Assembly: GCF_902498825.1 (NCBI RefSeq)
Contig: NZ_LR701459.1
Coordinates: 576,527 to 640,526, forward strand
Origin: Rhizobium sp. EC-SD404
Lineage (GTDB): Bacteria > Pseudomonadota > Alphaproteobacteria > Rhizobiales > Rhizobiaceae
DNA: 64,000 nucleotides
Direction: 5' to 3'
Translations under genes and position numbers: made by a program
Shown here: one piece after another, positions 1 to 64,000 of the stretch
How the letters are laid out: each line of letters begins with the position of its first letter
Position numbering within the stretch: position 1 is the first letter of the stretch
The notes under the pieces: model-generated
Told to the model about the DNA's origin: nothing
Database searches by the model: none
Seen by the model: the letters and a program-made list of their open reading frames with translations, nothing else

Positions 1-90
1 CCGGAAGAAAGCCTGCTCTTTTCGCCGGAAGAAGTGGCCGCCAACCGTCGCGCATGGGTCGATGAGTGGCTGTCGGTGATGGCCGAATAA
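1..90 (+). CDS. thiB: Thiamine-binding periplasmic protein, C-terminal end (partial)
   Basis: The window opens inside an open frame that reads 29 codons and stops at TAA. The visible tail (ending DEWLSVMAE) resembles the C-terminus of the solute-binding protein of thiamine ABC importers. It sits 16 bases before thiP and is co-directional with thiP and thiQ, the usual thiBPQ order. The identification rests mainly on this context, because only 29 residues are visible. Any TPP riboswitch would be upstream of thiB and outside the window. Confidence 0.7.
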   Translation, partial: PEESLLFSPEEVAANRRAWVDEWLSVMAE

Positions 91-106
91 CCAGAGAGCC
101 GCCGCG

Positions 107-1729
107 ATGCGCGCCTATCGGGCCGATCCTCTGGATATCGCTTTCGGCATCGCGGCGCTTGCCATCATCCTCGGCATCGTCGGGTTAGCCGTCGCCGGGC
201 TGCTTGTGGCGGCAGGCGCCGACGCGTCGCGGTTCACGGCGTTCGATGCCTATACGATGCGTGTCGTTCGCTTCACGCTTTGGCAGGCCGGGCTTTCGAC
301 GCTGCTCTCGCTGGCCTTTGCCCTGCCGCTTGCACGGGCGCTGGCGCGGCGCCCGCATTTTGCGGGACGCGCCTGGATCTTGCGGCTCTTTGCCGTGCCG
401 CTCGGCCTGCCGGCCATCGTCGCGGCGCTCGGCATCATCGCCATTTGGGGGCGCCAAGGCGTCGTTAACGACGCGTACCGCTGGCTCGGGGCGGAGCAGC
501 CGATCTCCGTCTACGGTCTACCCGGCATCCTCATCGCCCACGTCTTCTTCAATATGCCGCTCGCAACGAGACTGCTGCTTGCAGCGCTGGAGCGCGCCCC
601 GGCGGAGTATTGGCGCAATGCCGCCCAACTGGGGCTTTCCGCCGGCTCGGTTTTCAGATTGATCGAGTGGCCGGCCATGGCGCGGGTGATCCCGGGCATC
701 GCCGGCCTCGTCTTCATGCTGTGCGCCACGAGCTTTACGCTGGTGCTTCTGCTTGGCGGCGGACCGGGAGCGACGACGATCGAGGTGGCGATCTATCAAG
801 CGCTGCGGTTCGACTTCGACCCACCGCGGGCGGTCACCCTCGCATTGATCCAGATCGCGCTGACCGGCGCCCTTCTCGGCGTGCTGGCGCTTCTGCCCCG
901 GCCAGAGGAAGGGCGCGGCGAAGGTGCCTTGCCGCGAAGGTTCGACGCGAAATCGCCAGGTGCGCTGGCTCTCGACACGCTGGTGATCGGCCTCGGCCTC
1001 GGCTTCGTGGCAGCACCGCTGGCGGCTACGCTGATGTCAGGTCTTGCTGCCGATTTGATCGCGCTTTTTGGCGAGGCGCTGGTGCAAAGAGCGCTCGTGA
1101 CGAGCCTTCTGATTGCAAGCGCTGCTGCATGCCTCTCCGTCCTCATGGCGGGCATGATTGCACGGGCGCGCCATGCCGCAAGCGGTGCGCGCCGCAAGCG
1201 CTGGGCAGCCCGAGGGCTTCGCACGTCGCTTGCCGGGGCGGGCTCGCTGATTCTTTTGGTACCGCCGGTCGTTCTTGGTGCCGGCTGGTTTCTCGTCTTG
1301 CGGGATCATGTCGATCCGTTTGCAGCGGCGCCGGTCATCGTGGTGGTCGTCAACGCGTTGATGGCGCTACCCTTCGCGTTGCGGGTGCTGGAGCCGGCCT
1401 ATGCCGGCCACATGCTGCGGACGGAACGGCTCAGTCTTTCCCTGGGGCTCTCGAGGTTGAGGCGGCTGTTGCGGGTGGACCTGCCGGCGCTGGGCCCGAC
1501 GATCGGCGCAGCGTTTGCGTTCTCGATGGCGCTCTCGCTCGGCGATCTCGGTGCCATCGCGCTTTTCGGAAGCCAGGATCTGGTGACATTGCCCTATCTG
1601 CTGCTTCAACGAATGGGCAGCTATCGCACCGATGATGCGGCCGGGCTGGCGCTCATTCTCGGTTTTCTCTGCCTTCTGTTCATGATCGCCGGGACCCGCT
1701 ATGGCGGCGGCAGCGCGCGGGAAGCATGA
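107..1729 (+). CDS. thiP: Thiamine/thiamine pyrophosphate ABC transporter permease ThiP
   Basis: A 540-residue inner-membrane protein made of two tandem permease halves, as in ThiP, where one long chain replaces two subunits. About twelve hydrophobic segments are visible, starting at residues 11-36. Each half has an EAA-like cytoplasmic loop (around residues 165-185 and 445-470) that would contact the ATPase. The start ATG lies 16 bases after the thiB stop, and the end overlaps the thiQ start. The protein would move thiamine delivered by ThiB across the inner membrane using ATP hydrolysed by ThiQ. Length and context match the family. Substrate is inferred from homology and gene order. Confidence 0.88.
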   Translation: MRAYRADPLDIAFGIAALAIILGIVGLAVAGLLVAAGADASRFTAFDAYTMRVVRFTLWQAGLSTLLSLAFALPLARALARRPHFAGRAWILRLFAVPLGLPAIVAALGIIAIWGRQGVVNDAYRWLGAEQPISVYGLPGILIAHVFFNMPLATRLLLAALERAPAEYWRNAAQLGLSAGSVFRLIEWPAMARVIPGIAGLVFMLCATSFTLVLLLGGGPGATTIEVAIYQALRFDFDPPRAVTLALIQIALTGALLGVLALLPRPEEGRGEGALPRRFDAKSPGALALDTLVIGLGLGFVAAPLAATLMSGLAADLIALFGEALVQRALVTSLLIASAAACLSVLMAGMIARARHAASGARRKRWAARGLRTSLAGAGSLILLVPPVVLGAGWFLVLRDHVDPFAAAPVIVVVVNALMALPFALRVLEPAYAGHMLRTERLSLSLGLSRLRRLLRVDLPALGPTIGAAFAFSMALSLGDLGAIALFGSQDLVTLPYLLLQRMGSYRTDDAAGLALILGFLCLLFMIAGTRYGGGSAREA

Positions 1730-2460
1730 GCATGAGCGGTATGATGCCACCGACGATCGAGTTCGATGATGTGCGCTTTCGTTACGGTCGTGGCGGCATG
1801 GAGATGGCGTTTGCCACTGTCGTTCCGGGGGGCAGCATTACCGCCATCATGGGTCCGTCTGGATCGGGCAAGTCCACCCTGTTTGCGCTGCTCGCGGGGT
1901 TCGAGCAACCGCAGCACGGGATGATCCGCATCGGGATGGTCGACGTGACGCGGCTGGCGCCGGCCGAACGGCCGATTTCCATGGTCTTTCAGGACAACAA
2001 TCTCTTTGCCCATCTCGACGTTGCCGCGAACATCGCGCTCGGGCAGGGCGCGCGCGATGCCAAAAGCGCCGCCGGCAAGGAGCAGGCGTCCGATGCGCTT
2101 CGGCGCGTCGGACTCGAAGGCTTCGAGCGCCGGCGGCCTGCGTCGCTTTCGGGTGGCGAGCGGCAGCGCGTCGCGATGGCGCGGGCGCTGGTTCGGGCGA
2201 GGCCGGTGCTGCTGCTGGACGAACCTTTTGCCGCGCTCGGTCCCGGTCTGCGCGACGATATGCGCGCGCTCATCGCTGATCTGCACCGGCAGAGCGCGTT
2301 GACCACGCTGATCATCACCCATCAGCCGGAGGATGCGCGCGCCATTTGCGACCGCATTATCTACATCGAGACAGGCAAGGTCCAGGCGAACGAGCCGACG
2401 CAATCGATGTTCGAACGGGCTGATCTTGCCGGATGGCGGGACTATCTCGGAACTGATTGA
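1726..2460 (+). CDS. thiQ: Thiamine ABC transporter ATP-binding protein ThiQ
   Basis: A 244-residue ABC ATPase. Walker A is GPSGSGKST (about residues 43-51), the signature is LSGGERQR (about 140-147), Walker B is VLLLDEPF (about 161-168), and the switch histidine lies in ITHQPEDA. The start ATG at 1726 overlaps the thiP stop by four bases (ATGA) and follows a GGGAAG ribosome-binding site; a second ATG at 1732 is possible. Translational coupling with thiP fits a transporter operon. The size is the usual one for ThiQ, without an extra regulatory domain. Confidence 0.9.
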   Translation: MSMSGMMPPTIEFDDVRFRYGRGGMEMAFATVVPGGSITAIMGPSGSGKSTLFALLAGFEQPQHGMIRIGMVDVTRLAPAERPISMVFQDNNLFAHLDVAANIALGQGARDAKSAAGKEQASDALRRVGLEGFERRRPASLSGGERQRVAMARALVRARPVLLLDEPFAALGPGLRDDMRALIADLHRQSALTTLIITHQPEDARAICDRIIYIETGKVQANEPTQSMFERADLAGWRDYLGTD

Positions 2461-2635
2461 GACGATCCGTCAGCCGAGCCGGACAAAAATGTCACAGGTC
2501 GACCCGCGTCCTTCCGATGGAACCAACGTGCGCAAGATCGGCCTTTGAACCGACCTTTTGCTGTTGTAATGCTCCAGTCATCGGCTGGCATCCCGCGGGG
2601 CGACGAACCTGTTTCAATCGATTGCACATGATTGG

Positions 2636-4123
2636 GTGCCGCGTCAGCGGCGTGGAACTGCGAGCGGCAAGGCCGTCGCGGCAGTGATCCTTATTGCCTG
2701 CATGATTGTGCTGTCGGGCTGTCAGAGCATCATAAGCGAGCAAGACACCGTCGTGCTTGCGCCATCGCAAACCCCGCAGACCGTGGAGCAGATCGCGCGC
2801 GATGATCCGCGTGCCCAGCTCGGCGCTCGCGAACACCCGCGGATCGTTGCAAGCTATGGCGGCGAGTATCGGGATCAGCGCACAGAACTGCTTCTGGCGC
2901 GTATCGTCGGCAAACTGACCGAGGTTTCGGAGAATCCCCGGCAGACCTACCGCATCACGGTCCTGAATTCGCCGGCGATCAATGCTTTTGCCCTTCCCGG
3001 CGGCTATCTCTACATCACGCGTGGCCTTCTGGCGCTTGCCAACGATGCGGCGGAAGTCGCGGCCGTCCTTTCCCACGAGATGGCCCATGTGACGGCCAAT
3101 CACGGGATCGAGCGGCAGCAGCGCGAAGAGGCCGAAGCGATTGCGGGGCGTGTCGTGTCGGAAGTGTTGTCGGGCGATATTGCGGGGCGTCAGGCGCTGG
3201 CGCGAGGCCAGTTGCGACTGGCCGCCTTTTCACGCAACCAGGAGCTCCAGGCCGACGTGATCGGTATTCGGATGCTCGGCGAAGCGGGCTATGACCCCTA
3301 TGCGGCGGCGCGTTTCCTGGAATCCATGGCATCCTATTCGCGCTACCGCTCGGCCGAGCCGAACGACGATCCGCAGATGGACTTTCTCGCGAGCCACCCG
3401 ACGGCGCCGCAGCGCATCGAACTTGCCCGCCGCCACGCACGCGCATTCGGTCCCGAAGGCGTCGGAACGGCAGACCGAGACCTCTATCTCGACGGCATTT
3501 CCGGGCTTCTCTTCGGCGATAGCCCGGAAGAAGGCTACGTGCGCGGACGGAGCTTCCTTCATCCGAACTTGCGCATTCGCTTCGATGTGCCCCAGGGCTT
3601 CGAAATCGACAACACGGCCGAAGCGGTTCTGGCGACGGGGCCGAACGACCTCGCAATCCGCTTCGACGGTGTCGACGATCCGGGTACGTCGCTTGCCGAG
3701 TACATGCGCAGCGGCTGGGTGACCGGGCTTGACGAGGCGTCGCTCAGGCCGCTCACGATCAACGGCCTGGAGGCGCTCAGCGCCCGCGCAGCCGCCGATC
3801 GCTGGTCGTTCGACGTCACGATCGTCAAGGTCGACGACCAGATCTACCGTTTCCTGACGGCTGCACCGCGCGGCAGCAGGCAATTGGACGAAGCCGCGAA
3901 TGTCCTGAAGACGACGTTCCGCCGCATGACGGCTGGCGAGGCGGTTGCCCTGCAGCCGCTACGCCTGCGCGTACTGACAGCGGCCCCCGGGGATACGGTG
4001 CAGTCGCTTTCCGCCCGGATGGAGGGCGATGAACGCCGCGAGCAGCTGTTCCGTCTGATCAACGCACTTGGGCCGACCGGTCAGGTGGCGCCAGGCATGC
4101 GGGTAAAGCTGATCACCCAATAG
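2636..4123 (+). CDS. Periplasmic M48-family zinc metalloprotease, lipoprotein, with LysM-like C-terminus
   Basis: A 495-residue protein with a GTG start and an N-terminal signal ending in the lipobox LSGC (Cys near residue 29), so probably a lipoprotein. The zinc motif HEMAH is at about residues 146-150, and a downstream NQELQAD segment supplies the third ligand, as in BepA/LoiP-type M48 proteases. Residues 440-495 resemble a LysM-like repeat (PGDTVQSLSARM ... APGMRVKLI), suggesting cell-wall contact. It probably takes part in envelope quality control, degrading or assisting outer-membrane proteins. It stands alone, 175 bases after thiQ. The exact start is uncertain because no ATG is in frame before the signal peptide. 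Confidence 0.82.
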   Translation: MPRQRRGTASGKAVAAVILIACMIVLSGCQSIISEQDTVVLAPSQTPQTVEQIARDDPRAQLGAREHPRIVASYGGEYRDQRTELLLARIVGKLTEVSENPRQTYRITVLNSPAINAFALPGGYLYITRGLLALANDAAEVAAVLSHEMAHVTANHGIERQQREEAEAIAGRVVSEVLSGDIAGRQALARGQLRLAAFSRNQELQADVIGIRMLGEAGYDPYAAARFLESMASYSRYRSAEPNDDPQMDFLASHPTAPQRIELARRHARAFGPEGVGTADRDLYLDGISGLLFGDSPEEGYVRGRSFLHPNLRIRFDVPQGFEIDNTAEAVLATGPNDLAIRFDGVDDPGTSLAEYMRSGWVTGLDEASLRPLTINGLEALSARAAADRWSFDVTIVKVDDQIYRFLTAAPRGSRQLDEAANVLKTTFRRMTAGEAVALQPLRLRVLTAAPGDTVQSLSARMEGDERREQLFRLINALGPTGQVAPGMRVKLITQ

Positions 4124-4316
4124 ACAGGCCGATATACCGCTTTGATCGCGGGTATATGCTTTTGCATGGACGTCGCCCAAGAGCATGATTTTGCTCATCC
4201 CGGCCCCGTCGCAGCGTCACGCTTGCAATGGTGGCTGCGCGGCAAAGCGGCATCTTGCAATGGTGCTGCAAAGCCGCTACCCCACCACCACTCACGAAGG
4301 ACGGCGTGGAGCACGC
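4124..4316. promoter_or_regulatory. fdxA upstream region with 12-base direct repeat
   Basis: This non-coding stretch contains two exact copies of CTTGCAATGGTG, at 4222-4233 and 4254-4265, spaced 32 bases start to start (about three helical turns). A short hairpin (GAGCA ... TGCTC, around 4180-4195) lies before them. The arrangement could be an operator for fdxA or a duplication by chance. No clear -35/-10 pair was found. Confidence 0.3.
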
Positions 4317-4655
4317 ATGACGTATCTGGTCACCGACAACTGCATCAAATGCAAATATATGGACTGCGTGGAAGTCTGCCCAGTGGACTGCTTCTACGAG
4401 GGCGAGAACATGCTCGTCATCCATCCGGACGAGTGCATCGACTGCGGTGTCTGCGAGCCGGAATGCCCTGCCGATGCCATCAAGCCCGACACTGAGCCGG
4501 GTCTCGACAAATGGCTTCAGGTGAACACCGAGTTTGCCGAGAAATGGCCGAATATCACGGTCAAGCGCGACTCTCCCGCCGACGCTGCGGAGTTCGACGG
4601 CGTCGAAGGCAAGTTCGAGAAATACTTCTCCGAAGCACCCGGCGAGGGCGACTGA
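4317..4655 (+). CDS. fdxA: Seven-iron ferredoxin FdxA
   Basis: A 112-residue [3Fe-4S][4Fe-4S] ferredoxin of the Azotobacter FdI type. The first cysteine set is [14 protein letters not shown] (from residue 9) and the second is [12 protein letters not shown] (from about 40). The family has a long C-terminal segment after the clusters, seen here as residues 60-112. It is a soluble low-potential electron carrier; partners are not known from this context. The ATG at 4317 follows a GAAGGA site and gives the standard family length; in-frame starts further upstream would add a tail atypical of the family. In rhizobia fdxA is usually next to carD, as here. Confidence 0.93.
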
Positions 4656-5050
4656 GACAATCTGCCGCGCTTATCGCCTGTGGATGGTGATTCGGGCTTC
4701 GTTGCGATTCGGTGTTGGCGCACCGAACGATCTGTCGTGCATGACGGATCGAGCAAATATTTGATTTCGGGTGATTTTTGTGTTAGATAAGCACAATTGT
4801 CGTCATGTGGCGGCAATGCGTCGACCGCAACGACACCACGAAAGAACGTTCCCTGTCTTTTCAGCTGTATAAGATGGCGACCCCGTGTTGGCCAGTGCCA
4901 ACCTTGTTTCGCGGCGTGGCTGCGTCTCGCAGGTACTCACGACGGAATGAAACGGGATGGACCTGATCGTCCTTCTCACTGTCCGGCTCGACCGGGCCTT
5001 ATGCTTGTCCCGGCTGGGCCGGGGCGCGTAACAGGGAGTCTCGAGAACGA
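4656..5050. promoter_or_regulatory. fdxA-carD intergenic region, probable carD promoter and leader
   Basis: No gene is supported in these 395 bases. A candidate housekeeping promoter is TTGATT at 4761-4766, a 16-base gap, and TTAGAT at 4783-4788. If it is used, carD has a leader of about 260 bases. A GC-rich hairpin (CCCGGC, loop TGG, GCCGGG; 5009-5023) lies just before the carD ribosome-binding site (GGGAG near 5034) and might affect its translation. The promoter call is weak. Confidence 0.35.
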
Positions 5051-5635
5051 ATGACAATGCAGATTAAAAAATCCAACCAGCGCCAGGGCTTCAAAACGGG
5101 CGAAGCGATTGTCTATCCCGCACATGGCGTCGGTACCATCGTCGCCATCGAAGAGCAGGAAGTCGCCGGCCACAAGCTCGAGCTTTTCGTCATCGACTTC
5201 GAGAAGGACAAGATGCGCCTGAAGGTGCCCGTCGCCAAGGCGCTGAGCATCGGTATGCGCAAGCTGTCCGAGACTGATTTCGTCGAGCGCGCCCTCAAAG
5301 TCGTTCAGGGTCGCGCGCGCGTCAAGCGCACCATGTGGTCGCGCCGTGCGCAGGAATACGATGCAAAGATCAACTCCGGCGATCTCATTTCGATCGCGGA
5401 GGTCGTGCGCGATCTTTACCGCGCCGAGAACCAGCCTGAGCAGTCTTATTCCGAGCGCCAGCTCTATGAAGCGGCACTTGACCGGATGGCCCGTGAAATC
5501 GGCGCCGTCAACAAGATGTCCGATACCGAAGCCGTTCGCCTGATCGAGGTCAATCTCAACAAGGGTCCGAAGCGCGGCAAGGCCGTCGACGAAGACGAGA
5601 CCACGGACGAGGCTTCTCAAGACGAAGCAGCTTAA
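5051..5635 (+). CDS. carD: CarD-family transcriptional regulator
   Basis: A 194-residue protein. Residues 15-75 form the Tudor-like RNA-polymerase-interacting domain (starting GFKTGEAIVYPAHGVG), followed by an alpha-helical DNA-binding region (75-165) and an acidic tail of Asp, Glu and Ala. CarD proteins bind the beta subunit of RNA polymerase and stabilise open complexes, notably at ribosomal promoters. In alphaproteobacteria such proteins affect the starvation and stress response. ATG 5051 or the in-frame ATG at 5057 could be used. The gene is monocistronic, closed by a strong terminator. Confidence 0.92.
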   Translation: MTMQIKKSNQRQGFKTGEAIVYPAHGVGTIVAIEEQEVAGHKLELFVIDFEKDKMRLKVPVAKALSIGMRKLSETDFVERALKVVQGRARVKRTMWSRRAQEYDAKINSGDLISIAEVVRDLYRAENQPEQSYSERQLYEAALDRMAREIGAVNKMSDTEAVRLIEVNLNKGPKRGKAVDEDETTDEASQDEAA

Positions 5636-5661
5636 CCGGCTTCATCGTTCCAATGATCCCT

Positions 5662-5693
5662 AAAAAGCTCGGGCCTCGGCCCGGGCTTTTTTT
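5662..5693 (+). terminator. Rho-independent terminator of carD
   Basis: A nine-base-pair stem (AGCTCGGGC / GCCCGGGCT, one T-G pair) with a CTCG loop is followed by seven T residues and preceded by an A tract. It lies 26 bases after the carD stop. Confidence 0.9.
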
Positions 5694-5788
5694 GTCGCAT
5701 TCGATCAAATCGCACGAAACATTTGAATGATCCGCAACCTTTGGCGCTGCGTATTGTTTGCAGATAAGCCGACACAGAGGGTCCGCTG

Positions 5789-6643
5789 ATGGATAGTGCA
5801 GCCCGCAGGCATATGGTGAAGGCGGCTATGGCCGCTCCCTATCTGGAACGTGACGAAGAGCACCAGCTTGCCGTTCGATGGAAAGAACAGCAGGACCAGG
5901 ATGCCCTGCATCGTATCACGACCGCCCATATGCGTCTCGTGATCTCGATGGCTTCGAAGTTTCGGAATTTCGGATTGCCCATGGGCGACCTGATCCAGGA
6001 AGGCCATGTGGGCCTCTTGGAGGCGGCAGCGCGTTTCGAGCCGGACCGTGAGGTTCGCTTCTCCACCTATGCGACGTGGTGGATCCGTGCGTCCATCCAG
6101 GACTATATCCTTCGCAACTGGTCGATCGTTCGAGGCGGTACCAGCTCTGCACAGAAGGCACTCTTCTTCAATCTTCGACGTCTACGCGCGCGGCTGTCGC
6201 AGGGCAGCGAAATGTTGACCGAGAGCGCGATCCACCAGGAGATCGCGACGGCACTCGGCGTTCAGGTCAAGGACGTCGCGGTCATGGATGCCCGCCTTTC
6301 GGGCTCCGATACGTCGCTCAACGCACCCGTCGGTGACGGCGATTCCGGCAGCGCCGATCGGGTGGATTTTCTACGTTGCGACGCGCCGCTGCCGGACGAA
6401 CAGGTCTTGCAGTCGATCGATGACGAGCGACGGTCAGCTTGGCTGAAAAGTGCGCTGACGACGCTCAACGCGCGCGAATTGCGCATCATCCGCGAGCGGC
6501 GGCTGGCGGAAGAGGGCGCGACATTGGAGTCGCTCGGCTCAGAACTCGGCATCTCCAAGGAGCGCGTGCGGCAGATCGAAAGCCGTGCGCTCGAAAAGCT
6601 GCGTCAGGCTTTGTCCCACCAGTTGCCCGCGCTTCAGGCTTGA
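5789..6643 (+). CDS. rpoH2: RNA polymerase sigma-32-family factor, RpoH2 type
   Basis: A 284-residue sigma factor. Region 2 spans about residues 45-115 (GDLIQEGHVGLLEAAARF, FSTYATWWIRASIQDY). The RpoH box QKALFFNLR is at 122-130, and region 4.2 helix-turn-helix is near 245-271 (LGISKERVRQIESRAL). The N-terminus with SAPYLE-like sequence and the phrase WSIVRGGTSSAQKALFFNLR match the rhizobial RpoH2 group rather than RpoH1, which reads WSLVKMGTTANQK. RpoH2 serves oxidative (singlet oxygen) and other stress responses in alphaproteobacteria, which is relevant for a phototroph. RBS GAGGG precedes the ATG. No EcfG-type promoter was found in its short upstream region. Confidence 0.88.
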   Translation: MDSAARRHMVKAAMAAPYLERDEEHQLAVRWKEQQDQDALHRITTAHMRLVISMASKFRNFGLPMGDLIQEGHVGLLEAAARFEPDREVRFSTYATWWIRASIQDYILRNWSIVRGGTSSAQKALFFNLRRLRARLSQGSEMLTESAIHQEIATALGVQVKDVAVMDARLSGSDTSLNAPVGDGDSGSADRVDFLRCDAPLPDEQVLQSIDDERRSAWLKSALTTLNARELRIIRERRLAEEGATLESLGSELGISKERVRQIESRALEKLRQALSHQLPALQA

Positions 6644-6756
6644 AGGCAGGCGTTTCGTCCGCAGGTCTCCCGACGCAATCGCGGCGGCAAGCTTGACGTC
6701 GTGGCTGCCGCCGAGGCACTTACCGGCCCATGAACGAGCCAGGGAGTGGACCTGCC

Positions 6757-7596
6757 ATGCGGTTTGACGGCACCGAAGCCTATATTGCGGAAAAGGATCT
6801 AACGGTCGCCGTCAATGCGGCAATCGCTCTGCAGAAGCCACTGCTGGTCAAAGGCGAGCCTGGCACCGGAAAAACCGAACTCGCTCGCCAACTGGCCTCC
6901 GCACTCGGTCTCGATCTCCTCGAATGGCATGTGAAGTCGACCACAAAGGCCCAGCAGGGTCTCTACGAGTACGATGCCGTATCGCGGCTGCGCGATAGCC
7001 AGCTCGGCGACGACCGCTTCAACGACATCGGCAATTATATTCGCCGAGGCAAGCTCTGGGATGCCTTCGATGCCGACAAGCGCGTCGTGCTTCTGATCGA
7101 CGAGATCGACAAGGCCGACATCGAGTTTCCGAACGACCTCCTGCAGGAACTCGACCGGATGGAGTTCCACGTCTATGAAACGGGAGAGACGATCCGCGCC
7201 CGCCATCGGCCGATCGTCATCATAACGTCCAACAATGAAAAGGAACTGCCGGACGCCTTCCTGCGCCGCTGCTTCTTCCATTTCATCCGCTTTCCCGACA
7301 TCTCGACCCTTCATCGGATCGTCGAGGTCCATTACCCGGGCATCAAGCAGAACCTGGTGCGCGCCGCGCTGACGCAGTTCTACGAGATCCGCGATGTTCC
7401 GGGCCTGAAGAAGAAGCCGTCCACATCGGAAGCGCTCGATTGGATCCGCCTGCTCGTCGCCGACGACGTGGCGCCGGAAGACCTGCGCGGCGACGCCAAG
7501 AACGCCTTGCCGCGCCTGCATGGCGCGCTCCTGAAAAACGAACAGGACGTCCACCTCTTCGAACGCCTTGCCTTCATGGCGCGGCGTCAGGGTTAG
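6757..7596 (+). CDS. MoxR-family AAA+ ATPase
   Basis: A 279-residue AAA+ ATPase with Walker A GEPGTGKT (about residues 32-39), Walker B VVLLIDEID (about 108-116), and a sensor segment IVIITSNNEKELPDAFLRRC with an arginine finger. MoxR proteins act as chaperones with VWA-domain partners in metal insertion or complex assembly. The partner gene begins nine bases downstream. The start at 6757 gives MRFDGTEAY, typical of this family, and has GGGAG ten bases before it; an ATG at 6730 would add nine residues. The substrate of the pair is unknown. Confidence 0.86.
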   Translation: MRFDGTEAYIAEKDLTVAVNAAIALQKPLLVKGEPGTGKTELARQLASALGLDLLEWHVKSTTKAQQGLYEYDAVSRLRDSQLGDDRFNDIGNYIRRGKLWDAFDADKRVVLLIDEIDKADIEFPNDLLQELDRMEFHVYETGETIRARHRPIVIITSNNEKELPDAFLRRCFFHFIRFPDISTLHRIVEVHYPGIKQNLVRAALTQFYEIRDVPGLKKKPSTSEALDWIRLLVADDVAPEDLRGDAKNALPRLHGALLKNEQDVHLFERLAFMARRQG

Positions 7597-7605
7597 CGCC
7601 CGGCC

Positions 7606-8790
7606 ATGTTTCTCCCCTTTTTCCTCGAACTGAAAGCGGCGGGCGTTCCCGTTTCGCTGGGCGAGTATCTTGCGCTGCTGGAGGGTTTGGAGGCGGAGCT
7701 TGTCACCTATGACGTCGAGGGCTTTTACTACCTTGCCCGGGCGACGCTGGTGAAGGATGAGCGGTTCATCGACCGGTTCGACAAGGTCTTTGCCCATGCG
7801 TTTCGCGGGGTCGAGGCGGTTACGGGAGAGGAGGGCGCTTTTCCCGTCGCCCTGCCTGAGGAGTGGCTGCGACGGCTCGCGGAAAAACATCTGAGCGAAG
7901 ACGAGAAGAAGCTCGTCGAGGCGCTGGGTGGCTTCGAGAAGCTGATGGAGACGCTGAAGCAGCGCCTGGAGGAGCAGAAGGGGCGCCACCAGGGCGGCTC
8001 GAAATGGATCGGTACGGCCGGCACCTCGCCCTTCGGTGCCTATGGCTACAATCCGGAAGGTGTGCGTATCGGGCAGGACGGCAGCCGGCACCGCCGGGCG
8101 GTCAAGGTTTGGGACAAGCGCGATTTTCGCGATCTCGACGACCGGGTCGAACTGGGCACGCGCAACATCAAGATCGCCCTGAAACGCCTGCGCCGATGGG
8201 TGCGGGCAGGCGCGGCCGAGGAACTCGACCTCGGCGGTACGATCAAGTCGACGGCCGAGCACGGCTATCTCGACGTGCGCACGCGACCCGAACGGCGCAA
8301 CGCGATCAAGCTTCTGATGTTCTTCGATGTCGGCGGCTCGATGGACGATCACATCAAGACCGTGGAAGAGCTCTTTTCCGCGGCGCGCGCCGAGTTTCGG
8401 CACATGGATTACTTCTACTTTCACAACTGCCTCTATGAAGGCGTGTGGAAGGACAATCGCCGGCGCCACGAGGCAGTGCTGCCCACCTACGATCTCATCC
8501 GTACCTATGGTTCCGACTACCGGGTGATCTTCGTCGGCGATGCGGCGATGAGCCCTTACGAGATCGTCTATCCGGGCGGGTCCGTCGAGCACTGGAACAA
8601 GGAAGCCGGGCAGGTCTGGCTGGAGCGGGTGCTCGCCCATTTCCCGAAGGCTGCCTGGCTGAATCCCACGCCGCAGGCTCATTGGGGCTATACCCATTCG
8701 ATCGGGCTGATACGGCAGATCGTCAACGACCGCATGTTTCCGTTGACGCTCGGCGGGCTTGAAGCTGCAACGCGGGAATTGACGCGCTGA
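7606..8790 (+). CDS. CoxE-like VWA domain protein, partner of MoxR ATPase
   Basis: A 394-residue protein. The N-terminal 200 residues are charged and helical; the von Willebrand A fold follows at about 225-375. The metal-ion site is FDVGGSMD, a DxGGS variant in which the first serine of the DxSxS motif is glycine. The gene lies nine bases after the MoxR ATPase, so the two are co-expressed. Such pairs work on assembly or activation of a target complex; the target cannot be read from the window. Confidence 0.8.
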   Translation: MFLPFFLELKAAGVPVSLGEYLALLEGLEAELVTYDVEGFYYLARATLVKDERFIDRFDKVFAHAFRGVEAVTGEEGAFPVALPEEWLRRLAEKHLSEDEKKLVEALGGFEKLMETLKQRLEEQKGRHQGGSKWIGTAGTSPFGAYGYNPEGVRIGQDGSRHRRAVKVWDKRDFRDLDDRVELGTRNIKIALKRLRRWVRAGAAEELDLGGTIKSTAEHGYLDVRTRPERRNAIKLLMFFDVGGSMDDHIKTVEELFSAARAEFRHMDYFYFHNCLYEGVWKDNRRRHEAVLPTYDLIRTYGSDYRVIFVGDAAMSPYEIVYPGGSVEHWNKEAGQVWLERVLAHFPKAAWLNPTPQAHWGYTHSIGLIRQIVNDRMFPLTLGGLEAATRELTR

Positions 8791-8811
8791 GCCTAAAGTC
8801 GTTTGCTCGAC

Positions 8812-8837
8812 GGAACGTGCCTGCTGCTATCCCCGTT
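8812..8837 (+). promoter_or_regulatory. Candidate EcfG (RpoE2) general-stress promoter for gabD
   Basis: GGAAC at 8812-8816 and CGTT at 8834-8837 are separated by exactly 17 bases, the consensus of alphaproteobacterial EcfG promoters. The -10 element lies 55 bases before the gabD ATG. The same spacing occurs before the PfpI-like gene at 34915. Confidence 0.65.
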
Positions 8838-8892
8838 TGAGGGACAACAGCCATCACCAAAAATCCACTTAAGAACGGACAGGGAGAGCGTC

Positions 8893-10350
8893 ATGCTGAC
8901 ACGCACGAGCCAGTATCTGAAGGAAGCCAATCTCATCGATGGCGCGTGGGTCGGTGCCGACAGCGGTGAAACCATCGACGTCATCAATCCGGCGACGGGC
9001 CAGCGGATCGGCTCGGTGCCGAAATCGGGCAAGGCTGAAACGCGCCGCGCCATCGACGCTGCGCACACGGCGTTTCTCGAATACCGCAAGACCTCGGCTG
9101 CCGAACGCGCCAAGCTGATGCGCGCGCTTCACGATGCCATCATGGACAACCAGGATGCGCTCGCCGAACTGCTCACCATGGAGCAGGGCAAGCCACTGGC
9201 CGAGGCCAAGGGCGAGGTCGGCATGTCGGCCAGCTACATCCTCTGGTACGCGGAGGAAGCGCGTCGGGTCTATGGCGACACGATCCCGTCTTCCTGGGCG
9301 GACCGTCGCATGATGGTGATCAAGCAGCCTGTCGGCGTCGTTGCGGCCATCACGCCGTGGAACTTCCCGTCCTCCATGCTCGCCCGCAAGATCGGCCCGG
9401 CCTTGGCAACCGGTTGCACGAGCGTCGTCAAGCCGGCAACCGCCACGCCCTATTCGGGCATCGCCTGGGGCGTTCTCGCCGAAGAGGCCGGCTTCCCGAA
9501 AGGCGTTATCAACGTGGTCACCGGCGGTTCGGGCGACATCGGTGGCGAACTGACGTCGAACGAGAAAGTGCGCAAGATCACCTTCACCGGCTCGACAGAA
9601 GTCGGCCGCAAGCTGCTCGCGCAATCGGCCGAAACGGTCAAGAAGGTGTCGATGGAGCTTGGCGGCAACGCGCCGTTCCTCGTGTTCGACGATGCCGATC
9701 TCGACCGCGCGGTGGAGGGCGCCATCGCGGCGAAATTCCGCAACACGGGCCAGACCTGCGTGTGCACCAATCGCTTCATCGTCCAGTCGGGCATCCACGA
9801 CCGCTTCGTCGAGAAGCTGGCGGAGAAGGCGGCTGCGCTGAAGGTCGGCAACGGTCTCGATGACGGCACCACCCAAGGACCGCTGATCGACAAGGACCAG
9901 CTTGAAACGGTCGAAAAGTTCGTTGCCGACGCCAAGGAAAAGGGCGGCAAAATCCTGACCGGTGGCGAACGCCATGAACTCGGCGGCAATTTCTACAAGC
10001 CGACCGTGATTTCAGGCGCGACGAAGGAAATGCGCTTCACCAAGGAAGAGATCTTCGGCCCCGTCGCACCGGTCTACAAATTCGAGACGGAGGAGGAAGG
10101 CGTCGCCCTGGCCAACGACACCATCTTCGGCCTCGCCGCCTATTTCTACACGCAGGATCTCGGCCGCGCGTTTCGTGTGATGGAGGGGCTGGAATATGGC
10201 CTCGTCGGCGTCAACGAGGGCGTCATCACTGCGGTGGAAGCGCCCTTCGGCGGGGTCAAGCAGTCGGGTCTCGGCAAGGAAGGCGGTCATCAGGGGATCG
10301 AGGAATACCTCGAGAGCAAGTATGTCTGCCTAGGCGGTCTCGGCTTCTAA
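8893..10350 (+). CDS. gabD: NAD(P)-dependent succinate-semialdehyde dehydrogenase
   Basis: A 485-residue aldehyde dehydrogenase. The catalytic cysteine lies in GQTCVCTN (about residue 288), the general-base glutamate in MELGGNAPF (about 254), and the cofactor-binding segment is ITFTGSTEVGR. It would oxidise succinate semialdehyde to succinate in GABA or 4-hydroxybutyrate breakdown; other semialdehydes are possible. The ATG at 8893 follows GGGAG and gives the family's usual length of 480-490. A candidate EcfG promoter lies in the 102-base upstream gap, suggesting stress induction. No gabT is nearby. Confidence 0.85.
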   Translation: MLTRTSQYLKEANLIDGAWVGADSGETIDVINPATGQRIGSVPKSGKAETRRAIDAAHTAFLEYRKTSAAERAKLMRALHDAIMDNQDALAELLTMEQGKPLAEAKGEVGMSASYILWYAEEARRVYGDTIPSSWADRRMMVIKQPVGVVAAITPWNFPSSMLARKIGPALATGCTSVVKPATATPYSGIAWGVLAEEAGFPKGVINVVTGGSGDIGGELTSNEKVRKITFTGSTEVGRKLLAQSAETVKKVSMELGGNAPFLVFDDADLDRAVEGAIAAKFRNTGQTCVCTNRFIVQSGIHDRFVEKLAEKAAALKVGNGLDDGTTQGPLIDKDQLETVEKFVADAKEKGGKILTGGERHELGGNFYKPTVISGATKEMRFTKEEIFGPVAPVYKFETEEEGVALANDTIFGLAAYFYTQDLGRAFRVMEGLEYGLVGVNEGVITAVEAPFGGVKQSGLGKEGGHQGIEEYLESKYVCLGGLGF

Positions 10351-10352
10351 AA

Positions 10353-10396
10353 GCGTTTCCAGGTGAAGTGGACACCGGTTCACCGTCAGGAAACGC
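10353..10396. repeat. 44-base interspersed palindromic element, copy 1
   Basis: Nested inverted arms: GCGTTTCC (10353-10360), GGTGAA (10362-10367), an 11-base centre, TTCACC (10379-10384), and GGAAACGC (10389-10396). The element lies three bases after the gabD stop, between convergent genes. A second copy with the same architecture but opposite orientation is at 20928-20971, and a diverged copy is near 21948. Confidence 0.75.
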
Positions 10397-10428
10397 GCAA
10401 GATCAAAAACCGTGGGCCGGGACGCGCT

Positions 10429-11022
10429 TCAGTTCAGAAGAATGCGACCCACGACTGCCGGCCTGTCCGATCCTTCGGGAACCGGTCCGACGATCACCGC
10501 CTCGCCGTCGCGCGGGGTGGTGCCCGTCAGGGCCTGAACGACGCCGCCATGGGTGATGAAGAGCTGATTGCCGGGACCTCTGAAACCGTTGATGCGTGCG
10601 ATGATGGCATCAAGCTGATCTTCTTCGCTCATCTCGGTCTGGCCCAGAGGATCCAGTTCCTCGAGCACTTCGACGCTGTATGAGCCGAAGGCGAGATCGG
10701 CGGTCTCCTGGGTGCGGCAGTACTCGCTGCTATAGATGCCGTTGATCGTCACCGCGCGGGCGGCGAAGCGCGTTCCCTGACGCCGCGCCTGGGTGCGGCC
10801 GCGGTCGGACAGAACCGCCTGCGTCGCGCAATCCTGAGGATCGACTTCGGAGGCGTCTCCGCCAAGCGTCTGCGCGTGCTGGAGCAAGATCGTATAGCCG
10901 CCATTCGACAGGCGCACCCAAGCCGCTTCGGTGGCCTGCGCGGCATCAGGAGCAATCGCCGATCCGACGACCAGGGCTATGGCTACTGCGGAGCCGGCGA
11001 GAAGGTGTCTGAGCTTTTTCAT
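10429..11022 (-). CDS. Secreted histidine-phosphatase-fold protein lacking the first catalytic arginine
   Basis: A 197-residue protein with a signal peptide (about residues 1-30, cleavage after AQA). The fold is that of the histidine phosphatase (phosphoglycerate mutase-like) superfamily. The second histidine (FITHGGVV) and the second arginine (SSEYCRTQET) are present. The first motif, normally LxRHGxT, is LLQHAQT, so the arginine next to the nucleophilic histidine is glutamine. Activity may be lost or changed. It is convergent with gabD and is likely periplasmic. The substrate is unknown. Confidence 0.75.
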   Translation of the reverse strand: MKKLRHLLAGSAVAIALVVGSAIAPDAAQATEAAWVRLSNGGYTILLQHAQTLGGDASEVDPQDCATQAVLSDRGRTQARRQGTRFAARAVTINGIYSSEYCRTQETADLAFGSYSVEVLEELDPLGQTEMSEEDQLDAIIARINGFRGPGNQLFITHGGVVQALTGTTPRDGEAVIVGPVPEGSDRPAVVGRILLN

Positions 11023-11120
11023 CCTGAACCATATCTAGGTGTAACGCTCAGAGATGTCAGCCCTTGATGTCGTGTATGAGCACGCATGCGCCGAATTGCG
11101 CCATGCCGTTTCAACCCATA

Positions 11121-13397
11121 TCAAGCGAACTTCGTATCGTGGGTAAAGGGCATGCGCCGAAGGCGCTCGCCCGTCAGCGCGAAGATGGCATTTCCAAGCG
11201 CCGCTGCCACGGGCGGTGTGCTCGGTTCGCCCGCGCCGCCCATGCGCGCGGCATTCTGCAGGATTTCGACGTGAATGGCCGGGCATCGATCGATGCGCAG
11301 CGCATCGAAATCATGGAAATTGCTTTGCTGGACGCGGCCTTCGTCGAGCGTGATTGCCTGGCCGAGCGCGGCTGAGAGGCCGAAAATGACGCCGGACATC
11401 ATCTGCGCTTCGAAGATCCCCGGATCCAGCACCGTGCCGGGGTCTGCAGCGCACCAGACGTTTTCCACGCGGATGCCGCGATCATCGCGCGAGATTTCAA
11501 CCACCTCGGCGACCCAGGTGCCGAAGGACAGCGTGAAGGCGAGGCCGCGCGCCCGTCCTTCAACTGGCTGCGATCGCCAATCGGACATGTCGGCGACCTT
11601 CTCGAGAAGCGCGGTCGCGACCGGGTAGGGCGCCATCAGCTTCAAGCGGTAATCGAGCGGATCCATGCCGCTCGCCGCCGCCAGCTCGTCCATGAAGCAC
11701 TCGTGGAAGAAGCCGTTGATGGAATTGCCGACCGAACGCCAGATACCCACCGGCACGCCGATATCGGCCTTGACGCCGGCGACGCGGTAATTGGCGATGG
11801 CATAGGGCTGGTTGAAGGCTCCGTCGACAATGCTCTTGTCCGGTCCCGGCAAGCTGATCGACGGATAGAAGCGTGATGCCATGGGCGAAAAGATCGGCGG
11901 AGCGGCCACCACGATGTCCAGGGCCTCCGGCAGACTATCGGCGCCGAGTGCCGCGCGCAGCCGTCCGGTCGCGGCGGGGCGATAGTAATCGTGGGCGATG
12001 TCTTCCTCGCGCGTCCAGATCACTTTGACCGGCCGACCGCCTGTTTCGCGCGCAACCAGGGCGGCGTAGACGGCGACATCCGGCTCGACGCGGCGGCCGA
12101 AGCCCCCTCCGAGCGAGGTCGTGTTGACCGTGCAGTCGGCAGTCGGGATGTCCAGCGCCGCCGCTGCGACGGCTTGAATGAGATTCGGCGCCTGGTTCGG
12201 CAACCAGAGATCCAGCCTGCCGTCCGCAAAGCGCGCCGTGGCGTTCATGGGTTCCATGGCGGCATGGGCCAGATACGGCACGTGATATTCCGCCTCGACG
12301 ATCCGGTCGCGGGCATGGTCGGCGAAAACAATGTCCGTATCGCCATCGTCGCGCATCACATCGCGCGACCCGGTGCCGACGGCCGCTGTAAGGATCTCGC
12401 CGACGGCCGCATCGTCCAGGGTGGATGCGGGCTTTTCCCATTCCACCGAGACGGCGTCGGCCGCCATGAAGGCGCGCCAGGTGTTATCGGCAATCACCGC
12501 GAAACCGCGACCGAGCCGATGATCGATCTCGATCACGGAATGGACGCCGCGCATCTGTCTGGCGGCCTCTGCATCGAATGCGAGGACGCCGCCGCCGAAA
12601 TGCGGATTGATGCGCACCGTCGCATGAAGCATGTCGGGCAGGTCGACGTCGACGCCATAGATCGGCGCGCCGGTTACCTTGGCGCGCATATCGGTGCGCG
12701 GCTGCGACTTGCCGAGCAGTTTCCAGTCTTCGGGCGAGCGAAGCGTTATGGCGCGCGAGACAGGCGCTTGCGCGGCCTCGGCGGCAAGCGCGCCGTAGGA
12801 CAGAAGTTCGCCACTGGCGGGATTGCGCACCGATCCCGCGTCTGTCTCGAGACCCGTTGGTTCGACGCCCCAGCGGGTCGCCGCCGCTTGCTTCAAGGCC
12901 TCACGGGCGGTGGCGCCGGCATGGCGCATCTTCTCGAAGGCATCGACAGTGGACGACGAGCCCCCCGTGATGTGCAGGGCCAGGAACTTGCCGGCGATGC
13001 CAACTCCGGAGCGGGCGATGGTTGCGATCGTCGACTCGTCATAGGTCGGGAAAGGCAGGCCGTCTTCCAGCATCGCGATGTTGGCATAGGCGCCTGACGC
13101 CGGCCCATGCTCGACCACGACGGTCTCCAGCGAAACGTCGAGTTCTTCGGCCACCAGTGCCGCAAGCGTGGTGCTGACGCCCTGACCCATCTCCGCGCGC
13201 GGCACGAAGATCGTGATCGTCTCGTCCGGTGCGATCGTCAGATAGGGATTGAAGACGGCCTCCCCGTCATCGGCGCGCGCCGCGAGCGGGTTCTCAGGCG
13301 GCCGACGGTACGCATAGGCGCCGACCGCGAGCCCACCGGCGATGGCGGCAGTGCCGATGAGGAAAGTGCGCCGCGCGATCTTGCCGATCGATGCCAT
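11121..13397 (-). CDS. iorB: Molybdopterin-dependent hydroxylase large subunit (isoquinoline 1-oxidoreductase beta type)
   Basis: A 758-residue xanthine-oxidase-family subunit that binds the molybdopterin cytosine dinucleotide cofactor. A twin-arginine signal (RRTFLIG) followed by a hydrophobic stretch is at residues 8-28, so the complex is probably exported and membrane-associated. The GGGFGRR motif and the C-terminal GEPSTPP, which holds the catalytic glutamate, are intact. The start at 13397 follows the small-subunit stop by four bases. The family oxidises aldehydes or N-heterocycles and passes electrons to the respiratory chain through the [2Fe-2S] subunit. The true substrate is unknown, and no dedicated cytochrome subunit is adjacent. 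Confidence 0.85.
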   Translation of the reverse strand: MASIGKIARRTFLIGTAAIAGGLAVGAYAYRRPPENPLAARADDGEAVFNPYLTIAPDETITIFVPRAEMGQGVSTTLAALVAEELDVSLETVVVEHGPASGAYANIAMLEDGLPFPTYDESTIATIARSGVGIAGKFLALHITGGSSSTVDAFEKMRHAGATAREALKQAAATRWGVEPTGLETDAGSVRNPASGELLSYGALAAEAAQAPVSRAITLRSPEDWKLLGKSQPRTDMRAKVTGAPIYGVDVDLPDMLHATVRINPHFGGGVLAFDAEAARQMRGVHSVIEIDHRLGRGFAVIADNTWRAFMAADAVSVEWEKPASTLDDAAVGEILTAAVGTGSRDVMRDDGDTDIVFADHARDRIVEAEYHVPYLAHAAMEPMNATARFADGRLDLWLPNQAPNLIQAVAAAALDIPTADCTVNTTSLGGGFGRRVEPDVAVYAALVARETGGRPVKVIWTREEDIAHDYYRPAATGRLRAALGADSLPEALDIVVAAPPIFSPMASRFYPSISLPGPDKSIVDGAFNQPYAIANYRVAGVKADIGVPVGIWRSVGNSINGFFHECFMDELAAASGMDPLDYRLKLMAPYPVATALLEKVADMSDWRSQPVEGRARGLAFTLSFGTWVAEVVEISRDDRGIRVENVWCAADPGTVLDPGIFEAQMMSGVIFGLSAALGQAITLDEGRVQQSNFHDFDALRIDRCPAIHVEILQNAARMGGAGEPSTPPVAAALGNAIFALTGERLRRMPFTHDTKFA

Positions 13398-13401
13398 GGG
13401 C

Positions 13402-13863
13402 TCAGCTCCGCGCCGATTGTGTCGCAGCCGCGCGCCGAATGGCGGCCCGGATGCGCGGATAGGTGCCGCAACGGCAAAGATTGCCGGCCATCGCTTCATC
13501 GATCTCCGCATCACTTGGGGCGGAATTGGAAGCGAGAAGCGCGGTGGCCGACATGATCTGCCCGGCCTGGCAGTAGCCGCATTGCGCGACCTGCTCGGCG
13601 ATCCATGCTTCTTGCACGGCCGTCAGGACGCCATCATTCGCAAGGCCGTCGATGGTCGTGACGGGGCCCTCGACATACTGAACGGGGAGGGAGCAGGAGC
13701 GCTCGGCAACGCCGTCGACCAAGACCGTGCAGGCGCCACAGGCGCCGATGCCGCAGCCGAATTTCGGGCCCATGATGCCCAATTCATCGCGCAGCACCCA
13801 GAGCAGCGGCATGTCGCCTTCGATATCGAGCGAGTGGCGTTCGCCGTTGACCGTCAATTCCAT
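13402..13863 (-). CDS. iorA: [2Fe-2S] small subunit of the molybdenum hydroxylase
   Basis: A 153-residue protein with two [2Fe-2S] domains. The plant-type cluster motif is [15 protein letters not shown] with a further Cys near residue 57, and the second cluster uses CGYCQAGQ and LCRCGTY. It carries electrons from the molybdenum centre of the large subunit, which follows four bases downstream. A GGAG site precedes the ATG. It has no signal peptide, which suggests export in complex with the Tat-bearing large subunit. It is transcribed divergently from ispG. Confidence 0.88.
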
Positions 13864-14033
13864 CGGGGTTTCTCCGTCGCGGCTCGAAGCCGTCCCACAG
13901 GTAACGATGGGACGTCACGCGCACAAGGCAAGTGCGGCTTCCAACTCGAGGGACGTTGACAATGGAGCGGTGCTATATCACCTGAAAGCCAGCCGGCAGG
14001 CTCGCCTCCGGTCTATCGTTTGAAGGACGCGCC

Positions 14034-15296
14034 ATGCTCGATCGCAGCCCGAATTCGGCTCAACCCTATCTGACGGCCCCGCTTTCCCGGCGCGCTTCGA
14101 TCGCGGTGGATGTCGGCGGCGTCATCGTCGGCGGCGGTGCCCCGGTGGTCGTGCAGTCCATGACGAACACCGACACGGCCGATATCGACGCGACGGTTGC
14201 CCAGGTCGCCGCGCTGAACCGCGCCGGTTCGGAGATCGTTCGCATCACCGTCGACCGGCCTGAAAGTGCGGCCGCCGTGCCGCGCATCCGCGAACGTCTC
14301 GATCGCCTCGGCATCGACGTGCCGCTCGTTGGCGACTTTCACTATATCGGCCACACGCTGCTTGCCGATCATCCCGATTGCGCCGCGGCCCTGGCGAAAT
14401 ACCGCATCAATCCCGGCAATGTCGGCTTCAAGGACAAGCGTGACCGTCAATTCACGCAGATCATCGAGCAGGCGATCCGCCATGACAAGCCGGTACGCAT
14501 CGGTGTGAACTGGGGCTCGCTTGATGAGGATCTGCTGACGCGCCTGATGGACGAGAACCAGGCCAAGGGCTCTCCCATGACGGCGCGCGAGGTGACACGC
14601 GAGGCGATCATCCAATCGGCGCTTCTGTCGGCGGAACTCGCCGAGGAGATCGGCCTGCCGCGCAACCGCATCATCCTGTCGGCGAAGGTCAGCCAGGTTC
14701 AGGACCTGATCGCCGTCAATCTCGAGCTTGCCCGGCGCACGAACCATGCGCTTCATCTCGGGCTGACGGAAGCGGGCATGGGCTCCAAGGGGATCGTCGC
14801 CTCGTCGGCCGCCATGGGCATCGTGCTTCAGCAGGGTGTCGGCGACACGATCCGCATTTCGCTGACGCCGGAGCCGAATGGCGACCGCACGCGCGAAGTG
14901 ATCGTCGCGCAGGAATTGCTGCAGACCATGGGTTTCCGCCAGTTTCTGCCGGTGGTCGCGGCATGCCCGGGCTGCGGACGCACGACGTCCACCGTGTTCC
15001 AGGAGCTTGCCCAGACCATCGAGGGCGATCTGAGACGCAACATGCCTGTTTGGCGCGACCGCTATCCAGGCGTCGAGAACCTGCAGGTCGCCGTGATGGG
15101 CTGCATCGTCAACGGCCCGGGCGAATCCAAGCACGCCGATATCGGCATCTCGCTGCCGGGAACGGGCGAAAGCCCCGCTGCCCCCGTCTTCATCGACGGC
15201 AAGAAGGCCAAGACGCTTCGCGGCCCGAACATCGCCGATGATTTCCAGGCACTCGTTGCGGACTATATCGAGCAGCGTTTCGGTCGCTCAGCCTGA
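14034..15296 (+). CDS. ispG: 4-hydroxy-3-methylbut-2-en-1-yl diphosphate synthase
   Basis: A 420-residue [4Fe-4S] enzyme of the MEP isoprenoid pathway, converting methylerythritol cyclodiphosphate to HMBPP. The TIM-barrel part carries [11 protein letters not shown] near residue 40 and YRINPGNVG near 123. The C-terminal cluster domain has [10 protein letters not shown] and [11 protein letters not shown] with the three cluster cysteines. AAGGA lies six bases before the ATG. Its product feeds quinones, hopanoids, carotenoids and the bacteriochlorophyll tail. Confidence 0.95.
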
Positions 15297-15313
15297 CAGC
15301 TTGGAGTTGCTGA

Positions 15314-17833
15314 TCATGCGCGGCGCAGTTCGTGCCGTTCGGCAAGCCAGTGGTTGACCTTGGCTGCCAGCATGTCCGGTGAAATCGGCTTCGACATGTA
15401 GTCGTCCATGCCCACTTCCAGACACTTCTCCCGGTCACCCTTCAACGCATGTGCCGTGATGCCGACGATCGGAGTTCGCGAAAGGCCGAGCTGCAATTCG
15501 CGGCGGCGGATCGCTGCGGTTGCCTCATGGCCGTTCATTTCCGGCATGGAGACATCCATCAGGATCAACGCGGGGCGAAGCGCTTCCCACTGCATCAGGG
15601 CAAGACGGCCATTGCCGACGATCTTGAACGCGTAAGGCAGTTCCTGAAGCGCCTGGGTGAAGACGATCTGGTTCACCTCGTTGTCTTCGGCGACGAGAAT
15701 GTCGATTTGGTCGGTGTTGGTACGCGGGCCTTTCTGCCGCGTCTCCGGCATGGACTGTGAAACTTGTTGCACGGGTTTCGGTGCCGGTATCTTGGGCTCG
15801 ACTTGTGCCTGTCTCTCGCACACCACGGGCGTTGGCCTGGCAACGCCGCTGCGCGCGGCCTGGATGACGCTGGTCGCCGTTTCGAGCAGCAGCGAGGAGC
15901 GGGTCGGCTTGTTCAGATGCGCCTCGATGCCGAGTTCGCGCACGAAACGCATCTGCGTGTGCTGGTCCACAGACGAGAGCACGAGGATCGGTATATCGGC
16001 CAAATGCGTGTCGCCCCGGAGGTGGCGGGCGACATCGCCGCCATTCATCTCGGGCATCTGGTAGTCGAGGACGATCAGGTCGACCTTCGCGCCGAGCGAA
16101 CGCGCCTCCTGCAGGAACGCGATACCGGCCGGACCGCTCTCGACCGCCACGCAGTCGAAATGCCAGCTCTGGAACTGCTCGATCAGAATGTCCCGGTTGA
16201 TGGGGTTGTCCTCGATGATCAGAACGCCCGCGCCGCTCAGGTCCGTGGGCAGGATGCGCTGCGGCTTGGCGCCCTCCGCTTCGTGGATCGGCAACTCGAT
16301 GGCAAAGGAGAAGCTCGATCCACGGCCGTAGGTGGACGCCACCGCAATGTCGCCGCCCATGAGGTTGATAAGGCGGCGCGCGATCGCGAGGCCGAGGCCC
16401 GTGCCTTCGTGCCGGCGCGTCGAGGATGCGTCGACTTGACTGAACTTGTCGAAGATCGTGTCGAGCTTGTCGGCTGGGATGCCGATGCCCGTATCTTCGA
16501 TCGTGAAGGCGATTTTGACATTGCCTTCACCCACCGTGCCGGAGACGTCGACGAGCACATGGCCGGCTTCTGTGAACTTGACGGCATTGCCGACGAGGTT
16601 GGTTAGTATCTGTCGGAGGCGCCCGACGTCGCCGATCAGCATGGCCGGGAGGTCGGGCTGCACCCGCACGATCAGTTCGAGGTCCTTTTCAGCGACTCGA
16701 CCGGAGACCAGCGTTGCGACATCCTCGACTGTCTCGGCCAGGCTGAAGGGTGCCGGATCGAGCTCGATCTGGTTCGCGTCGATTTTCGAAAAATCGAGAA
16801 TGTCGTTGATGATCGTCAGCAGCGCGTTTCCGGATTTGACGATGACGTCGGTAAAGGTGCGCTGTTTTGCATTGAGCTCGGTCTTCGCCAGAAGCTCTGC
16901 CATGCCGAGAACGCCGTTCATCGGGGTGCGGATCTCATGGCTCATATTGGCAAGGAATTCGGATTTCGCGCGATCGGCGGCAAGGGCCTGGACCATGGCG
17001 CGATCGGTTTCCTTCTGCTTCGCCGACAGCCGCTGCACAATGCGCTGCACGGCGAAATCCATCGGAATGAAGACCAGGAAGAGCAGAGCCAGAAGCGCGG
17101 CAATGGTGATCAGCAGGAATTGCTGCAGCGTTTGGCCCTGGTTTCGGGAAAGACGCTCAAGATAGGAGCGGACCTCAATCTGCGCTCTTTGATTGGTCAC
17201 GGCGACGTTGTTGTCGTAGAGCGAGAAAATCTCGCGCGCGGTCCAGTGCATGTCGAACTTGGAGCGCGCTGATTCCACACGCGCCCGATCCAGCATCAGC
17301 CGGTAGTGCTGGAAAGGGTCACGCGACGGCATGTATTGGGAAGCATTGACGATGCGCAGCTGGAGCGATTGAGGCGCGGCGCTCCAGAATGCCTCCAGGC
17401 GACGCATTTCAGCGTCCGCATTGTCCAGGCGAAACTGCATGGCGGCTTTGACGGGCTGGATGTCGACATCAATCGGCTGCGCGGCCAAACGCTCTCGTCT
17501 CTCAGCAAGCGTCATTGAGCGCAGTGCGAAGGGAAGAGTCGGTCGTTCTGATGGAAAACGACGCGCGACCGATTCCGAATAGGCCGCGAGGTCGGCCATC
17601 TGCACGTCGAGTTGGGCGAATTGTTCGCCGAGCGCGCCGATGCGGTTGATGTTGATGACCTGCTCGCGCTGCTGCAGGAAGAAATAGAAGCAGATGGCGC
17701 CGATCAGGACCAGGGAGAGGACGTAGCTGCATCGCAGGCTCCAGGCCCAGCGGTTGCTTCCGAAGATGCCGATCGAACTGATCTTCGCCATTGATTGTTT
17801 GCGCCCAGCCCGTTGTTGCCCCGCAGCAAACAT
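15314..17833 (-). CDS. Membrane hybrid histidine kinase with two receiver domains
   Basis: An 839-residue sensor. A transmembrane helix lies near residues 33-54, a periplasmic sensor region runs to about 235, and a second helix is at 236-258. The dimerisation domain carries SHEIRTPMNG with the phosphorylated His near 298. The ATPase domain has DTGIGIP and GTGLGLAI. Two receiver domains follow, with phospho-acceptor aspartates near 590 (LIVLDYQMPEMNG) and 758 (LILMDVSMPEMNG). No response regulator or histidine phosphotransfer gene is adjacent, so the output is unknown. An internal ATG at 17791 gives a 14-residue shorter protein; neither start has a clear ribosome-binding site. Confidence 0.85.
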   Translation of the reverse strand: MFAAGQQRAGRKQSMAKISSIGIFGSNRWAWSLRCSYVLSLVLIGAICFYFFLQQREQVININRIGALGEQFAQLDVQMADLAAYSESVARRFPSERPTLPFALRSMTLAERRERLAAQPIDVDIQPVKAAMQFRLDNADAEMRRLEAFWSAAPQSLQLRIVNASQYMPSRDPFQHYRLMLDRARVESARSKFDMHWTAREIFSLYDNNVAVTNQRAQIEVRSYLERLSRNQGQTLQQFLLITIAALLALLFLVFIPMDFAVQRIVQRLSAKQKETDRAMVQALAADRAKSEFLANMSHEIRTPMNGVLGMAELLAKTELNAKQRTFTDVIVKSGNALLTIINDILDFSKIDANQIELDPAPFSLAETVEDVATLVSGRVAEKDLELIVRVQPDLPAMLIGDVGRLRQILTNLVGNAVKFTEAGHVLVDVSGTVGEGNVKIAFTIEDTGIGIPADKLDTIFDKFSQVDASSTRRHEGTGLGLAIARRLINLMGGDIAVASTYGRGSSFSFAIELPIHEAEGAKPQRILPTDLSGAGVLIIEDNPINRDILIEQFQSWHFDCVAVESGPAGIAFLQEARSLGAKVDLIVLDYQMPEMNGGDVARHLRGDTHLADIPILVLSSVDQHTQMRFVRELGIEAHLNKPTRSSLLLETATSVIQAARSGVARPTPVVCERQAQVEPKIPAPKPVQQVSQSMPETRQKGPRTNTDQIDILVAEDNEVNQIVFTQALQELPYAFKIVGNGRLALMQWEALRPALILMDVSMPEMNGHEATAAIRRRELQLGLSRTPIVGITAHALKGDREKCLEVGMDDYMSKPISPDMLAAKVNHWLAERHELRRA

Positions 17834-17891
17834 CGTCGGTCAGGGTTAAGAAACCGTGCCTTCGTCTCAAGCAGCCCGGCAAGGACGAGGC

Positions 17892-18812
17892 TCAGTTTCG
17901 CCTGTTGGCGACGAACGCGGCTGCCTGGCGCAGGGGCTCGGCGCGGGCGCCGTAAGGCTCCAGCAATTCCACGGATGCGTCCACGAGGCCGCGGAGCTGC
18001 GTCTGTGCCCATTCCGCTCCGTGCAGGCTGACGAGCGTCGCTTTGCCCCGGTCGGCATCCTTGCCCGTCGCCTTGCCCATCGCGGCTTCGTCGGCCGTCA
18101 GGTCCAGAAGGTCGTCGGCGAGCTGGAAGGCGAGCCCGATCGCTTCTCCGAACCGCGAGAGCCGTTCGCGGTCGTCCGGCGCGGCGCCGCACACGATAGC
18201 GCCAGCCTCACAGGCGAAGCGCAGCAAAGCGCCTGTCTTCATGGCCTGGAGCGTGACAATCTCTTCTTCGGAAAGGCTTCTGTTTTCCGAAGCCAGATCG
18301 ATCATCTGCCCGCCGACCATGCCGCCAAAACCGGCAGCACGGGACAGCGCGCTGACAAGCGCCACCCGGCGGTCGGGCGCAAGGGTGGTCGAGGGGTCGG
18401 TCACCATGTCGAAGGAAAGCGTCAGCAGCGCATCGCCCGCAAGGATCGCGGTCGCTTCGTCATAGGCGATATGGAGCGTGGGGCGACCGCGTCTCAGCGC
18501 ATCGTCGTCCATGGCAGGCAGGTCGTCGTGCACGAGCGAATAGGTGTGGATGCACTCGAGCGCCGCAGCCACGTCCAGCGCAGCCGCCTGCGTGTCGTCA
18601 TCGGGTGCAAAAAGGGAGGCGGATTCCATGACGAGGAAAGGCCGAATCCGCTTTCCGCCGCCAAGCAGCGCGTAGCGCATGGCCGAAAGGATGCGCGGTG
18701 GCAGCACGATCTCGCCCGGGCGCGGCGTTCCGTCCAGCCGATCGGCCAGTCTTCGCTCGACGAGCGTTGCGCGGGTGGCCAGTTGGCTTTCAAAATCGAA
18801 GGGCAGGTCCAT
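17892..18812 (-). CDS. ispA: Polyprenyl (farnesyl/geranylgeranyl) diphosphate synthase
   Basis: A 306-residue trans-prenyltransferase. The first aspartate-rich motif is VHDDLPAMDDD and the second is FQLADDLLD; GGGKRIRP is the N-terminal substrate-binding motif. It condenses isopentenyl diphosphate with allylic diphosphates to C15 or C20. Product length cannot be assigned with certainty from motif reading; in a phototroph a geranylgeranyl role (CrtE-like) is possible. The ATG at 18812 is preceded by GAGGG; an upstream ATG at 18848 would add 12 residues. Confidence 0.82.
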   Translation of the reverse strand: MDLPFDFESQLATRATLVERRLADRLDGTPRPGEIVLPPRILSAMRYALLGGGKRIRPFLVMESASLFAPDDDTQAAALDVAAALECIHTYSLVHDDLPAMDDDALRRGRPTLHIAYDEATAILAGDALLTLSFDMVTDPSTTLAPDRRVALVSALSRAAGFGGMVGGQMIDLASENRSLSEEEIVTLQAMKTGALLRFACEAGAIVCGAAPDDRERLSRFGEAIGLAFQLADDLLDLTADEAAMGKATGKDADRGKATLVSLHGAEWAQTQLRGLVDASVELLEPYGARAEPLRQAAAFVANRRN

Positions 18813-18924
18813 TGCGCCCTCTTGGCACGGGCCGGGCCTCGTCGGCAACGATTTCCTGAAAGCAGTGGCAATGCTCCGACAGCAAAGCTATGGAGGATTT
18901 GAGACGGCAGAAGGATAGGCGGCC

Positions 18925-19671
18925 TTGTCGCAGCGACACCGACATTTCGGTGAGAATTTTGAAGCGAAACCGCGCGGCCGCCGGCGTCGGGCAGGCATCG
19001 GCCGATGGATCGGGCGGCTGTTCCTGCTTGGCGTCTTCCTGCTCATTTTGCCCTATCTGCTGATCCTCCTTTATCGCATCGAGATCGTCCGGCCATGGTC
19101 GACGCTGATGGCCTATGGTCTCGTCAGCGGGCAGGGTGTCGAGAGGACCTGGGTTCCGTTCGAAGACGTGGCGCCGGTGCTCGTCCAGTCGGTGATGATG
19201 TCGGAAGACGGCCAGTTCTGCGCCCATGACGGCATCGACTGGGAGGCGCTCAACTCGGTGATCGACGGCGCTTTGGAGGGTGAATCGACCCGCGGCGCGA
19301 GCACGATCCCGATGCAGACGGCGAAAAACCTGTTTTTGTGGCCAGGTCGGTCCTTCGTGCGCAAGGCGCTCGAGGTGCCGCTTGCCATGGCTGCAGATTA
19401 CACCTGGTCGAAACAACGGATGATGGAAATCTATCTCAATATCGCGGAATGGGCGCCGGGCGTTTATGGCATCGAGGCGGCTGCGCATCATCATTTCGGC
19501 GTTTCGGCCAGCAATCTCAGCGCCAGCCAGTCCGCGCTTCTGGCCGTGTCGCTGCCCAATCCTCACCAGCGCAATGCCGGGTCTCCGGGCGATGGCCTGC
19601 GACGGCTGGCCGGCAACATCGAAGGGCGTGCACGTCAGTCCGGCGCCTACATCACCTGCCTTTATGGATAG
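18925..19671 (+). CDS. mtgA: Monofunctional biosynthetic peptidoglycan transglycosylase
   Basis: A 248-residue GT51 enzyme that polymerises lipid II into glycan strands at the inner membrane. The transmembrane anchor is at residues 28-50. The catalytic glutamate is E94 in [15 protein letters not shown], and the second conserved segment is [20 protein letters not shown]. There is no transpeptidase domain. The start is TTG at 18925 with AAGGA about ten bases upstream. It is divergent from the prenyl synthase gene. Confidence 0.9.
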
Positions 19672-19741
19672 TTGACGCGATCTGACTGGTCCGGCCGGGC
19701 ATCGACACGGTAGGTTCACCGCCAATCGTCGGAGTATCCCC

Positions 19742-20383
19742 ATGTCCCGCCTCACTTTGTTCATCGCCAACAAGACCTATTCGTCCTGGTCGTTTCGCCC
19801 ATGGCTCGCGATGCGCATGGCCGGGATCGATTTCGACGAGGAACTGATCCCGTTCAGCGCTGGCGGCTCCAACCCGGCCTTTCGCGCATTCTCTCCGACA
19901 GGAAAGGTGCCGGTGCTGCGTGATGGTGACCTCGTCATCTGGGAGACCTTGGCGATCCTCGAATATCTGGCGGAAACGTACCCGGCGATTTGGCCTAGAG
20001 ACGCGTCCGCCCGCGCCAGGGCACGCGCCATATCCTCGGAAATGCATGCGGGCTTCCAGGCGTTGCGCAACGAATGCCCGATGAACATGCGGCGTCCACG
20101 ACGCGCCATCCCGGTGAGCGCGGCAGCGCAAGCCGATGTCGTGCGCATCACGGAGATCTGGACCTCGGCGCTTACGCAGTCCGGTGGACCGTTTCTCTAC
20201 GGCGAATTTTTTGCTGCAGACGCGATGTTCGCGCCAGTGGTCAATCGCTTCGACGTCTACGCATTGACAGAAGATGCCGACGTTCTGGCCTATATGGAGC
20301 GGGTGAAGGCGCTTCCTCCATACCTGGAATGGGCGGAGGCGAGCCGGGATGAGCCCTGGGTGGTGCCTGAGGAAGAACACTAG
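19742..20383 (+). CDS. Glutathione S-transferase family protein
   Basis: A 213-residue protein with an N-terminal thioredoxin-fold domain (LFIANKTYSSWSFRPWL, residues 6-22, with serines that could activate glutathione) and an alpha-helical C-terminal domain. The SPTGKVPVLRDGD and ETLAILEYL segments are the glutathione-binding signatures. GGAG lies eight bases before the ATG. The substrate is unknown. Confidence 0.85.
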   Translation: MSRLTLFIANKTYSSWSFRPWLAMRMAGIDFDEELIPFSAGGSNPAFRAFSPTGKVPVLRDGDLVIWETLAILEYLAETYPAIWPRDASARARARAISSEMHAGFQALRNECPMNMRRPRRAIPVSAAAQADVVRITEIWTSALTQSGGPFLYGEFFAADAMFAPVVNRFDVYALTEDADVLAYMERVKALPPYLEWAEASRDEPWVVPEEEH

Positions 20384-20531
20384 AGAGTTTCGTCAAAAAA
20401 ATGCCGTGGCCGCTGGTCAAACGCCTGCCGACACTGTATGAACCCGCCAAATTTCCGAATTCGGCAACGTCTGTCTTCGACGATCGGTCGAGCAATCAGG
20501 CGTTTCTTGTCGCCCGCGAATGGAGTGAACC

Positions 20532-20717
20532 ATGGCTGTACCTAAAAGAAAAACGACGCCGTCCAAGCGCGGCATGCGTCGTTCGGCAGATGCTATCAAG
20601 GCCCCGACCTACGTCGAGGACAAGAATTCCGGCGAACTGCGCCGTCCGCACCACGTCGACCTGAAGACCGGCATGTACCGCGGTCGCCAGGTTCTGACGC
20701 CGAAGGAAAGCGCATAA
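20532..20717 (+). CDS. rpmF: 50S ribosomal protein L32
   Basis: A 61-residue basic protein beginning [18 protein letters not shown], the hallmark of L32. It lacks zinc-ribbon cysteines, as is usual in alphaproteobacteria. GGAG lies eight bases before the ATG. It is expressed alone and followed by a terminator. The 148 bases upstream hold no other gene I can support. Confidence 0.97.
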
Positions 20718-20768
20718 GCGCTTCCCGGGCGGTCGCAACAGGCCGCCTTTTCGATCAGACTATGCAAG

Positions 20769-20793
20769 AGGCTGGCTTTCGCCGGCCTTTTTC
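20769..20793 (+). terminator. Rho-independent terminator after rpmF
   Basis: An eight-base-pair stem (AGGCTGGC / GCCGGCCT, one T-G pair) with a TTTC loop is followed by a run of T. It lies about 50 bases after the rpmF stop. Confidence 0.8.
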
Positions 20794-20927
20794 CGTTGCG
20801 GGCGCCTGTATCCCGCACATCGTAGGGTGACGAACCTGTCGCCAAGGCGCAGGATTACACTGCCGATAGCTTAGAGTGATTTCGCTTTTCTTCGAATTGC
20901 TCAATCACACCAAAATTTTGATTTGTC

Positions 20928-20971
20928 GCGTTTCCAAACGGTGAACCGTTTTCCAATTCACCTGGAAACGC
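20928..20971. repeat. 44-base interspersed palindromic element, copy 2 (inverted)
   Basis: GCGTTTCC (20928-20935), GGTGAA (20940-20945), an 11-base centre, TTCACC (20957-20962), and GGAAACGC (20964-20971). Read on the minus strand, arm lengths and spacers (1, 11 and 4 bases) match copy 1 at 10353-10396 exactly. It ends three bases before the ATG of the next gene and so overlaps its leader. Confidence 0.75.
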
Positions 20972-20974
20972 TCT

Positions 20975-21403
20975 ATGACGGAGACCGCCGTGCTGACCGC
21001 ATTTCCCCTGATGATCATTCCGTTCGTTCTCTACAACATCGCCATGTTCGGCATTGTCGGCTTTGGCGGGCCGGAATGGCTGGCAAGCGAAGTGACGAGC
21101 CTGCAGATGGTGTCGGGCGCCGTCTGGACGCTGAGCTTCGGCGATCTGATCATCGTCATCGCGCTGGTGATGCTGTTCGCGGAAATCGTGAAGGCAACGC
21201 GGACGGGTCCGTTTCAGATCGTCGACCATCTCTTGTCGCTGGTCGTCTTTCTCGTCTTCATGATCGAGTTTCTGCTGTTCCAGAGCGCCGCGACGGATGT
21301 GTTCTTCATCCTGATGGCGATCGCCTTCGTCGACGTGGCGGCAGGCTTCACGGTCGCGCTGCGCAGCGCATCGCGCGACGTCTCGATCGGTCTTGGCCGC
21401 TGA
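20975..21403 (+). CDS. Small four-helix integral membrane protein, function unknown
   Basis: A 142-residue hydrophobic protein with about four membrane segments (near residues 8-30, 50-68, 83-102 and 106-125). I do not recognise a functional domain. It stands alone between rpmF and a convergent heme-binding-like gene. The start is uncertain: ATG 20975 directly abuts the palindromic repeat, while an in-frame GTG at 20990 has GGAG six bases before it and would be the better-supported start. Confidence 0.65.
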   Translation: MTETAVLTAFPLMIIPFVLYNIAMFGIVGFGGPEWLASEVTSLQMVSGAVWTLSFGDLIIVIALVMLFAEIVKATRTGPFQIVDHLLSLVVFLVFMIEFLLFQSAATDVFFILMAIAFVDVAAGFTVALRSASRDVSIGLGR

Positions 21404-21429
21404 AAAGGTCCAGCGGCCGTCGGTGCCCG

Positions 21430-21861
21430 CTAGTCTTTCTGGGCAATGAGCCCGGCGGCTTCGATGCCCGCGACGGCTGCCGTCTCGTCGTTGTCTGCGG
21501 TGTCGCCGGAAATGCCGACTGCACCGAGTATGGTGCCCTTCTTGTCCTTGATCAGCACGCCACCCGGCACCGGCAGGATCTTGCCGTTTGAAATGCCGAC
21601 CATGCCGGTAAGGAAGTGCGCGCGCGTCGCAGCCTGGTCGTGCAACCAGCGCGATCCCATGCCGACCGAGAGCGCGCCATAGGCCTTTCCGGCGCCCATG
21701 TCGAAACGCAGCATTGATGCCCCATCCTGACGCTGAAACGCCTTCACGTGACCACCGGCATCGAGCACGACGACGCCGAGCGGCTTCAGCCCCATTTCCT
21801 TGGCCTGCGCCAGAGCGCCGGTGATGATGCGATTGGCTTTGGACAGAGGCAAGTCGGTCAT
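21430..21861 (-). CDS. GlcG/HbpS-type (DUF336) heme-degrading family protein
   Basis: A 143-residue soluble protein of the GlcG/HbpS fold, recognised by LGVVVLDAGGHVKAFQRQDGA and the glycine-rich end VPGGVLIKDKKG ... GAVGISG. The family includes heme-binding extracellular sensors and proteins linked to glycolate or corrinoid metabolism. No signal peptide is visible, so it is probably cytoplasmic. It lies downstream of phaR on the same strand, separated by 112 bases that carry a strong hairpin. Confidence 0.75.
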   Translation of the reverse strand: MTDLPLSKANRIITGALAQAKEMGLKPLGVVVLDAGGHVKAFQRQDGASMLRFDMGAGKAYGALSVGMGSRWLHDQAATRAHFLTGMVGISNGKILPVPGGVLIKDKKGTILGAVGISGDTADNDETAAVAGIEAAGLIAQKD

Positions 21862-21910
21862 AGGTAAGTCTTCACTTTCATTTTAGATCGGAGTTTCTCA
21901 GAGGACGTCA

Positions 21911-21934
21911 GAGCACTTGGATTGCCAAGTGCTC
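21911..21934. repeat. Perfect 10-bp inverted repeat between phaR and the GlcG-like gene
   Basis: GAGCACTTGG, a four-base loop ATTG, then CCAAGTGCTC. There is no T run on either strand, so it is not a classic terminator. It may protect or process the phaR transcript end, or be another dispersed element. Confidence 0.5.
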
Positions 21935-21947
21935 AAAGAGCGAAACA

Positions 21948-21977
21948 GTTTTTCCGTGAAACGCGAAAACGGTTCAC
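21948..21977. repeat. Diverged partial copy of the palindromic element, overlapping the phaR stop
   Basis: GTTTTTCC followed by GTGAA (21956-21960), 12 bases, then TTCAC (21973-21977). The centre contains GAAAACGG, which is also in copy 2 read on the minus strand. The outer GGAAACGC arm is missing. The phaR stop codon (21974-21976) lies inside it. Confidence 0.45.
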
Positions 21978-22570
21978 TCGCCCATGCGGTCGAGCTTTTC
22001 CTGAAGCGCGCGTAGCTGATCCTTCAGCTCGTTCAGGTCCTTACTGTCGCTGGTCTTCTTGCGTTCGCCTTCTGAGCCCGCTTCCTTCGCCGCCGCGTTG
22101 AAAGGCGAGAACATGCGCATGGCCTGCTGGAAAATCTCGGTGTTGCGGCGCACCTGCTCCTCGGCCATCTGAATGGGGATTTGCATGTTGCGTGCCATCG
22201 GGTTGTCGCCGAAGGCCTTGGTCATCTGCTCGCGCATCTGGCCTTGCTGGGATGTGAAGGCTTGCATGGTCTGCTCGAGATAGGTCGGCACGACCATCTG
22301 CATCTGATCACCATAGAACCCGATCAGCTGTCGCAGGAAGGAAACGGGAAGCAGCGTGTTGCCCGTCTTCGATTCCTGTTCGAAAATGATCTGCGTCAGC
22401 ACCGAATGGGTAATATCGTCGCCTGATTTGGCGTCCTGGACGATGAAGTCCTCGCCGTTCTTCACCATCACCGCGAGATCATCGAGCGTGACGTACGTGC
22501 TCGTCCCTGTGTTGTAGAGACGCCGGTTGGCGTATTTCTTGATGATGATGTCACCGTCTTTTTTGGCCAT
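21974..22570 (-). CDS. phaR: Polyhydroxyalkanoate synthesis repressor PhaR
   Basis: A 198-residue regulator. The N-terminal DNA-binding domain (residues 8-65) shows KKYANRRLYNTGTSTYVTL, followed by the PHB-accumulation domain and a C-terminal coiled-coil-like segment (LKDQLRALQEKLDRM). PhaR binds PHB granules and represses phasin and other PHB genes when polymer is absent. AAGGGGAG precedes the ATG. It is divergent from phbA across a 281-base region that probably holds both promoters; I could not identify a convincing operator there. Confidence 0.93.
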   Translation of the reverse strand: MAKKDGDIIIKKYANRRLYNTGTSTYVTLDDLAVMVKNGEDFIVQDAKSGDDITHSVLTQIIFEQESKTGNTLLPVSFLRQLIGFYGDQMQMVVPTYLEQTMQAFTSQQGQMREQMTKAFGDNPMARNMQIPIQMAEEQVRRNTEIFQQAMRMFSPFNAAAKEAGSEGERKKTSDSKDLNELKDQLRALQEKLDRMGE

Positions 22571-22851
22571 GCTCTCCCCTTACAACCAAAATCGAACCGG
22601 CAGCCATTCTGCTGGATGCAAACTGTAGGCGATATGCCTCGCCGTTGACAAATGCTTTGTGCGATGCGGCGAACCTTCTTCTGCTGCGCCGCAATACACG
22701 CCGTAGCAAGCCGTCGCCCGCTGGTCGAAAGGCGCCAAGACGGATTTGACTTGCGGCGGGAGGTCGGTCAGTTTCTTTGGCAAAGAACGCCGCGTTTGCC
22801 GCAATGGCTGCGTGGCTAGAAAAGCACTCGCAAAACGGGATTTTCATCATC
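22571..22851. promoter_or_regulatory. phaR-phbA divergent promoter region
   Basis: No gene is supported in these 281 bases. A TTGACA hexamer occurs near 22646, but no good -10 stands 16-18 bases from it. The region must carry promoters for phaR (leftward) and phbAB (rightward) and is the likely place for PhaR autoregulation. Confidence 0.4.
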
Positions 22852-24036
22852 ATGGCTTCCGCACAATCGATCGTCATCGCCAGCGCCGGGCGCACGGCCG
22901 TCGGCTCTTTCAATGGTTCATTTGCTTCCGTGCCTGCCCATGAACTCGGGGCGGCCGCTATCAAGGGCGCGCTCGAACGGGCAGGCGTCGATCCGAAGGA
23001 AGTGAACGAGGTGATCCTCGGCCAGATCCTGACCGCGGGCCAGGGCCAGAACCCCGCCCGCCAGGCCGCCATGGGCGCGGGCATCCCGCAGGAAGCGACC
23101 GCCTGGGGCCTCAACCAGTTGTGCGGATCTGGTCTGCGCGCCGTTGCGATCGGCATGCAGCAGATCGCAACCGGTGATGCCGACATTATCGTTGCCGGCG
23201 GACAGGAATCCATGTCGATGGCGCCGCATTGCGCGCATCTGCGCGGCGGCGTGAAGATGGGCGACTTCAAAATGGTCGACACCATGATCAAGGACGGCCT
23301 GATGGATGCCTTCTACGGCTACCACATGGGCAATACCGCCGAGAACGTCGCCCGCCAGTGGCAGCTTTCGCGCGACGATCAGGATGCCTTTGCCGTCGCG
23401 TCGCAGAACAAGGCTGAAGCCGCGCAAAAGGCAGGCCGCTTCAAGGACGAAATCATCCCGTTCACCGTCAAGGGCCGCAAGGGCGATACCGTCGTCGATC
23501 AGGACGAGTACATCCGCGCCGGTGCGACGCTCGAAGGCATGCAGAAGCTGAAGCCCGCTTTCGACAAGGAAGGCACGGTGACTGCCGGCAACGCGTCAGG
23601 CATCAATGACGGCGCCGCCGCTGCCGTGCTGATGAGCGAAGCCGAGGCTTCCAGGCGCGGCATCACGCCGATGGCGCGTATCGTTTCCTGGGCGACAGCA
23701 GGCGTCGATCCGCAGATCATGGGCACCGGCCCGATTCCCGCTTCCCGCAAGGCACTGGAACGCGCCGGCTGGAAAATCGACGATCTCGATCTCGTCGAAG
23801 CGAACGAGGCGTTCGCGGCTCAGGCCTGCGCAGTCAACAAAGACCTCGGCTGGAATCCGGAGATCGTGAACGTCAATGGCGGTGCGATCGCCATCGGTCA
23901 CCCGGTCGGCGCATCTGGCGCGCGTATCCTGAACACGCTTCTGTTCGAAATGGCACGGCGCGACGCCAAGAAGGGCCTTGCCACGCTCTGCATCGGCGGC
24001 GGCATGGGCGTCGCCATGTGCCTCGAGCGCCTTTGA
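22852..24036 (+). CDS. phbA: Acetyl-CoA C-acetyltransferase (beta-ketothiolase)
   Basis: A 394-residue thiolase. The acyl-accepting cysteine lies in [10 protein letters not shown] (about residue 90), the catalytic histidine in [11 protein letters not shown], and the second cysteine in TLCIGGGMG. It condenses two acetyl-CoA to acetoacetyl-CoA as the first step to PHB and also works in the reverse direction. The start at 22852 gives the standard family length. Phb genes A and B are adjacent; no PHA synthase is in the window. Confidence 0.94.
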
Positions 24037-24053
24037 TCTATCGACCTTAGAAT

Positions 24054-24084
24054 GAGCGAGGGGGCCGACAGAGCCCCCAGCTCA
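24054..24084. other. phbA-phbB intergenic hairpin without T run
   Basis: GGGGGC (24060-24065), a seven-base loop, then GCCCCC (24073-24078), extended across a small internal loop by GAGC / GCTC. No T tract follows, so transcription probably continues into phbB. It may set differential mRNA stability of the two genes. Confidence 0.55.
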
Positions 24085-24118
24085 AAAGAATTTCAGTGCA
24101 TCGGGAGGATGGCAGAGA

Positions 24119-24841
24119 ATGGCACGAGTAGCATTGGTGACGGGTGGTTCGCGTGGGATTGGCGCGGCGATTTCCAAGGCGTTGAAAGATGCCGGCTATA
24201 CGGTCGCAGCGACCTATGCCGGAAATGACGAGAAGGCCGCGGCGTTCAAGCAGGAAACGGGCATCGCCGTCTTCAAGTGGGACGTCTCCAGCTATGACGC
24301 CTGCAAGGAAGGCATCGCCAAGGTCGAAGCCGAAATCGGCCCGATCGACGTGCTCGTCAACAATGCGGGCATCACGCGCGATTCCATGTTCCACAAGATG
24401 ACGCCCGACATGTGGAACGACGTGATCAACACCAACCTGACCGGCCTGTTCAACATGACCCACCCGGTCTGGACGGGTATGCGCGACCGCAAGTTCGGCC
24501 GCGTGATCAACATTTCGTCGATCAATGGCCAAAAGGGCCAGATGGGCCAAGCGAACTATTCCGCCGCCAAAGCCGGCGATCTCGGCTTCACCAAGGCTCT
24601 TGCACAGGAAGGCGCGCGCGCCGGCATCACGGTCAACGCCATCTGCCCGGGCTATATCGCCACCGAGATGGTCATGGCCGTGCCGGAAAAGGTGCGGGAA
24701 TCGATCATCGCGAACATTCCTGCCGGCCGGCTCGGCGAGCCTGAGGAAATTGCCCGTTGCGTCGTCTTCCTTGCATCCGACGAAGCCGGCTTCCTCAACG
24801 GCTCCACGATTTCCGCCAATGGCGGTCAATTCTTCGTCTGA
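24119..24841 (+). CDS. phbB: Acetoacetyl-CoA reductase
   Basis: A 240-residue short-chain dehydrogenase that makes (R)-3-hydroxybutyryl-CoA from acetoacetyl-CoA with NADPH. The cofactor motif is TGGSRGIG (residues 8-15), NNAG is near 83-86, and the catalytic Ser-Tyr-Lys is in ISSINGQKGQMGQANYSAAKAG split over residues 137-158. GGGAGG lies about ten bases before the ATG. It is the second PHB gene after phbA. Confidence 0.94.
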   Translation: MARVALVTGGSRGIGAAISKALKDAGYTVAATYAGNDEKAAAFKQETGIAVFKWDVSSYDACKEGIAKVEAEIGPIDVLVNNAGITRDSMFHKMTPDMWNDVINTNLTGLFNMTHPVWTGMRDRKFGRVINISSINGQKGQMGQANYSAAKAGDLGFTKALAQEGARAGITVNAICPGYIATEMVMAVPEKVRESIIANIPAGRLGEPEEIARCVVFLASDEAGFLNGSTISANGGQFFV

Positions 24842-24894
24842 CCGGCTGTCCAAGGGGCCGATCGAGGCCTGTGGCGAAATAATCCATCGGAAAC

Positions 24895-24930
24895 GGGCAA
24901 GTCTGGTAAATCGCCGGACTTGCCCTTTCT
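24895..24930 (+). terminator. Rho-independent terminator after phbB
   Basis: A 12-base-pair stem (GGGCAAGTCTGG / CCGGACTTGCCC, one T-G pair) with a seven-base loop, followed by TTTCT. It closes the phbAB unit. Confidence 0.85.
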
Positions 24931-24998
24931 CGTTGCGTCGCAATAGATAGGGCCGCAGACACCAGGGTGGATGGTGACGGTAGGAGGATCTGCACACG

Positions 24999-25541
24999 AT
25001 GGCGACGCTTGGGAAAGCCGTACGGTATCTGGCGCTGACGCTTGCGATCGCCGGTGGATTGGCACTGGTCTTCATAACCCTGATGACCATCGTCTCGATT
25101 TCCGGCCGGGCGCTGATTTCCTTGGGGCTTCGGCCTGTCCCGGGCGACTTCGAACTCGTCGAAGCGGCGACCGGCTTTGCCGTGTTCAGCTTTCTCGCGT
25201 GGTGTCATCTCAACCGCGAGCATGCTTCCGTCGAAATCCTGACCATGCGGTTTTCGCCGGTCGTCAATCGCGTCATTGATGTGATCGTCGATGCGCTGAT
25301 GTTGCTGGTCGCCAGCGTGCTCACCTATCAGCATTGGCTCGGCACGCTCGACAAACTCGCCTATCGCGAGACGTCCTTCATTCTGCAGTATCCGGTCTGG
25401 TGGGCTTATGCGCTGGGCCTCGTCGGTGCCGTCGGCTTCGTCATCGTCGCCGTCTATTGCCTCATTGCCAGCATCAGGGCGCTTGTGCGGCCTGATGCTG
25501 CGCCTCCCGTTCTTTCGCAGTCTCAAGGTCCGATCGCGTGA
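24999..25541 (+). CDS. dctQ: TRAP transporter small permease (DctQ family)
   Basis: A 180-residue protein with four membrane helices (about 13-37, 53-70, 90-112 and 133-158), the layout of the TRAP Q subunit. It pairs with the M subunit, whose GTG start overlaps its stop codon. AGGAGG precedes the ATG. No periplasmic binding protein (DctP) gene is adjacent, so specificity must come from elsewhere. The convergent neighbours for 4-hydroxybenzoate use make an aromatic acid a reasonable but unproven substrate. Confidence 0.85.
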   Translation: MATLGKAVRYLALTLAIAGGLALVFITLMTIVSISGRALISLGLRPVPGDFELVEAATGFAVFSFLAWCHLNREHASVEILTMRFSPVVNRVIDVIVDALMLLVASVLTYQHWLGTLDKLAYRETSFILQYPVWWAYALGLVGAVGFVIVAVYCLIASIRALVRPDAAPPVLSQSQGPIA

Positions 25542-26853
25542 CGAATTTCGAAATCGGCCTCTGGTCGTTCCCGGTCCTGCTGGTTCTGATCTTCCTCAGA
25601 ATTCCGATCGGTCTGGCGATGTTGCTCGTCGGGATCGGCGGCAGCTTTGCGCTCAACGGTTCGCTTCTGATGATCATGGCGCAGCTGAAGAACCTGACCT
25701 ACGGCACGTTCTCCTCCTATTCGCTGTCGATCATCCCGCTGTTCCTGCTCATGGGGCAGTTCGCGGCGCTGGGCGGCATGTCGCAGGCCCTGTTCCGGGC
25801 GGCTGAAACCTGGCTCGGCCATCGCAAGGGTGGCGTTGCCATGGCTGCGATCGGTGCCTGTGCCGGCTTCGGTGCCATCTGCGGGTCGTCGCTGGCAACG
25901 GCCGCCACAATGGGCAAGGTCGCACTGCCGGAGCTCAAACGCTACGGCTATGCCGGCGGGCTTTCGACCGCGACGCTCGCTGCCGGCGGCACGCTCGGCA
26001 TCCTCATTCCGCCATCGGTCATCCTGGTCATCTATGCGATCCTCACCGAGCAGAACATCGCCAAGCTGTTTGCTGCGGCGTTCCTTCCGGGCGTGCTGGC
26101 CGCCATTGGCTACATCATCGTGATCGCCATCTATGCTCGGGTTAAGCCCGAAGCGGTGGGCAAGCGCGACCGTGCACCCTATTCAGAGCGGTTCCGCGCT
26201 CTTCTCGGCATCTGGCCCGTTCTCATCGTCTTCGTTGCGGTGATCGGCGGCATCTATACCGGCGTCTTCACGCCGACGGAGGCTGCCGCCGTGGGCGCGT
26301 TCGGGACCGGCGTGATCGCGCTTCTCAACCGTGGTCTCAACTGGACCACGCTGAAGGAGGCGATCGTGTCGACGGCCGGCGCCACGGGCATGATCTTCTT
26401 CATCGTGCTGGGTGCTGCGGTCTTCAACAGCTTTCTCGCCTTGTCGCAGCTGCCGCAGACCATGGCCGCGTTCGTGACCGAACAGGGCTTCAGTCCCTGG
26501 ATGGTTCTGACGATCATCCTCGTTCTCTACCTCGTCATGGGCTGCTTCATGGATTCGCTCTCCATGATCCTGCTCACGGTGCCGATCTTCTTCCCGATCG
26601 TATCGGTGCTGGATTTCGGCCTCACGGCAGAAGAGTTCGCCCTCTGGTTCGGCATCCTCATCCTGATCGTCGTGGAGGTGGGGCTGATAACGCCACCTGT
26701 CGGGATGAACCTCTTCGTCATCAATTCGATGTCGAAGGAAACGCGGATTTCCGCCACCTATGCGGCGGTGATGCCGTTCGTCGCCTCGGATATCATCCGC
26801 ACGGCGATCCTCGTCATTTTTCCGAGCATCTCGCTTGTTCTCGTCCGGCTTCT

Positions 26854-26860
<7 letters not shown>
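25538..26860 (+). CDS. dctM: TRAP transporter large permease (DctM family)
   Basis: A 440-residue membrane protein with about 12 helices. Family marks include GSSLATAATMGKVALPEL and GGTLGILIPPSVILVIYA. It drives sodium- or proton-coupled uptake with the Q subunit. The GTG start overlaps the dctQ stop (GTGA), indicating coupled translation. Its stop overlaps the stop region of the convergent pobR gene by seven bases. Confidence 0.9.
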
Positions 26861-29051
<2,191 letters not shown>

Positions 29052-29078
29052 CACGGGCTCACTCAATAAACGATCGCG

Positions 29079-30260
29079 TCAATCCTTCTGCATGTCTCCA
29101 TGGCGGGCGAGCGAGGACAGAGCCAGGACGACGATGAACAGGATCGGCAGGGCGGTGAAGACGGCGGCAAAGCCCGTGTGCTCGGCGATGAAGCCGATGA
29201 CGGACGGCGCCACCAGGATGCCCGAATAGCCCATGAAGGTGACGACCGACAGCGCGATGCCCTGCGCGAAGCCCGGCAGATTGCCGGCTGCCGAAAAGGC
29301 GATCGGCACCATGTTGGAAATGCCGATGCCGGCGATAGCAAAGCCGATGACCGCGACAGTCGCGTTCGGTGCCTGACCTGCCACCAGCATACCGACGATG
29401 GCGAACAACGTGCAGATCCGCAGCGTCAGAACCGCTCCCAGACGGTCGCGGATGGGGTCGCCGGCGAACCGCATGACTGCCATGGCGGCCGAGAATGCGC
29501 CGAAGGCCATGCCGGACAGAGCGAGCGTCGCGTCCAGTTCCTGGCGCAGATAGAGCGCGCCCCAGTCGAGAATCGCGCCTTCAGGCGTCATGGAAAAAAG
29601 CGCCATGATACCGATCAGATAAGGCAGCACGCTTTTCGGCAGGCGAAGAGGCTGCTTTTCCGCAGTTTCCGGCTGTGCGTCGCCGCTGACGAAGCGGAGC
29701 GCGAGGAAGACGATGGCGGCGAGAACGACCGTCACGATGATCACATGGTTCGTCGTGCCGAAGGCCGCAATGAGCACGCCCCCGAGGGCCGCGCCGACAA
29801 GGCCGCCCAAGCTCCAGAAGCCATGGCAGGACGACATGATCGCGCGGCGCATGGACTTTTCGACGTGGACGGCGTTGGCGTTCATCGCAACATCCATTGC
29901 GCCAATCAGGCCACCGAAGAAGAAGATGACGACAACGGCTGCGGGAACGGTCGGTGCCAGCGTCAGCAGAAGCAGCGCCGGGATGCAGGCGATTGCGGTG
30001 ATGCGCGTGACGAATGCGGAGCCGAGACGGGCGACCATGGCGCCGCCGACCGGCATCATCACGAGCGAGCCCAGACCGAAGACGAGGATCATCAAGCCAA
30101 GCTGGCTTTCGCTCAAGCCGAGACGACTGGCAAAGTCCGGGATTTTTGGTGCCCAGCTGCCGACGATGAACCCGTTGGCGAAGAAGAGAGCGGAAATCGC
30201 GGCCCGATGGCTTGGAAAGAAGCCGGTCGTCGCGCTGGTGTGTCCTGTTGTGCCGTGCAT
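29079..30260 (-). CDS. Major facilitator superfamily transporter
   Basis: A 393-residue protein with about 12 membrane helices and an MFS loop 2-3 region. MNANAVHVEKSMRRAIMSSCHGFWSLGG is typical of the YbjJ-like sugar/drug carrier group (quoted as family impression, split by the central loop). It is convergent with pobA, 27 bases apart. The substrate is unknown; there is no evidence that it imports 4-hydroxybenzoate. Confidence 0.78.
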   Translation of the reverse strand: MHGTTGHTSATTGFFPSHRAAISALFFANGFIVGSWAPKIPDFASRLGLSESQLGLMILVFGLGSLVMMPVGGAMVARLGSAFVTRITAIACIPALLLLTLAPTVPAAVVVIFFFGGLIGAMDVAMNANAVHVEKSMRRAIMSSCHGFWSLGGLVGAALGGVLIAAFGTTNHVIIVTVVLAAIVFLALRFVSGDAQPETAEKQPLRLPKSVLPYLIGIMALFSMTPEGAILDWGALYLRQELDATLALSGMAFGAFSAAMAVMRFAGDPIRDRLGAVLTLRICTLFAIVGMLVAGQAPNATVAVIGFAIAGIGISNMVPIAFSAAGNLPGFAQGIALSVVTFMGYSGILVAPSVIGFIAEHTGFAAVFTALPILFIVVLALSSLARHGDMQKD

Positions 30261-30372
30261 GTCACTTTTTCCCGGGCCGAGGCTCTTCGGGCTCTATTAA
30301 ATCGATTTGATCGCGTTGGAAATGGGGCAGGCGCGCGTTCTCGCCTGCCCGAACTTCACGATTGATGGCAGA

Positions 30373-33300
30373 TCATTCCGCTGCGTAGGTTGCGAGCAGA
30401 TCCTTGGCATCGATCTGGTCGCCGGCTTTCACGAGCACTTCACCGATGACCCCGTCACGGTCGGCGTGGATCGCCGTTTCCATCTTCATGGCTTCGATGG
30501 ACAGGATGACGTCGCCCGATTCCACCTTCTGACCGGCCGAGACGGCGATCGCCGACACAACGCCCGGCATCGGCGCGCCGATATGGTGGTCGTTGCCGGC
30601 TTCCGCCTTGCGCTTGACGCCGTTTCCGCCGGCTCCGTGGGCGCGGTCAGGCACCTTCACGCGGCGTGGTTGGCCGTTGAGCTCGAAGAAGACCGTGATC
30701 ATGCCCTTGTCGTTGGTCTCGCCGATCGCCTGATTGCGCACGACCAGCGTCTTGCCTTTTTCGAGATCGACGAACAGCTCTTCGCCGACATCGAGGCCGT
30801 AGAAATAGGCCGGTGTCGGCAACACGCTGACCGGGCCGTAGGTCTCAGCGGCGAGCGCGAAATCGGTGAAGACCTTCGGGTACATGAGATAGGATGCGAA
30901 TTCGAACTCGTCGACGTCGCGTTCCAGCGTCTCTTCGATCGCCTTGCGCTCGACGGCTAGATCGGCAGGCTCCAAGAGCGCACCGGGCCTTTCGGTGAAG
31001 GGCTTCTCGTCCTTCAGTATCTTCTTCTGCAGCGCTGCGGGCCACCCGGACGGCGGCTGGCCGAGATCACCACGCATCATCGACACGACCGATTCCGGGA
31101 AAGAGATGTCCTTGCCCGGGTTCTCGACGTCGGCCACTGACAGATCCTGCGAGACCATCATCAGCGCCATATCGCCGACGACCTTGGAGGAAGGCGTCAC
31201 CTTCACGATGTCGCCGAACATGCGGTTGGCGTCCGCATAGGCCTGGGCCACTTCGTGCCAGCGGGTCTCGAGCCCGAGCGAGCGGGCCTGTTCCTTGAGG
31301 TTGGTGAACTGGCCGCCCGGCATCTCGTGCAGGTAGACTTCTGAAGCAGGGCCGCGCAGGTCGCTTTCGAATGCGGCATACTGGTTGCGCACGGCTTCCC
31401 AGTAGAAGGAAATCCGGCGGATCCATTCGGGGTCGAGACCGGGATCGCGCTCGGTGTTGCGCAGCGCTTCCACGATCGAGCCGAGGCAGGGCTGCGAGGT
31501 GTTGCCGGACAGTGCATCCATCGCCGCGTCGATGACGTCGACGCCGGCATCGACGGCCGCCAGAACCGTGGCGCCCGCGATGCCTGAGGTGTCGTGGGTA
31601 TGGAAATGGATCGGCAGATCGGTCGTGTCGCGCAAAGCCTTGAAGAGCACGCGCGCGGCGGCGGGCTTCAGCAGCCCCGCCATGTCCTTCAGCGCGATGA
31701 TGTTGGCGCCTGCCGCTTCAAGCTCCTGGGCGAGCTTGGTGTAGTAGGCAAGATCGTATTTGGCGCGCTCCGGATCGAGGATGTTGCCGGTATAGCAGAT
31801 CGCCGCTTCGCACAGCCTGCCGGTCTCGCGCACCGCATCCATGGCTACGCGCATATTCTCAACCCAATTGAGGCAATCGAAAACGCGGAAGACGTCGATG
31901 CCGCCCTTGGCCGCCTGCTCCACGAAGTGGCGCACGACATTGTCGGGATAGTTCTTGTAGCCGACGCCGTTGGCGCCGCGCAGTAGCATCTGCAGCAGGA
32001 TGTTCGGCGCGCCCTTGCGCACGAGGTCGAGGCGCTCCCAGGGGTCTTCCGTCAGGAAGCGCATGGACACGTCGAACGTCGCGCCGCCCCAGCACTCCAG
32101 CGAGAAGAGTTCGGGAAGCGCGCGGGCATAGGTATCGGAAATACGCGCGATGTCGTAGGTGCGCATGCGGGTTGCCAGAAGCGACTGGTGGCCGTCGCGC
32201 ATGGTCGTGTCGGTCAAAAGCACGCGCGTTTCGCCGCGCATCCATTCGGCGAATTTTTCAGGGCCGAGCGTATCGAGGCGCTGCTTGGTACCGTCCGGAA
32301 TCTCCTTCTTGCCCACATGGGGAATGCGCGGCGCCGCCGCTTCCGCCGGCACGGGACGGCCCTTCACCTCGGGATGGCCGTTGACCGTCACGTCGGCGAG
32401 GTAGGTCAGAAGCTTGGTGGCGCGGTCCTGACGACCGACTTGCTCGAACAACTCCGGGGTCTCGTCGATGAAGCGGGTCGTATAGGAATTGTCGCGGAAT
32501 TTCGGGTGGCCAATGATCGCTTCGAGAAAGGTCAGGTTGGTGGCGATGCCACGGATACGGAATTCGCGCAGTGCCCGGTCCATGCGCAGGATGGCTTCTT
32601 CCGACGTCGGCGCCCATGCGGTGACTTTTTCAAGCAGCGGATCATAGAAGCGCGTGATGATGGCGCCCGAGTAGGCTGTGCCGCCATCGAGGCGGATGCC
32701 AAAGCCGGTCGCGCCGCGATAGGCGGTGATGCGGCCGTAGTCGGGAATGAAGTTCTGCTCCGGATCTTCGGTCGTGATGCGGCACTGCAGGGCGTGGCCG
32801 TTCAGCTTGATGTCTTCCTGGCGCGGAACACCCGATTCCGGCGTGCCGATCTTCTTGCCTTCAAGGATGCGGATCTGCGCCTTGACGATGTCGATGCCGG
32901 TCACTTCCTCGGTGACCGTGTGCTCCACCTGAATGCGCGGATTGACCTCGATGAAGTAGAATTCTTCGGTATCGGCATCCATCAGGAATTCGACGGTGCC
33001 AGCGCCGACATAAGACGTGACTTCCGCAATCTTGCGGGAGTATCCCGCAATTTCGGCTCGCTTCTCGGCGGAGAGATAAGGCGCGGGCGCGCGCTCGACC
33101 ACCTTCTGGTTGCGGCGCTGGATGGAGCAGTCGCGCTCGAAGAGATCGACCACTGTGCCATGGGTGTCGCCGAGGATCTGGCTTTCCACGTGGCGGGCGC
33201 GCTCGACGAGCTTTTCGAGATAGACCTCGTCCTTGCCGAAGGCCGCTTTCGCCTCGCGCTTGCCTTCCGTTACCTCACGGGCCAGATCGGACGCTTGGCG

Positions 33301-33837
33301 GATGACGCGCATGCCGCGTCCGCCGCCGCCCCAGGACGCCTTCAGCATGAGCGGGTAGCCGATCGCTTCCGCCATTCGGCCCACTTCGTCCATGTCGTCC
33401 GGCAGAGGCTCGGTGGCCGGCACGACCGGGACCCCGACTTCGATGGCCAAATTGCGGGCGGCGACCTTGTTGCCCAGCCGACGCATCGTATCCGGGCTCG
33501 GGCCAATGAAGATGATGCCGTGTTCGGCGCATGCGTCGGCAAATTCCGGGCTTTCGGACAACAGGCCGTAGCCGGGGTGGATCGCATCGGCTCCGGAGAG
33601 CTTTGCGACGCGGATCACCTCATCGATCGACAGGTAGCTTTCGATGGGTCCGAGATCGCGCTCCAGATGCGGGCCGCGGCCCACCTGGTAGCTTTCATCG
33701 GCCTTGAAGCGGTGCAGGGCGAGCTTGTCTTCCTCCGCCCAGATGGCGACGGTCTTGATGCCGAGCTCGTTGGCGGCGCGGAAGACGCGGATTGCGATTT
33801 CGGAGCGGTTGGCAACGAGAATCTTCGAAATCGGCAC
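30373..33837 (-). CDS. pyc: Pyruvate carboxylase
   Basis: A 1154-residue biotin enzyme that makes oxaloacetate from pyruvate, bicarbonate and ATP. The biotin carboxylase domain is at about 1-460 (ATP-grasp KASWGGGGRGMRV). The carboxyltransferase domain runs from about 540 to 840 (LLTDTTMRDGHQSLLATR). The allosteric linker follows, and the biotinyl domain at about 1080-1154 carries EAMKMET. The GTG start gives MPISKILVANRSEIAIRV, the usual rhizobial N-terminus, with GGGAG about nine bases upstream; ATG 33852 is an in-frame alternative. Anaplerosis of this kind matters for photoheterotrophic growth. Confidence 0.96.
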   Translation of the reverse strand: MPISKILVANRSEIAIRVFRAANELGIKTVAIWAEEDKLALHRFKADESYQVGRGPHLERDLGPIESYLSIDEVIRVAKLSGADAIHPGYGLLSESPEFADACAEHGIIFIGPSPDTMRRLGNKVAARNLAIEVGVPVVPATEPLPDDMDEVGRMAEAIGYPLMLKASWGGGGRGMRVIRQASDLAREVTEGKREAKAAFGKDEVYLEKLVERARHVESQILGDTHGTVVDLFERDCSIQRRNQKVVERAPAPYLSAEKRAEIAGYSRKIAEVTSYVGAGTVEFLMDADTEEFYFIEVNPRIQVEHTVTEEVTGIDIVKAQIRILEGKKIGTPESGVPRQEDIKLNGHALQCRITTEDPEQNFIPDYGRITAYRGATGFGIRLDGGTAYSGAIITRFYDPLLEKVTAWAPTSEEAILRMDRALREFRIRGIATNLTFLEAIIGHPKFRDNSYTTRFIDETPELFEQVGRQDRATKLLTYLADVTVNGHPEVKGRPVPAEAAAPRIPHVGKKEIPDGTKQRLDTLGPEKFAEWMRGETRVLLTDTTMRDGHQSLLATRMRTYDIARISDTYARALPELFSLECWGGATFDVSMRFLTEDPWERLDLVRKGAPNILLQMLLRGANGVGYKNYPDNVVRHFVEQAAKGGIDVFRVFDCLNWVENMRVAMDAVRETGRLCEAAICYTGNILDPERAKYDLAYYTKLAQELEAAGANIIALKDMAGLLKPAAARVLFKALRDTTDLPIHFHTHDTSGIAGATVLAAVDAGVDVIDAAMDALSGNTSQPCLGSIVEALRNTERDPGLDPEWIRRISFYWEAVRNQYAAFESDLRGPASEVYLHEMPGGQFTNLKEQARSLGLETRWHEVAQAYADANRMFGDIVKVTPSSKVVGDMALMMVSQDLSVADVENPGKDISFPESVVSMMRGDLGQPPSGWPAALQKKILKDEKPFTERPGALLEPADLAVERKAIEETLERDVDEFEFASYLMYPKVFTDFALAAETYGPVSVLPTPAYFYGLDVGEELFVDLEKGKTLVVRNQAIGETNDKGMITVFFELNGQPRRVKVPDRAHGAGGNGVKRKAEAGNDHHIGAPMPGVVSAIAVSAGQKVESGDVILSIEAMKMETAIHADRDGVIGEVLVKAGDQIDAKDLLATYAAE

Positions 33838-33924
33838 AGCGCAACTCCCCATGTTGGCACTTCGAAGTGCCGGCAACTCGATCCTGACTGTCTAACGCAG
33901 AATTGTTGCGCTGCAAACAGATCG

Positions 33925-34665
33925 TCAGGACACGAGACCGAGCCGGAAGGCAAGCGCAACGGCGTGATGCCGGTTCTTGGCCTTCAGCTTCTGCTGGATG
34001 CCGTTCATGTACCAGTCGACTGTATGGTTGGAGATTTCCAGGACCGCCGCGATTTCCGGGGAGGTCATGCCGTCGGTCAGGTAATGCAACGATTCCATCT
34101 CCCGATGGGTGAGTTTGACGTCGTTCAGGGCGTCCAGCGGATGGCCACGTCCCAATCCCTTCAGATCGACAGTGTGCCAGTACGCCTTGCTCGCGAGGGC
34201 TCCGATCACAGCGAGATCTGTCCTGCTCAGGTCGACAGGATCACCGCCGATGCTGAGATGAGCGAGCAAGCCCCGGCGGCCATGGACCGGGAAACTATAG
34301 CCGTCCTTGAGGCCGGCTTTGCTGGCTTCTGCCATCATGCGGTCCATGCGCTTGCCGTGCTTTCCGTTCGCATGAAGTTCAGCAGCGGTCTGCCAGCGGA
34401 AGCCCGAGCGTGATTGGCCGAGATGCCTCACGACCGGATCTATAAGCAGATACTTACGTTTCACATAGGTTGCCGCCCATCCCTCGGGCAGGACGCCAGA
34501 CAGGAGGGCGTCGTCTAACGGTTCATGGGGAAGCTGGGCTCTGACCAGGCCGTGGTAGGCAATGCCGTAGGATGCGAGCGCCTCCTGAAGGATTCGCGTC
34601 ACTTCCTCCACGGTCTCGGCATTGTCGATGCGGTCGATTGCGGCAAGAAGGGCGCTGACAGTCAC
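33925..34665 (-). CDS. LuxR-family transcriptional regulator with autoinducer-binding domain (solo)
   Basis: A 246-residue regulator. The N-terminal autoinducer-binding domain keeps the ligand-pocket residues in order: Trp and Tyr in GWAATYVKRKYLL, then Asp-Pro in IDPVVRH, and a later Trp in FRWQT. The C-terminal GerE-type helix-turn-helix is at about 180-240 (LTHREMESLHYLTDGM, SNHTVDWYMNGIQQKL). No luxI synthase is in the window, so it is a solo that may sense a signal made elsewhere. The GTG at 34665 follows AAGGA and gives a typical LuxR size. It is divergent from the PfpI-like gene. Confidence 0.85.
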   Translation of the reverse strand: MTVSALLAAIDRIDNAETVEEVTRILQEALASYGIAYHGLVRAQLPHEPLDDALLSGVLPEGWAATYVKRKYLLIDPVVRHLGQSRSGFRWQTAAELHANGKHGKRMDRMMAEASKAGLKDGYSFPVHGRRGLLAHLSIGGDPVDLSRTDLAVIGALASKAYWHTVDLKGLGRGHPLDALNDVKLTHREMESLHYLTDGMTSPEIAAVLEISNHTVDWYMNGIQQKLKAKNRHHAVALAFRLGLVS

Positions 34666-34845
34666 CTGGCGGGTCCTTGGATAGCTTTGGTCGAAGCTTC
34701 TGCATTGTGCGCCTGGGGCGCCGTGAGAATTTATGGGATTCGGTCCACGATGCAACGAGACGATGCGTTTTTGGATATACGACGATGGGCGCATGTCTCA
34801 GAGGTTGCATCAGAATTTCCCGACGCCTTTTCTTCTGTTCCAGAC

Positions 34846-34871
34846 GGAACGGTCGCCATGGGCGGTGCGTT
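34846..34871 (+). promoter_or_regulatory. Candidate EcfG (RpoE2) general-stress promoter for the PfpI-like gene
   Basis: GGAAC at 34846-34850 and CGTT at 34868-34871 are separated by exactly 17 bases. The -10 element lies 43 bases before the ATG. This is the same perfect consensus and spacing as upstream of gabD. Confidence 0.68.
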
Positions 34872-34914
34872 GGACAGGCAGACGGGGGGAGGCTCTCATT
34901 CAAAGGAGACGAGC

Positions 34915-35481
34915 ATGCCCAAAATCGAATCTGCAAAAGTCGCGATCCTGGCAACCGATGGTTACGAGCGTTCTGAACTGCGCGAGCCGCTGGATTTTCT
35001 AAAGTCCAAGGGCGCGAAGGTCGACGTCGTTTCGTTAAAGTCCGGTGAGATCAAGAGCTGGGACGAAGACAACTGGGGTGACAGTGTCACCGTGGACAAG
35101 ACCCTCGACGAGGTGAGTGTCAGCGACTACGACGCGCTCGTTCTTCCGGGCGGCCAGATCAATCCCGACTTGCTGCGCGTGGAAGAGAAAGCCGTCAAAT
35201 TCGTTCGCGATTTCGCCGAATCCGGCAAGACGCTGGCGGCGATCTGCCACGGCCCGTGGCTTCTCGTCGAAGCCGACGTCGTGCGCGGCCGCAACGTCAC
35301 GTCGTATGGCTCCATCAAGACCGACTTGATCAACGCCGGTGCGAACTGGAGCGATCAGGAAGTGGTCACGGACGAAGCGGTGATTACCTCGCGCAATCCC
35401 AAGGATCTGCCGGCGTTCAACGCCAAGATCGTCGAGGAGATCGAAGAAGGTCGCCACGAACGTCAGATCGCTGCCGAATAG
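34915..35481 (+). CDS. DJ-1/PfpI-family class I glutamine-amidotransferase-like protein
   Basis: A 188-residue protein with the DJ-1/PfpI fold. The nucleophile cysteine lies in AAICHGPWLL (about residue 108), and the upstream glutamate-bearing turn is TDGYERSEL. Members include stress-linked deglycases, chaperones and proteases. AAGGAG lies about seven bases before the ATG. A perfect EcfG promoter motif upstream suggests general stress control, which fits the family's role. A bidirectional terminator follows. Confidence 0.88.
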   Translation: MPKIESAKVAILATDGYERSELREPLDFLKSKGAKVDVVSLKSGEIKSWDEDNWGDSVTVDKTLDEVSVSDYDALVLPGGQINPDLLRVEEKAVKFVRDFAESGKTLAAICHGPWLLVEADVVRGRNVTSYGSIKTDLINAGANWSDQEVVTDEAVITSRNPKDLPAFNAKIVEEIEEGRHERQIAAE

Positions 35482-35504
35482 AACCTTTCGGCGGACAAAC
35501 TTGG

Positions 35505-35533
35505 AAAGAGCGGCCCCTGTGGCCGCTCTTTTC
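35505..35533. terminator. Bidirectional terminator between PfpI-like and phospholipase D-like genes
   Basis: An 11-base stem (AAAGAGCGGCC / GGCCGCTCTTT) with a CCTGT loop, A-rich on the left and T-rich on the right. It sits between two convergent genes and would work in both directions. Confidence 0.85.
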
Positions 35534-35539
35534 GTTTGA

Positions 35540-37234
35540 TCAGACGAGTTCGTCCGGGACGAGCCAAGACTTCTTGGCGTGCGCGTCGAGGTGATGGCGT
35601 GGCAGCGGGACGATGAAGCCCTGACGTTCTTCGGCCGTGCCCTTGGCATTCTTCAACGCGATGCCATTCCAGCGCTTGAGATGTTCGGACGTCCATTTCG
35701 ACGTGTCCATGTCCAGAGCGTGCTCCCAAAGCCGCACGCGGAACTTCTTCACGGAATCCCCGCCGCGCCATGCGATCGCGGTTTCCGTGTCCGTCACGAG
35801 GCTGCGGTCATTCAGGTTGGCGGAGCCGATGATCGCGATCTTGTCGTCGCAGACCATTGTCTTGGCATGAATGTAGATCGTGTTCTTGATGATCTCGTCG
35901 GGATCGTCCTCTTCCGGATCAGGAAGCTTGTCGTCGCGCGGCATCTGCATGCAGTAGATGCCCAGCCGATCACCGAAGGCGTCGTAGAGCATGTCGGTGT
36001 TCTTCTCGCGCAGATACTGCCCATGACGCGTGGCGATGTTGGGCTCGTCTTCGACGAACGCATCTTCGGGGATGAGGGGCAACACCATCATCAGCTCGAG
36101 CTGCTTCTTTTGTTTGGCACGCTTGGACAGCGCCTCGGCGATCGCCGTCGAGCGGATGTACTGGTTCTCGATGTAGATGAAGTCCTCGGCCTTCGAGATG
36201 ATGTCGAGATAGGTTTCACGGATCTCGGTGATCTGGGTCGTCGGCGATCGAGACAGCCACGACCGGCTCTGCTTGGAGACCGTGCGCATCGGCTTCACTT
36301 CGACGCCGCCCTTGATGGGCTTCGTCTCGGGTACTTCCGTGGCCAGCTCGGGGATCGTGATGCCGTTGGGCATTTGCTTGATTCCATCCGGCGCCTTCAG
36401 CGATTTCAGGAACTCGATGCTGTCTTTGCGTTCCTCGTTCCACCGGCTTCGAAAATGGCGGGCAAAGAACTTGGCGACCGGGCCTTCCAGTCGGCAGGCC
36501 ACGTCATGCCACGGAAAGGCGTTGTCGTGTTCCCAGTCGTCCTTGCGCTTGGTGGTGATATCCAGGCCGCCGAGAAAGACGATTTCGTCGTCGATGACGC
36601 ACAATTTTTCGTGATGAGCCGCCGGATAGAATCCGGGGAACGCCGTTGGTTTGATCGAACACGTCTTTCCGTCGAAATTGACGAAAGGCCACAGGCCAGG
36701 TGCTGCTTCGAGATAGGCCACCTTTTCCTTCTTGGTCTTGAAGGCATTGATGGTGTTGACCTTCTCCGCGAGCTTCCAGCGCAGTATAGGCTGGGCCGCG
36801 GTTCGGGCTGCCGGGCCCCAGCGCGTATCGTGGCGTGAGCACATGATGGACAGGTGGCGCTTCTTATCCTCCGGCAGCGCGTCGGCGACGGCATGCAGCT
36901 TCCGGTAGGCTTTCCACGCATCGAGATGATAAACGGTGCCGATTACGGGATCGAAATCAGCCACCACGATGCGCAGGTCGACGCCACGTTCCACGACATC
37001 CTGCAGGAGGCCGCTGAGCGTCTTGGCCTTCACCTTGCCCGTGGTCTTGATGGATGGCTCCAGCGTCCAATAGGCCATGTGGACGGATGATTTCGCCCCA
37101 TCGATCGCTTCTTCAAGCGCCGCATACGTTTCCATGCCGCCGATAAGCGGCTCTACCTTGTGTCCGGGAGTGAAATCCATCCCGTCGGGATGGGTCGCGA
37201 AAAGGTCGCCATCGTACTTCACGCTCTTCGCCAT
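35540..37234 (-). CDS. Phospholipase D/cardiolipin synthase-like protein
   Basis: A 564-residue phospholipase D superfamily protein with two HKD motifs: HHEKLCVIDDE near residue 213 and IHAKTMVCDDK near residue 460. There is no evident signal peptide or N-terminal membrane helices, unlike ClsA. It resembles soluble PLD-like phosphodiesterases, so transphosphatidylation is possible but not certain. The ATG at 37234 is preceded by GGAG. It is divergent from a CDP-alcohol phosphatidyltransferase gene, suggesting a shared link to phospholipid turnover. Confidence 0.85.
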   Translation of the reverse strand: MAKSVKYDGDLFATHPDGMDFTPGHKVEPLIGGMETYAALEEAIDGAKSSVHMAYWTLEPSIKTTGKVKAKTLSGLLQDVVERGVDLRIVVADFDPVIGTVYHLDAWKAYRKLHAVADALPEDKKRHLSIMCSRHDTRWGPAARTAAQPILRWKLAEKVNTINAFKTKKEKVAYLEAAPGLWPFVNFDGKTCSIKPTAFPGFYPAAHHEKLCVIDDEIVFLGGLDITTKRKDDWEHDNAFPWHDVACRLEGPVAKFFARHFRSRWNEERKDSIEFLKSLKAPDGIKQMPNGITIPELATEVPETKPIKGGVEVKPMRTVSKQSRSWLSRSPTTQITEIRETYLDIISKAEDFIYIENQYIRSTAIAEALSKRAKQKKQLELMMVLPLIPEDAFVEDEPNIATRHGQYLREKNTDMLYDAFGDRLGIYCMQMPRDDKLPDPEEDDPDEIIKNTIYIHAKTMVCDDKIAIIGSANLNDRSLVTDTETAIAWRGGDSVKKFRVRLWEHALDMDTSKWTSEHLKRWNGIALKNAKGTAEERQGFIVPLPRHHLDAHAKKSWLVPDELV

Positions 37235-37320
37235 CAAGTTGCTCCGGATCGGTGGGAAATAGGAAGTGGAGTCAGGGTCAACCGTGCCCGCGGTCAACTC
37301 CTTCAGGTAACGAAATGCTA

Positions 37321-37346
37321 AAACACACAGGCGTCGATGCGGTTCC
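37321..37346 (-). promoter_or_regulatory. Possible EcfG-like promoter for the phospholipase D-like gene
   Basis: Read on the minus strand, GGAAC (37342-37346) is followed after 17 bases by GTTT instead of CGTT. It lies about 87 bases before the ATG at 37234. It is weaker than the two perfect sites because the -10 is imperfect. Confidence 0.35.
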
Positions 37347-37437
37347 GGTGGATATCCGGCAGCTTGTGCGATTGCCGATCGAATCAGATATCGGGTCCAA
37401 GTGATCCGGCGATTGTGACAGTTGCGTAAAGGCACAC

Positions 37438-38244
37438 ATGAAAAAGAAGAATCCGGGCGTCAAAACCGCCGTATCGCCAGAACTGCCTGCACGCAATCTT
37501 TATCGTCAGACCGTCTTCGCCTTGGTGGGTGCCGGCGTTGCGCTGGTGGTCGCCAATGCGTTCGTGTCCAGTTGGGCCACGCTGGGGCTCATCAGCGCCA
37601 TGACGTCTCTTGCGATTTACGCCACGGTCGGGGCGATCGTCCTTTCGCGCATTCTCGCGCATCATCCGTATCGCGTTTTCGGCTGGCCCAATACGGTGAC
37701 GCTGATGCGAACGGTGCTGGCGGCTCTCGTTGCCGGTTACACCGCCGAGATTTCGCTGTGGACGCTGCAACCGAGCCCGCAGCTTGCCTGGTTCTTCGCC
37801 GGCATCGCAACGCTCGCCGTCGTGCTCGACGGTGTCGATGGCTGGCTGGCGCGGCGCTTCGGCCCCCGTTCCGATTTTGGCGCGCGTTTCGACATGGAAA
37901 GCGATGCGCTCCTGATCCTCATTCTGTCTGTGCTGGCGCTGGTCCTGGACAAGGTGGGTCCCTGGGTCCTGCTCATCGGCGGCATGCGCTATCTCTTCGT
38001 CGGCGCATCCTACCTGCTGCCGTGGCTCGATAGCCCCTTGTCGCCGTCGATGCGCCGCAAGACCGTTTGTGTCATCCAAGGCGCGGCCCTCTGTCTGCTT
38101 GCCATGCCTCCAATCGCCGGCGCGGCCGCCTCGAGCGTCGCGGGTTTTGCGCTTGCCGCCATCATCGGTTCGTTCGCCATCGATATCGCCTGGTTGTTCA
38201 GGCATCGCGGACGACTGGGCGGACAGCAGGAGGGCCGGGCCTGA
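37438..38244 (+). CDS. CDP-alcohol phosphatidyltransferase family membrane protein
   Basis: A 268-residue protein with about six to eight membrane segments. The family motif D-x2-DG-x2-AR-x8-G-x3-D-x3-D is complete: LDGVDGWLARRFG, then DFGARFDMESD (about residues 123-148). It would join a CDP-linked alcohol to another alcohol, as in phospholipid headgroup synthesis; the exact product is unknown. AAAGG precedes the ATG. Its stop overlaps the start of the FkbM gene (TGATG). Confidence 0.88.
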   Translation: MKKKNPGVKTAVSPELPARNLYRQTVFALVGAGVALVVANAFVSSWATLGLISAMTSLAIYATVGAIVLSRILAHHPYRVFGWPNTVTLMRTVLAALVAGYTAEISLWTLQPSPQLAWFFAGIATLAVVLDGVDGWLARRFGPRSDFGARFDMESDALLILILSVLALVLDKVGPWVLLIGGMRYLFVGASYLLPWLDSPLSPSMRRKTVCVIQGAALCLLAMPPIAGAAASSVAGFALAAIIGSFAIDIAWLFRHRGRLGGQQEGRA

Positions 38245-39044
38245 TGGATATCCGCACGCTCGCCGGTCTGGTCCGCTCGCTCGTCATCTATCGCGGTCAG
38301 CCTTGGAAGCAGCGACGTCTCGCGGCGTTCTACAGCAAGCTTCTAACGCCGGGAGATTTGTGCTTCGACGTTGGGGCGCATGTCGGCAGTCGCTCACGGG
38401 CGATGGTGAAAGCAGGGGCCCGTGTCATTGCGCTCGAACCACAGCCGGTGTTTCTCGATTTTCTTCGCCGCTTCGTCCGCTCCGCCGACATCGAGATCGT
38501 GGGCGCTGCCGTGGGCTCCGAAAGCGGCCGGCTGACGCTTCACATTTCGAGGCGCCATCCAACGGTAACGACGATGTCACGCGACTGGATCGATACCGTC
38601 GGCAAGACCAAGGCGTTTTCGTCCGTCGATTGGGACGAGGCGGTCGAAGTGCCCGTGACGACGCTTGATGCGCTGATCGAAACACATGGCCTACCGAGTT
38701 TCTGCAAGATCGACGTCGAAGGGCTCGAGTCCGACATTCTCGCAGGCCTCAGCCAGCCGATCCCCATCGTCGCCTTCGAATACATTCCCGAGGCGCTGGA
38801 TGGCGCGCGCGCCTGCATCGAAAGGCTCGAGACGCTTGGTCGCTATCGCTTCAACTGGGTAATTGGCGAACGCCATGTTTTTGCCGAACCGCACTGGCTT
38901 TCCGCCGCCGACATGCAGGCCGCATTGACCCGTGCATCCGCCCACGGGTCCGGTGACATCTACGCCCGGCTGGAGGCCGCTGAAGATCGCTTGAGCAGCA
39001 CGAGCGCACCGGGCAGGGCGCCGACGATGCTGACGACGCCGTAG
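38244..39044 (+). CDS. FkbM-family methyltransferase
   Basis: A 266-residue SAM-dependent methyltransferase. The SAM-binding motif is CFDVGAHVGSRSRAM (about 39-53), followed by VIALEPQP, and the FkbM signature FCKIDVEGLESDIL is near 152-165. The ATG overlaps the previous stop by one base, so it is coupled to the CDP-alcohol transferase. Its last 85 bases overlap the end of the convergent YbhN-like gene. FkbM enzymes O-methylate sugars or lipid/polyketide hydroxyls; the target is unknown. Confidence 0.85.
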   Translation: MDIRTLAGLVRSLVIYRGQPWKQRRLAAFYSKLLTPGDLCFDVGAHVGSRSRAMVKAGARVIALEPQPVFLDFLRRFVRSADIEIVGAAVGSESGRLTLHISRRHPTVTTMSRDWIDTVGKTKAFSSVDWDEAVEVPVTTLDALIETHGLPSFCKIDVEGLESDILAGLSQPIPIVAFEYIPEALDGARACIERLETLGRYRFNWVIGERHVFAEPHWLSAADMQAALTRASAHGSGDIYARLEAAEDRLSSTSAPGRAPTMLTTP

Positions 39045-39907
39045 AGCAGCGCCGCCGCCAACCCATCGGAGCCTGTAAACCCGGCCAGCGGCCACAGAGC
39101 GGCGGCTGCCCCTTCTCGCAAGCCGAAGCCGCCTATGGAGATCGGCACCAACATCGTCAAAAGCACCAGCGGAATGAGCGCTGCAGCTGCGAGCAGACCG
39201 AGCGGCGCGCCGATGGCAGCCGAGGCGAGTGCGAAAACGGCGATATAGAGAAGCGCGATCGCAAGGCTCAGCATGCCTTGGACGAGCCACGCGCCATCCG
39301 TCAGCCATGCCTTTCTGATCGATGGGCCGAGCGTTTTCAGCCAGTTGGCAAGGGGCCGCGGAGCCAGCCGCGTGCCGATCCAGGCGAGAAGGACAAGCGC
39401 GCCGAAGATCAACGGTGGTGCGGCAAGCAGCCAGCCGGTTCCGACCGGCAGCGTTTCTCCCAAAAGCAGAGGCCAGCAGGCGATGCCGATGGCGGCGACC
39501 ATGAAAAACGCCACCTGGCCGGCCAGTCGCTCGAGAACGACGGCGCTTGCCGCCACGCCGTAGGCCTTTTCGCCGGCACCGTCACGGGCCTGGCCTTCCC
39601 GCGTTGCGCGTACGGCGTCACCACCGACGCCGCCCGGCAGGACCATGTTCAGGAGGCTTGCCAGATAATACTCCGAAATGGCTCGACGGATGGGGAGGGG
39701 ACGGCCGAGTCGCTTCGTCGTGAAGTGCCAGCGATAGGCCGAAAGCACGATCTGGCCTTGCACGAGGATGATCGCGAGGATCGTCAGGGAAAGGTCGGCA
39801 TCGAGCAGGCTTGCCATCGCCGCGTTCAAATCGACGGCAAAAGCGACTGCGACGAGAAGTCCAACGACGGCGAGCAGCCGTATGACAAGTTTATGACGAT
39901 CTGGCAT
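38960..39907 (-). CDS. YbhN/UPF0104 (lysylphosphatidylglycerol synthase TM region) family membrane protein
   Basis: A 315-residue integral membrane protein with about seven to eight helices, of the flippase-like YbhN/AglD-type family. The marks are SEYYLASLLNMVLPGGVGGDAVRA split around residue 80-100 and IPLVLLTMLVPISIGGFGLREG near the C-terminus. It lacks the catalytic aminoacyl-transfer domain of MprF. Family members are thought to move lipids or lipid-linked sugars, which fits the lipid and glycosyl genes around it. ATG 39907 starts just before the first helix; further upstream starts are possible. Confidence 0.78.
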   Translation of the reverse strand: MPDRHKLVIRLLAVVGLLVAVAFAVDLNAAMASLLDADLSLTILAIILVQGQIVLSAYRWHFTTKRLGRPLPIRRAISEYYLASLLNMVLPGGVGGDAVRATREGQARDGAGEKAYGVAASAVVLERLAGQVAFFMVAAIGIACWPLLLGETLPVGTGWLLAAPPLIFGALVLLAWIGTRLAPRPLANWLKTLGPSIRKAWLTDGAWLVQGMLSLAIALLYIAVFALASAAIGAPLGLLAAAALIPLVLLTMLVPISIGGFGLREGAAAALWPLAGFTGSDGLAAALLYGVVSIVGALPGALVLLKRSSAASSRA

Positions 39908-40017
39908 GTTGAGAAACGTAACGCTCGCCTGTTCTTGGGTCTTTTCGGCCGCGAGCCGGGAATGATGCTGCGCGACCCGGAGGAGGTCGTGGTTCCTCAA
40001 TTCGGATCGTTGAAGTG

Positions 40018-41727
40018 ATGGTAGATAGATTTCGATTGGACAATGAAAAGTCCGAGCGGTCCGGCGGCCGTCGAGGCTTCAGCGTTTTGTTGCTGATCGC
40101 GGCGGTTCTGGCAATCGCGGCGGCACTTTTGCTGCCCAACGACCAATCCCGCCTCACGCTTGGTGCCTTTGCAGCCGTTCCGATCGAACTGCTCGTCCTG
40201 ATCATCGCGCTTGCGATCCTGCCGGGCGTGATACGGCCGCTTATACGATGGGGCGCGGCGATCCTGCTCGCCATCGTTCTGATCGTGAAGCTTGCGGACA
40301 TGGCGGCGTTCGAAGCCATGGCGCGGCCGTTTAATCCGGTTCTCGACGCGCATCTGTTGAACGCCGTTTGGGATCTGGCGGTCGGAACACTCGGCCAAGC
40401 CGCTGCCATCGGGCTGACCATCGCCGTCGTTCTCCTGATCGGGCTGATCATTGTGCTTTCCGGCGTGCTTGTCGGGATCACTGCTTCAGGCGTCAGGCGC
40501 CATCGCCTCTCTGCCGTGATCATTGCGGGAGCCCTGCTCTTGGTCGGTTGGCAGGTGCCCACGCTTTATCCGCAGTCCCAGAACCTGCATTTCCTCACCG
40601 CATCGACCACGGGGCTCATGGAGCGTCACGCGACGTCCTTTGCCGCTAGCCTCAAGGATCTCGAGGAATTCGATCGCGAAGCCAGCAACGATCCGGCGGC
40701 CGATATCGCCGACGATGTGCTGATGTCGCGGCTAGGTGGTCGAGATGTGCTGCTGTTCTTCGTCGAATCCTATGGCCGCACCGTGCTCGACAATCCGCTC
40801 TACGCGCCGTCCATTCGGCCGCTTCTGACGCAGCTCGGCCAGACGGTCGACGATCATGGCCTCCATGCGGCGAGCGGCTTTCTCACCTCGCCCGTATCGG
40901 GTGGCCAGAGCTGGCTCGGTCATGCCTCGACGCTTGCCGGGCTCTGGGTCGACAATCAGCGGCGCTACAATTCGATGCTGGTCAAGAATCGGCAGACACT
41001 GGTCGATGATTTCAACCGCGCAGGCTATCGGACTGTGGCGGTGATGCCGGCGATCACGATGGCCTGGCCCGAAGGCACGGCGCTCGGTTACGACGTGGTC
41101 TATGACGAGCCCAATCTCGGTTATGAGGGCCTGCCGTTCAATTGGGTGACGATGCCCGATCAGTACACGCTTTCGGCGCTCGACCGCTTCGAGCGGTTGG
41201 CGGATCGGGACGAGCCGCTCTTTGCCGAGGTGGCACTCATTTCGAGCCACGCTCCGTGGACGCCCATTCCGCGCGTCATCGACTGGGAAGCCGTCGGCGA
41301 TGGCTCGGTCTTCTCCGAACAGGCGCAGGACGGCGCGACGCCGCAGGAAGTCTGGGCCGATCCGGAGCGCGTGCGCACGCAATTTCGCCTGTCGATCGAA
41401 TATGCCCTGGAAAATCTCGATTCCTATATCGCGGAACGGCTTGCCGACGAGTTCGTTCTGATCATTCTCGGCGACCATCAACCTGCCCGCATCATCACCG
41501 GCGAAACGGACAATCGCGACGTGCCAATTCACATCATTTCCGACGATGCGCAGATCGTGTTGGATCTTTCCGAAGCGCTCGGCTTCACGGCCGGGATGAC
41601 CCCACCGGACGACGCGGTGGCGGAACGCATGGGCGTTTTTCGAGGACGCGTGGTCGAAACGCTGAGCTCGCCGCCAGGCACCCGTAATGATGGGGTTGCC
41701 GGCACTCGAAGCATCGGGCCGACTTGA
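40018..41727 (+). CDS. Membrane-anchored sulfatase/alkaline-phosphatase-superfamily protein (LTA synthase/OpgB-like)
   Basis: A 569-residue protein with five N-terminal helices (about 21-40, 47-69, 76-93, 127-155 and 163-180) and a periplasmic sulfatase-fold domain from about 235. Metal-site elements seen are E250 in FFVESYGRT and the late ILGDHQP. The nucleophile position reads GGQSWLGH (S298), a serine rather than the cysteine of true sulfatases. The layout matches phosphoglycerol or phosphoethanolamine transferases such as LtaS, OpgB and EptA. GTG 40015 directly precedes the ATG. It is the first gene of a five-gene unit, and its stop overlaps the next start. Confidence 0.82.
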   Translation: MVDRFRLDNEKSERSGGRRGFSVLLLIAAVLAIAAALLLPNDQSRLTLGAFAAVPIELLVLIIALAILPGVIRPLIRWGAAILLAIVLIVKLADMAAFEAMARPFNPVLDAHLLNAVWDLAVGTLGQAAAIGLTIAVVLLIGLIIVLSGVLVGITASGVRRHRLSAVIIAGALLLVGWQVPTLYPQSQNLHFLTASTTGLMERHATSFAASLKDLEEFDREASNDPAADIADDVLMSRLGGRDVLLFFVESYGRTVLDNPLYAPSIRPLLTQLGQTVDDHGLHAASGFLTSPVSGGQSWLGHASTLAGLWVDNQRRYNSMLVKNRQTLVDDFNRAGYRTVAVMPAITMAWPEGTALGYDVVYDEPNLGYEGLPFNWVTMPDQYTLSALDRFERLADRDEPLFAEVALISSHAPWTPIPRVIDWEAVGDGSVFSEQAQDGATPQEVWADPERVRTQFRLSIEYALENLDSYIAERLADEFVLIILGDHQPARIITGETDNRDVPIHIISDDAQIVLDLSEALGFTAGMTPPDDAVAERMGVFRGRVVETLSSPPGTRNDGVAGTRSIGPT

Positions 41728-42713
41728 TGCCGGATACAAAGAATGCCGAGGGCGCTCAGGCGTCCTGTCTCACCTATGTTTCGCCTGGAAAGGTCGAACT
41801 TCGCCGGGCCCCACGCCGTCTCGGCGACGGGGATAATCTGGTTATGCTGAAGGCACAGCATTCCGGCATCAGCCGCGGCACGGAAAGGCTTGTTTTCAAC
41901 GGCCTGGTTCCGCCCAGCGAACACGAGCGCATGCGCGGACCTTTCCAGCATGGCGATTTCCCATTTCCCGTCGGCTACGGTTACTCCTGGGTAGGGCAGG
42001 TCGTTGGCGACATCACGCAATCCTATTTCGGCCTGTTCCCGCATCAGGATCACGTGGAGGTTCCGCGAGAGGCGCTGACCGCGCTGCCGGATGGGCTCGA
42101 TCCCCGTCGTGCCGTTCTGACAGCCAACATGGAGACGGCCCTCAATATCGCCTGGGATAGCGGCGCTGGGCCTGGCGACCGGATCTCCGTCGTCGGTGGT
42201 GGTGTGCTTGGGCTGCTGGTTGGGGGAGTCGTGTCCGACATTGCCGGCACGGATGTCGAGATCGTCGATATCGATGGCGCCCGGGAAGCTGTCGTCCGCG
42301 CTCTAGGCGCCGGCTTCGCCACCCCGGACCGCGCGACCGGCGATCGCGACATCGTCATCCACACGAGTGCGAGCGAAGCTGGGCTTGCGACGGCGCTGTC
42401 ATTGGCCGGGACGGAGGCGACGGTCGTCGAGGCGAGCTGGTTCGGTGCCAACACGCCCAGCGTCCCGCTTGGCGGCGCCTTCCACAGCCGCCGGCTCGTC
42501 TTGAAGTCGTCCCAGGTCGGAATGGTGTCGCCTTCGCGTCGCGTGCGCTGGTCGTACAAGCGGCGTCTCGAAATGGCGATGAGGCTTCTGCTCGACGACA
42601 AATACGATCGTCTGATCACCGGCGATGTCGCCTTCGCCGACCTGCCGTACCAGATCGGGAATATTCTCGATCCGAAAGCGGATGGTCTGGCGACAGCCGT
42701 GTCCTATCTTTGA
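41727..42713 (+). CDS. Zinc-less MDR-family dehydrogenase (zinc-binding alcohol dehydrogenase-like)
   Basis: A 328-residue medium-chain dehydrogenase-like protein. The nucleotide-binding motif is VVGGGVLGLLVG (about 155-166). Around the usual catalytic zinc site it reads HSGISRGTE in place of CGICGTD and VGYGYSWVG in place of GHE, so the catalytic zinc ligands are absent. HSGISRGTE resembles BchC-type dehydrogenases, but this gene belongs to a unit with a PTPS-like gene and lies 20 kb from bchYZ. It probably reduces or oxidises a carbonyl on the pathway intermediate. The start overlaps the previous stop (TGATG), and the next gene follows after 38 bases. Confidence 0.8.
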   Translation: MPDTKNAEGAQASCLTYVSPGKVELRRAPRRLGDGDNLVMLKAQHSGISRGTERLVFNGLVPPSEHERMRGPFQHGDFPFPVGYGYSWVGQVVGDITQSYFGLFPHQDHVEVPREALTALPDGLDPRRAVLTANMETALNIAWDSGAGPGDRISVVGGGVLGLLVGGVVSDIAGTDVEIVDIDGAREAVVRALGAGFATPDRATGDRDIVIHTSASEAGLATALSLAGTEATVVEASWFGANTPSVPLGGAFHSRRLVLKSSQVGMVSPSRRVRWSYKRRLEMAMRLLLDDKYDRLITGDVAFADLPYQIGNILDPKADGLATAVSYL

Positions 42714-42751
42714 ACCTTGAACACATCTCCATTTTTTACGAGGACTGAGCA

Positions 42752-43156
42752 TTGTCGGAATATTTCGTCGAACTGCGTGACTCCATCATGATCGCCCACT
42801 CGTTGCCCGATCCGTTCTTCGGCCCGGCGCAGGGCATGCACGGCGCGACCTTCACGGTCGATGTGCAGTTCGTCGCCGATCGCCTGACCGATAAGAACGT
42901 GGTCGTCGATATCGGCAAGGCGATGGAGGCGCTTGCGGCAACGCTGAAGCCGCTGAACTACCAGAACCTCGACGAAATCCCCGCCTTCAAGGGCCAGATC
43001 ACGACGACGGAGTTCCTGGCGCGTCATATCTTCGACGAACTGGCCGAAACGGCGCGCAGCGGCGGACTCGGTGAGGGATCGGAGAACATCAAGCAGATCC
43101 GCGTCTATCTCCACGAATCCCATTTTGCCCGCGCCGGCTACAACGGGACCCTCTGA
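42752..43156 (+). CDS. 6-pyruvoyl-tetrahydropterin synthase (PTPS/QueD)-fold protein lacking catalytic residues
   Basis: A 134-residue T-fold protein. Family landmarks align: IMIAHSLP (H16 as the first zinc ligand), MHGATF (normally HGHxF; H30 kept, the second His is A32), PLNYQNLDEIP (normally LDHxxLND; catalytic Asp-His is N69-Y70), TTTEFLA (E87, pterin anchor, kept) and LHES (E122, kept). There is no cysteine in the whole protein, so the catalytic Cys is absent. Pterin-like binding may remain, but PTPS or QueD chemistry is doubtful. The TTG start has GAGGA seven bases upstream. It is followed after two bases by the glycosyltransferase. Confidence 0.82.
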   Translation: MSEYFVELRDSIMIAHSLPDPFFGPAQGMHGATFTVDVQFVADRLTDKNVVVDIGKAMEALAATLKPLNYQNLDEIPAFKGQITTTEFLARHIFDELAETARSGGLGEGSENIKQIRVYLHESHFARAGYNGTL

Positions 43157-43158
43157 TC

Positions 43159-44229
43159 ATGCCAGGCAACGAGGCTTCGGCGACGAAGCCGATTGCGTTC
43201 GTTATTCCGGGCGACATCGACACCCTGTCCGGGGGCTATGGCTACGCCAGGGAGGTCATGGCCGCATGGCGCGCTTCCGGCGTGCCGTTCGAGCATGTGG
43301 TTCTGCCGGGCGACTATCCGTTTCCTTCGAGCGCCTCGCTGGAAACGACGGAACGGACGATCGCGGCGATCGATGCGGATCAGCCGATACTGATCGACGG
43401 CCTTGCTTATGGGGCGATGCCTAAGGCTCTGATCGACAGGCTTCAGCGACGTTTCGTTGTCCTGCTCCATCATCCCCTTGGCCTAGAGACGGGATTGGAC
43501 GAAACCCAGGCGAAGTCTCTGATCGAGACCGAGAGAGCCGCCGTCGATGCCTGCGCGCATGTGGTCGTGACGAGTGCGGAGACGGCGCGGACGGTCATCG
43601 ATCTGTTCGATGTGGCGGATAGCAACGTAACCGTCGCCGTTCCCGGCACCAAGCGGCGACCAAGGGCGACGGCCGCTACTCGGCCTACGATCCTGTCGCT
43701 CGGCTCGCTGACGCCGCGCAAGGGCCATCTCGATCTGATTGCGGCGCTGGCGAGGCTCAAGGACCATGATTGGACGGCGCACATCGTCGGTTCCGCATCG
43801 GCGTCGCCGCAAACCGCCGACGACATCCGGTGGGCGATCGCAGCCGAGGGTCTTGAAGATCGCATTCATGTTCCAGGCGCGCTTGGTGGCGAGGACCTCG
43901 ATCGGCTGTTTGCGCAGTCCTCGATCTTTGCACTGGCATCCTATTATGAGGGATACGGAATGGCGTTTGCCGAGGCGATGGCGGCGGGTCTTCCCATCGT
44001 CGGATATCGCGCAGGCGCCGTGCCGGATCTCGTTCCCGCCGAAGCGGGCACGCTCGTCGCGCCGGGCGACATCGATGCGCTGACGGAGGCGCTGGAAATA
44101 TTGATCCGTGACGGCGCTCATCGGGACAGGCTCGCCGACGGCGCATATCGCGTCGGGCAGTCCCTACCGGACTGGCCGGAAACGGCCGCGCTCATCAACG
44201 ACACCGTGCGGCGAAAGGCTTCAGCATGA
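43159..44229 (+). CDS. GT4-family glycosyltransferase
   Basis: A 356-residue GT-B glycosyltransferase. The donor-binding half has ILSLGSLTPRKGH (about residue 180) and the E-x7-E element in YYEGYGMAFAEAMAAGLP (about 260-277). The N-terminal half starts VIPGDIDTLSGGYGYARE, an acceptor-domain glycine-rich loop. It would transfer a sugar from a nucleotide donor to an acceptor made or bound by the neighbouring enzymes. It starts two bases after the PTPS-like gene and overlaps the methyltransferase by four bases (ATGA). Confidence 0.87.
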   Translation: MPGNEASATKPIAFVIPGDIDTLSGGYGYAREVMAAWRASGVPFEHVVLPGDYPFPSSASLETTERTIAAIDADQPILIDGLAYGAMPKALIDRLQRRFVVLLHHPLGLETGLDETQAKSLIETERAAVDACAHVVVTSAETARTVIDLFDVADSNVTVAVPGTKRRPRATAATRPTILSLGSLTPRKGHLDLIAALARLKDHDWTAHIVGSASASPQTADDIRWAIAAEGLEDRIHVPGALGGEDLDRLFAQSSIFALASYYEGYGMAFAEAMAAGLPIVGYRAGAVPDLVPAEAGTLVAPGDIDALTEALEILIRDGAHRDRLADGAYRVGQSLPDWPETAALINDTVRRKASA

Positions 44230-45056
44230 CCGATATGTCCGAAATCAAGGGCTTTGCCGCCGACTGGCTGGCTTTGCGGGAACCTGCCGATCACGCCTCG
44301 CGCAATGCGGAGGTTCAAGCCGCCTTTCTCGCTCATATGGCCGCGCTGACAGGCGAGGCGGTGATCGTCGACATGGGCGCCGGCACGGGGTCGACCGCGC
44401 GCGCACTTGCACCGGCGATCGCGAAGGCGAATCCGGAGCTCCGGCAAAACTGGGTTCTCGTCGATGCTGATAGCCAACTTATCGATCGTGCGCGTCTGGA
44501 ACTGTCGGGTCTCATCGACCAAGGCATCGGCGTTGCGTTCGAGCAGGCCAATCTCGCCGACCGCTCGGCATTGAACGGCTATATGGCCCGCGCCGACGTG
44601 GTCACCGGCTCGGCGCTGATCGATCTCGTTTCGGCCGAATGGCTCGACTGGATGGCGCACGCCGCCGCCCAGCATAGGACTGCAGTTCTATTTGCGCTAA
44701 ATTATTCGGGCACCGAGACGTGGTCGCCGCCGCATGCGGCAGACCATGGTGTGCTTCAGGCGTTTCTTGCGGATCAGCGTCGCGACAAAGGGTTTGGCCG
44801 CGCGCTAGGTCCGGATGCGACCGACTACCTCGCGCAAAAGCTTGCCGGGGCCTTTACCGTGACGCGGGGAACGAGCGACTGGCATCTGGGGCCGGCCGAT
44901 CGCCCCCTGATCGAGGCTCTGGCGACAGGGATCGCCGATGGTATTGCGGCGCATCCCGAACCGACGGCTGATGTGCGCGATGGCTGGCTCACGTCGCGTA
45001 AAATGGCCGAATCCGTCATGATCGGCCACGAAGATATCTTCGCACGCCCGGTCTGA
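44226..45056 (+). CDS. Class I SAM-dependent methyltransferase
   Basis: A 276-residue methyltransferase-like protein with the SAM motif VIVDMGAGTGSTAR (about 46-59) and the acidic residue after strand 2 in WVLVDADSQL. DVVTGSALIDLVSAEWL is the post-I region. The ATG overlaps the glycosyltransferase stop by four bases, making it the last gene of the five-gene unit. The substrate is not known; a product of the upstream dehydrogenase, PTPS-fold protein and glycosyltransferase is the natural guess. Confidence 0.83.
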   Translation: MTDMSEIKGFAADWLALREPADHASRNAEVQAAFLAHMAALTGEAVIVDMGAGTGSTARALAPAIAKANPELRQNWVLVDADSQLIDRARLELSGLIDQGIGVAFEQANLADRSALNGYMARADVVTGSALIDLVSAEWLDWMAHAAAQHRTAVLFALNYSGTETWSPPHAADHGVLQAFLADQRRDKGFGRALGPDATDYLAQKLAGAFTVTRGTSDWHLGPADRPLIEALATGIADGIAAHPEPTADVRDGWLTSRKMAESVMIGHEDIFARPV

Positions 45057-45085
45057 CTGGCTGAAGCGAATGCGGCGAGGGAAGC

Positions 45086-45649
45086 TCAGGCTTCCGGTTC
45101 TGCCACCCGCTTGCCGATGCCCATGCGGCCGACCACCCCGTCGCGCTTGACGAAGGCGTGGTAAAGCGCCCCGGCGACGTGCAACACGAGCAGCACGAGG
45201 AACACTTTCGACGCGATTTCGTGGGCAAAAAGCAGCGTTTCGGCGAGATCCTCGTCCTTTTCGAGCAGGACGGGGACGTGGAACAGGTAGAAGACGTTGA
45301 TCCCCTGCGCGCCCGCTCCATAGGCCGATTTGCCGAGCCAGCCGAGGATCGGCACGACGAACAGCATGACATAGAGGCCGACATGCACCAGATGGGACAG
45401 CGTGCGCTGCCATCCGGTCAGCACCGCGGCGGGCTTGGGTCCTGAAAAGGCGAGGCGGGATGCAACCCGCAGAACCATCAGGGTCAGCACTGTCAGGCCG
45501 ATCGACCAGTGCAGGGTGTACATCACGTCGGTGACCGGGTTGAAGTCCCTCTCGACCATGATGAGGCCCAAAGGGAAGCCGACGAGGATCAGGAGAAAGA
45601 TCGTCCAGTGCAGAAAGCGTTGTGCCGGGTGATATGTCCTGCGTATCAT
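45086..45649 (-). CDS. Cytochrome b561-type membrane protein
   Basis: A 187-residue four-helix cytochrome b561 (CybB family). Candidate heme histidines are in RFLHWTIF (about residue 13), TLHWSIGL (about 47), LVHVGLYV (about 92) and VLHVAGALYHAF (about 158-165). It passes electrons between quinone and periplasmic partners or superoxide. GGAGG lies about ten bases before the ATG. It follows the RibD-like gene by 44 bases on the same strand and is convergent with the five-gene unit. Confidence 0.88.
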   Translation of the reverse strand: MIRRTYHPAQRFLHWTIFLLILVGFPLGLIMVERDFNPVTDVMYTLHWSIGLTVLTLMVLRVASRLAFSGPKPAAVLTGWQRTLSHLVHVGLYVMLFVVPILGWLGKSAYGAGAQGINVFYLFHVPVLLEKDEDLAETLLFAHEIASKVFLVLLVLHVAGALYHAFVKRDGVVGRMGIGKRVAEPEA

Positions 45650-45693
45650 CGGACTGCGACCTCCAGATAATGAGGCTGGGTCAGGCCATGACT

Positions 45694-46443
45694 TCAGGCC
45701 GCGGACCAAACGCTCTGCATGGTGCATTCGTATAGCACGTCGCCATCGTCGAAACGGATCAAACGCACGTCCGGTCGGATGGCGCCATTCAGGCTGTCGA
45801 TGGGGGTCAGGTTCAGGCCGCTGACGCCGGATCCGAGGATGATCGGCGCCATCAGGATGTGGAGCTTGTCGATCGCGCGGTGATTGATGAAATGCGAGAG
45901 CGTGGAGGCTCCGCCTTCGACGAGGATACGGCGATAGCCCCTCGCTGCCAGCGCGTTGACCACGGCTACGGGGTCGAGCATGGGCTTGTCTTCGCCGTCA
46001 GCGAGCGGAAGCGTGGCGACCCCGATCTCGTCCTCATGTTGCACGTCGCCTTCGCGACGGATGAAGAGCGGCTTTTCCGTGTGGGCATCGAAAAGGCGAG
46101 CGTCGGGCGGCGTGCGGCGGCCCGGATCGATCACCACGGCGCGCGGCGAAGAACCATTGCAGCGGCGTACCGTCAACTGCGGGTCGTCCGCGACGACGGT
46201 TCCAACGCCGACGATGATCGCATCCGCCTCTGCCCGTAACGCGTGCAGGTGATCGAGCGCATCGGAGCCATTGATGTATTTGGATGCACCGTTGGCGCAG
46301 GCAATGCGTCCATCGAGTGTCTGGCCCAACTGACCGACCACCACGATCTGGTCAGATTTTGCAGTCTTCAATGCATCCATGTCCACGCTGATGTTCACGC
46401 CAAAGCTCGCCTTTTGCTGATGCCGCCGCATCGCATTTGCCAT
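45694..46443 (-). CDS. Stand-alone RibD C-terminal reductase-domain protein
   Basis: A 249-residue DHFR-like reductase domain with GQTLDGRIACANGASKYING (about 40-58), HALRAEADAIIVGVGTV and ILVEGGASTLSHF. The deaminase half of RibD is missing. Such single-domain proteins can reduce the ribose of a pyrimidine in riboflavin synthesis or act on other pterin- or flavin-like compounds. Its position next to a PTPS-fold gene suggests a pterin-type substrate, which is inference. The first 21 residues may not be translated, because a second ATG at 46380 precedes the conserved fold; no clear ribosome-binding site was seen. Confidence 0.82.
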   Translation of the reverse strand: MANAMRRHQQKASFGVNISVDMDALKTAKSDQIVVVGQLGQTLDGRIACANGASKYINGSDALDHLHALRAEADAIIVGVGTVVADDPQLTVRRCNGSSPRAVVIDPGRRTPPDARLFDAHTEKPLFIRREGDVQHEDEIGVATLPLADGEDKPMLDPVAVVNALAARGYRRILVEGGASTLSHFINHRAIDKLHILMAPIILGSGVSGLNLTPIDSLNGAIRPDVRLIRFDDGDVLYECTMQSVWSAA

Positions 46444-46718
46444 GCACTACGACCAACAGCCCAAAGCGGATTGGTATCGAGGCGAGGTCCCGGCGCCGAG
46501 ACGACGGCTCTCGGCTTCTCATATACGTGACGGACGGTCGAAAGTTCCGGGCCTGATACAGCAGGAAATTCAAAATTATGACAAAGCGGGATGGAACGCG
46601 TTTATAAGAAGCGGATTAACAGAACCGTTGGGCGCAGAATGCGGTGTCTGAAAGCGACGCTTTTCAGATCATCCAAACCGCTCAACGACCTCTCAAGATA
46701 TGCGGGCAGCGAACGCCG

Positions 46719-49700
46719 ATGAATTTTCAGGACAAGTCCCTCGACAATGGCGCGTTGACCGCAGGCTCGACTGAGCCTCGGGATCCACGACGGGCCAGCG
46801 GTGGCGCATCCAGCCGTGCAGCCGTCACCAAAGTCCTGAAGCGCATGAACAAGAACGATTCGATCCGCGCGAGCTACCTGTCCGACGACGATCTGAAGCA
46901 GCTTGGCGGGCGTCTTGCCACGGGCGAAGTGCACACGCTGCCGGAATTTCGTGCCTTCGACCTCGTGGCGCGCCAAAAGGAAAACGAAGCTGCCATCCTG
47001 AAGGCGTATCGCTCGACCCGCGAGGCGAACGAGAGCGGCGAGATGATCACGCCGGCGGCGGAGTGGCTGCTCGACAACCACTATCTGGTCGAACAGAACA
47101 TTCGCCAGGTGCGCCAGGATCTGCCGCTCAAATTCTATCGGCAGCTGCCGACGATCGATCTGCCGGGCGTCGGCGCGTTGCCGCGCGTTCTCAGCATCGC
47201 CTGGATGTACATCGCCCACACCCACAGTGCGCTCACGATGCCGAGCCTGACGGCAATGGTCGACGGGTACCAGTCGAAGAAGGTCCTGAAGATCGGCGAG
47301 GTCTGGGCGCTGCCGTCGATCGTGCGCTTCGTGCTGATCGAAAATCTCAGCCGCATTTCGGTGCGCGTCGAGCACGCGCGCAACATGCGCCGGCTCGCCA
47401 ACGAAGTGGCCGATCGGATTCAGAAGCTCGAGCCCGGGCAGAGCTGCCGCGACGTGCTTTCGGAGAACGCCAAGCACACCGAAGACAACGCGTTTGCGGC
47501 GCAAATGCTCTATCGCCTGCGCGATGGCTCTGCCGTCGCCGAAGAAGCGATTTCCTGGCTTGAGGCGCGGCTCGAAGAGCGCGGCATGGACGCCGAAGAG
47601 GTGCTGGTGCGCGAGCACAGCCGCCTTTCCTTCGGCAATGCCACGATGGGCGCGATTATCCGCTCGCTGCGCAAGATCGACGACACGGATTGGACGGTCT
47701 GGTTCGAGACGGTCAGCCGGGTCGACAACATTCTGAGGGAGCGGTCGACTTTCTCGCGCCTCGATTTCCAATCGCGCGACATCTACCGCGACGCCATCGA
47801 GCGCCTTGCCCGCCGGGCCGAGAAGGAAGAGGTCTTCGTTGCCGAGACGGCTCTGGCCATGGCCTCGGAGGCGTCCCTGCCGGACGACGAGCTCGATATC
47901 GGGCCCTTCGTGGTTGGCGATCGCCGCGCCGAACTGGAAACGGCCATCGGTTATTGGCCATCGATCCGTGACCGGATCTGGCATCAGGCCAAGCGTTTCG
48001 GCTGGCTGTCCATAGCGGTGCCGAATCTTGCCCTTGTTCCAATTTTCATGGGGCTCGCGTGGTGGCTGCTTTCGTCGCTCGACGTCCCGACAGGGCCTGC
48101 AATCCTGCTGATGGCGTTTTTCCTGTTGCCGGCAACCGAAGCGGCAACAGGTCTCTACAATACGCTGGTCTCGCTCACCGTTCGGCCGACGCGGCTCATC
48201 GGTTACGAGTTCAAGGACGGCATTCCGGAAGATCAGCGGACGCTGCTCGTGGTGCCCTCGCTTATTGGTTCGCGCGATGGTGTCGATGAACTGATCCGCA
48301 ATCTGGAAGTGCATTATCTCGCCAACACCGCGGGCGAAATCTATTTCGCAATTCTCTCCGACTGGACGGACAGCGACGTCGAGGAGGGCGCCAAAGATCT
48401 GGAGATTCTGGATTATGCCAACCAGCAGATCGCAGAACTCAGCGCGCGCTATGCGTTCGACGGTCGCACGCGCTTTTTCCTGTTGCACCGCCGTCGGCTC
48501 TACAATCCGGCCGAGGGCGCCTGGATGGGCTGGGAGCGCAAGCGCGGCAAGCTGCACGAGCTGAACCTGCTTCTGCGCGGCGACAAGGACACTACTTATC
48601 TGGAGCCCGAAGCGCCGCTTCCCTCCGATATTCGCTATGTGATGACCCTCGATTCCGACACGCGCCTCACGCGTGACGCCGTCACCAAGCTCGTCGGCAA
48701 GATGGCGCATCCGATGAATCGGCCGGTTTTCGACGCCGACACGGGACGCGTAACCAAGGGCTACGGCATTCTCCAGCCGCGCGTGACGCCCTCGCTGACG
48801 ACGGGGCACGAGGCTTCCGCGTTCCAGCGCATCTTCTCGGTCAACCGGGGTCTCGACCCCTACGTCTTCACCGTGTCGGACGTTTACCAGGACATCGGCG
48901 AAGAGGGCTCGTTCACTGGCAAGGGTCTCTACGACATCGATGCATTCGAAGCGGCGCTCAACGGGCGTATTCCGGAAAACGCAGTGCTTAGCCACGATTT
49001 GCTGGAAGGATCCTTCGCCCGCAGCGCGCTGGTGACGGATGTCGAGCTTGTCGAGGATTTTCCCGTTCGCTATCAGGTCGAGGCTTCGCGGCAGCATCGC
49101 TGGGCACGTGGCGACTGGCAGCTCTTGCCCTTCATCTGCAAGGCGACCAGCGGTGTAACGGCGCTCGGGCGCTGGAAGATGATCGACAATCTCCGCCGTT
49201 CGCTGACCCCCATCGTCTGGGTGCTCGGATCAGTGGCCGGCTGGACGATCCTACCGATCAATGACGCCCTCGTCTGGCAGATGGTCATGATCGTCAGCCT
49301 GTTCGTTGCTCCGACGCTCGGCCTTCTTTCCGGTGCGATCCCGCGGCGAACCGACATCATCCCGCGTGCGCACGTTCAGTCCGTGGTCGAGGAATTCGCA
49401 TCCGCCACGGCGCAGGTCGTGCTGCGCGTCATCTTCATGGCCCACACCGCCTGGATCATGGCCGACGCGCTGGCGAGAAGCCTCTACCGATTGTTCGTCA
49501 GCCACGAGAAGATGCTGGAATGGCGGACGGCTGCGCAGGCGCATTCCGGTGCTTCCGGTGATATCGCCTCCTATTACCGATCGATGTGGCAAGCGGTCGC
49601 CATCGGCCTTCTAGCGCTTCTGATACCGTTCCTGTCCATCGGCAATGGCGGCGAGCTGGTCGCCGTGCCTTTCGCGCTGTTGTGGGTTCTGTCGCCTGCG

Positions 49701-52700
49701 ATCGCCTGGTTCGTGAGCCAGTCGGCCGAGACGGAAGATCGTCTCGTCGTCAGCGACAGCGACAGGGATGAGTTGCGGCGTGTTGCGCGTCGCACTTGGA
49801 GCTACTTCGAGACCTTCGTCAACGAAGAGCACAACCACATTCCTCCGGACAATTTCCAGGAAACGCCGGCACCTGTCGTCGCGGGCCGCACATCGCCGAC
49901 GAATATCGGCATCTATCTGCTTTCCATCGTCTCGGCCCGGGATTTCGGCTGGATCAGCCTTGAGGAATCCGTGCGGCGCCTGGAGCAATGCGTGCGCACG
50001 CTGGACCGTATGGAGAAGCATCGCGGCCATCTCCTGAACTGGTACGATACCCGTACATTGCAGCCGCTCCTGCCGCGATACGTTTCCGCAGTCGACAGTG
50101 GGAACCTGGCGGGTCATCTGATCGCCGTGTCGTCGGCCTGCCGCGACTGGGCCGATGCGCCTGCGGCTTTCCTGCAGGGCTCGCTGGACGGCATCGACGA
50201 TGTCGCAGGCATTCTGGAAGAAACCTTCGCGCAGGTTGCCGACGACCGGCGTACGGTTCGGCCGCTGCGCAAGCGGATATCGGAGCGCATCGAAGGCTTC
50301 CGTCGTGCACTCGCGCGTTTGAAGCATGAGCCGGAATTTGCTTCGATCCGCACCATCAACCTGTCGGTGCTGGCCCGAGAGATCGAAAAGCTCGCGGACG
50401 ATCTGCATAATGAGATCGGCTCGACGGAGACGCAGGATCTCATCTCCTGGTCGCGCAGCCTGATCGCAGCCTGCGAGGCGCATGTCGCCGATGCGGTGTT
50501 CGAGCCGCAGCAGATCAGCGCGCTGCGCACACGGCTAGAGGCATTGCGGGATCGCACGCGCGATATCGCGTTTTCGATGGACTTCCGCTTCCTGCTTCGG
50601 GCCGACCGTCGGCTGCTTTCGATCGGCTATCGGGTCGTCGAGAACGAACTCGACGAAAGCTGCTACGATCTTCTGGCATCCGAAGCGCGGCTCACGAGCC
50701 TGTTCGGCATCGCCAAGGGCGATCTGCCCACCGAGCACTGGTTCCGTCTCGGCCGCCCAATCGTGCCGGTTGGCTCCCACGGCGCGTTGATGTCGTGGTC
50801 GGGATCGATGTTCGAATATCTGATGCCGCCGCTCGTCATGCAGGAGCGCCAGGGCGGCATCCTCAACCAGACGAACAATCTGATCGTGAAGCGACAGATG
50901 GAATATGGCGCAAGCCTCGGCGTGCCATGGGGCATTTCAGAAGCGGCCTTCAATGCCCGCGACCCGGAGATGACCTATCAGTACACCAATTTCGGCGTGC
51001 CCTCGCTCGGTCTCAAGCGCGGGCTTGGCGAGAATGCCGTGGTCGCCCCCTATGCGACGATCCTTGCCAGCCAGTACCGACCGCGCGACGCGGTCGCCAA
51101 CCTCAAGCGCCTGCGCAATCTCGGCGCGATGGGGCGATACGGCTACTACGACGCGGTCGACTTCACGCCGAGCCGCGTGCCTGAAAAGCAGAAATATGCG
51201 GTGGTCAAAAACTACATGGCCCACCATCACGGCATGTCGATCACCGCGATCGCCAATGTCGTCTTCTCCGGCCGCCTCAGGGACCTGTTCCACAGTGATC
51301 CGGTGATCGAAGCGGCGGAGCTGCTGCTTCAGGAAAAGGCGCCGCGCGACGTGCCGGTGATCACCGTCAAGCACGAAGAGAAGCTGGCGGACAAGGGCAC
51401 GACCGACTTGCGACGCCCGGCGTTGCGGATCGTCGAGAATCCGAAGGTCGCAGACCGGACCGTGGTCCTGCTCTCGAACGGCCACTTCTCGACGATGCTG
51501 ACGGCAACCGGCTCGGGCTATCAGCGCTGGAACGGCCTCGCCGTCTCGCGCTGGCGGCCGGATCCGACGGAAGATCGCTGGGGTTCTTACATCTTCGTGC
51601 GCGACACGCGGTCAGGTGACTGGTGGTCCGCAACGGTCGAGCCGAAACAGGCTCCGGGTGAGAAGGCGACGGCAATCTTCGCCGACGACAAGGCCGAATT
51701 CTACAAGACGGTCGGCGATATCCGCACCGAGCTCGAATGCATCGTCGGTGTTGAAAGCGACGCGGAGGGCAGGCGCCTTACGATCTTCAATACGTCCAAA
51801 GAGGATCGCTTCATCGAGGTCACGTCTTTCGCCGAACTGGTGATCGGGGCCGACGATGCCGACATGGCGCATCCGGCTTTCTCGAAGATGTTCGTGAAGA
51901 CCGAGATCGCCCGTCAGGGCGATGCGATCTTTGCCGAGCGCAAGAAGCGGTCGCCCGGCGATCCGGACATGCAGGTCGCCCACTTGATCGTCGACAGCTC
52001 CAACACGAGCCGTGAGACCCAGGTGGAAACGGACCGTCGCGCCTTTATCGGCCGGGGCCGAACCCTTGGCGAGGCGCAAGCCTTCGACGGGCGCGATGCG
52101 TTGTCGGGCAGTCAGGGCTTCACGCTCGATCCGTGCCTGTCGCTGCGGCGTACCGTCCGCGTTCCGGCCGGCAAGAAGACGCGGGTGATCTTCTGGACGA
52201 TCGCTGCACCGAGCCGCGCGGAACTGGAAGAAGCCGTTGCCCGCTATCGCCACGTGGAAAGCTTCAACCACGAGCTGATGCAGGCATGGACCCGGTCGCA
52301 GGTGCAGACGCGCCATGTGGGCGTCAGTTCGCAGGAAGCTGCCGATTTCCAGCGGCTGGCGCGATACCTGGTCTACCCGGATCTGGAGCTGCGCAGCGGG
52401 ACGGAATCCTTCACGTCCGGCCTCACGCGACAGTCGGCTCTGTGGCCGCTCAGCATCTCGGGCGACTATCCGATCTGCGCGCTTCGGATCAACGACGACA
52501 CCGACCTCGAAATCGTGCGCAAGGCGCTGCTCGGACAGGAATATCTGCGCGCACGCGGCCTTGTCGCCGATCTCGTGGTGATCAACGAGAAGGCGAGTTC
52601 CTACGCGCAGGATCTGCAGAACGCGATTGAGTCCATGTGCGAAAACGCGCGGTTGCGCGGCACGGCCGACGGCCCTCGCCAGCACATCTTTGCCGTGCGG

Positions 52701-55322
52701 CGCGACCTGATGGACCAGGCGACCTACGAGCAGTTGCTCGCGGCGTCGCGGATCGTGCTCCATGCCCGCAACGGCAAATTGTCGACGCAGATCGACCGTG
52801 CCGCGGCGGCTGCCCGCGCCTCCGCGGAAGCGGAACGCAAGCTCAAGGGCCGTGCCACGCAGGCCGATGATGACCGCCAGATGCTCGCTACCCCATCGGT
52901 GACTTCGCCGGTGGTGCCGGGCCGCGCCGTCAAGGCGCAGCTTGGTACCGCAACGGTCGATGGCAGCGATCTCGAGTTCTTCAACGGCTATGGGGGATTT
53001 GCCGAAAATGGCGCGGATTACGTGATGCGCTTGCGTGCCGGCGAAGCGACGCCCCAGCCCTGGATCAACGTGTTGTCCAACGGCACCTTCGGCGGGCACA
53101 TCGCTGCAGAAGGTTCGGCGTTCACGTGGAGCCTCAATTCGCGCGATTACCAGCTAACGCCGTGGACCAACGATCCGGTCGAAAACCGCCCGGGCGAAGC
53201 CTTCTACGTGGCCGATCGTCAGTCCGGCCGCGTGATGACGCCGTTTGCAGCGTTCGCCGAAGATGGACCCGAAATCTACGAGGTCCGGCACGGGCAGGGC
53301 TTCAGCAAATTTACGACTGATCGCGGCGGTGTTGCGCTCGAGCTCACGCAGATCGTCGATCCGGAAAACCCGGTGAAGCTTTCTCGGCTCACCATTCGCA
53401 ACGATGGCGAGATCAGCCGGCATCTCAGGGTGTACGGCTACGTGGAATGGGTGCTTGGCGGCAATCGCGGCCGCACAGCCCCGTTCGTAATGTCGGAGCG
53501 GCCAGCACAGAACCTGCTGACGGCGACCAACCCCTACAGCATCGACTATGCCGGGCGAACCGCGTTCCTGGCGCTTGACGGCGCCGACAGCTTCACCACC
53601 AGCCGGCGTTCGTTCATTGGCACCGGAGGATCTGTGTATCGACCGGATGCGGTCTATGGACTCTATCCCCTCGACGGCATGATGGAGCCAGACGGCGACC
53701 CGTGCGCCGCGCTCGCCAAAGACATCGATTTGGCACCAGGCGAAAGCCGGACGGTGATCTTTGCGCTCGGCGATACGGACAGCGCGGAAGAGGCCGAGCG
53801 AATCGCCGCACTCGCTTCGCCTGCGCATTTCGACCAGGCGCTCAATGCCATCAATGCCGAATGGGATGGCTTCCTTTCGACGCTCACCATCGACACACCC
53901 GACAGGGCGATGGATTTCATGGTCAATCGCTGGCTGCCATACCAGTCGCTGGCGTGCCGCATCCGGGCGCGTTCCGCGTTCTATCAGGCGAGTGGCGCCT
54001 ATGGTTTCCGCGACCAGTTGCAGGATACGCTGTCGCTGATGCTGCATGATCCATCGCTGGCGCGTGCGCAGATCCTGAATGCGGCCGGGCGGCAGTTCCG
54101 CGAAGGCGACGTTCAGCATTGGTGGTTGCCCGCGACGGGAGCCGGCGTTCGCACGATGATCTCGGACGATGTCGTCTGGCTCGGCTACGGAACGGCGGAA
54201 TATCTCCAGGTGACCGGAGACCTTGCGATCCTCGAGGAGCCTCTGCCGTTCCTTGAAGGACCGGCGCTTTCGGAAGGACAGCACGACAACTTCTTCCAGC
54301 CGCAATATTCCGAAGAGACGGCAACGCTCTACGAACATTGCGCGAGGGCTCTCGATCTCGCCGTCATGCGGACGGGTCCGAACGGTCTGCCGTTGATCCT
54401 CGGTGGCGACTGGAACGACGGCATGAACCGGGTCGGCGAAGGCGGGCGTGGCGAAAGCGTGTGGCTCGGCTGGTTCCTGATCCATGTCCTCGATCGTTTC
54501 GAGGCGATCGCACTGGAGCGCGGTGAAACGGAACGCGCGGGCGCATGGCGTGCCCACGTGGAGAAACTAACCGTGGCTCTGGCCGGGCCCGGCTGGGATG
54601 GTGACTACTATCGCCGCGGCTATTTCGACGACGGATCGCCGCTCGGTTCCCACATCAACGACGAATGCCGGATCGATTCCATCGCCCAGTCCTGGAGCGT
54701 TCTCTCGGGTCTCGGCGATCCGGCGCGGTCCGAGCAGGCGATGAACGCCGTCATCGATCATCTCGTCGACGACAATGCGCAGATCATCCGGCTGTTCACG
54801 CCGCCTTTCGAAAACTCCGACAAGGAGCCCGGCTACATCAAAGGCTATCCGCCGGGCGTCCGTGAAAACGGCGGGCAGTACACCCATGCCGCAACGTGGG
54901 TGGTCTACGCTCTGGCAGCTTTGGGCCGTGGCGACGAAGCGCATCGTGCCTTTGCGATGCTCAATCCCGTGAACCACGCGCTCGATCGGTCGGCTGCCGA
55001 CCGCTACCGCGTCGAGCCCTATGTCGTTGCCGCCGACATCTATTCCGGCGGTCCACGCGACGGACGCGGCGGTTGGACCTGGTACACGGGTTCCGGCGGC
55101 TGGCTCTATCGCGCGGCGGTGGAAGCCATTCTCGGCATTCGACGGCAGGGCGATCGCCTGATCGTCAATCCGAGCCTACCGAGCAGCTGGCCTGGCTTTT
55201 CCGCGCAATTGCGTCTGGATGACAAGAGCTATCGCATCGAGGTCAAACGCGAAGCGTCCGAGTTGCGCATCACCGTCAATGACGTTCTGGTGGAGAATGT
55301 GAAGACCGGGATCGCACTATAG
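46719..55322 (+). CDS. ndvB: Cyclic beta-1,2-glucan synthase
   Basis: A 2867-residue inner-membrane enzyme, the size of Brucella Cgs and rhizobial NdvB/ChvB. Membrane helices lie near residues 428-483, 824-873 and 959-1000. The GT84 domain between them has VMTLDSDTRL (about 640) and the QHRWARGDW motif (about 791). The C-terminal third is a GH94-like phosphorylase domain with GGDWNDGMNRVG (about 2562) that sets chain length. It primes, elongates and cyclises beta-1,2-glucan for the periplasm, an osmoadaptation and host-interaction factor. GTG 46644 in frame would add 25 residues; ATG 46719 is chosen for length. It is followed by a hairpin and opgC. Confidence 0.94.
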   Translation: MNFQDKSLDNGALTAGSTEPRDPRRASGGASSRAAVTKVLKRMNKNDSIRASYLSDDDLKQLGGRLATGEVHTLPEFRAFDLVARQKENEAAILKAYRSTREANESGEMITPAAEWLLDNHYLVEQNIRQVRQDLPLKFYRQLPTIDLPGVGALPRVLSIAWMYIAHTHSALTMPSLTAMVDGYQSKKVLKIGEVWALPSIVRFVLIENLSRISVRVEHARNMRRLANEVADRIQKLEPGQSCRDVLSENAKHTEDNAFAAQMLYRLRDGSAVAEEAISWLEARLEERGMDAEEVLVREHSRLSFGNATMGAIIRSLRKIDDTDWTVWFETVSRVDNILRERSTFSRLDFQSRDIYRDAIERLARRAEKEEVFVAETALAMASEASLPDDELDIGPFVVGDRRAELETAIGYWPSIRDRIWHQAKRFGWLSIAVPNLALVPIFMGLAWWLLSSLDVPTGPAILLMAFFLLPATEAATGLYNTLVSLTVRPTRLIGYEFKDGIPEDQRTLLVVPSLIGSRDGVDELIRNLEVHYLANTAGEIYFAILSDWTDSDVEEGAKDLEILDYANQQIAELSARYAFDGRTRFFLLHRRRLYNPAEGAWMGWERKRGKLHELNLLLRGDKDTTYLEPEAPLPSDIRYVMTLDSDTRLTRDAVTKLVGKMAHPMNRPVFDADTGRVTKGYGILQPRVTPSLTTGHEASAFQRIFSVNRGLDPYVFTVSDVYQDIGEEGSFTGKGLYDIDAFEAALNGRIPENAVLSHDLLEGSFARSALVTDVELVEDFPVRYQVEASRQHRWARGDWQLLPFICKATSGVTALGRWKMIDNLRRSLTPIVWVLGSVAGWTILPINDALVWQMVMIVSLFVAPTLGLLSGAIPRRTDIIPRAHVQSVVEEFASATAQVVLRVIFMAHTAWIMADALARSLYRLFVSHEKMLEWRTAAQAHSGASGDIASYYRSMWQAVAIGLLALLIPFLSIGNGGELVAVPFALLWVLSPAIAWFVSQSAETEDRLVVSDSDRDELRRVARRTWSYFETFVNEEHNHIPPDNFQETPAPVVAGRTSPTNIGIYLLSIVSARDFGWISLEESVRRLEQCVRTLDRMEKHRGHLLNWYDTRTLQPLLPRYVSAVDSGNLAGHLIAVSSACRDWADAPAAFLQGSLDGIDDVAGILEETFAQVADDRRTVRPLRKRISERIEGFRRALARLKHEPEFASIRTINLSVLAREIEKLADDLHNEIGSTETQDLISWSRSLIAACEAHVADAVFEPQQISALRTRLEALRDRTRDIAFSMDFRFLLRADRRLLSIGYRVVENELDESCYDLLASEARLTSLFGIAKGDLPTEHWFRLGRPIVPVGSHGALMSWSGSMFEYLMPPLVMQERQGGILNQTNNLIVKRQMEYGASLGVPWGISEAAFNARDPEMTYQYTNFGVPSLGLKRGLGENAVVAPYATILASQYRPRDAVANLKRLRNLGAMGRYGYYDAVDFTPSRVPEKQKYAVVKNYMAHHHGMSITAIANVVFSGRLRDLFHSDPVIEAAELLLQEKAPRDVPVITVKHEEKLADKGTTDLRRPALRIVENPKVADRTVVLLSNGHFSTMLTATGSGYQRWNGLAVSRWRPDPTEDRWGSYIFVRDTRSGDWWSATVEPKQAPGEKATAIFADDKAEFYKTVGDIRTELECIVGVESDAEGRRLTIFNTSKEDRFIEVTSFAELVIGADDADMAHPAFSKMFVKTEIARQGDAIFAERKKRSPGDPDMQVAHLIVDSSNTSRETQVETDRRAFIGRGRTLGEAQAFDGRDALSGSQGFTLDPCLSLRRTVRVPAGKKTRVIFWTIAAPSRAELEEAVARYRHVESFNHELMQAWTRSQVQTRHVGVSSQEAADFQRLARYLVYPDLELRSGTESFTSGLTRQSALWPLSISGDYPICALRINDDTDLEIVRKALLGQEYLRARGLVADLVVINEKASSYAQDLQNAIESMCENARLRGTADGPRQHIFAVRRDLMDQATYEQLLAASRIVLHARNGKLSTQIDRAAAAARASAEAERKLKGRATQADDDRQMLATPSVTSPVVPGRAVKAQLGTATVDGSDLEFFNGYGGFAENGADYVMRLRAGEATPQPWINVLSNGTFGGHIAAEGSAFTWSLNSRDYQLTPWTNDPVENRPGEAFYVADRQSGRVMTPFAAFAEDGPEIYEVRHGQGFSKFTTDRGGVALELTQIVDPENPVKLSRLTIRNDGEISRHLRVYGYVEWVLGGNRGRTAPFVMSERPAQNLLTATNPYSIDYAGRTAFLALDGADSFTTSRRSFIGTGGSVYRPDAVYGLYPLDGMMEPDGDPCAALAKDIDLAPGESRTVIFALGDTDSAEEAERIAALASPAHFDQALNAINAEWDGFLSTLTIDTPDRAMDFMVNRWLPYQSLACRIRARSAFYQASGAYGFRDQLQDTLSLMLHDPSLARAQILNAAGRQFREGDVQHWWLPATGAGVRTMISDDVVWLGYGTAEYLQVTGDLAILEEPLPFLEGPALSEGQHDNFFQPQYSEETATLYEHCARALDLAVMRTGPNGLPLILGGDWNDGMNRVGEGGRGESVWLGWFLIHVLDRFEAIALERGETERAGAWRAHVEKLTVALAGPGWDGDYYRRGYFDDGSPLGSHINDECRIDSIAQSWSVLSGLGDPARSEQAMNAVIDHLVDDNAQIIRLFTPPFENSDKEPGYIKGYPPGVRENGGQYTHAATWVVYALAALGRGDEAHRAFAMLNPVNHALDRSAADRYRVEPYVVAADIYSGGPRDGRGGWTWYTGSGGWLYRAAVEAILGIRRQGDRLIVNPSLPSSWPGFSAQLRLDDKSYRIEVKREASELRITVNDVLVENVKTGIAL

Positions 55323-55330
55323 CTTGCAAC

Positions 55331-55352
55331 CAAACGCCGCTCGTGGCGTTTG
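55331..55352. terminator. Hairpin after ndvB, weak terminator candidate
   Basis: A perfect eight-base stem CAAACGCC / GGCGTTTG with a six-base loop, nine bases after the ndvB stop. No T run follows, so some read-through into opgC is likely. Confidence 0.5.
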
Positions 55353-55531
55353 AATTCGTCCGGCCGATCAAGAAGAAAAACAAGATCGCCAATCGGCCGG
55401 TACAGGTTTCAAGGGACATTCTCAGCCGATAAGGCGCGAGCGAGTGGGTGCGCGCGTGTCTTGAACGGTGTCCACCTTGCGATAGCCAGAGAGCTTCGCG
55501 GGTGGCGAAGCTTGGACAGGCTTGAAGACCA

Positions 55532-56773
55532 ATGGCTTTCTTTGCAAACCCGAACGCGCAGTCGTTTCCCCTGGCTGCGCCGCCAACCGACAGCCGCGAC
55601 AGCCGGCTCGATGTGTTGCGCGCGTTGGCGTTGATCACGATCTTCATCAACCACGTGCCCGGCAATCCGTACGAGATTTTCACGAGCCGCAATTTCGGCT
55701 TTTCGGATGCAACGGAAGCATTCGTTCTGATTTCCGGCATCGCGGTTGGGCTGGCCTATGGGTCCAAGTTCCAGGCGGGGCAGCGGGTTGCCAGCGCCAT
55801 TCGCGCATGGCGGCGGGCGTTCACGCTCTACGTCGCGCACATCATGGCAACGATGGTGACGATCGCTATCTTCTCCGCCGGGGCGATCTATTTTTCCGCA
55901 CCGGATCTCTTGGAGCGCATCAATCTCAAGGCGGTCTTCGAAGACACGCCCATGGCGCTGTACGGCATCGTCACGCTTGGCCACCAACTCGGTTACAACA
56001 ACATCCTGACCATGTACGCCGCCGTGCTCGTCATGGTGCCGGTCCTGCTGCTCATCGGCACGCGCAGCCTGCGGCTGATGCTTGCCGTTTCCGCAACGCT
56101 CTGGCTGCTGGCCGGGCTCTACCGTATCGGGCCGCCTCATTTTCCCAATGGCGGCACCTGGTTCCTGAACCCGCTCTCCTGGCAGTTCCTTTTCGCGATC
56201 GGGATGGCCGGCGTGATGCATGTGAAGCGCGGCGGGCGCATCGCCATCCATCCGGGTCTGGTCGGTGCCTCGATCGTCTATCTTCTGGTCAGCCTCGCAT
56301 GGGTGAAGCTACCTCTGTGGGGCCTGGAAAAGGCCTTGCCGTTGCCGTTCGTCCTTGGCGACTTCAACAAGACATTCCTCACGCTGCCACGGCTCCTGCA
56401 TGTGCTGGCGTTGGCATATGTGTTCCTCGCCTTTCCGATCTTTTCCAGGATCACCCGTCTCGGCCACGCCAACCCCTTGGCCGTCATGGGTCGTCATGGC
56501 CTGCCGGTCTTCGTGGGCGGGACGATCCTCTCCATGGCGGGGCAGGTCGTCAGCCAGGTGACGGAAACCGGCTTTCTGCTCGACACGGCCATCCTCAGCG
56601 CCGGTATCGCGCTCCAGTTCCTGCTTGCCTATTACCTCGAATGGGAAGCGCAGCTGCTGAAAGGCCAGAAAGCGCGTGTCAGGCCCGTCCAGGGAACGAG
56701 CGTGCCGCCGGTTGCTCCTGCCCGAGGTCTTGCGCCGACAAATGCGCCGGCCGAGCAGCAGATCCCCGCATAG
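55532..56773 (+). CDS. opgC: OpgC-type membrane protein, succinylation of periplasmic glucans
   Basis: A 413-residue protein with about ten membrane helices. The family start RLDVLRALALITIFINHVPG (about 25-44) and FSDATEAFVLISGIAVGLAYG (about 57-77) are typical OpgC sequence. OpgC adds succinyl groups to osmoregulated periplasmic glucans; in Brucella and rhizobia the acceptor is cyclic beta-1,2-glucan, made here by the gene directly upstream. The gap of 209 bases has no other gene. It ends with a plus-strand terminator near 56950. Confidence 0.9.
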   Translation: MAFFANPNAQSFPLAAPPTDSRDSRLDVLRALALITIFINHVPGNPYEIFTSRNFGFSDATEAFVLISGIAVGLAYGSKFQAGQRVASAIRAWRRAFTLYVAHIMATMVTIAIFSAGAIYFSAPDLLERINLKAVFEDTPMALYGIVTLGHQLGYNNILTMYAAVLVMVPVLLLIGTRSLRLMLAVSATLWLLAGLYRIGPPHFPNGGTWFLNPLSWQFLFAIGMAGVMHVKRGGRIAIHPGLVGASIVYLLVSLAWVKLPLWGLEKALPLPFVLGDFNKTFLTLPRLLHVLALAYVFLAFPIFSRITRLGHANPLAVMGRHGLPVFVGGTILSMAGQVVSQVTETGFLLDTAILSAGIALQFLLAYYLEWEAQLLKGQKARVRPVQGTSVPPVAPARGLAPTNAPAEQQIPA

Positions 56774-56840
56774 AAGAAAGTTGCCGAGGAGACATTCTTG
56801 CCAGGGGTAAGAGCTTCCGACAAGGCAGCTTCCCTCACGC

Positions 56841-56868
56841 AAAACGGCCCCGGTTTGAGCCGGGGCCG
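56841..56868 (-). terminator. Terminator of the puf operon (minus strand)
   Basis: A nine-base stem CGGCCCCGG / CCGGGGCCG with a six-base loop; read on the minus strand it is followed by TTTT. It lies 120 bases after the pufC stop, beyond the opgC terminator, and has no T run in the plus direction. Confidence 0.75.
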
Positions 56869-56949
56869 CTTCGAATGGCGTCGGGAGGGATCTGGGTTCG
56901 GGAGGAAAACCGTCTCGCTTCCGAAGCCGCCAATTTGCGCATTTGGTTG

Positions 56950-56980
56950 CGGACGACGGGGCTCCCCGTCGTCCGTTTTT
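56950..56980 (+). terminator. Terminator of opgC (plus strand)
   Basis: A perfect 12-base inverted repeat (CGGACGACGGGG / CCCCGTCGTCCG) with a two-base centre, followed by TTTTT on the plus strand. It lies just past the pufC stop. Confidence 0.85.
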
Positions 56981-56987
56981 GGTTCGC

Positions 56988-58364
56988 CTATTGCGCAGGA
57001 GGAGCGGGCTCCTCGGCGGCCGGTGGCACGGCTTCTTCGGCCGCAGGAGGTGCGGCCGGTTCTACGGCGGGCGCAACCGTGCTGTCGGCGGGAGCGGCGG
57101 GCTGCTGGCTCTCCTCAGTCGCCGCTGGCTCGGCACCGGTAGCGTCGGGAGCCGGCGCCGGATCCGTCGCGGCGTCATCCGGTGTTCCTGCATCCGCAGG
57201 AGCCGGATCGCCCGGAACTGCATTCTCCGCGTCCGGTGCAGTCGCGCCATCCGCCGGCGTTTCGGCCGGTGCCTGGTCGGGAGCCTCGTCCGCCGGGGTG
57301 TCCATGGTCGCGCCGTCGCCGCCTTCGGCATCGGGCGTACCGCTGGCCATTTCGGGCGGGCCGGCGAGTTCCGGATGGTCCTGCAGCATGCTCACGCCAC
57401 CGAGAGGCTTGTTCACGCCGTTGTGGCAGGTCGAGCAGACGGCTTTCGGCACGTCGCCCTGGGGTCCGAGGCGGTTGGGCGGGAAGACCCCTTCAAGCGG
57501 CAGGATGTAGTCCTGGTTGATATCGCGGACCATGTTGATGCCGTACCAGGCCGTCGTTCGTTGCGTCGGGCTCGTCTCCCAGCTCGAGAAGGAACGCGTG
57601 TTGTGGCAGAAGGTGCAGTTCACGCCGAGCGAGTCCGACATGTGCATCATCAGACCATAGGTATTCTCGGCCGCCTGGATCGGCATGCCTTCCTGGTCTT
57701 CGATGGGCAGGGCATTGGTCGGAACCACGCGGATAACTTCGCGGTCAACGAGGTAGTCGGTCAGCGCGTCGTAGGGCAGCGACGAATAGGCCGCGACCTC
57801 GGTGGCGACGTTCTGTCCATTGCGACCGCCTGCCATTCCACCTGCACTCGGCAGGTCCTCGTTCTGGTACCAGACCGATTGCGGTACAGGCTGGCCGAGA
57901 TGGCAGGTGTAGCAGGTGACGCCGGTTTCGGCGACGTGGTCGTCCCAGTTCTGGTTGATGTCCCAGGTCATCTCGATCATCGAACGGGCGACGACCTTGG
58001 TGTAGATTTCGTCGGACGCCATGTTCTCGAGGTTGTGGCAATAGCCGCAGCCTTCTTGTGGGGCGACCCACTCGGTGATGTGCGCCATCAGCCGGTTGAA
58101 CTGCGCGTCCGACAGGTCGCCAAGAACCTGAACGTTCTCGTAGATTTCGGAGGCGCGGGTGCCTTCCGCCGATTCCGGCGGATAGAGAGGCTCGGGAATG
58201 ACAACAGCGGCCTCCTGGATTCGGGGATTGGTGACCTGTTCCATCCCGGTTCCGCGGTAGCCGATCTGGGTGACCTCCATCGGAGGCCGCTCCCAGGTCA
58301 ACATCATGGCGATCGTCAGCAAGGCGGCAGCGACGATGCCGATCAACGACAATGCGATTCTCAT
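56988..58364 (-). CDS. pufC: Photosynthetic reaction centre tetraheme cytochrome c subunit with acidic C-terminal tail
   Basis: A 458-residue protein, longer than the usual 320-370. It has an N-terminal membrane anchor (residues 5-23) without lipobox cysteine. Four heme-binding motifs are seen in order: CGYCH, CYTCH, CTFCH and CSTCH. It gives electrons to the oxidised special pair on the periplasmic side. Residues 335-458 form a tail of Ala, Pro, Asp and Glu with about 27 acidic residues and no Lys or Arg. AGGAGG precedes the ATG, nine bases after the pufM stop. It is the last gene of the puf operon. Confidence 0.95.
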   Translation of the reverse strand: MRIALSLIGIVAAALLTIAMMLTWERPPMEVTQIGYRGTGMEQVTNPRIQEAAVVIPEPLYPPESAEGTRASEIYENVQVLGDLSDAQFNRLMAHITEWVAPQEGCGYCHNLENMASDEIYTKVVARSMIEMTWDINQNWDDHVAETGVTCYTCHLGQPVPQSVWYQNEDLPSAGGMAGGRNGQNVATEVAAYSSLPYDALTDYLVDREVIRVVPTNALPIEDQEGMPIQAAENTYGLMMHMSDSLGVNCTFCHNTRSFSSWETSPTQRTTAWYGINMVRDINQDYILPLEGVFPPNRLGPQGDVPKAVCSTCHNGVNKPLGGVSMLQDHPELAGPPEMASGTPDAEGGDGATMDTPADEAPDQAPAETPADGATAPDAENAVPGDPAPADAGTPDDAATDPAPAPDATGAEPAATEESQQPAAPADSTVAPAVEPAAPPAAEEAVPPAAEEPAPPAQ

Positions 58365-58373
58365 GGCGCCCTC

Positions 58374-59348
58374 CTACTCGATGGCGAGCGCTGCTGCCGG
58401 ATCCGGCAGCGGTGCCCATATTTCGGGATACATCGGCGCGACGCCATGCTTGACGGCCCAGAGGTACCAGTTGTCGACGACGGTGCCTGTGAGCAGGATA
58501 CCTATGCCGCCGGTCAGCGTGACAAGGACTGCGAACCACCATGCCCAGCGGTGAACAGATTCCATTGTTGCATTGAATCCCATCGTCCAGCGCCACACGA
58601 GTGCAGCGCGTTCGGATGCAGTGCCGCGATCGGTGATCTGCTCGATCTCGCGTTCGCCGCCGACACGAGACACCGCGAGAATGGTGGCTGCGTGCATCGC
58701 GAAGAGAACAGCCGACCCATAGAGGAAGGCGATCGAGAGCATGTGGAAGGGGTTATAGAAGAGGTTGCCGTATCTCAGGGAAAAGGCGGCGGTCCAGTCC
58801 AGGTGCGGGAAGATGCCGAAGGGAACAGCTTCCGACCAGCTGCCCATCAGGAGCGGGCGGATGAAGCCCAGCACCAGATAAAGGAAGATAGCGGAGGCGA
58901 AGGCCCAGGCGACATGGGTGCCCATGCCGAGAGCGCGTGCTCTCGTATAAACGCGCACCCACCACAGAAGGATGGAGGTGGTGAGGAAGAAGCCGGCCAT
59001 CAGCCACCATCCCCCTTCCGACATCGGGGGGATCGTCAGGCCGTATTCCGGCCGTGGGGGCTCCAGCGCGAGCCAGGGCAGCTGCCGCACGAACTGGATC
59101 GGGTCCCAGTTGACCGAAGCCCACATGTTGAGACCGATGATCTCGAAGGCGATGATGCCGCACATGAGCGAGACGATGCCGGTCCAGCCGAGATAGATGG
59201 GGCCGACCTGGGCGTTGCCGATCTTGCCGAGCCAGTAGGAAAAGCCTGCCTGAGGCTCACGTCCCCAGGCGCCCGTGCGCATCGGAACGCCCATGTCTGG
59301 CTCGGATCTGACCTGAACGCGCGTGAAGATGTTTTGATATTCGAACAT
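58374..59348 (-). CDS. pufM: Photosynthetic reaction centre M subunit
   Basis: A 324-residue five-helix protein that binds bacteriochlorophyll, bacteriopheophytin, quinone QA and the non-heme iron together with L. Typical segments include [35 protein letters not shown] and [19 protein letters not shown] precedes the ATG. It starts 12 bases after the pufL stop and is translated together with it in near-equal amounts. Confidence 0.97.
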
Positions 59349-59360
59349 GGTATCGCCTCC

Positions 59361-60185
59361 TCACGACCAGATCGGCAGGTTGAGCCACCAGGTCCACCAT
59401 TCCGGCCAACCACGTGACCAGAAGGGACCGGAGATGATGATGCAGACCGCGCTCCAGAAAGCGGCGGAAACGGACAGGAACAGGCCAAGCCGGTGAATGC
59501 CGAGCGTGCCGATCGAATAGCCGATCGTGTCACGGAAGAAGGTGTCTTCGTATTCGGGAGACTTCACCTCTTCGCCCTTCGGCGGATTGGTCGCCGACAG
59601 GATCAGGCCGCCGTGCATGGAAAGCGCAAGCGCGTTCGTGAAGAAGAACGTGATCGCGATCATGTGGGCCGGATTGTAGTGGAAGTGCAGGTACTGGTAG
59701 CCGACATTCGACACCCAATCGAGGTGGCTCATGATGCCGTAGGGGAAACCGTGACCCCAGGCGCCGAGCAGAACCGGGCGGATGACGACGAGCGAGATGT
59801 AGGCGAAGATCGCGAAAGAGAATGCAAAGGGGATGTGAAGCCCCATGCCCAACTTGCGGGCGATTTCGGCCTGGCGAAGCGCCCAGGAACAGAACGCGCC
59901 GATGGCGCAGATCGTGATGATCTGCCAGAGCCCACCTTCCTTGAGAGGCGCGAGGCCCAGTCCATAGGAGAGGTCGGGCGGGGCGATCGAGATCTGCCAC
60001 AGGTTCCAGGTCGGGCCGATCGCTGCGCCATAGAGGATCAGCGCCGTGCCGAGAAATGAGAAGAAGATGGTGGTGACACCGAAGAAGCCGACATAGAACG
60101 GGCCGACCCAGAAATCGAAGAGGTCGCCGCCGAGAAGCGTGCCGCCACGCACGCGATATTTCCGTTCGAAACTGAGCATTGCCAT
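59361..60185 (-). CDS. pufL: Photosynthetic reaction centre L subunit
   Basis: A 274-residue five-helix subunit binding the special pair and the QB site. It begins [15 protein letters not shown], nearly the family consensus. [19 protein letters not shown] and [20 protein letters not shown] carry the pigment- and iron-binding histidines. GGGAG precedes the ATG at 60185; a second ATG at 60179 is possible. A strong hairpin lies between pufA and this gene. Confidence 0.97.
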
Positions 60186-60265
60186 GGCGCCATCTCCCTT
60201 CCCAGAAGGACCCGTTTCCGCTCTCCAGACGAGGCGGACTTCGCAGCCGATTTGTGCGGATGGAC

Positions 60266-60297
60266 GCGGGCGTGGCGGACTGGCCGCCGGCGCCCGC
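60266..60297 (-). other. pufA-pufL intercistronic hairpin
   Basis: GCGGGCG (60266-60272) and GGCGG (60274-60278) pair with CCGCC (60284-60288) and CGCCCGC (60291-60297) around a five-base loop, with small bulges. In purple bacteria a hairpin at this place blocks 3' decay and raises pufBA transcript over pufLM. Confidence 0.7.
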
Positions 60298-60315
60298 ACC
60301 GGTCTTGAACCGGCA

Positions 60316-60519
60316 CTATCCGAGTTGGTGCTCGAATGGTGCAGGAACGATCTGTTCGATCGATGCGGCGGCGGGGGCGGCTTGCGGCGCGCCTTCCAGC
60401 CAGTTGAACCGTTCCGTGCTGAGCAGGATGAAATGGATCAACAGAGCAAGTGCGAACAGGAACGTAAAAAGCGCGACGAGTGCACGACGCGGATCGAAAA
60501 GCAGCCAGATTCTCCACAT
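60316..60519 (-). CDS. pufA: Light-harvesting 1 alpha polypeptide
   Basis: A 67-residue single-helix antenna protein. It begins [12 protein letters not shown], and the bacteriochlorophyll-binding histidine is in [19 protein letters not shown]. The C-terminus adds about 24 residues rich in Ala and Pro. GAGGAGA precedes the ATG, and it starts 12 bases after pufB. With PufB it forms the LH1 ring around the reaction centre. Confidence 0.96.
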
Positions 60520-60531
60520 GGTCTTCTCTCC

Positions 60532-60756
60532 TCAGCCGACGAGTGTCTGAAGGACGCTGAGCGCCGGCTGAACGCCGTCGTTGAGCGAGACGTAACCCTC
60601 TGGTCCCGGCAGCCACGGCCGCCACATCCACACGAGGATGTGAGCGATAACCGCAACGATGACGAAGCCAATAAAGCTACTCATGAAGACGGAGTGGAAT
60701 TCCCTGGCCTCTGCTTCGGAAAGCCCCGACAGCGCGCCGTCGATTCTCTCAGCCAT
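60532..60756 (-). CDS. pufB: Light-harvesting 1 beta polypeptide
   Basis: A 74-residue antenna protein. The N-terminal [14 protein letters not shown] and core [14 protein letters not shown] carry the conserved histidines, including the bacteriochlorophyll ligand. The classic beta polypeptide ends soon after RPWLPG; here about 24 more residues ([20 protein letters not shown] and on) follow. A perfect AGGAGGT lies six bases before the ATG. Confidence 0.96.
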
Positions 60757-60897
60757 GGTCTACCTCCTAGGTTTTGGCCTTTCGGCCATGGTCCCCAACG
60801 GCACGGGATCGTGCCGGCAGAGTCTGCTTTGCCGTCTCGGCCCGGAGGCGTCCTCGGCGTTTTCCTTTGCGGCGAACCGCAAGGGATCTGTTGCCGT
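60757..60897 (-). promoter_or_regulatory. pufQ-pufB intergenic region with hairpin
   Basis: These 141 bases contain a seven-base-pair hairpin CGGCACG / CGTGCCG with a GGAT loop (60799-60816). In related operons this region carries processing sites that separate pufQ from the stable pufBA message. I saw no clear PpsR-type TGT-N12-ACA site. Confidence 0.45.
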
Positions 60898-61134
60898 TCA
60901 GCGGTAGGCGAACGGTATGCAGCTGCTTGCGGCAACCCGAACCTCGGTGAGGATCGATCGTTGACCGCTCAAAGCGGGAACTGAGGCGCGCAACCGGCGC
61001 GGCGCCAGGCGAAGGCCGATGGCGACGATCAGGAAAAAGGCGAAGACACCGAAATAGGTGAGCCGGTATTCCCGATACTCCGCGCGTCGTTCGCGACGGT
61101 CGTGTCCCGGTCTGGCGATATCGATGACAGCCAT
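60898..61134 (-). CDS. pufQ: PufQ, bacteriochlorophyll synthesis/assembly factor
   Basis: A 78-residue protein with one hydrophobic helix (about residues 26-43) preceded by a basic N-terminus. The position between bchZ and pufB and the shape EYRLTYFGVFAFFLIVAIGL match PufQ. It promotes bacteriochlorophyll formation, perhaps by carrying intermediates. AGGAGGG precedes the ATG. Confidence 0.85.
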   Translation of the reverse strand: MAVIDIARPGHDRRERRAEYREYRLTYFGVFAFFLIVAIGLRLAPRRLRASVPALSGQRSILTEVRVAASSCIPFAYR

Positions 61135-61168
61135 GTGCAGTCCCTCCTGCGGCAGAGCCGCCCCGGCA

Positions 61169-62644
61169 TTACGCCGGCTCCAATTCTCCGTTCAGCACCG
61201 AGCGCATGCGCCCGATGCCGACTTCGTCTTCGCCCGCATTGCGAGCCTGCCGTTCCGCAGCATCGCGCAGCCGTTTGGCGGCGGAGATGCGGGTGAGTAC
61301 GGGGTGGGCTTCGATCGCCTCGTCCAGCAGCGCGCGTGCCGCCTCGTTCCAGCCAAGCGCGCGCTCGGGTCGCGCCGGCGTGGCCTCGACACGGTCGAGA
61401 TCGGTGCCGAGCGGTAGGATGTGGAAGAGCGCATCGAAGAGTGCGTTGCAGACTTCCTGGACGAGATAGGTCGCCCCGGCGTAGCCCATGAACGGCGTTC
61501 CCGTGTGCCGCCTGATGATAGCGCCCGGAAACGAGGCTGCAATGAACGCAGGCCGCGGTCCGTGCATGGCGCCAAGTTCTGCGGCATACATGCGCTCGTT
61601 GAACGACCCGAAAAGCACCAAGGGCGGAGTTGCCTTGATCGCCGCGCGCACGGCGTCGTTGTCGGTCTTCGCTCCGGCGATGCGCGCGATCGCGAAGTTG
61701 CATGGCAGGCCCATGTCCTCTTCGAGAAAATGCCGGATGCCGCGCGTATATGTTTCACCCGCCACGATGCCGAAGCTCGCCGTGGCATAGAAATCCTGGG
61801 TGACCGACCGCCAGAGATCCCAGATCGGCTTGATGGTCGTGTGCTTTTCGGCGGCGATGAACGGTTCCGGATCGAGACCGGTGAGCTCGCCGAGCTTGCG
61901 TAGGAAAAGTGTGGTCGAGTGAAGACCGATCGGTGCCTGCAGATAGGGGCGATCGAGGTCTTCGCAGAGCTTGCGCCCGAATTCGCGATACATGCAGACA
62001 TTGACGTCGGCATCGATAAGGCGCGGCACCTCGGCCAGGTCCGAGCCGAGCGGGAAAATGAGATTGAGCTCCGCGCCGATGCCTTCGACGAGGCGACGGA
62101 TTTCCGCGACATCGGATGGCATGTTGAACATGCCGTAGGCCGGGCCGATGATGTTGACCCGCGGCTTGCCTCCGCGCTTCTCGGCGGCTGCTTTCGCCTT
62201 CTCCAGCGCCTTTGCCTTGTTCTTCGGGCCGAAGATCTTCCAAAGCCAGGCCAGCGCGCGGTCGGCGCTCTGCCACTGATCTTCATCGATCGTGCGTGGC
62301 AGAAAGCGCTGAATGTTCATGCCTTCCGGCGTCACGCCGCCGCCGATCATCTCGGCGATCGAGCCGGTCACGACCACGGAAGGAACAGCGGGATCGAGCG
62401 TCGAATGGGCGCGCTTCATGGCCTGCTCGGTACCGATCTGGCCGAGTTCCTCTTCGCCGAGGCCGGTGACGACGATCGGCAGTTCATGCGGCGGCAAAGC
62501 GTCGGTGTAATGCAGGACAGAGGTGACCGGCAGGTTTTCGCAACCGACGGGCCCGTCGATGATCACCTGCAGGCCCTTGAGCGCCGTGAAGACGTAAACG
62601 GCGCCCCAATACCCGCCGGCACGATCGTGATCGAGGACCAGCAT
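61169..62644 (-). CDS. bchZ: Chlorophyllide a reductase subunit Z
   Basis: A 491-residue nitrogenase-like subunit. Residues near [20 protein letters not shown] hold a cluster-ligand cysteine. With BchX and BchY it reduces the C7-C8 bond of ring B in bacteriochlorophyll a synthesis. The ATG overlaps the bchY stop (CATCA on the plus strand, ATGA in the coding sense). It ends 34 bases before pufQ. Confidence 0.95.
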
Positions 62645-64000
62645 CAGACGGGTCCTCCGACTTGCGGCCAGACGCCGGACGTCGCACCGGTGCCAACCCC
62701 TTCGAAGAAGTCCGTCATGCGATCGAAGCGCGCCTTGCCGGCAACGGCCGCGTTGATGACGGTTGCCAGCGAACCGGCGCCTGCGATCCCCATCAGCGGA
62801 CGGGCGGATATGAGGTTGGTAAAATAGAGCGCCGGGACCGAGCGCTGCTTCACATGCTGCACGACCGGTGTGGTGCCTATCGCGAGATCCGGCGAGAATT
62901 CCTCGAAGGCGGCGATGTCGTCTTCCAGCGACGCACGGAACTTCACCATGACGCCGTGGGCCTCGAGCCAAGCTGCATCTTCCTGCGACCAGCGCGTCTT
63001 CGGGCATGCGGTGCCGACATAGCGGAGGTCCGCGCCGGATTCCTTCAGCAGCCGGCCGACCAGCAGTTCGGAGCCTTCGTAGCCCGACAGCGTTATGCGG
63101 GCGTTTATCGGCGCTGCCTTCAATGCGGCAGCGATCGGGTTCAGCACCAAGCCCTTGGCGGCATCGATGATGGCGGGCGCGACGCCCGCTGCCTTGCCGA
63201 CAGCGTCGAGCCAGGCTGCTGTGCCCGACAATCCGACGGGGGCCGAACCGATGACGGGACGGCCGGCAGCCTCGAACTCGCGAACGCTCGCGGTGTAAAA
63301 CGGATGGATCGCCGCTGCGACCGCGCAGTCGAGGGCGCTATAGAGTTCGCGCCATTCGCGTGTCGGAACGACAGGTCCGGCGGCAAGGCCGAGCGGTTCG
63401 ATGAGGCGGGAGATGCTGACCGGGTCGGCCGGGAACATTTCGCCGATCAGCGCGACGGTCGGCTTGTCGGTGACGGCAGTGCTCGGCGCTGCAACGGGGC
63501 CCTGTTCAGCTTCGCGGCGGGCATAGGCGAGCATGGCGCCGGCCAGCACGTCCTTGGCTTCCGCATGGGTCGGCACACCAAAGCCCGGCACGTCGATGCC
63601 GATGATGCGCACGCCGTTTATTTCCTTGGGCAATGCGCGGAGCGGCACTCCCGATGCTGTCGGCACGCAGAGATTGGTGACGACGATCGTGTCGTAGAGT
63701 TCCGGATCCGCCAGCTTGTGGACGGCGTCGCGGATGTCCTCGTAGAGCTTGCCGGTCACGAGCGTTTCGGAATTGAACGGGACGTAGCCGACCGAGCGCT
63801 TGGCGCCGTAGAAATGGGACGTGAAGGTCAGGCCGTAGACACAGCAGGCAGATCCCGAGAGCACCGTTGCCGTGCGACGCATACGCAGCCCGACGCGCAG
63901 AGAGCCGAAGGCCGGGCACATGGATTGCGGCTGGTCGTGCGGGCCGGTCGGGTAATCCGATTTCAGCTGGTCGAGCATCGCGCTCTTGCCGTTGGCACGC
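62644..64000 (-). CDS. bchY: Chlorophyllide a reductase subunit Y (5' end outside window)
   Basis: The frame stays open to the window edge, so the start lies beyond 64000; 451 residues are visible. [36 protein letters not shown] and [11 protein letters not shown] are typical BchY sequence with cluster cysteines. It pairs with BchZ as the catalytic NifDK-like part of chlorophyllide reductase. bchX and bchC are expected just outside. Confidence 0.95.

Follow-up and report, generated by a model that had tools for sequence, protein, structure and literature searches.

The window, by which we mean the whole stretch of 64,000 nucleotides of Rhizobium sp. EC-SD404 that was analysed, contains a run of five plus-strand genes that the initial annotation had assigned to a candidate undescribed pathway. 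These genes and their neighbours are as follows:

37438..38244, plus, CDP-alcohol phosphatidyltransferase (CDP-AP; PF01066, 57.3 bits)
38244..39044, plus, FkbM-type methyltransferase (PF05050, 57.3 bits; TIGR01444, 88 bits)
38960..40000, minus, YbhN/LPG_synthase_TM flippase-like membrane protein (PF03706, 126.9 bits), its actual start probably lying near 39908
40018..41727, plus, membrane-anchored alkaline-phosphatase-fold enzyme, LtaS/EptA-like, referred to here as the transferase (sulfatase/alkaline-phosphatase fold, 30.9 bits)
41727..42713, plus, zinc-less MDR dehydrogenase/reductase (weakly matched by NCBIfam MDR models, 25.2 bits at best)
42752..43156, plus, PTPS-IV T-fold protein with FGPAQ..HGA and a TTG start (PF01242, 74.8 bits)
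43159..44229, plus, GT4 glycosyltransferase (PF00534, 111.7 bits)
44226..45056, plus, class I SAM methyltransferase (weak family match, 22.5 bits; structure model)
45086..45727, minus, cytochrome b561 (PF01292, 90.8 bits)
45694..46443, minus, RibD_C-type reductase without deaminase domain (PF01872, 134.6 bits)

According to the ORF coordinates, the five genes from the transferase to the class I methyltransferase are spaced, in order, by an overlap of 1 base, gaps of 38 and 2 bases and an overlap of 4 bases, exactly as initially described, and the cytochrome b561 and RibD-type genes are indeed both on the minus strand, convergent to this run. The phospholipase-D-like gene (35540-37435) and the cyclic glucan synthase gene (46722-55322) were excluded from the cluster because each was kept in only 2 of the 77 related loci introduced below. 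Annotated records name cluster genes 6-carboxytetrahydropterin synthase (queuosine), zinc-binding alcohol dehydrogenase or sulfatase, which the residues seen here contradict.

The initial annotation had made its proposal dependent on co-occurrence of the genes in other genomes. Such co-occurrence was observed in a survey of 199 genomes of the order, 54 with and 145 without a PTPS-IV gene: MDR was present in 54/54 PTPS genomes and in 1/145 others (Fisher p about 3e-48, relatedness not corrected for), and the counts for the cluster-type methyltransferase were 50/54 and 3/145. Related loci additionally carried GTP cyclohydrolase II (GCHII) and a YbhN-like protein, and some of them a creatininase. 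Among 77 PTPS loci with full flanks, MDR was found near PTPS in all 77, the methyltransferase in 75, GT4 in 67 and RibD in 56; FkbM followed with 50, cytochrome b561 with 46, GCHII with 43, CDP-AP (counted within 9.5 kb of PTPS) with 43 and YbhN with 39. Furthermore, a phylum-wide set of 12 loci (11 independent) contained MDR in 12, the methyltransferase in 12, GT4 in 11, RibD in 10, CDP-AP in 9 and YbhN in 8. The order CDP-AP, MDR, PTPS, GT4, methyltransferase was also seen in gammaproteobacteria and on actinobacterial plasmids, and in a divergent form on one haloarchaeal plasmid, the actinobacterial and archaeal loci having been sampled from plasmids only. Joint movement by plasmid or chance adjacency, with no common product, could account for the PTPS matches on 21 plasmid records and for the patchy distribution of the gene (25/121 genomes of the family), but not for the same families recurring in nearly the same order across phyla while the phospholipase-D-like and cyclic glucan synthase neighbours were so rarely kept. 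Such hitchhiking is largely contradicted by the neighbourhood, phylum-wide and co-occurrence counts, and we regard it as extremely improbable. The gene set is a linked unit, more than chance or a local accident. Several long frames (L142, L155, L009, L145 and L167) were considered as MDR-PTPS fusions and rejected, since by eye the upstream part was not MDR-like in frame.

Judged by its signature, the PTPS protein of the window is a member of the PTPS-IV subgroup of COG0720. In a 117-row alignment, the FGPAQ signature, present in both the window protein and Streptomyces coelicolor SCO6650, was conserved at 99-100% per column, HGA replaced the zinc-site HGH in 117/117 rows with the loss of one zinc ligand, Tyr70 occupied the later catalytic position of canonical PTPS, and Glu122 was constant. 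We take Glu122 to be the counterpart of the ring-anchoring Glu of PTPS. With HGH and the usual catalytic residues missing, a canonical PTPS or QueD identity was set aside; the PTPS fold proposed initially holds for the family (PF01242), but this is no ordinary PTPS. A search of PDB sequences matched SCO6650 (3d7j) at E 3.1e-35, and the FGPAQ..HGA T-fold is common to both proteins. Of the GCHII (PF00925) and RibD_C (PF01872) neighbours described for PTPS-IV, the window cluster contains PF01872 and lacks PF00925, which is present in 43/77 of the relatives' loci. To our knowledge, SCO6650 is devoid of zinc and of PTPS activity.

Part of this neighbourhood is already in print, as the FGPAQ signature of PTPS-IV and its association with PF00925 and PF01872 have been described (PMC5445326); the section concerned does not mention the set of MDR, GT4, methyltransferase, CDP-AP, YbhN and transferase for PTPS-IV. 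A search of largely open-access literature by locus tags and gene combinations yielded no named product for the gene set. To the extent given above, the neighbourhood is already described, which corrects the initial annotation.

The window MDR gave no Pfam match at E 0.01 and reached a best E of 8.6e-6 against PDB sequences. As a Zn-Cys motif G-[IVL]-C-x-x-D was found in 0/93 clustered relatives, the zinc-less assignment of the initial annotation was borne out. In the RibD-type protein of 249 amino acids, PF01872 was the sole domain found. A housekeeping bifunctional RibD was rejected as the cluster reductase on account of the absent deaminase domain; a separate RibD_C gene lies elsewhere in the genome within a 385-amino-acid open frame. 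The GT4 motif EG.G....EA was present in 84/86 clustered relatives. For the class I methyltransferase, the family score fell below the curated cut-off, and the structure model (mean pLDDT 96.0) aligned to class I methyltransferases; the matches were small-molecule-type enzymes of 8-18% identity and pointed to no substrate.

The clustered GCHII kept all three Zn-Cys and the Tyr in 50/50 sequences. SCO6655 is a GCHII that produces formamide, and a GCHII of this type was expected because of the creatininase partner in some loci. Since the Tyr was present in the 50 clustered GCHII and in 9 stretches examined, some of them drawn from these 50, however, the formamide-producing type was not supported. 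In the genome of Rhizobium sp. EC-SD404, a PF00925 search found no canonical GCHII; the only PF00925 protein was RibBA, the GCHII half of which lacks the Zn-Cys motif, and the clustered-type GCHII had no match in 3/3 genomes of the genus. Conceivably, PTPS-IV, MDR and RibD_C could therefore serve a glycolipid or glycan pathway on a substrate not derived from GTP, such as an amino sugar or sugar phosphate, the pterin reading being an effect of family names. This would agree with PTPS-IV lacking one zinc ligand as well as the customary catalytic residues, and with the recurrence of MdoH-like GT2, FkbM and inositol-monophosphatase-family genes near PTPS loci. In view of the GCHII with intact catalytic residues clustered in 43/77 loci and the constant Glu122, we nevertheless consider it quite unlikely. 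The pterin- or pyrimidine-like start put forward initially finds signs in its favour; the substrate is something that we infer, and a free glycosylated pterin would be only one possible product.

A known GTP-derived pathway, be it queuosine/deazapurine, F420/deazaflavin or folate/biopterin, would be suggested by the QueD-type label of the PTPS in databases and by a paper that called PTPS-IV F420-related on unpublished grounds (PMC5041015). However, CofH, a subunit of FO synthase, was not matched in this genome at E <= 0.001 (controls matched in 11/14 cases, with 3 over the cut-off), and the F420 role was set aside. QueC gave only two partial matches, of 22.2 bits (cut-off 22) and 20.3 bits, inside frames of 579 and 483 amino acids. 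As, in addition, the PTPS lacks HGH and the catalytic residues, and none of them accounts for the genes of sugar and lipid chemistry, any of these pathways seems very improbable. The archaeal-type route to riboflavin and F420 precursors employs GCHII or III, the creatininase-family hydrolase ArfB and a RibD_C-type reductase. The cluster resembles it in GCHII, the creatininase-family protein of some copies and the reductase-only RibD, but differs in the CofH missing from this genome, in the added sugar, methyl and lipid genes, and in the Tyr of GCHII expected for the ordinary product. Toyocamycin-type deazapurine clusters likewise combine a GTP cyclohydrolase with a T-fold protein, whereas here a reductase-only RibD and lipid genes are present and QueC is seen as partial matches only.

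We turn to the lipid side. The CDP-AP catalytic motif DxxDGxxAR...G...D...D was intact in 42/42 clustered relatives, window included. The modelled transferase has five hydrophobic stretches, with N-terminal TM segments and an alkaline-phosphatase-fold domain; against PDB sequences its best E values were 0.064 and 0.4. Structure comparison placed LtaP/LtaS, EptC, GacH, BcsG and EptA nearest, ranks 1-36 belonging to the LtaS/EptA architecture group or its relatives, and these head-group transferases are among the closest known systems. Ser298-Trp299-Leu300-x-His302 was invariant in 35 transferase sequences, and the formylglycine pattern C/S-x-P/A-x-R occurred in 1/35 within residues 200-330; a formylglycine-type sulfatase was rejected for want of this motif at the nucleophile. 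The sulfatase-fold enzyme of the initial annotation stands as a membrane-anchored enzyme of alkaline-phosphatase fold, but its model resembles LtaS/EptA-type head-group transferases more than sulfatases, and head-group transfer is predicted. Such a fold fits the presence of CDP-AP.

CDP-AP, transferase and YbhN travel as a block, all three being present in 38 of the 43 loci with any of them, while all were absent nearby in 34/77 loci. CDP-AP, FkbM and YbhN, initially suggested as a lipid link, all recur in the relatives' neighbourhoods. Two adjacent modules could explain this pattern: MDR, PTPS, methyltransferase, RibD and GCHII, with or without GT4, would make a soluble, GTP-derived, methylated and often glycosylated molecule that is put to use or secreted in free form, and an independent envelope lipid or glycan module (CDP-AP, YbhN, transferase, FkbM, MdoH-like GT2) would often lie nearby. 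The 34 loci without the block favour this, as do a minimal MDR-PTPS-methyltransferase-RibD form and Methylosinus pOB3b1, where MdoH takes the place of the block; MdoH-like GT2 was found in 16 of these 34 loci and in 8 with the block. In contrast, CDP-AP adjoins MDR in alphaproteobacteria, gammaproteobacteria, actinobacteria and one archaeon, and the transferase, which in the window is part of the MDR operon, is found beyond CDP-AP in other loci of the Rhizobiaceae, so its association has been re-made. On balance, two modules appear somewhat unlikely, though they are the foremost of the alternatives.

We tentatively favour a single pathway, at little short of an even chance, in which a GTP-derived pyrimidine or pterin is reduced, methylated, glycosylated, linked to a phospholipid and moved outward. 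The reactions, their order and the lipid link are what we infer from families, linkage, co-occurrence, predicted folds and conserved motifs. GCHII, where clustered, would convert GTP to 2,5-diamino-6-(ribosylamino)pyrimidinone 5'-phosphate, and the RibD_C reductase would reduce the ribose to a ribityl chain, the 2-amino group being retained without a deaminase domain. The conserved Glu of PTPS-IV may hold the 2-amino-4-oxo ring, and the joint action of PTPS-IV, zinc-less MDR and methyltransferase would yield a modified pyrimidine or pterin. GT4 would then add a sugar, CDP-AP would join the product to lipid through a phosphodiester, and the YbhN-like protein would carry it across the membrane. 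Where present, the LtaS/EptA-like enzyme could pass the phospho-headgroup to an outer acceptor. Several observations count against a single pathway: this genome without canonical GCHII, the 34 loci without the lipid block, two Streptomyces plasmids with PTPS and no partner genes, SC52 with neither GT4 nor CDP-AP, and a haloarchaeal PTPS with HSH and no FGPAQ.

That a strongly linked, horizontally moving gene set spans bacterial phyla and has a divergent counterpart in an archaeon suggests a metabolite with a real role, and offers a concrete way into the function of SCO6650-type PTPS-IV proteins. The set predicts a pterin-like compound attached to lipid. More speculatively, and rather unlikely as a whole, this may be a new lipid or envelope modification of bacteria and archaea, in which a methylated, glycosylated, GTP-derived pterin-like alcohol becomes a phospholipid head group via CDP-AP and is flipped outward. 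In proteobacteria it might be passed to a periplasmic acceptor such as glucan, with cytochrome b561 exchanging electrons with the redox-active ring. The cytochrome b561 gene is also part of the Thiodictyon operon.

All seven genes that the initial annotation had described at 40018..46443 were found in the window on the strands it gave. Five lie on the plus strand and encode, in order, an LtaS/EptA-like transferase, MDR, a PTPS-IV-type PTPS, GT4 and a methyltransferase (MT), with the spacings described before (overlap of 1, gaps of 38 and 2, overlap of 4); cytochrome b561 and a RibD-type reductase lie convergent to them. The contig that holds the window measures 3.95 Mb, in a genome of 4.2 Mb, and the closest named locus among the matches listed was that of Rhizobium albus NBRC 110149 (PTPS identity 96%).

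The initial annotation had proposed co-occurrence across the order as a check, and this was borne out for the three families searched: MDR was detected in all 54 genomes with PTPS and MT in 50 of them. PTPS itself was found in 54 of 199 genomes (E ≤ 1e-15), a count that includes a partial match in G083 and leaves out two weaker matches, G035 and G176. MDR was present in 55/199 genomes (E ≤ 1e-30), the one beyond the PTPS genomes being a partial match in G111. MT was present in 53/199 (E ≤ 1e-10); it was not found at this threshold in the PTPS genomes G083, G171, G188 and G194, and occurred without PTPS in G001, G010 and G123. For many genomes, these counts rest on 11 or 12 first-look candidates. 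Fisher p values against PTPS were about 3e-48 (MDR) and 2e-38 (MT), with relatedness among genomes ignored. Since PTPS was found in 25 of 121 genomes of the family and 27 of 398 of the phylum (E ≤ 1e-15), the set is accessory and patchy, and some copies are carried on plasmids.

For the gene neighbourhoods, 100 loci were scanned, namely 20 from genomes of the order and the best 80 of 276 named loci, two sets that may overlap. Counted over the 77 loci with at least 9 kb on either side, 23 shorter ones being left out, MDR was present in 77, MT in 75, GT4 in 67, RibD in 56, FkbM in 50, b561 in 46, CDP-alcohol phosphatidyltransferase (CDP-AP) and GTP cyclohydrolase II (GCHII) in 43 each, transferase in 42, YbhN in 39, and a phospholipase-D-like gene and cyclic glucan synthase in 2 each. 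CDP-AP, transferase and YbhN form one block, all three being present in 38 of the 43 loci with any of them. Clustering of ORFs brought up further recurrent families: GCHII of the PRK08815 type (50/100 loci), an inositol-monophosphatase-family gene (33/100, tblastn) and an MdoH-like GT2, the latter in 24 full-flank loci, 16 without CDP-AP, transferase and YbhN and 8 with some of them. A family of ~330 aa in 11 loci (for example L042:4945-6048), without a Pfam or NCBIfam match at 0.001, adjoins FkbM and the MdoH-like GT2. Creatininase was not found among the 100 loci. In the window, the cluster is directly followed by one very large gene:

46722-55322, very large gene, which we take to be cyclic-glucan-synthase-like

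Adjacency of cyclic glucan synthase to the cluster recurred in 2/77 full-flank loci. Among 12 phylum-wide loci (L177-L188; 11 independent, as L186 gave a result row identical to that of L071), MDR and MT were present in 12, GT4 in 11, RibD in 10, CDP-AP in 9, YbhN in 8, creatininase in 5, GCHII in 4 and transferase in 3, one of these weak.

MDR, PTPS, MT and RibD, with or without GT4, almost certainly serve one shared pathway, the product of which probably has a GTP-derived 2-amino-4-oxo-pyrimidine or pterin as its core. CDP-AP and YbhN may well act on this product; more tentatively, its phospho-headgroup might be passed to an outer acceptor, and an electron link to b561 would be unlikely. This mechanism is weakest where it has to account for the origin of its starting compound, because a canonical GCHII was not found in this genome. 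The sole PF00925 match is a RibBA-type protein, the GCHII half of which lacks the Zn-Cys motif (L002, G000:C18:3190844-3191293). The clustered GCHII type gave no match in 3/3 genomes of the genus, and a RibD-type gene is nevertheless present here. According to PMC5445326, PTPS-IV is marked by the signature FGPAQ and has PF00925 and PF01872 as neighbours; the paper labels PF00925, which Pfam names GTP_cyclohydro2, as FolE2. A role of PTPS-IV in F420 synthesis is asserted from unpublished work in PMC5041015; CofH was not found in this genome. Among the papers listed by searches with locus tags and gene combinations, none named a product.

In a quick FastTree phylogeny of concatenated MDR and PTPS (115 rows, L053 standing for the window), the Rhizobium albus/Pararhizobium haloflavum pair fell outside the clade of other Rhizobiaceae and grouped beside rows that belong to different families in the order (local supports 82-86), a position that suggests horizontal transfer. 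The placement of the archaeal row is uncertain. In the pair's lineage the transferase gene shares an operon with MDR; the remaining Rhizobiaceae loci have it beyond CDP-AP instead. That these partners have been brought together anew supports a functional link between them.

Plasmid records with a match numbered 21, and MDR adjoined PTPS in 9 of the 11 examined. Outside the order, tblastn recovered CDP-AP, MDR, PTPS, GT4, MT, YbhN, RibD, creatininase and GCHII one after another in Streptomyces globisporus, and the same set in S. fungicidicus apart from RibD, which was not seen there. Microbacterium carries the first seven of these families, and Thiodictyon the set plus b561 and a transferase-like stretch. 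A plasmid of the haloarchaeon Natronorubrum bangense (L192:6060-11513) has the order CDP-AP, MDR, PTPS, GT4, MT at 25-34% identity, MDR and PTPS being separated by a single small gene; this set is divergent, its PTPS having HSH and lacking FGPAQ. There were exceptions, however. Two Streptomyces plasmids carry PTPS-IV without the partners (L134:13998-14423; L137:11998-12396), in a different context with cupin, MEKHLA and MBL-fold genes nearby. Arthrobacter shows only MDR-PTPS-GT4, and Rhodobacteraceae SC52 (L195:6831-12129) a minimal MDR-PTPS-MT-RibD form, which is flanked by genes annotated as ribokinase and mtnA.
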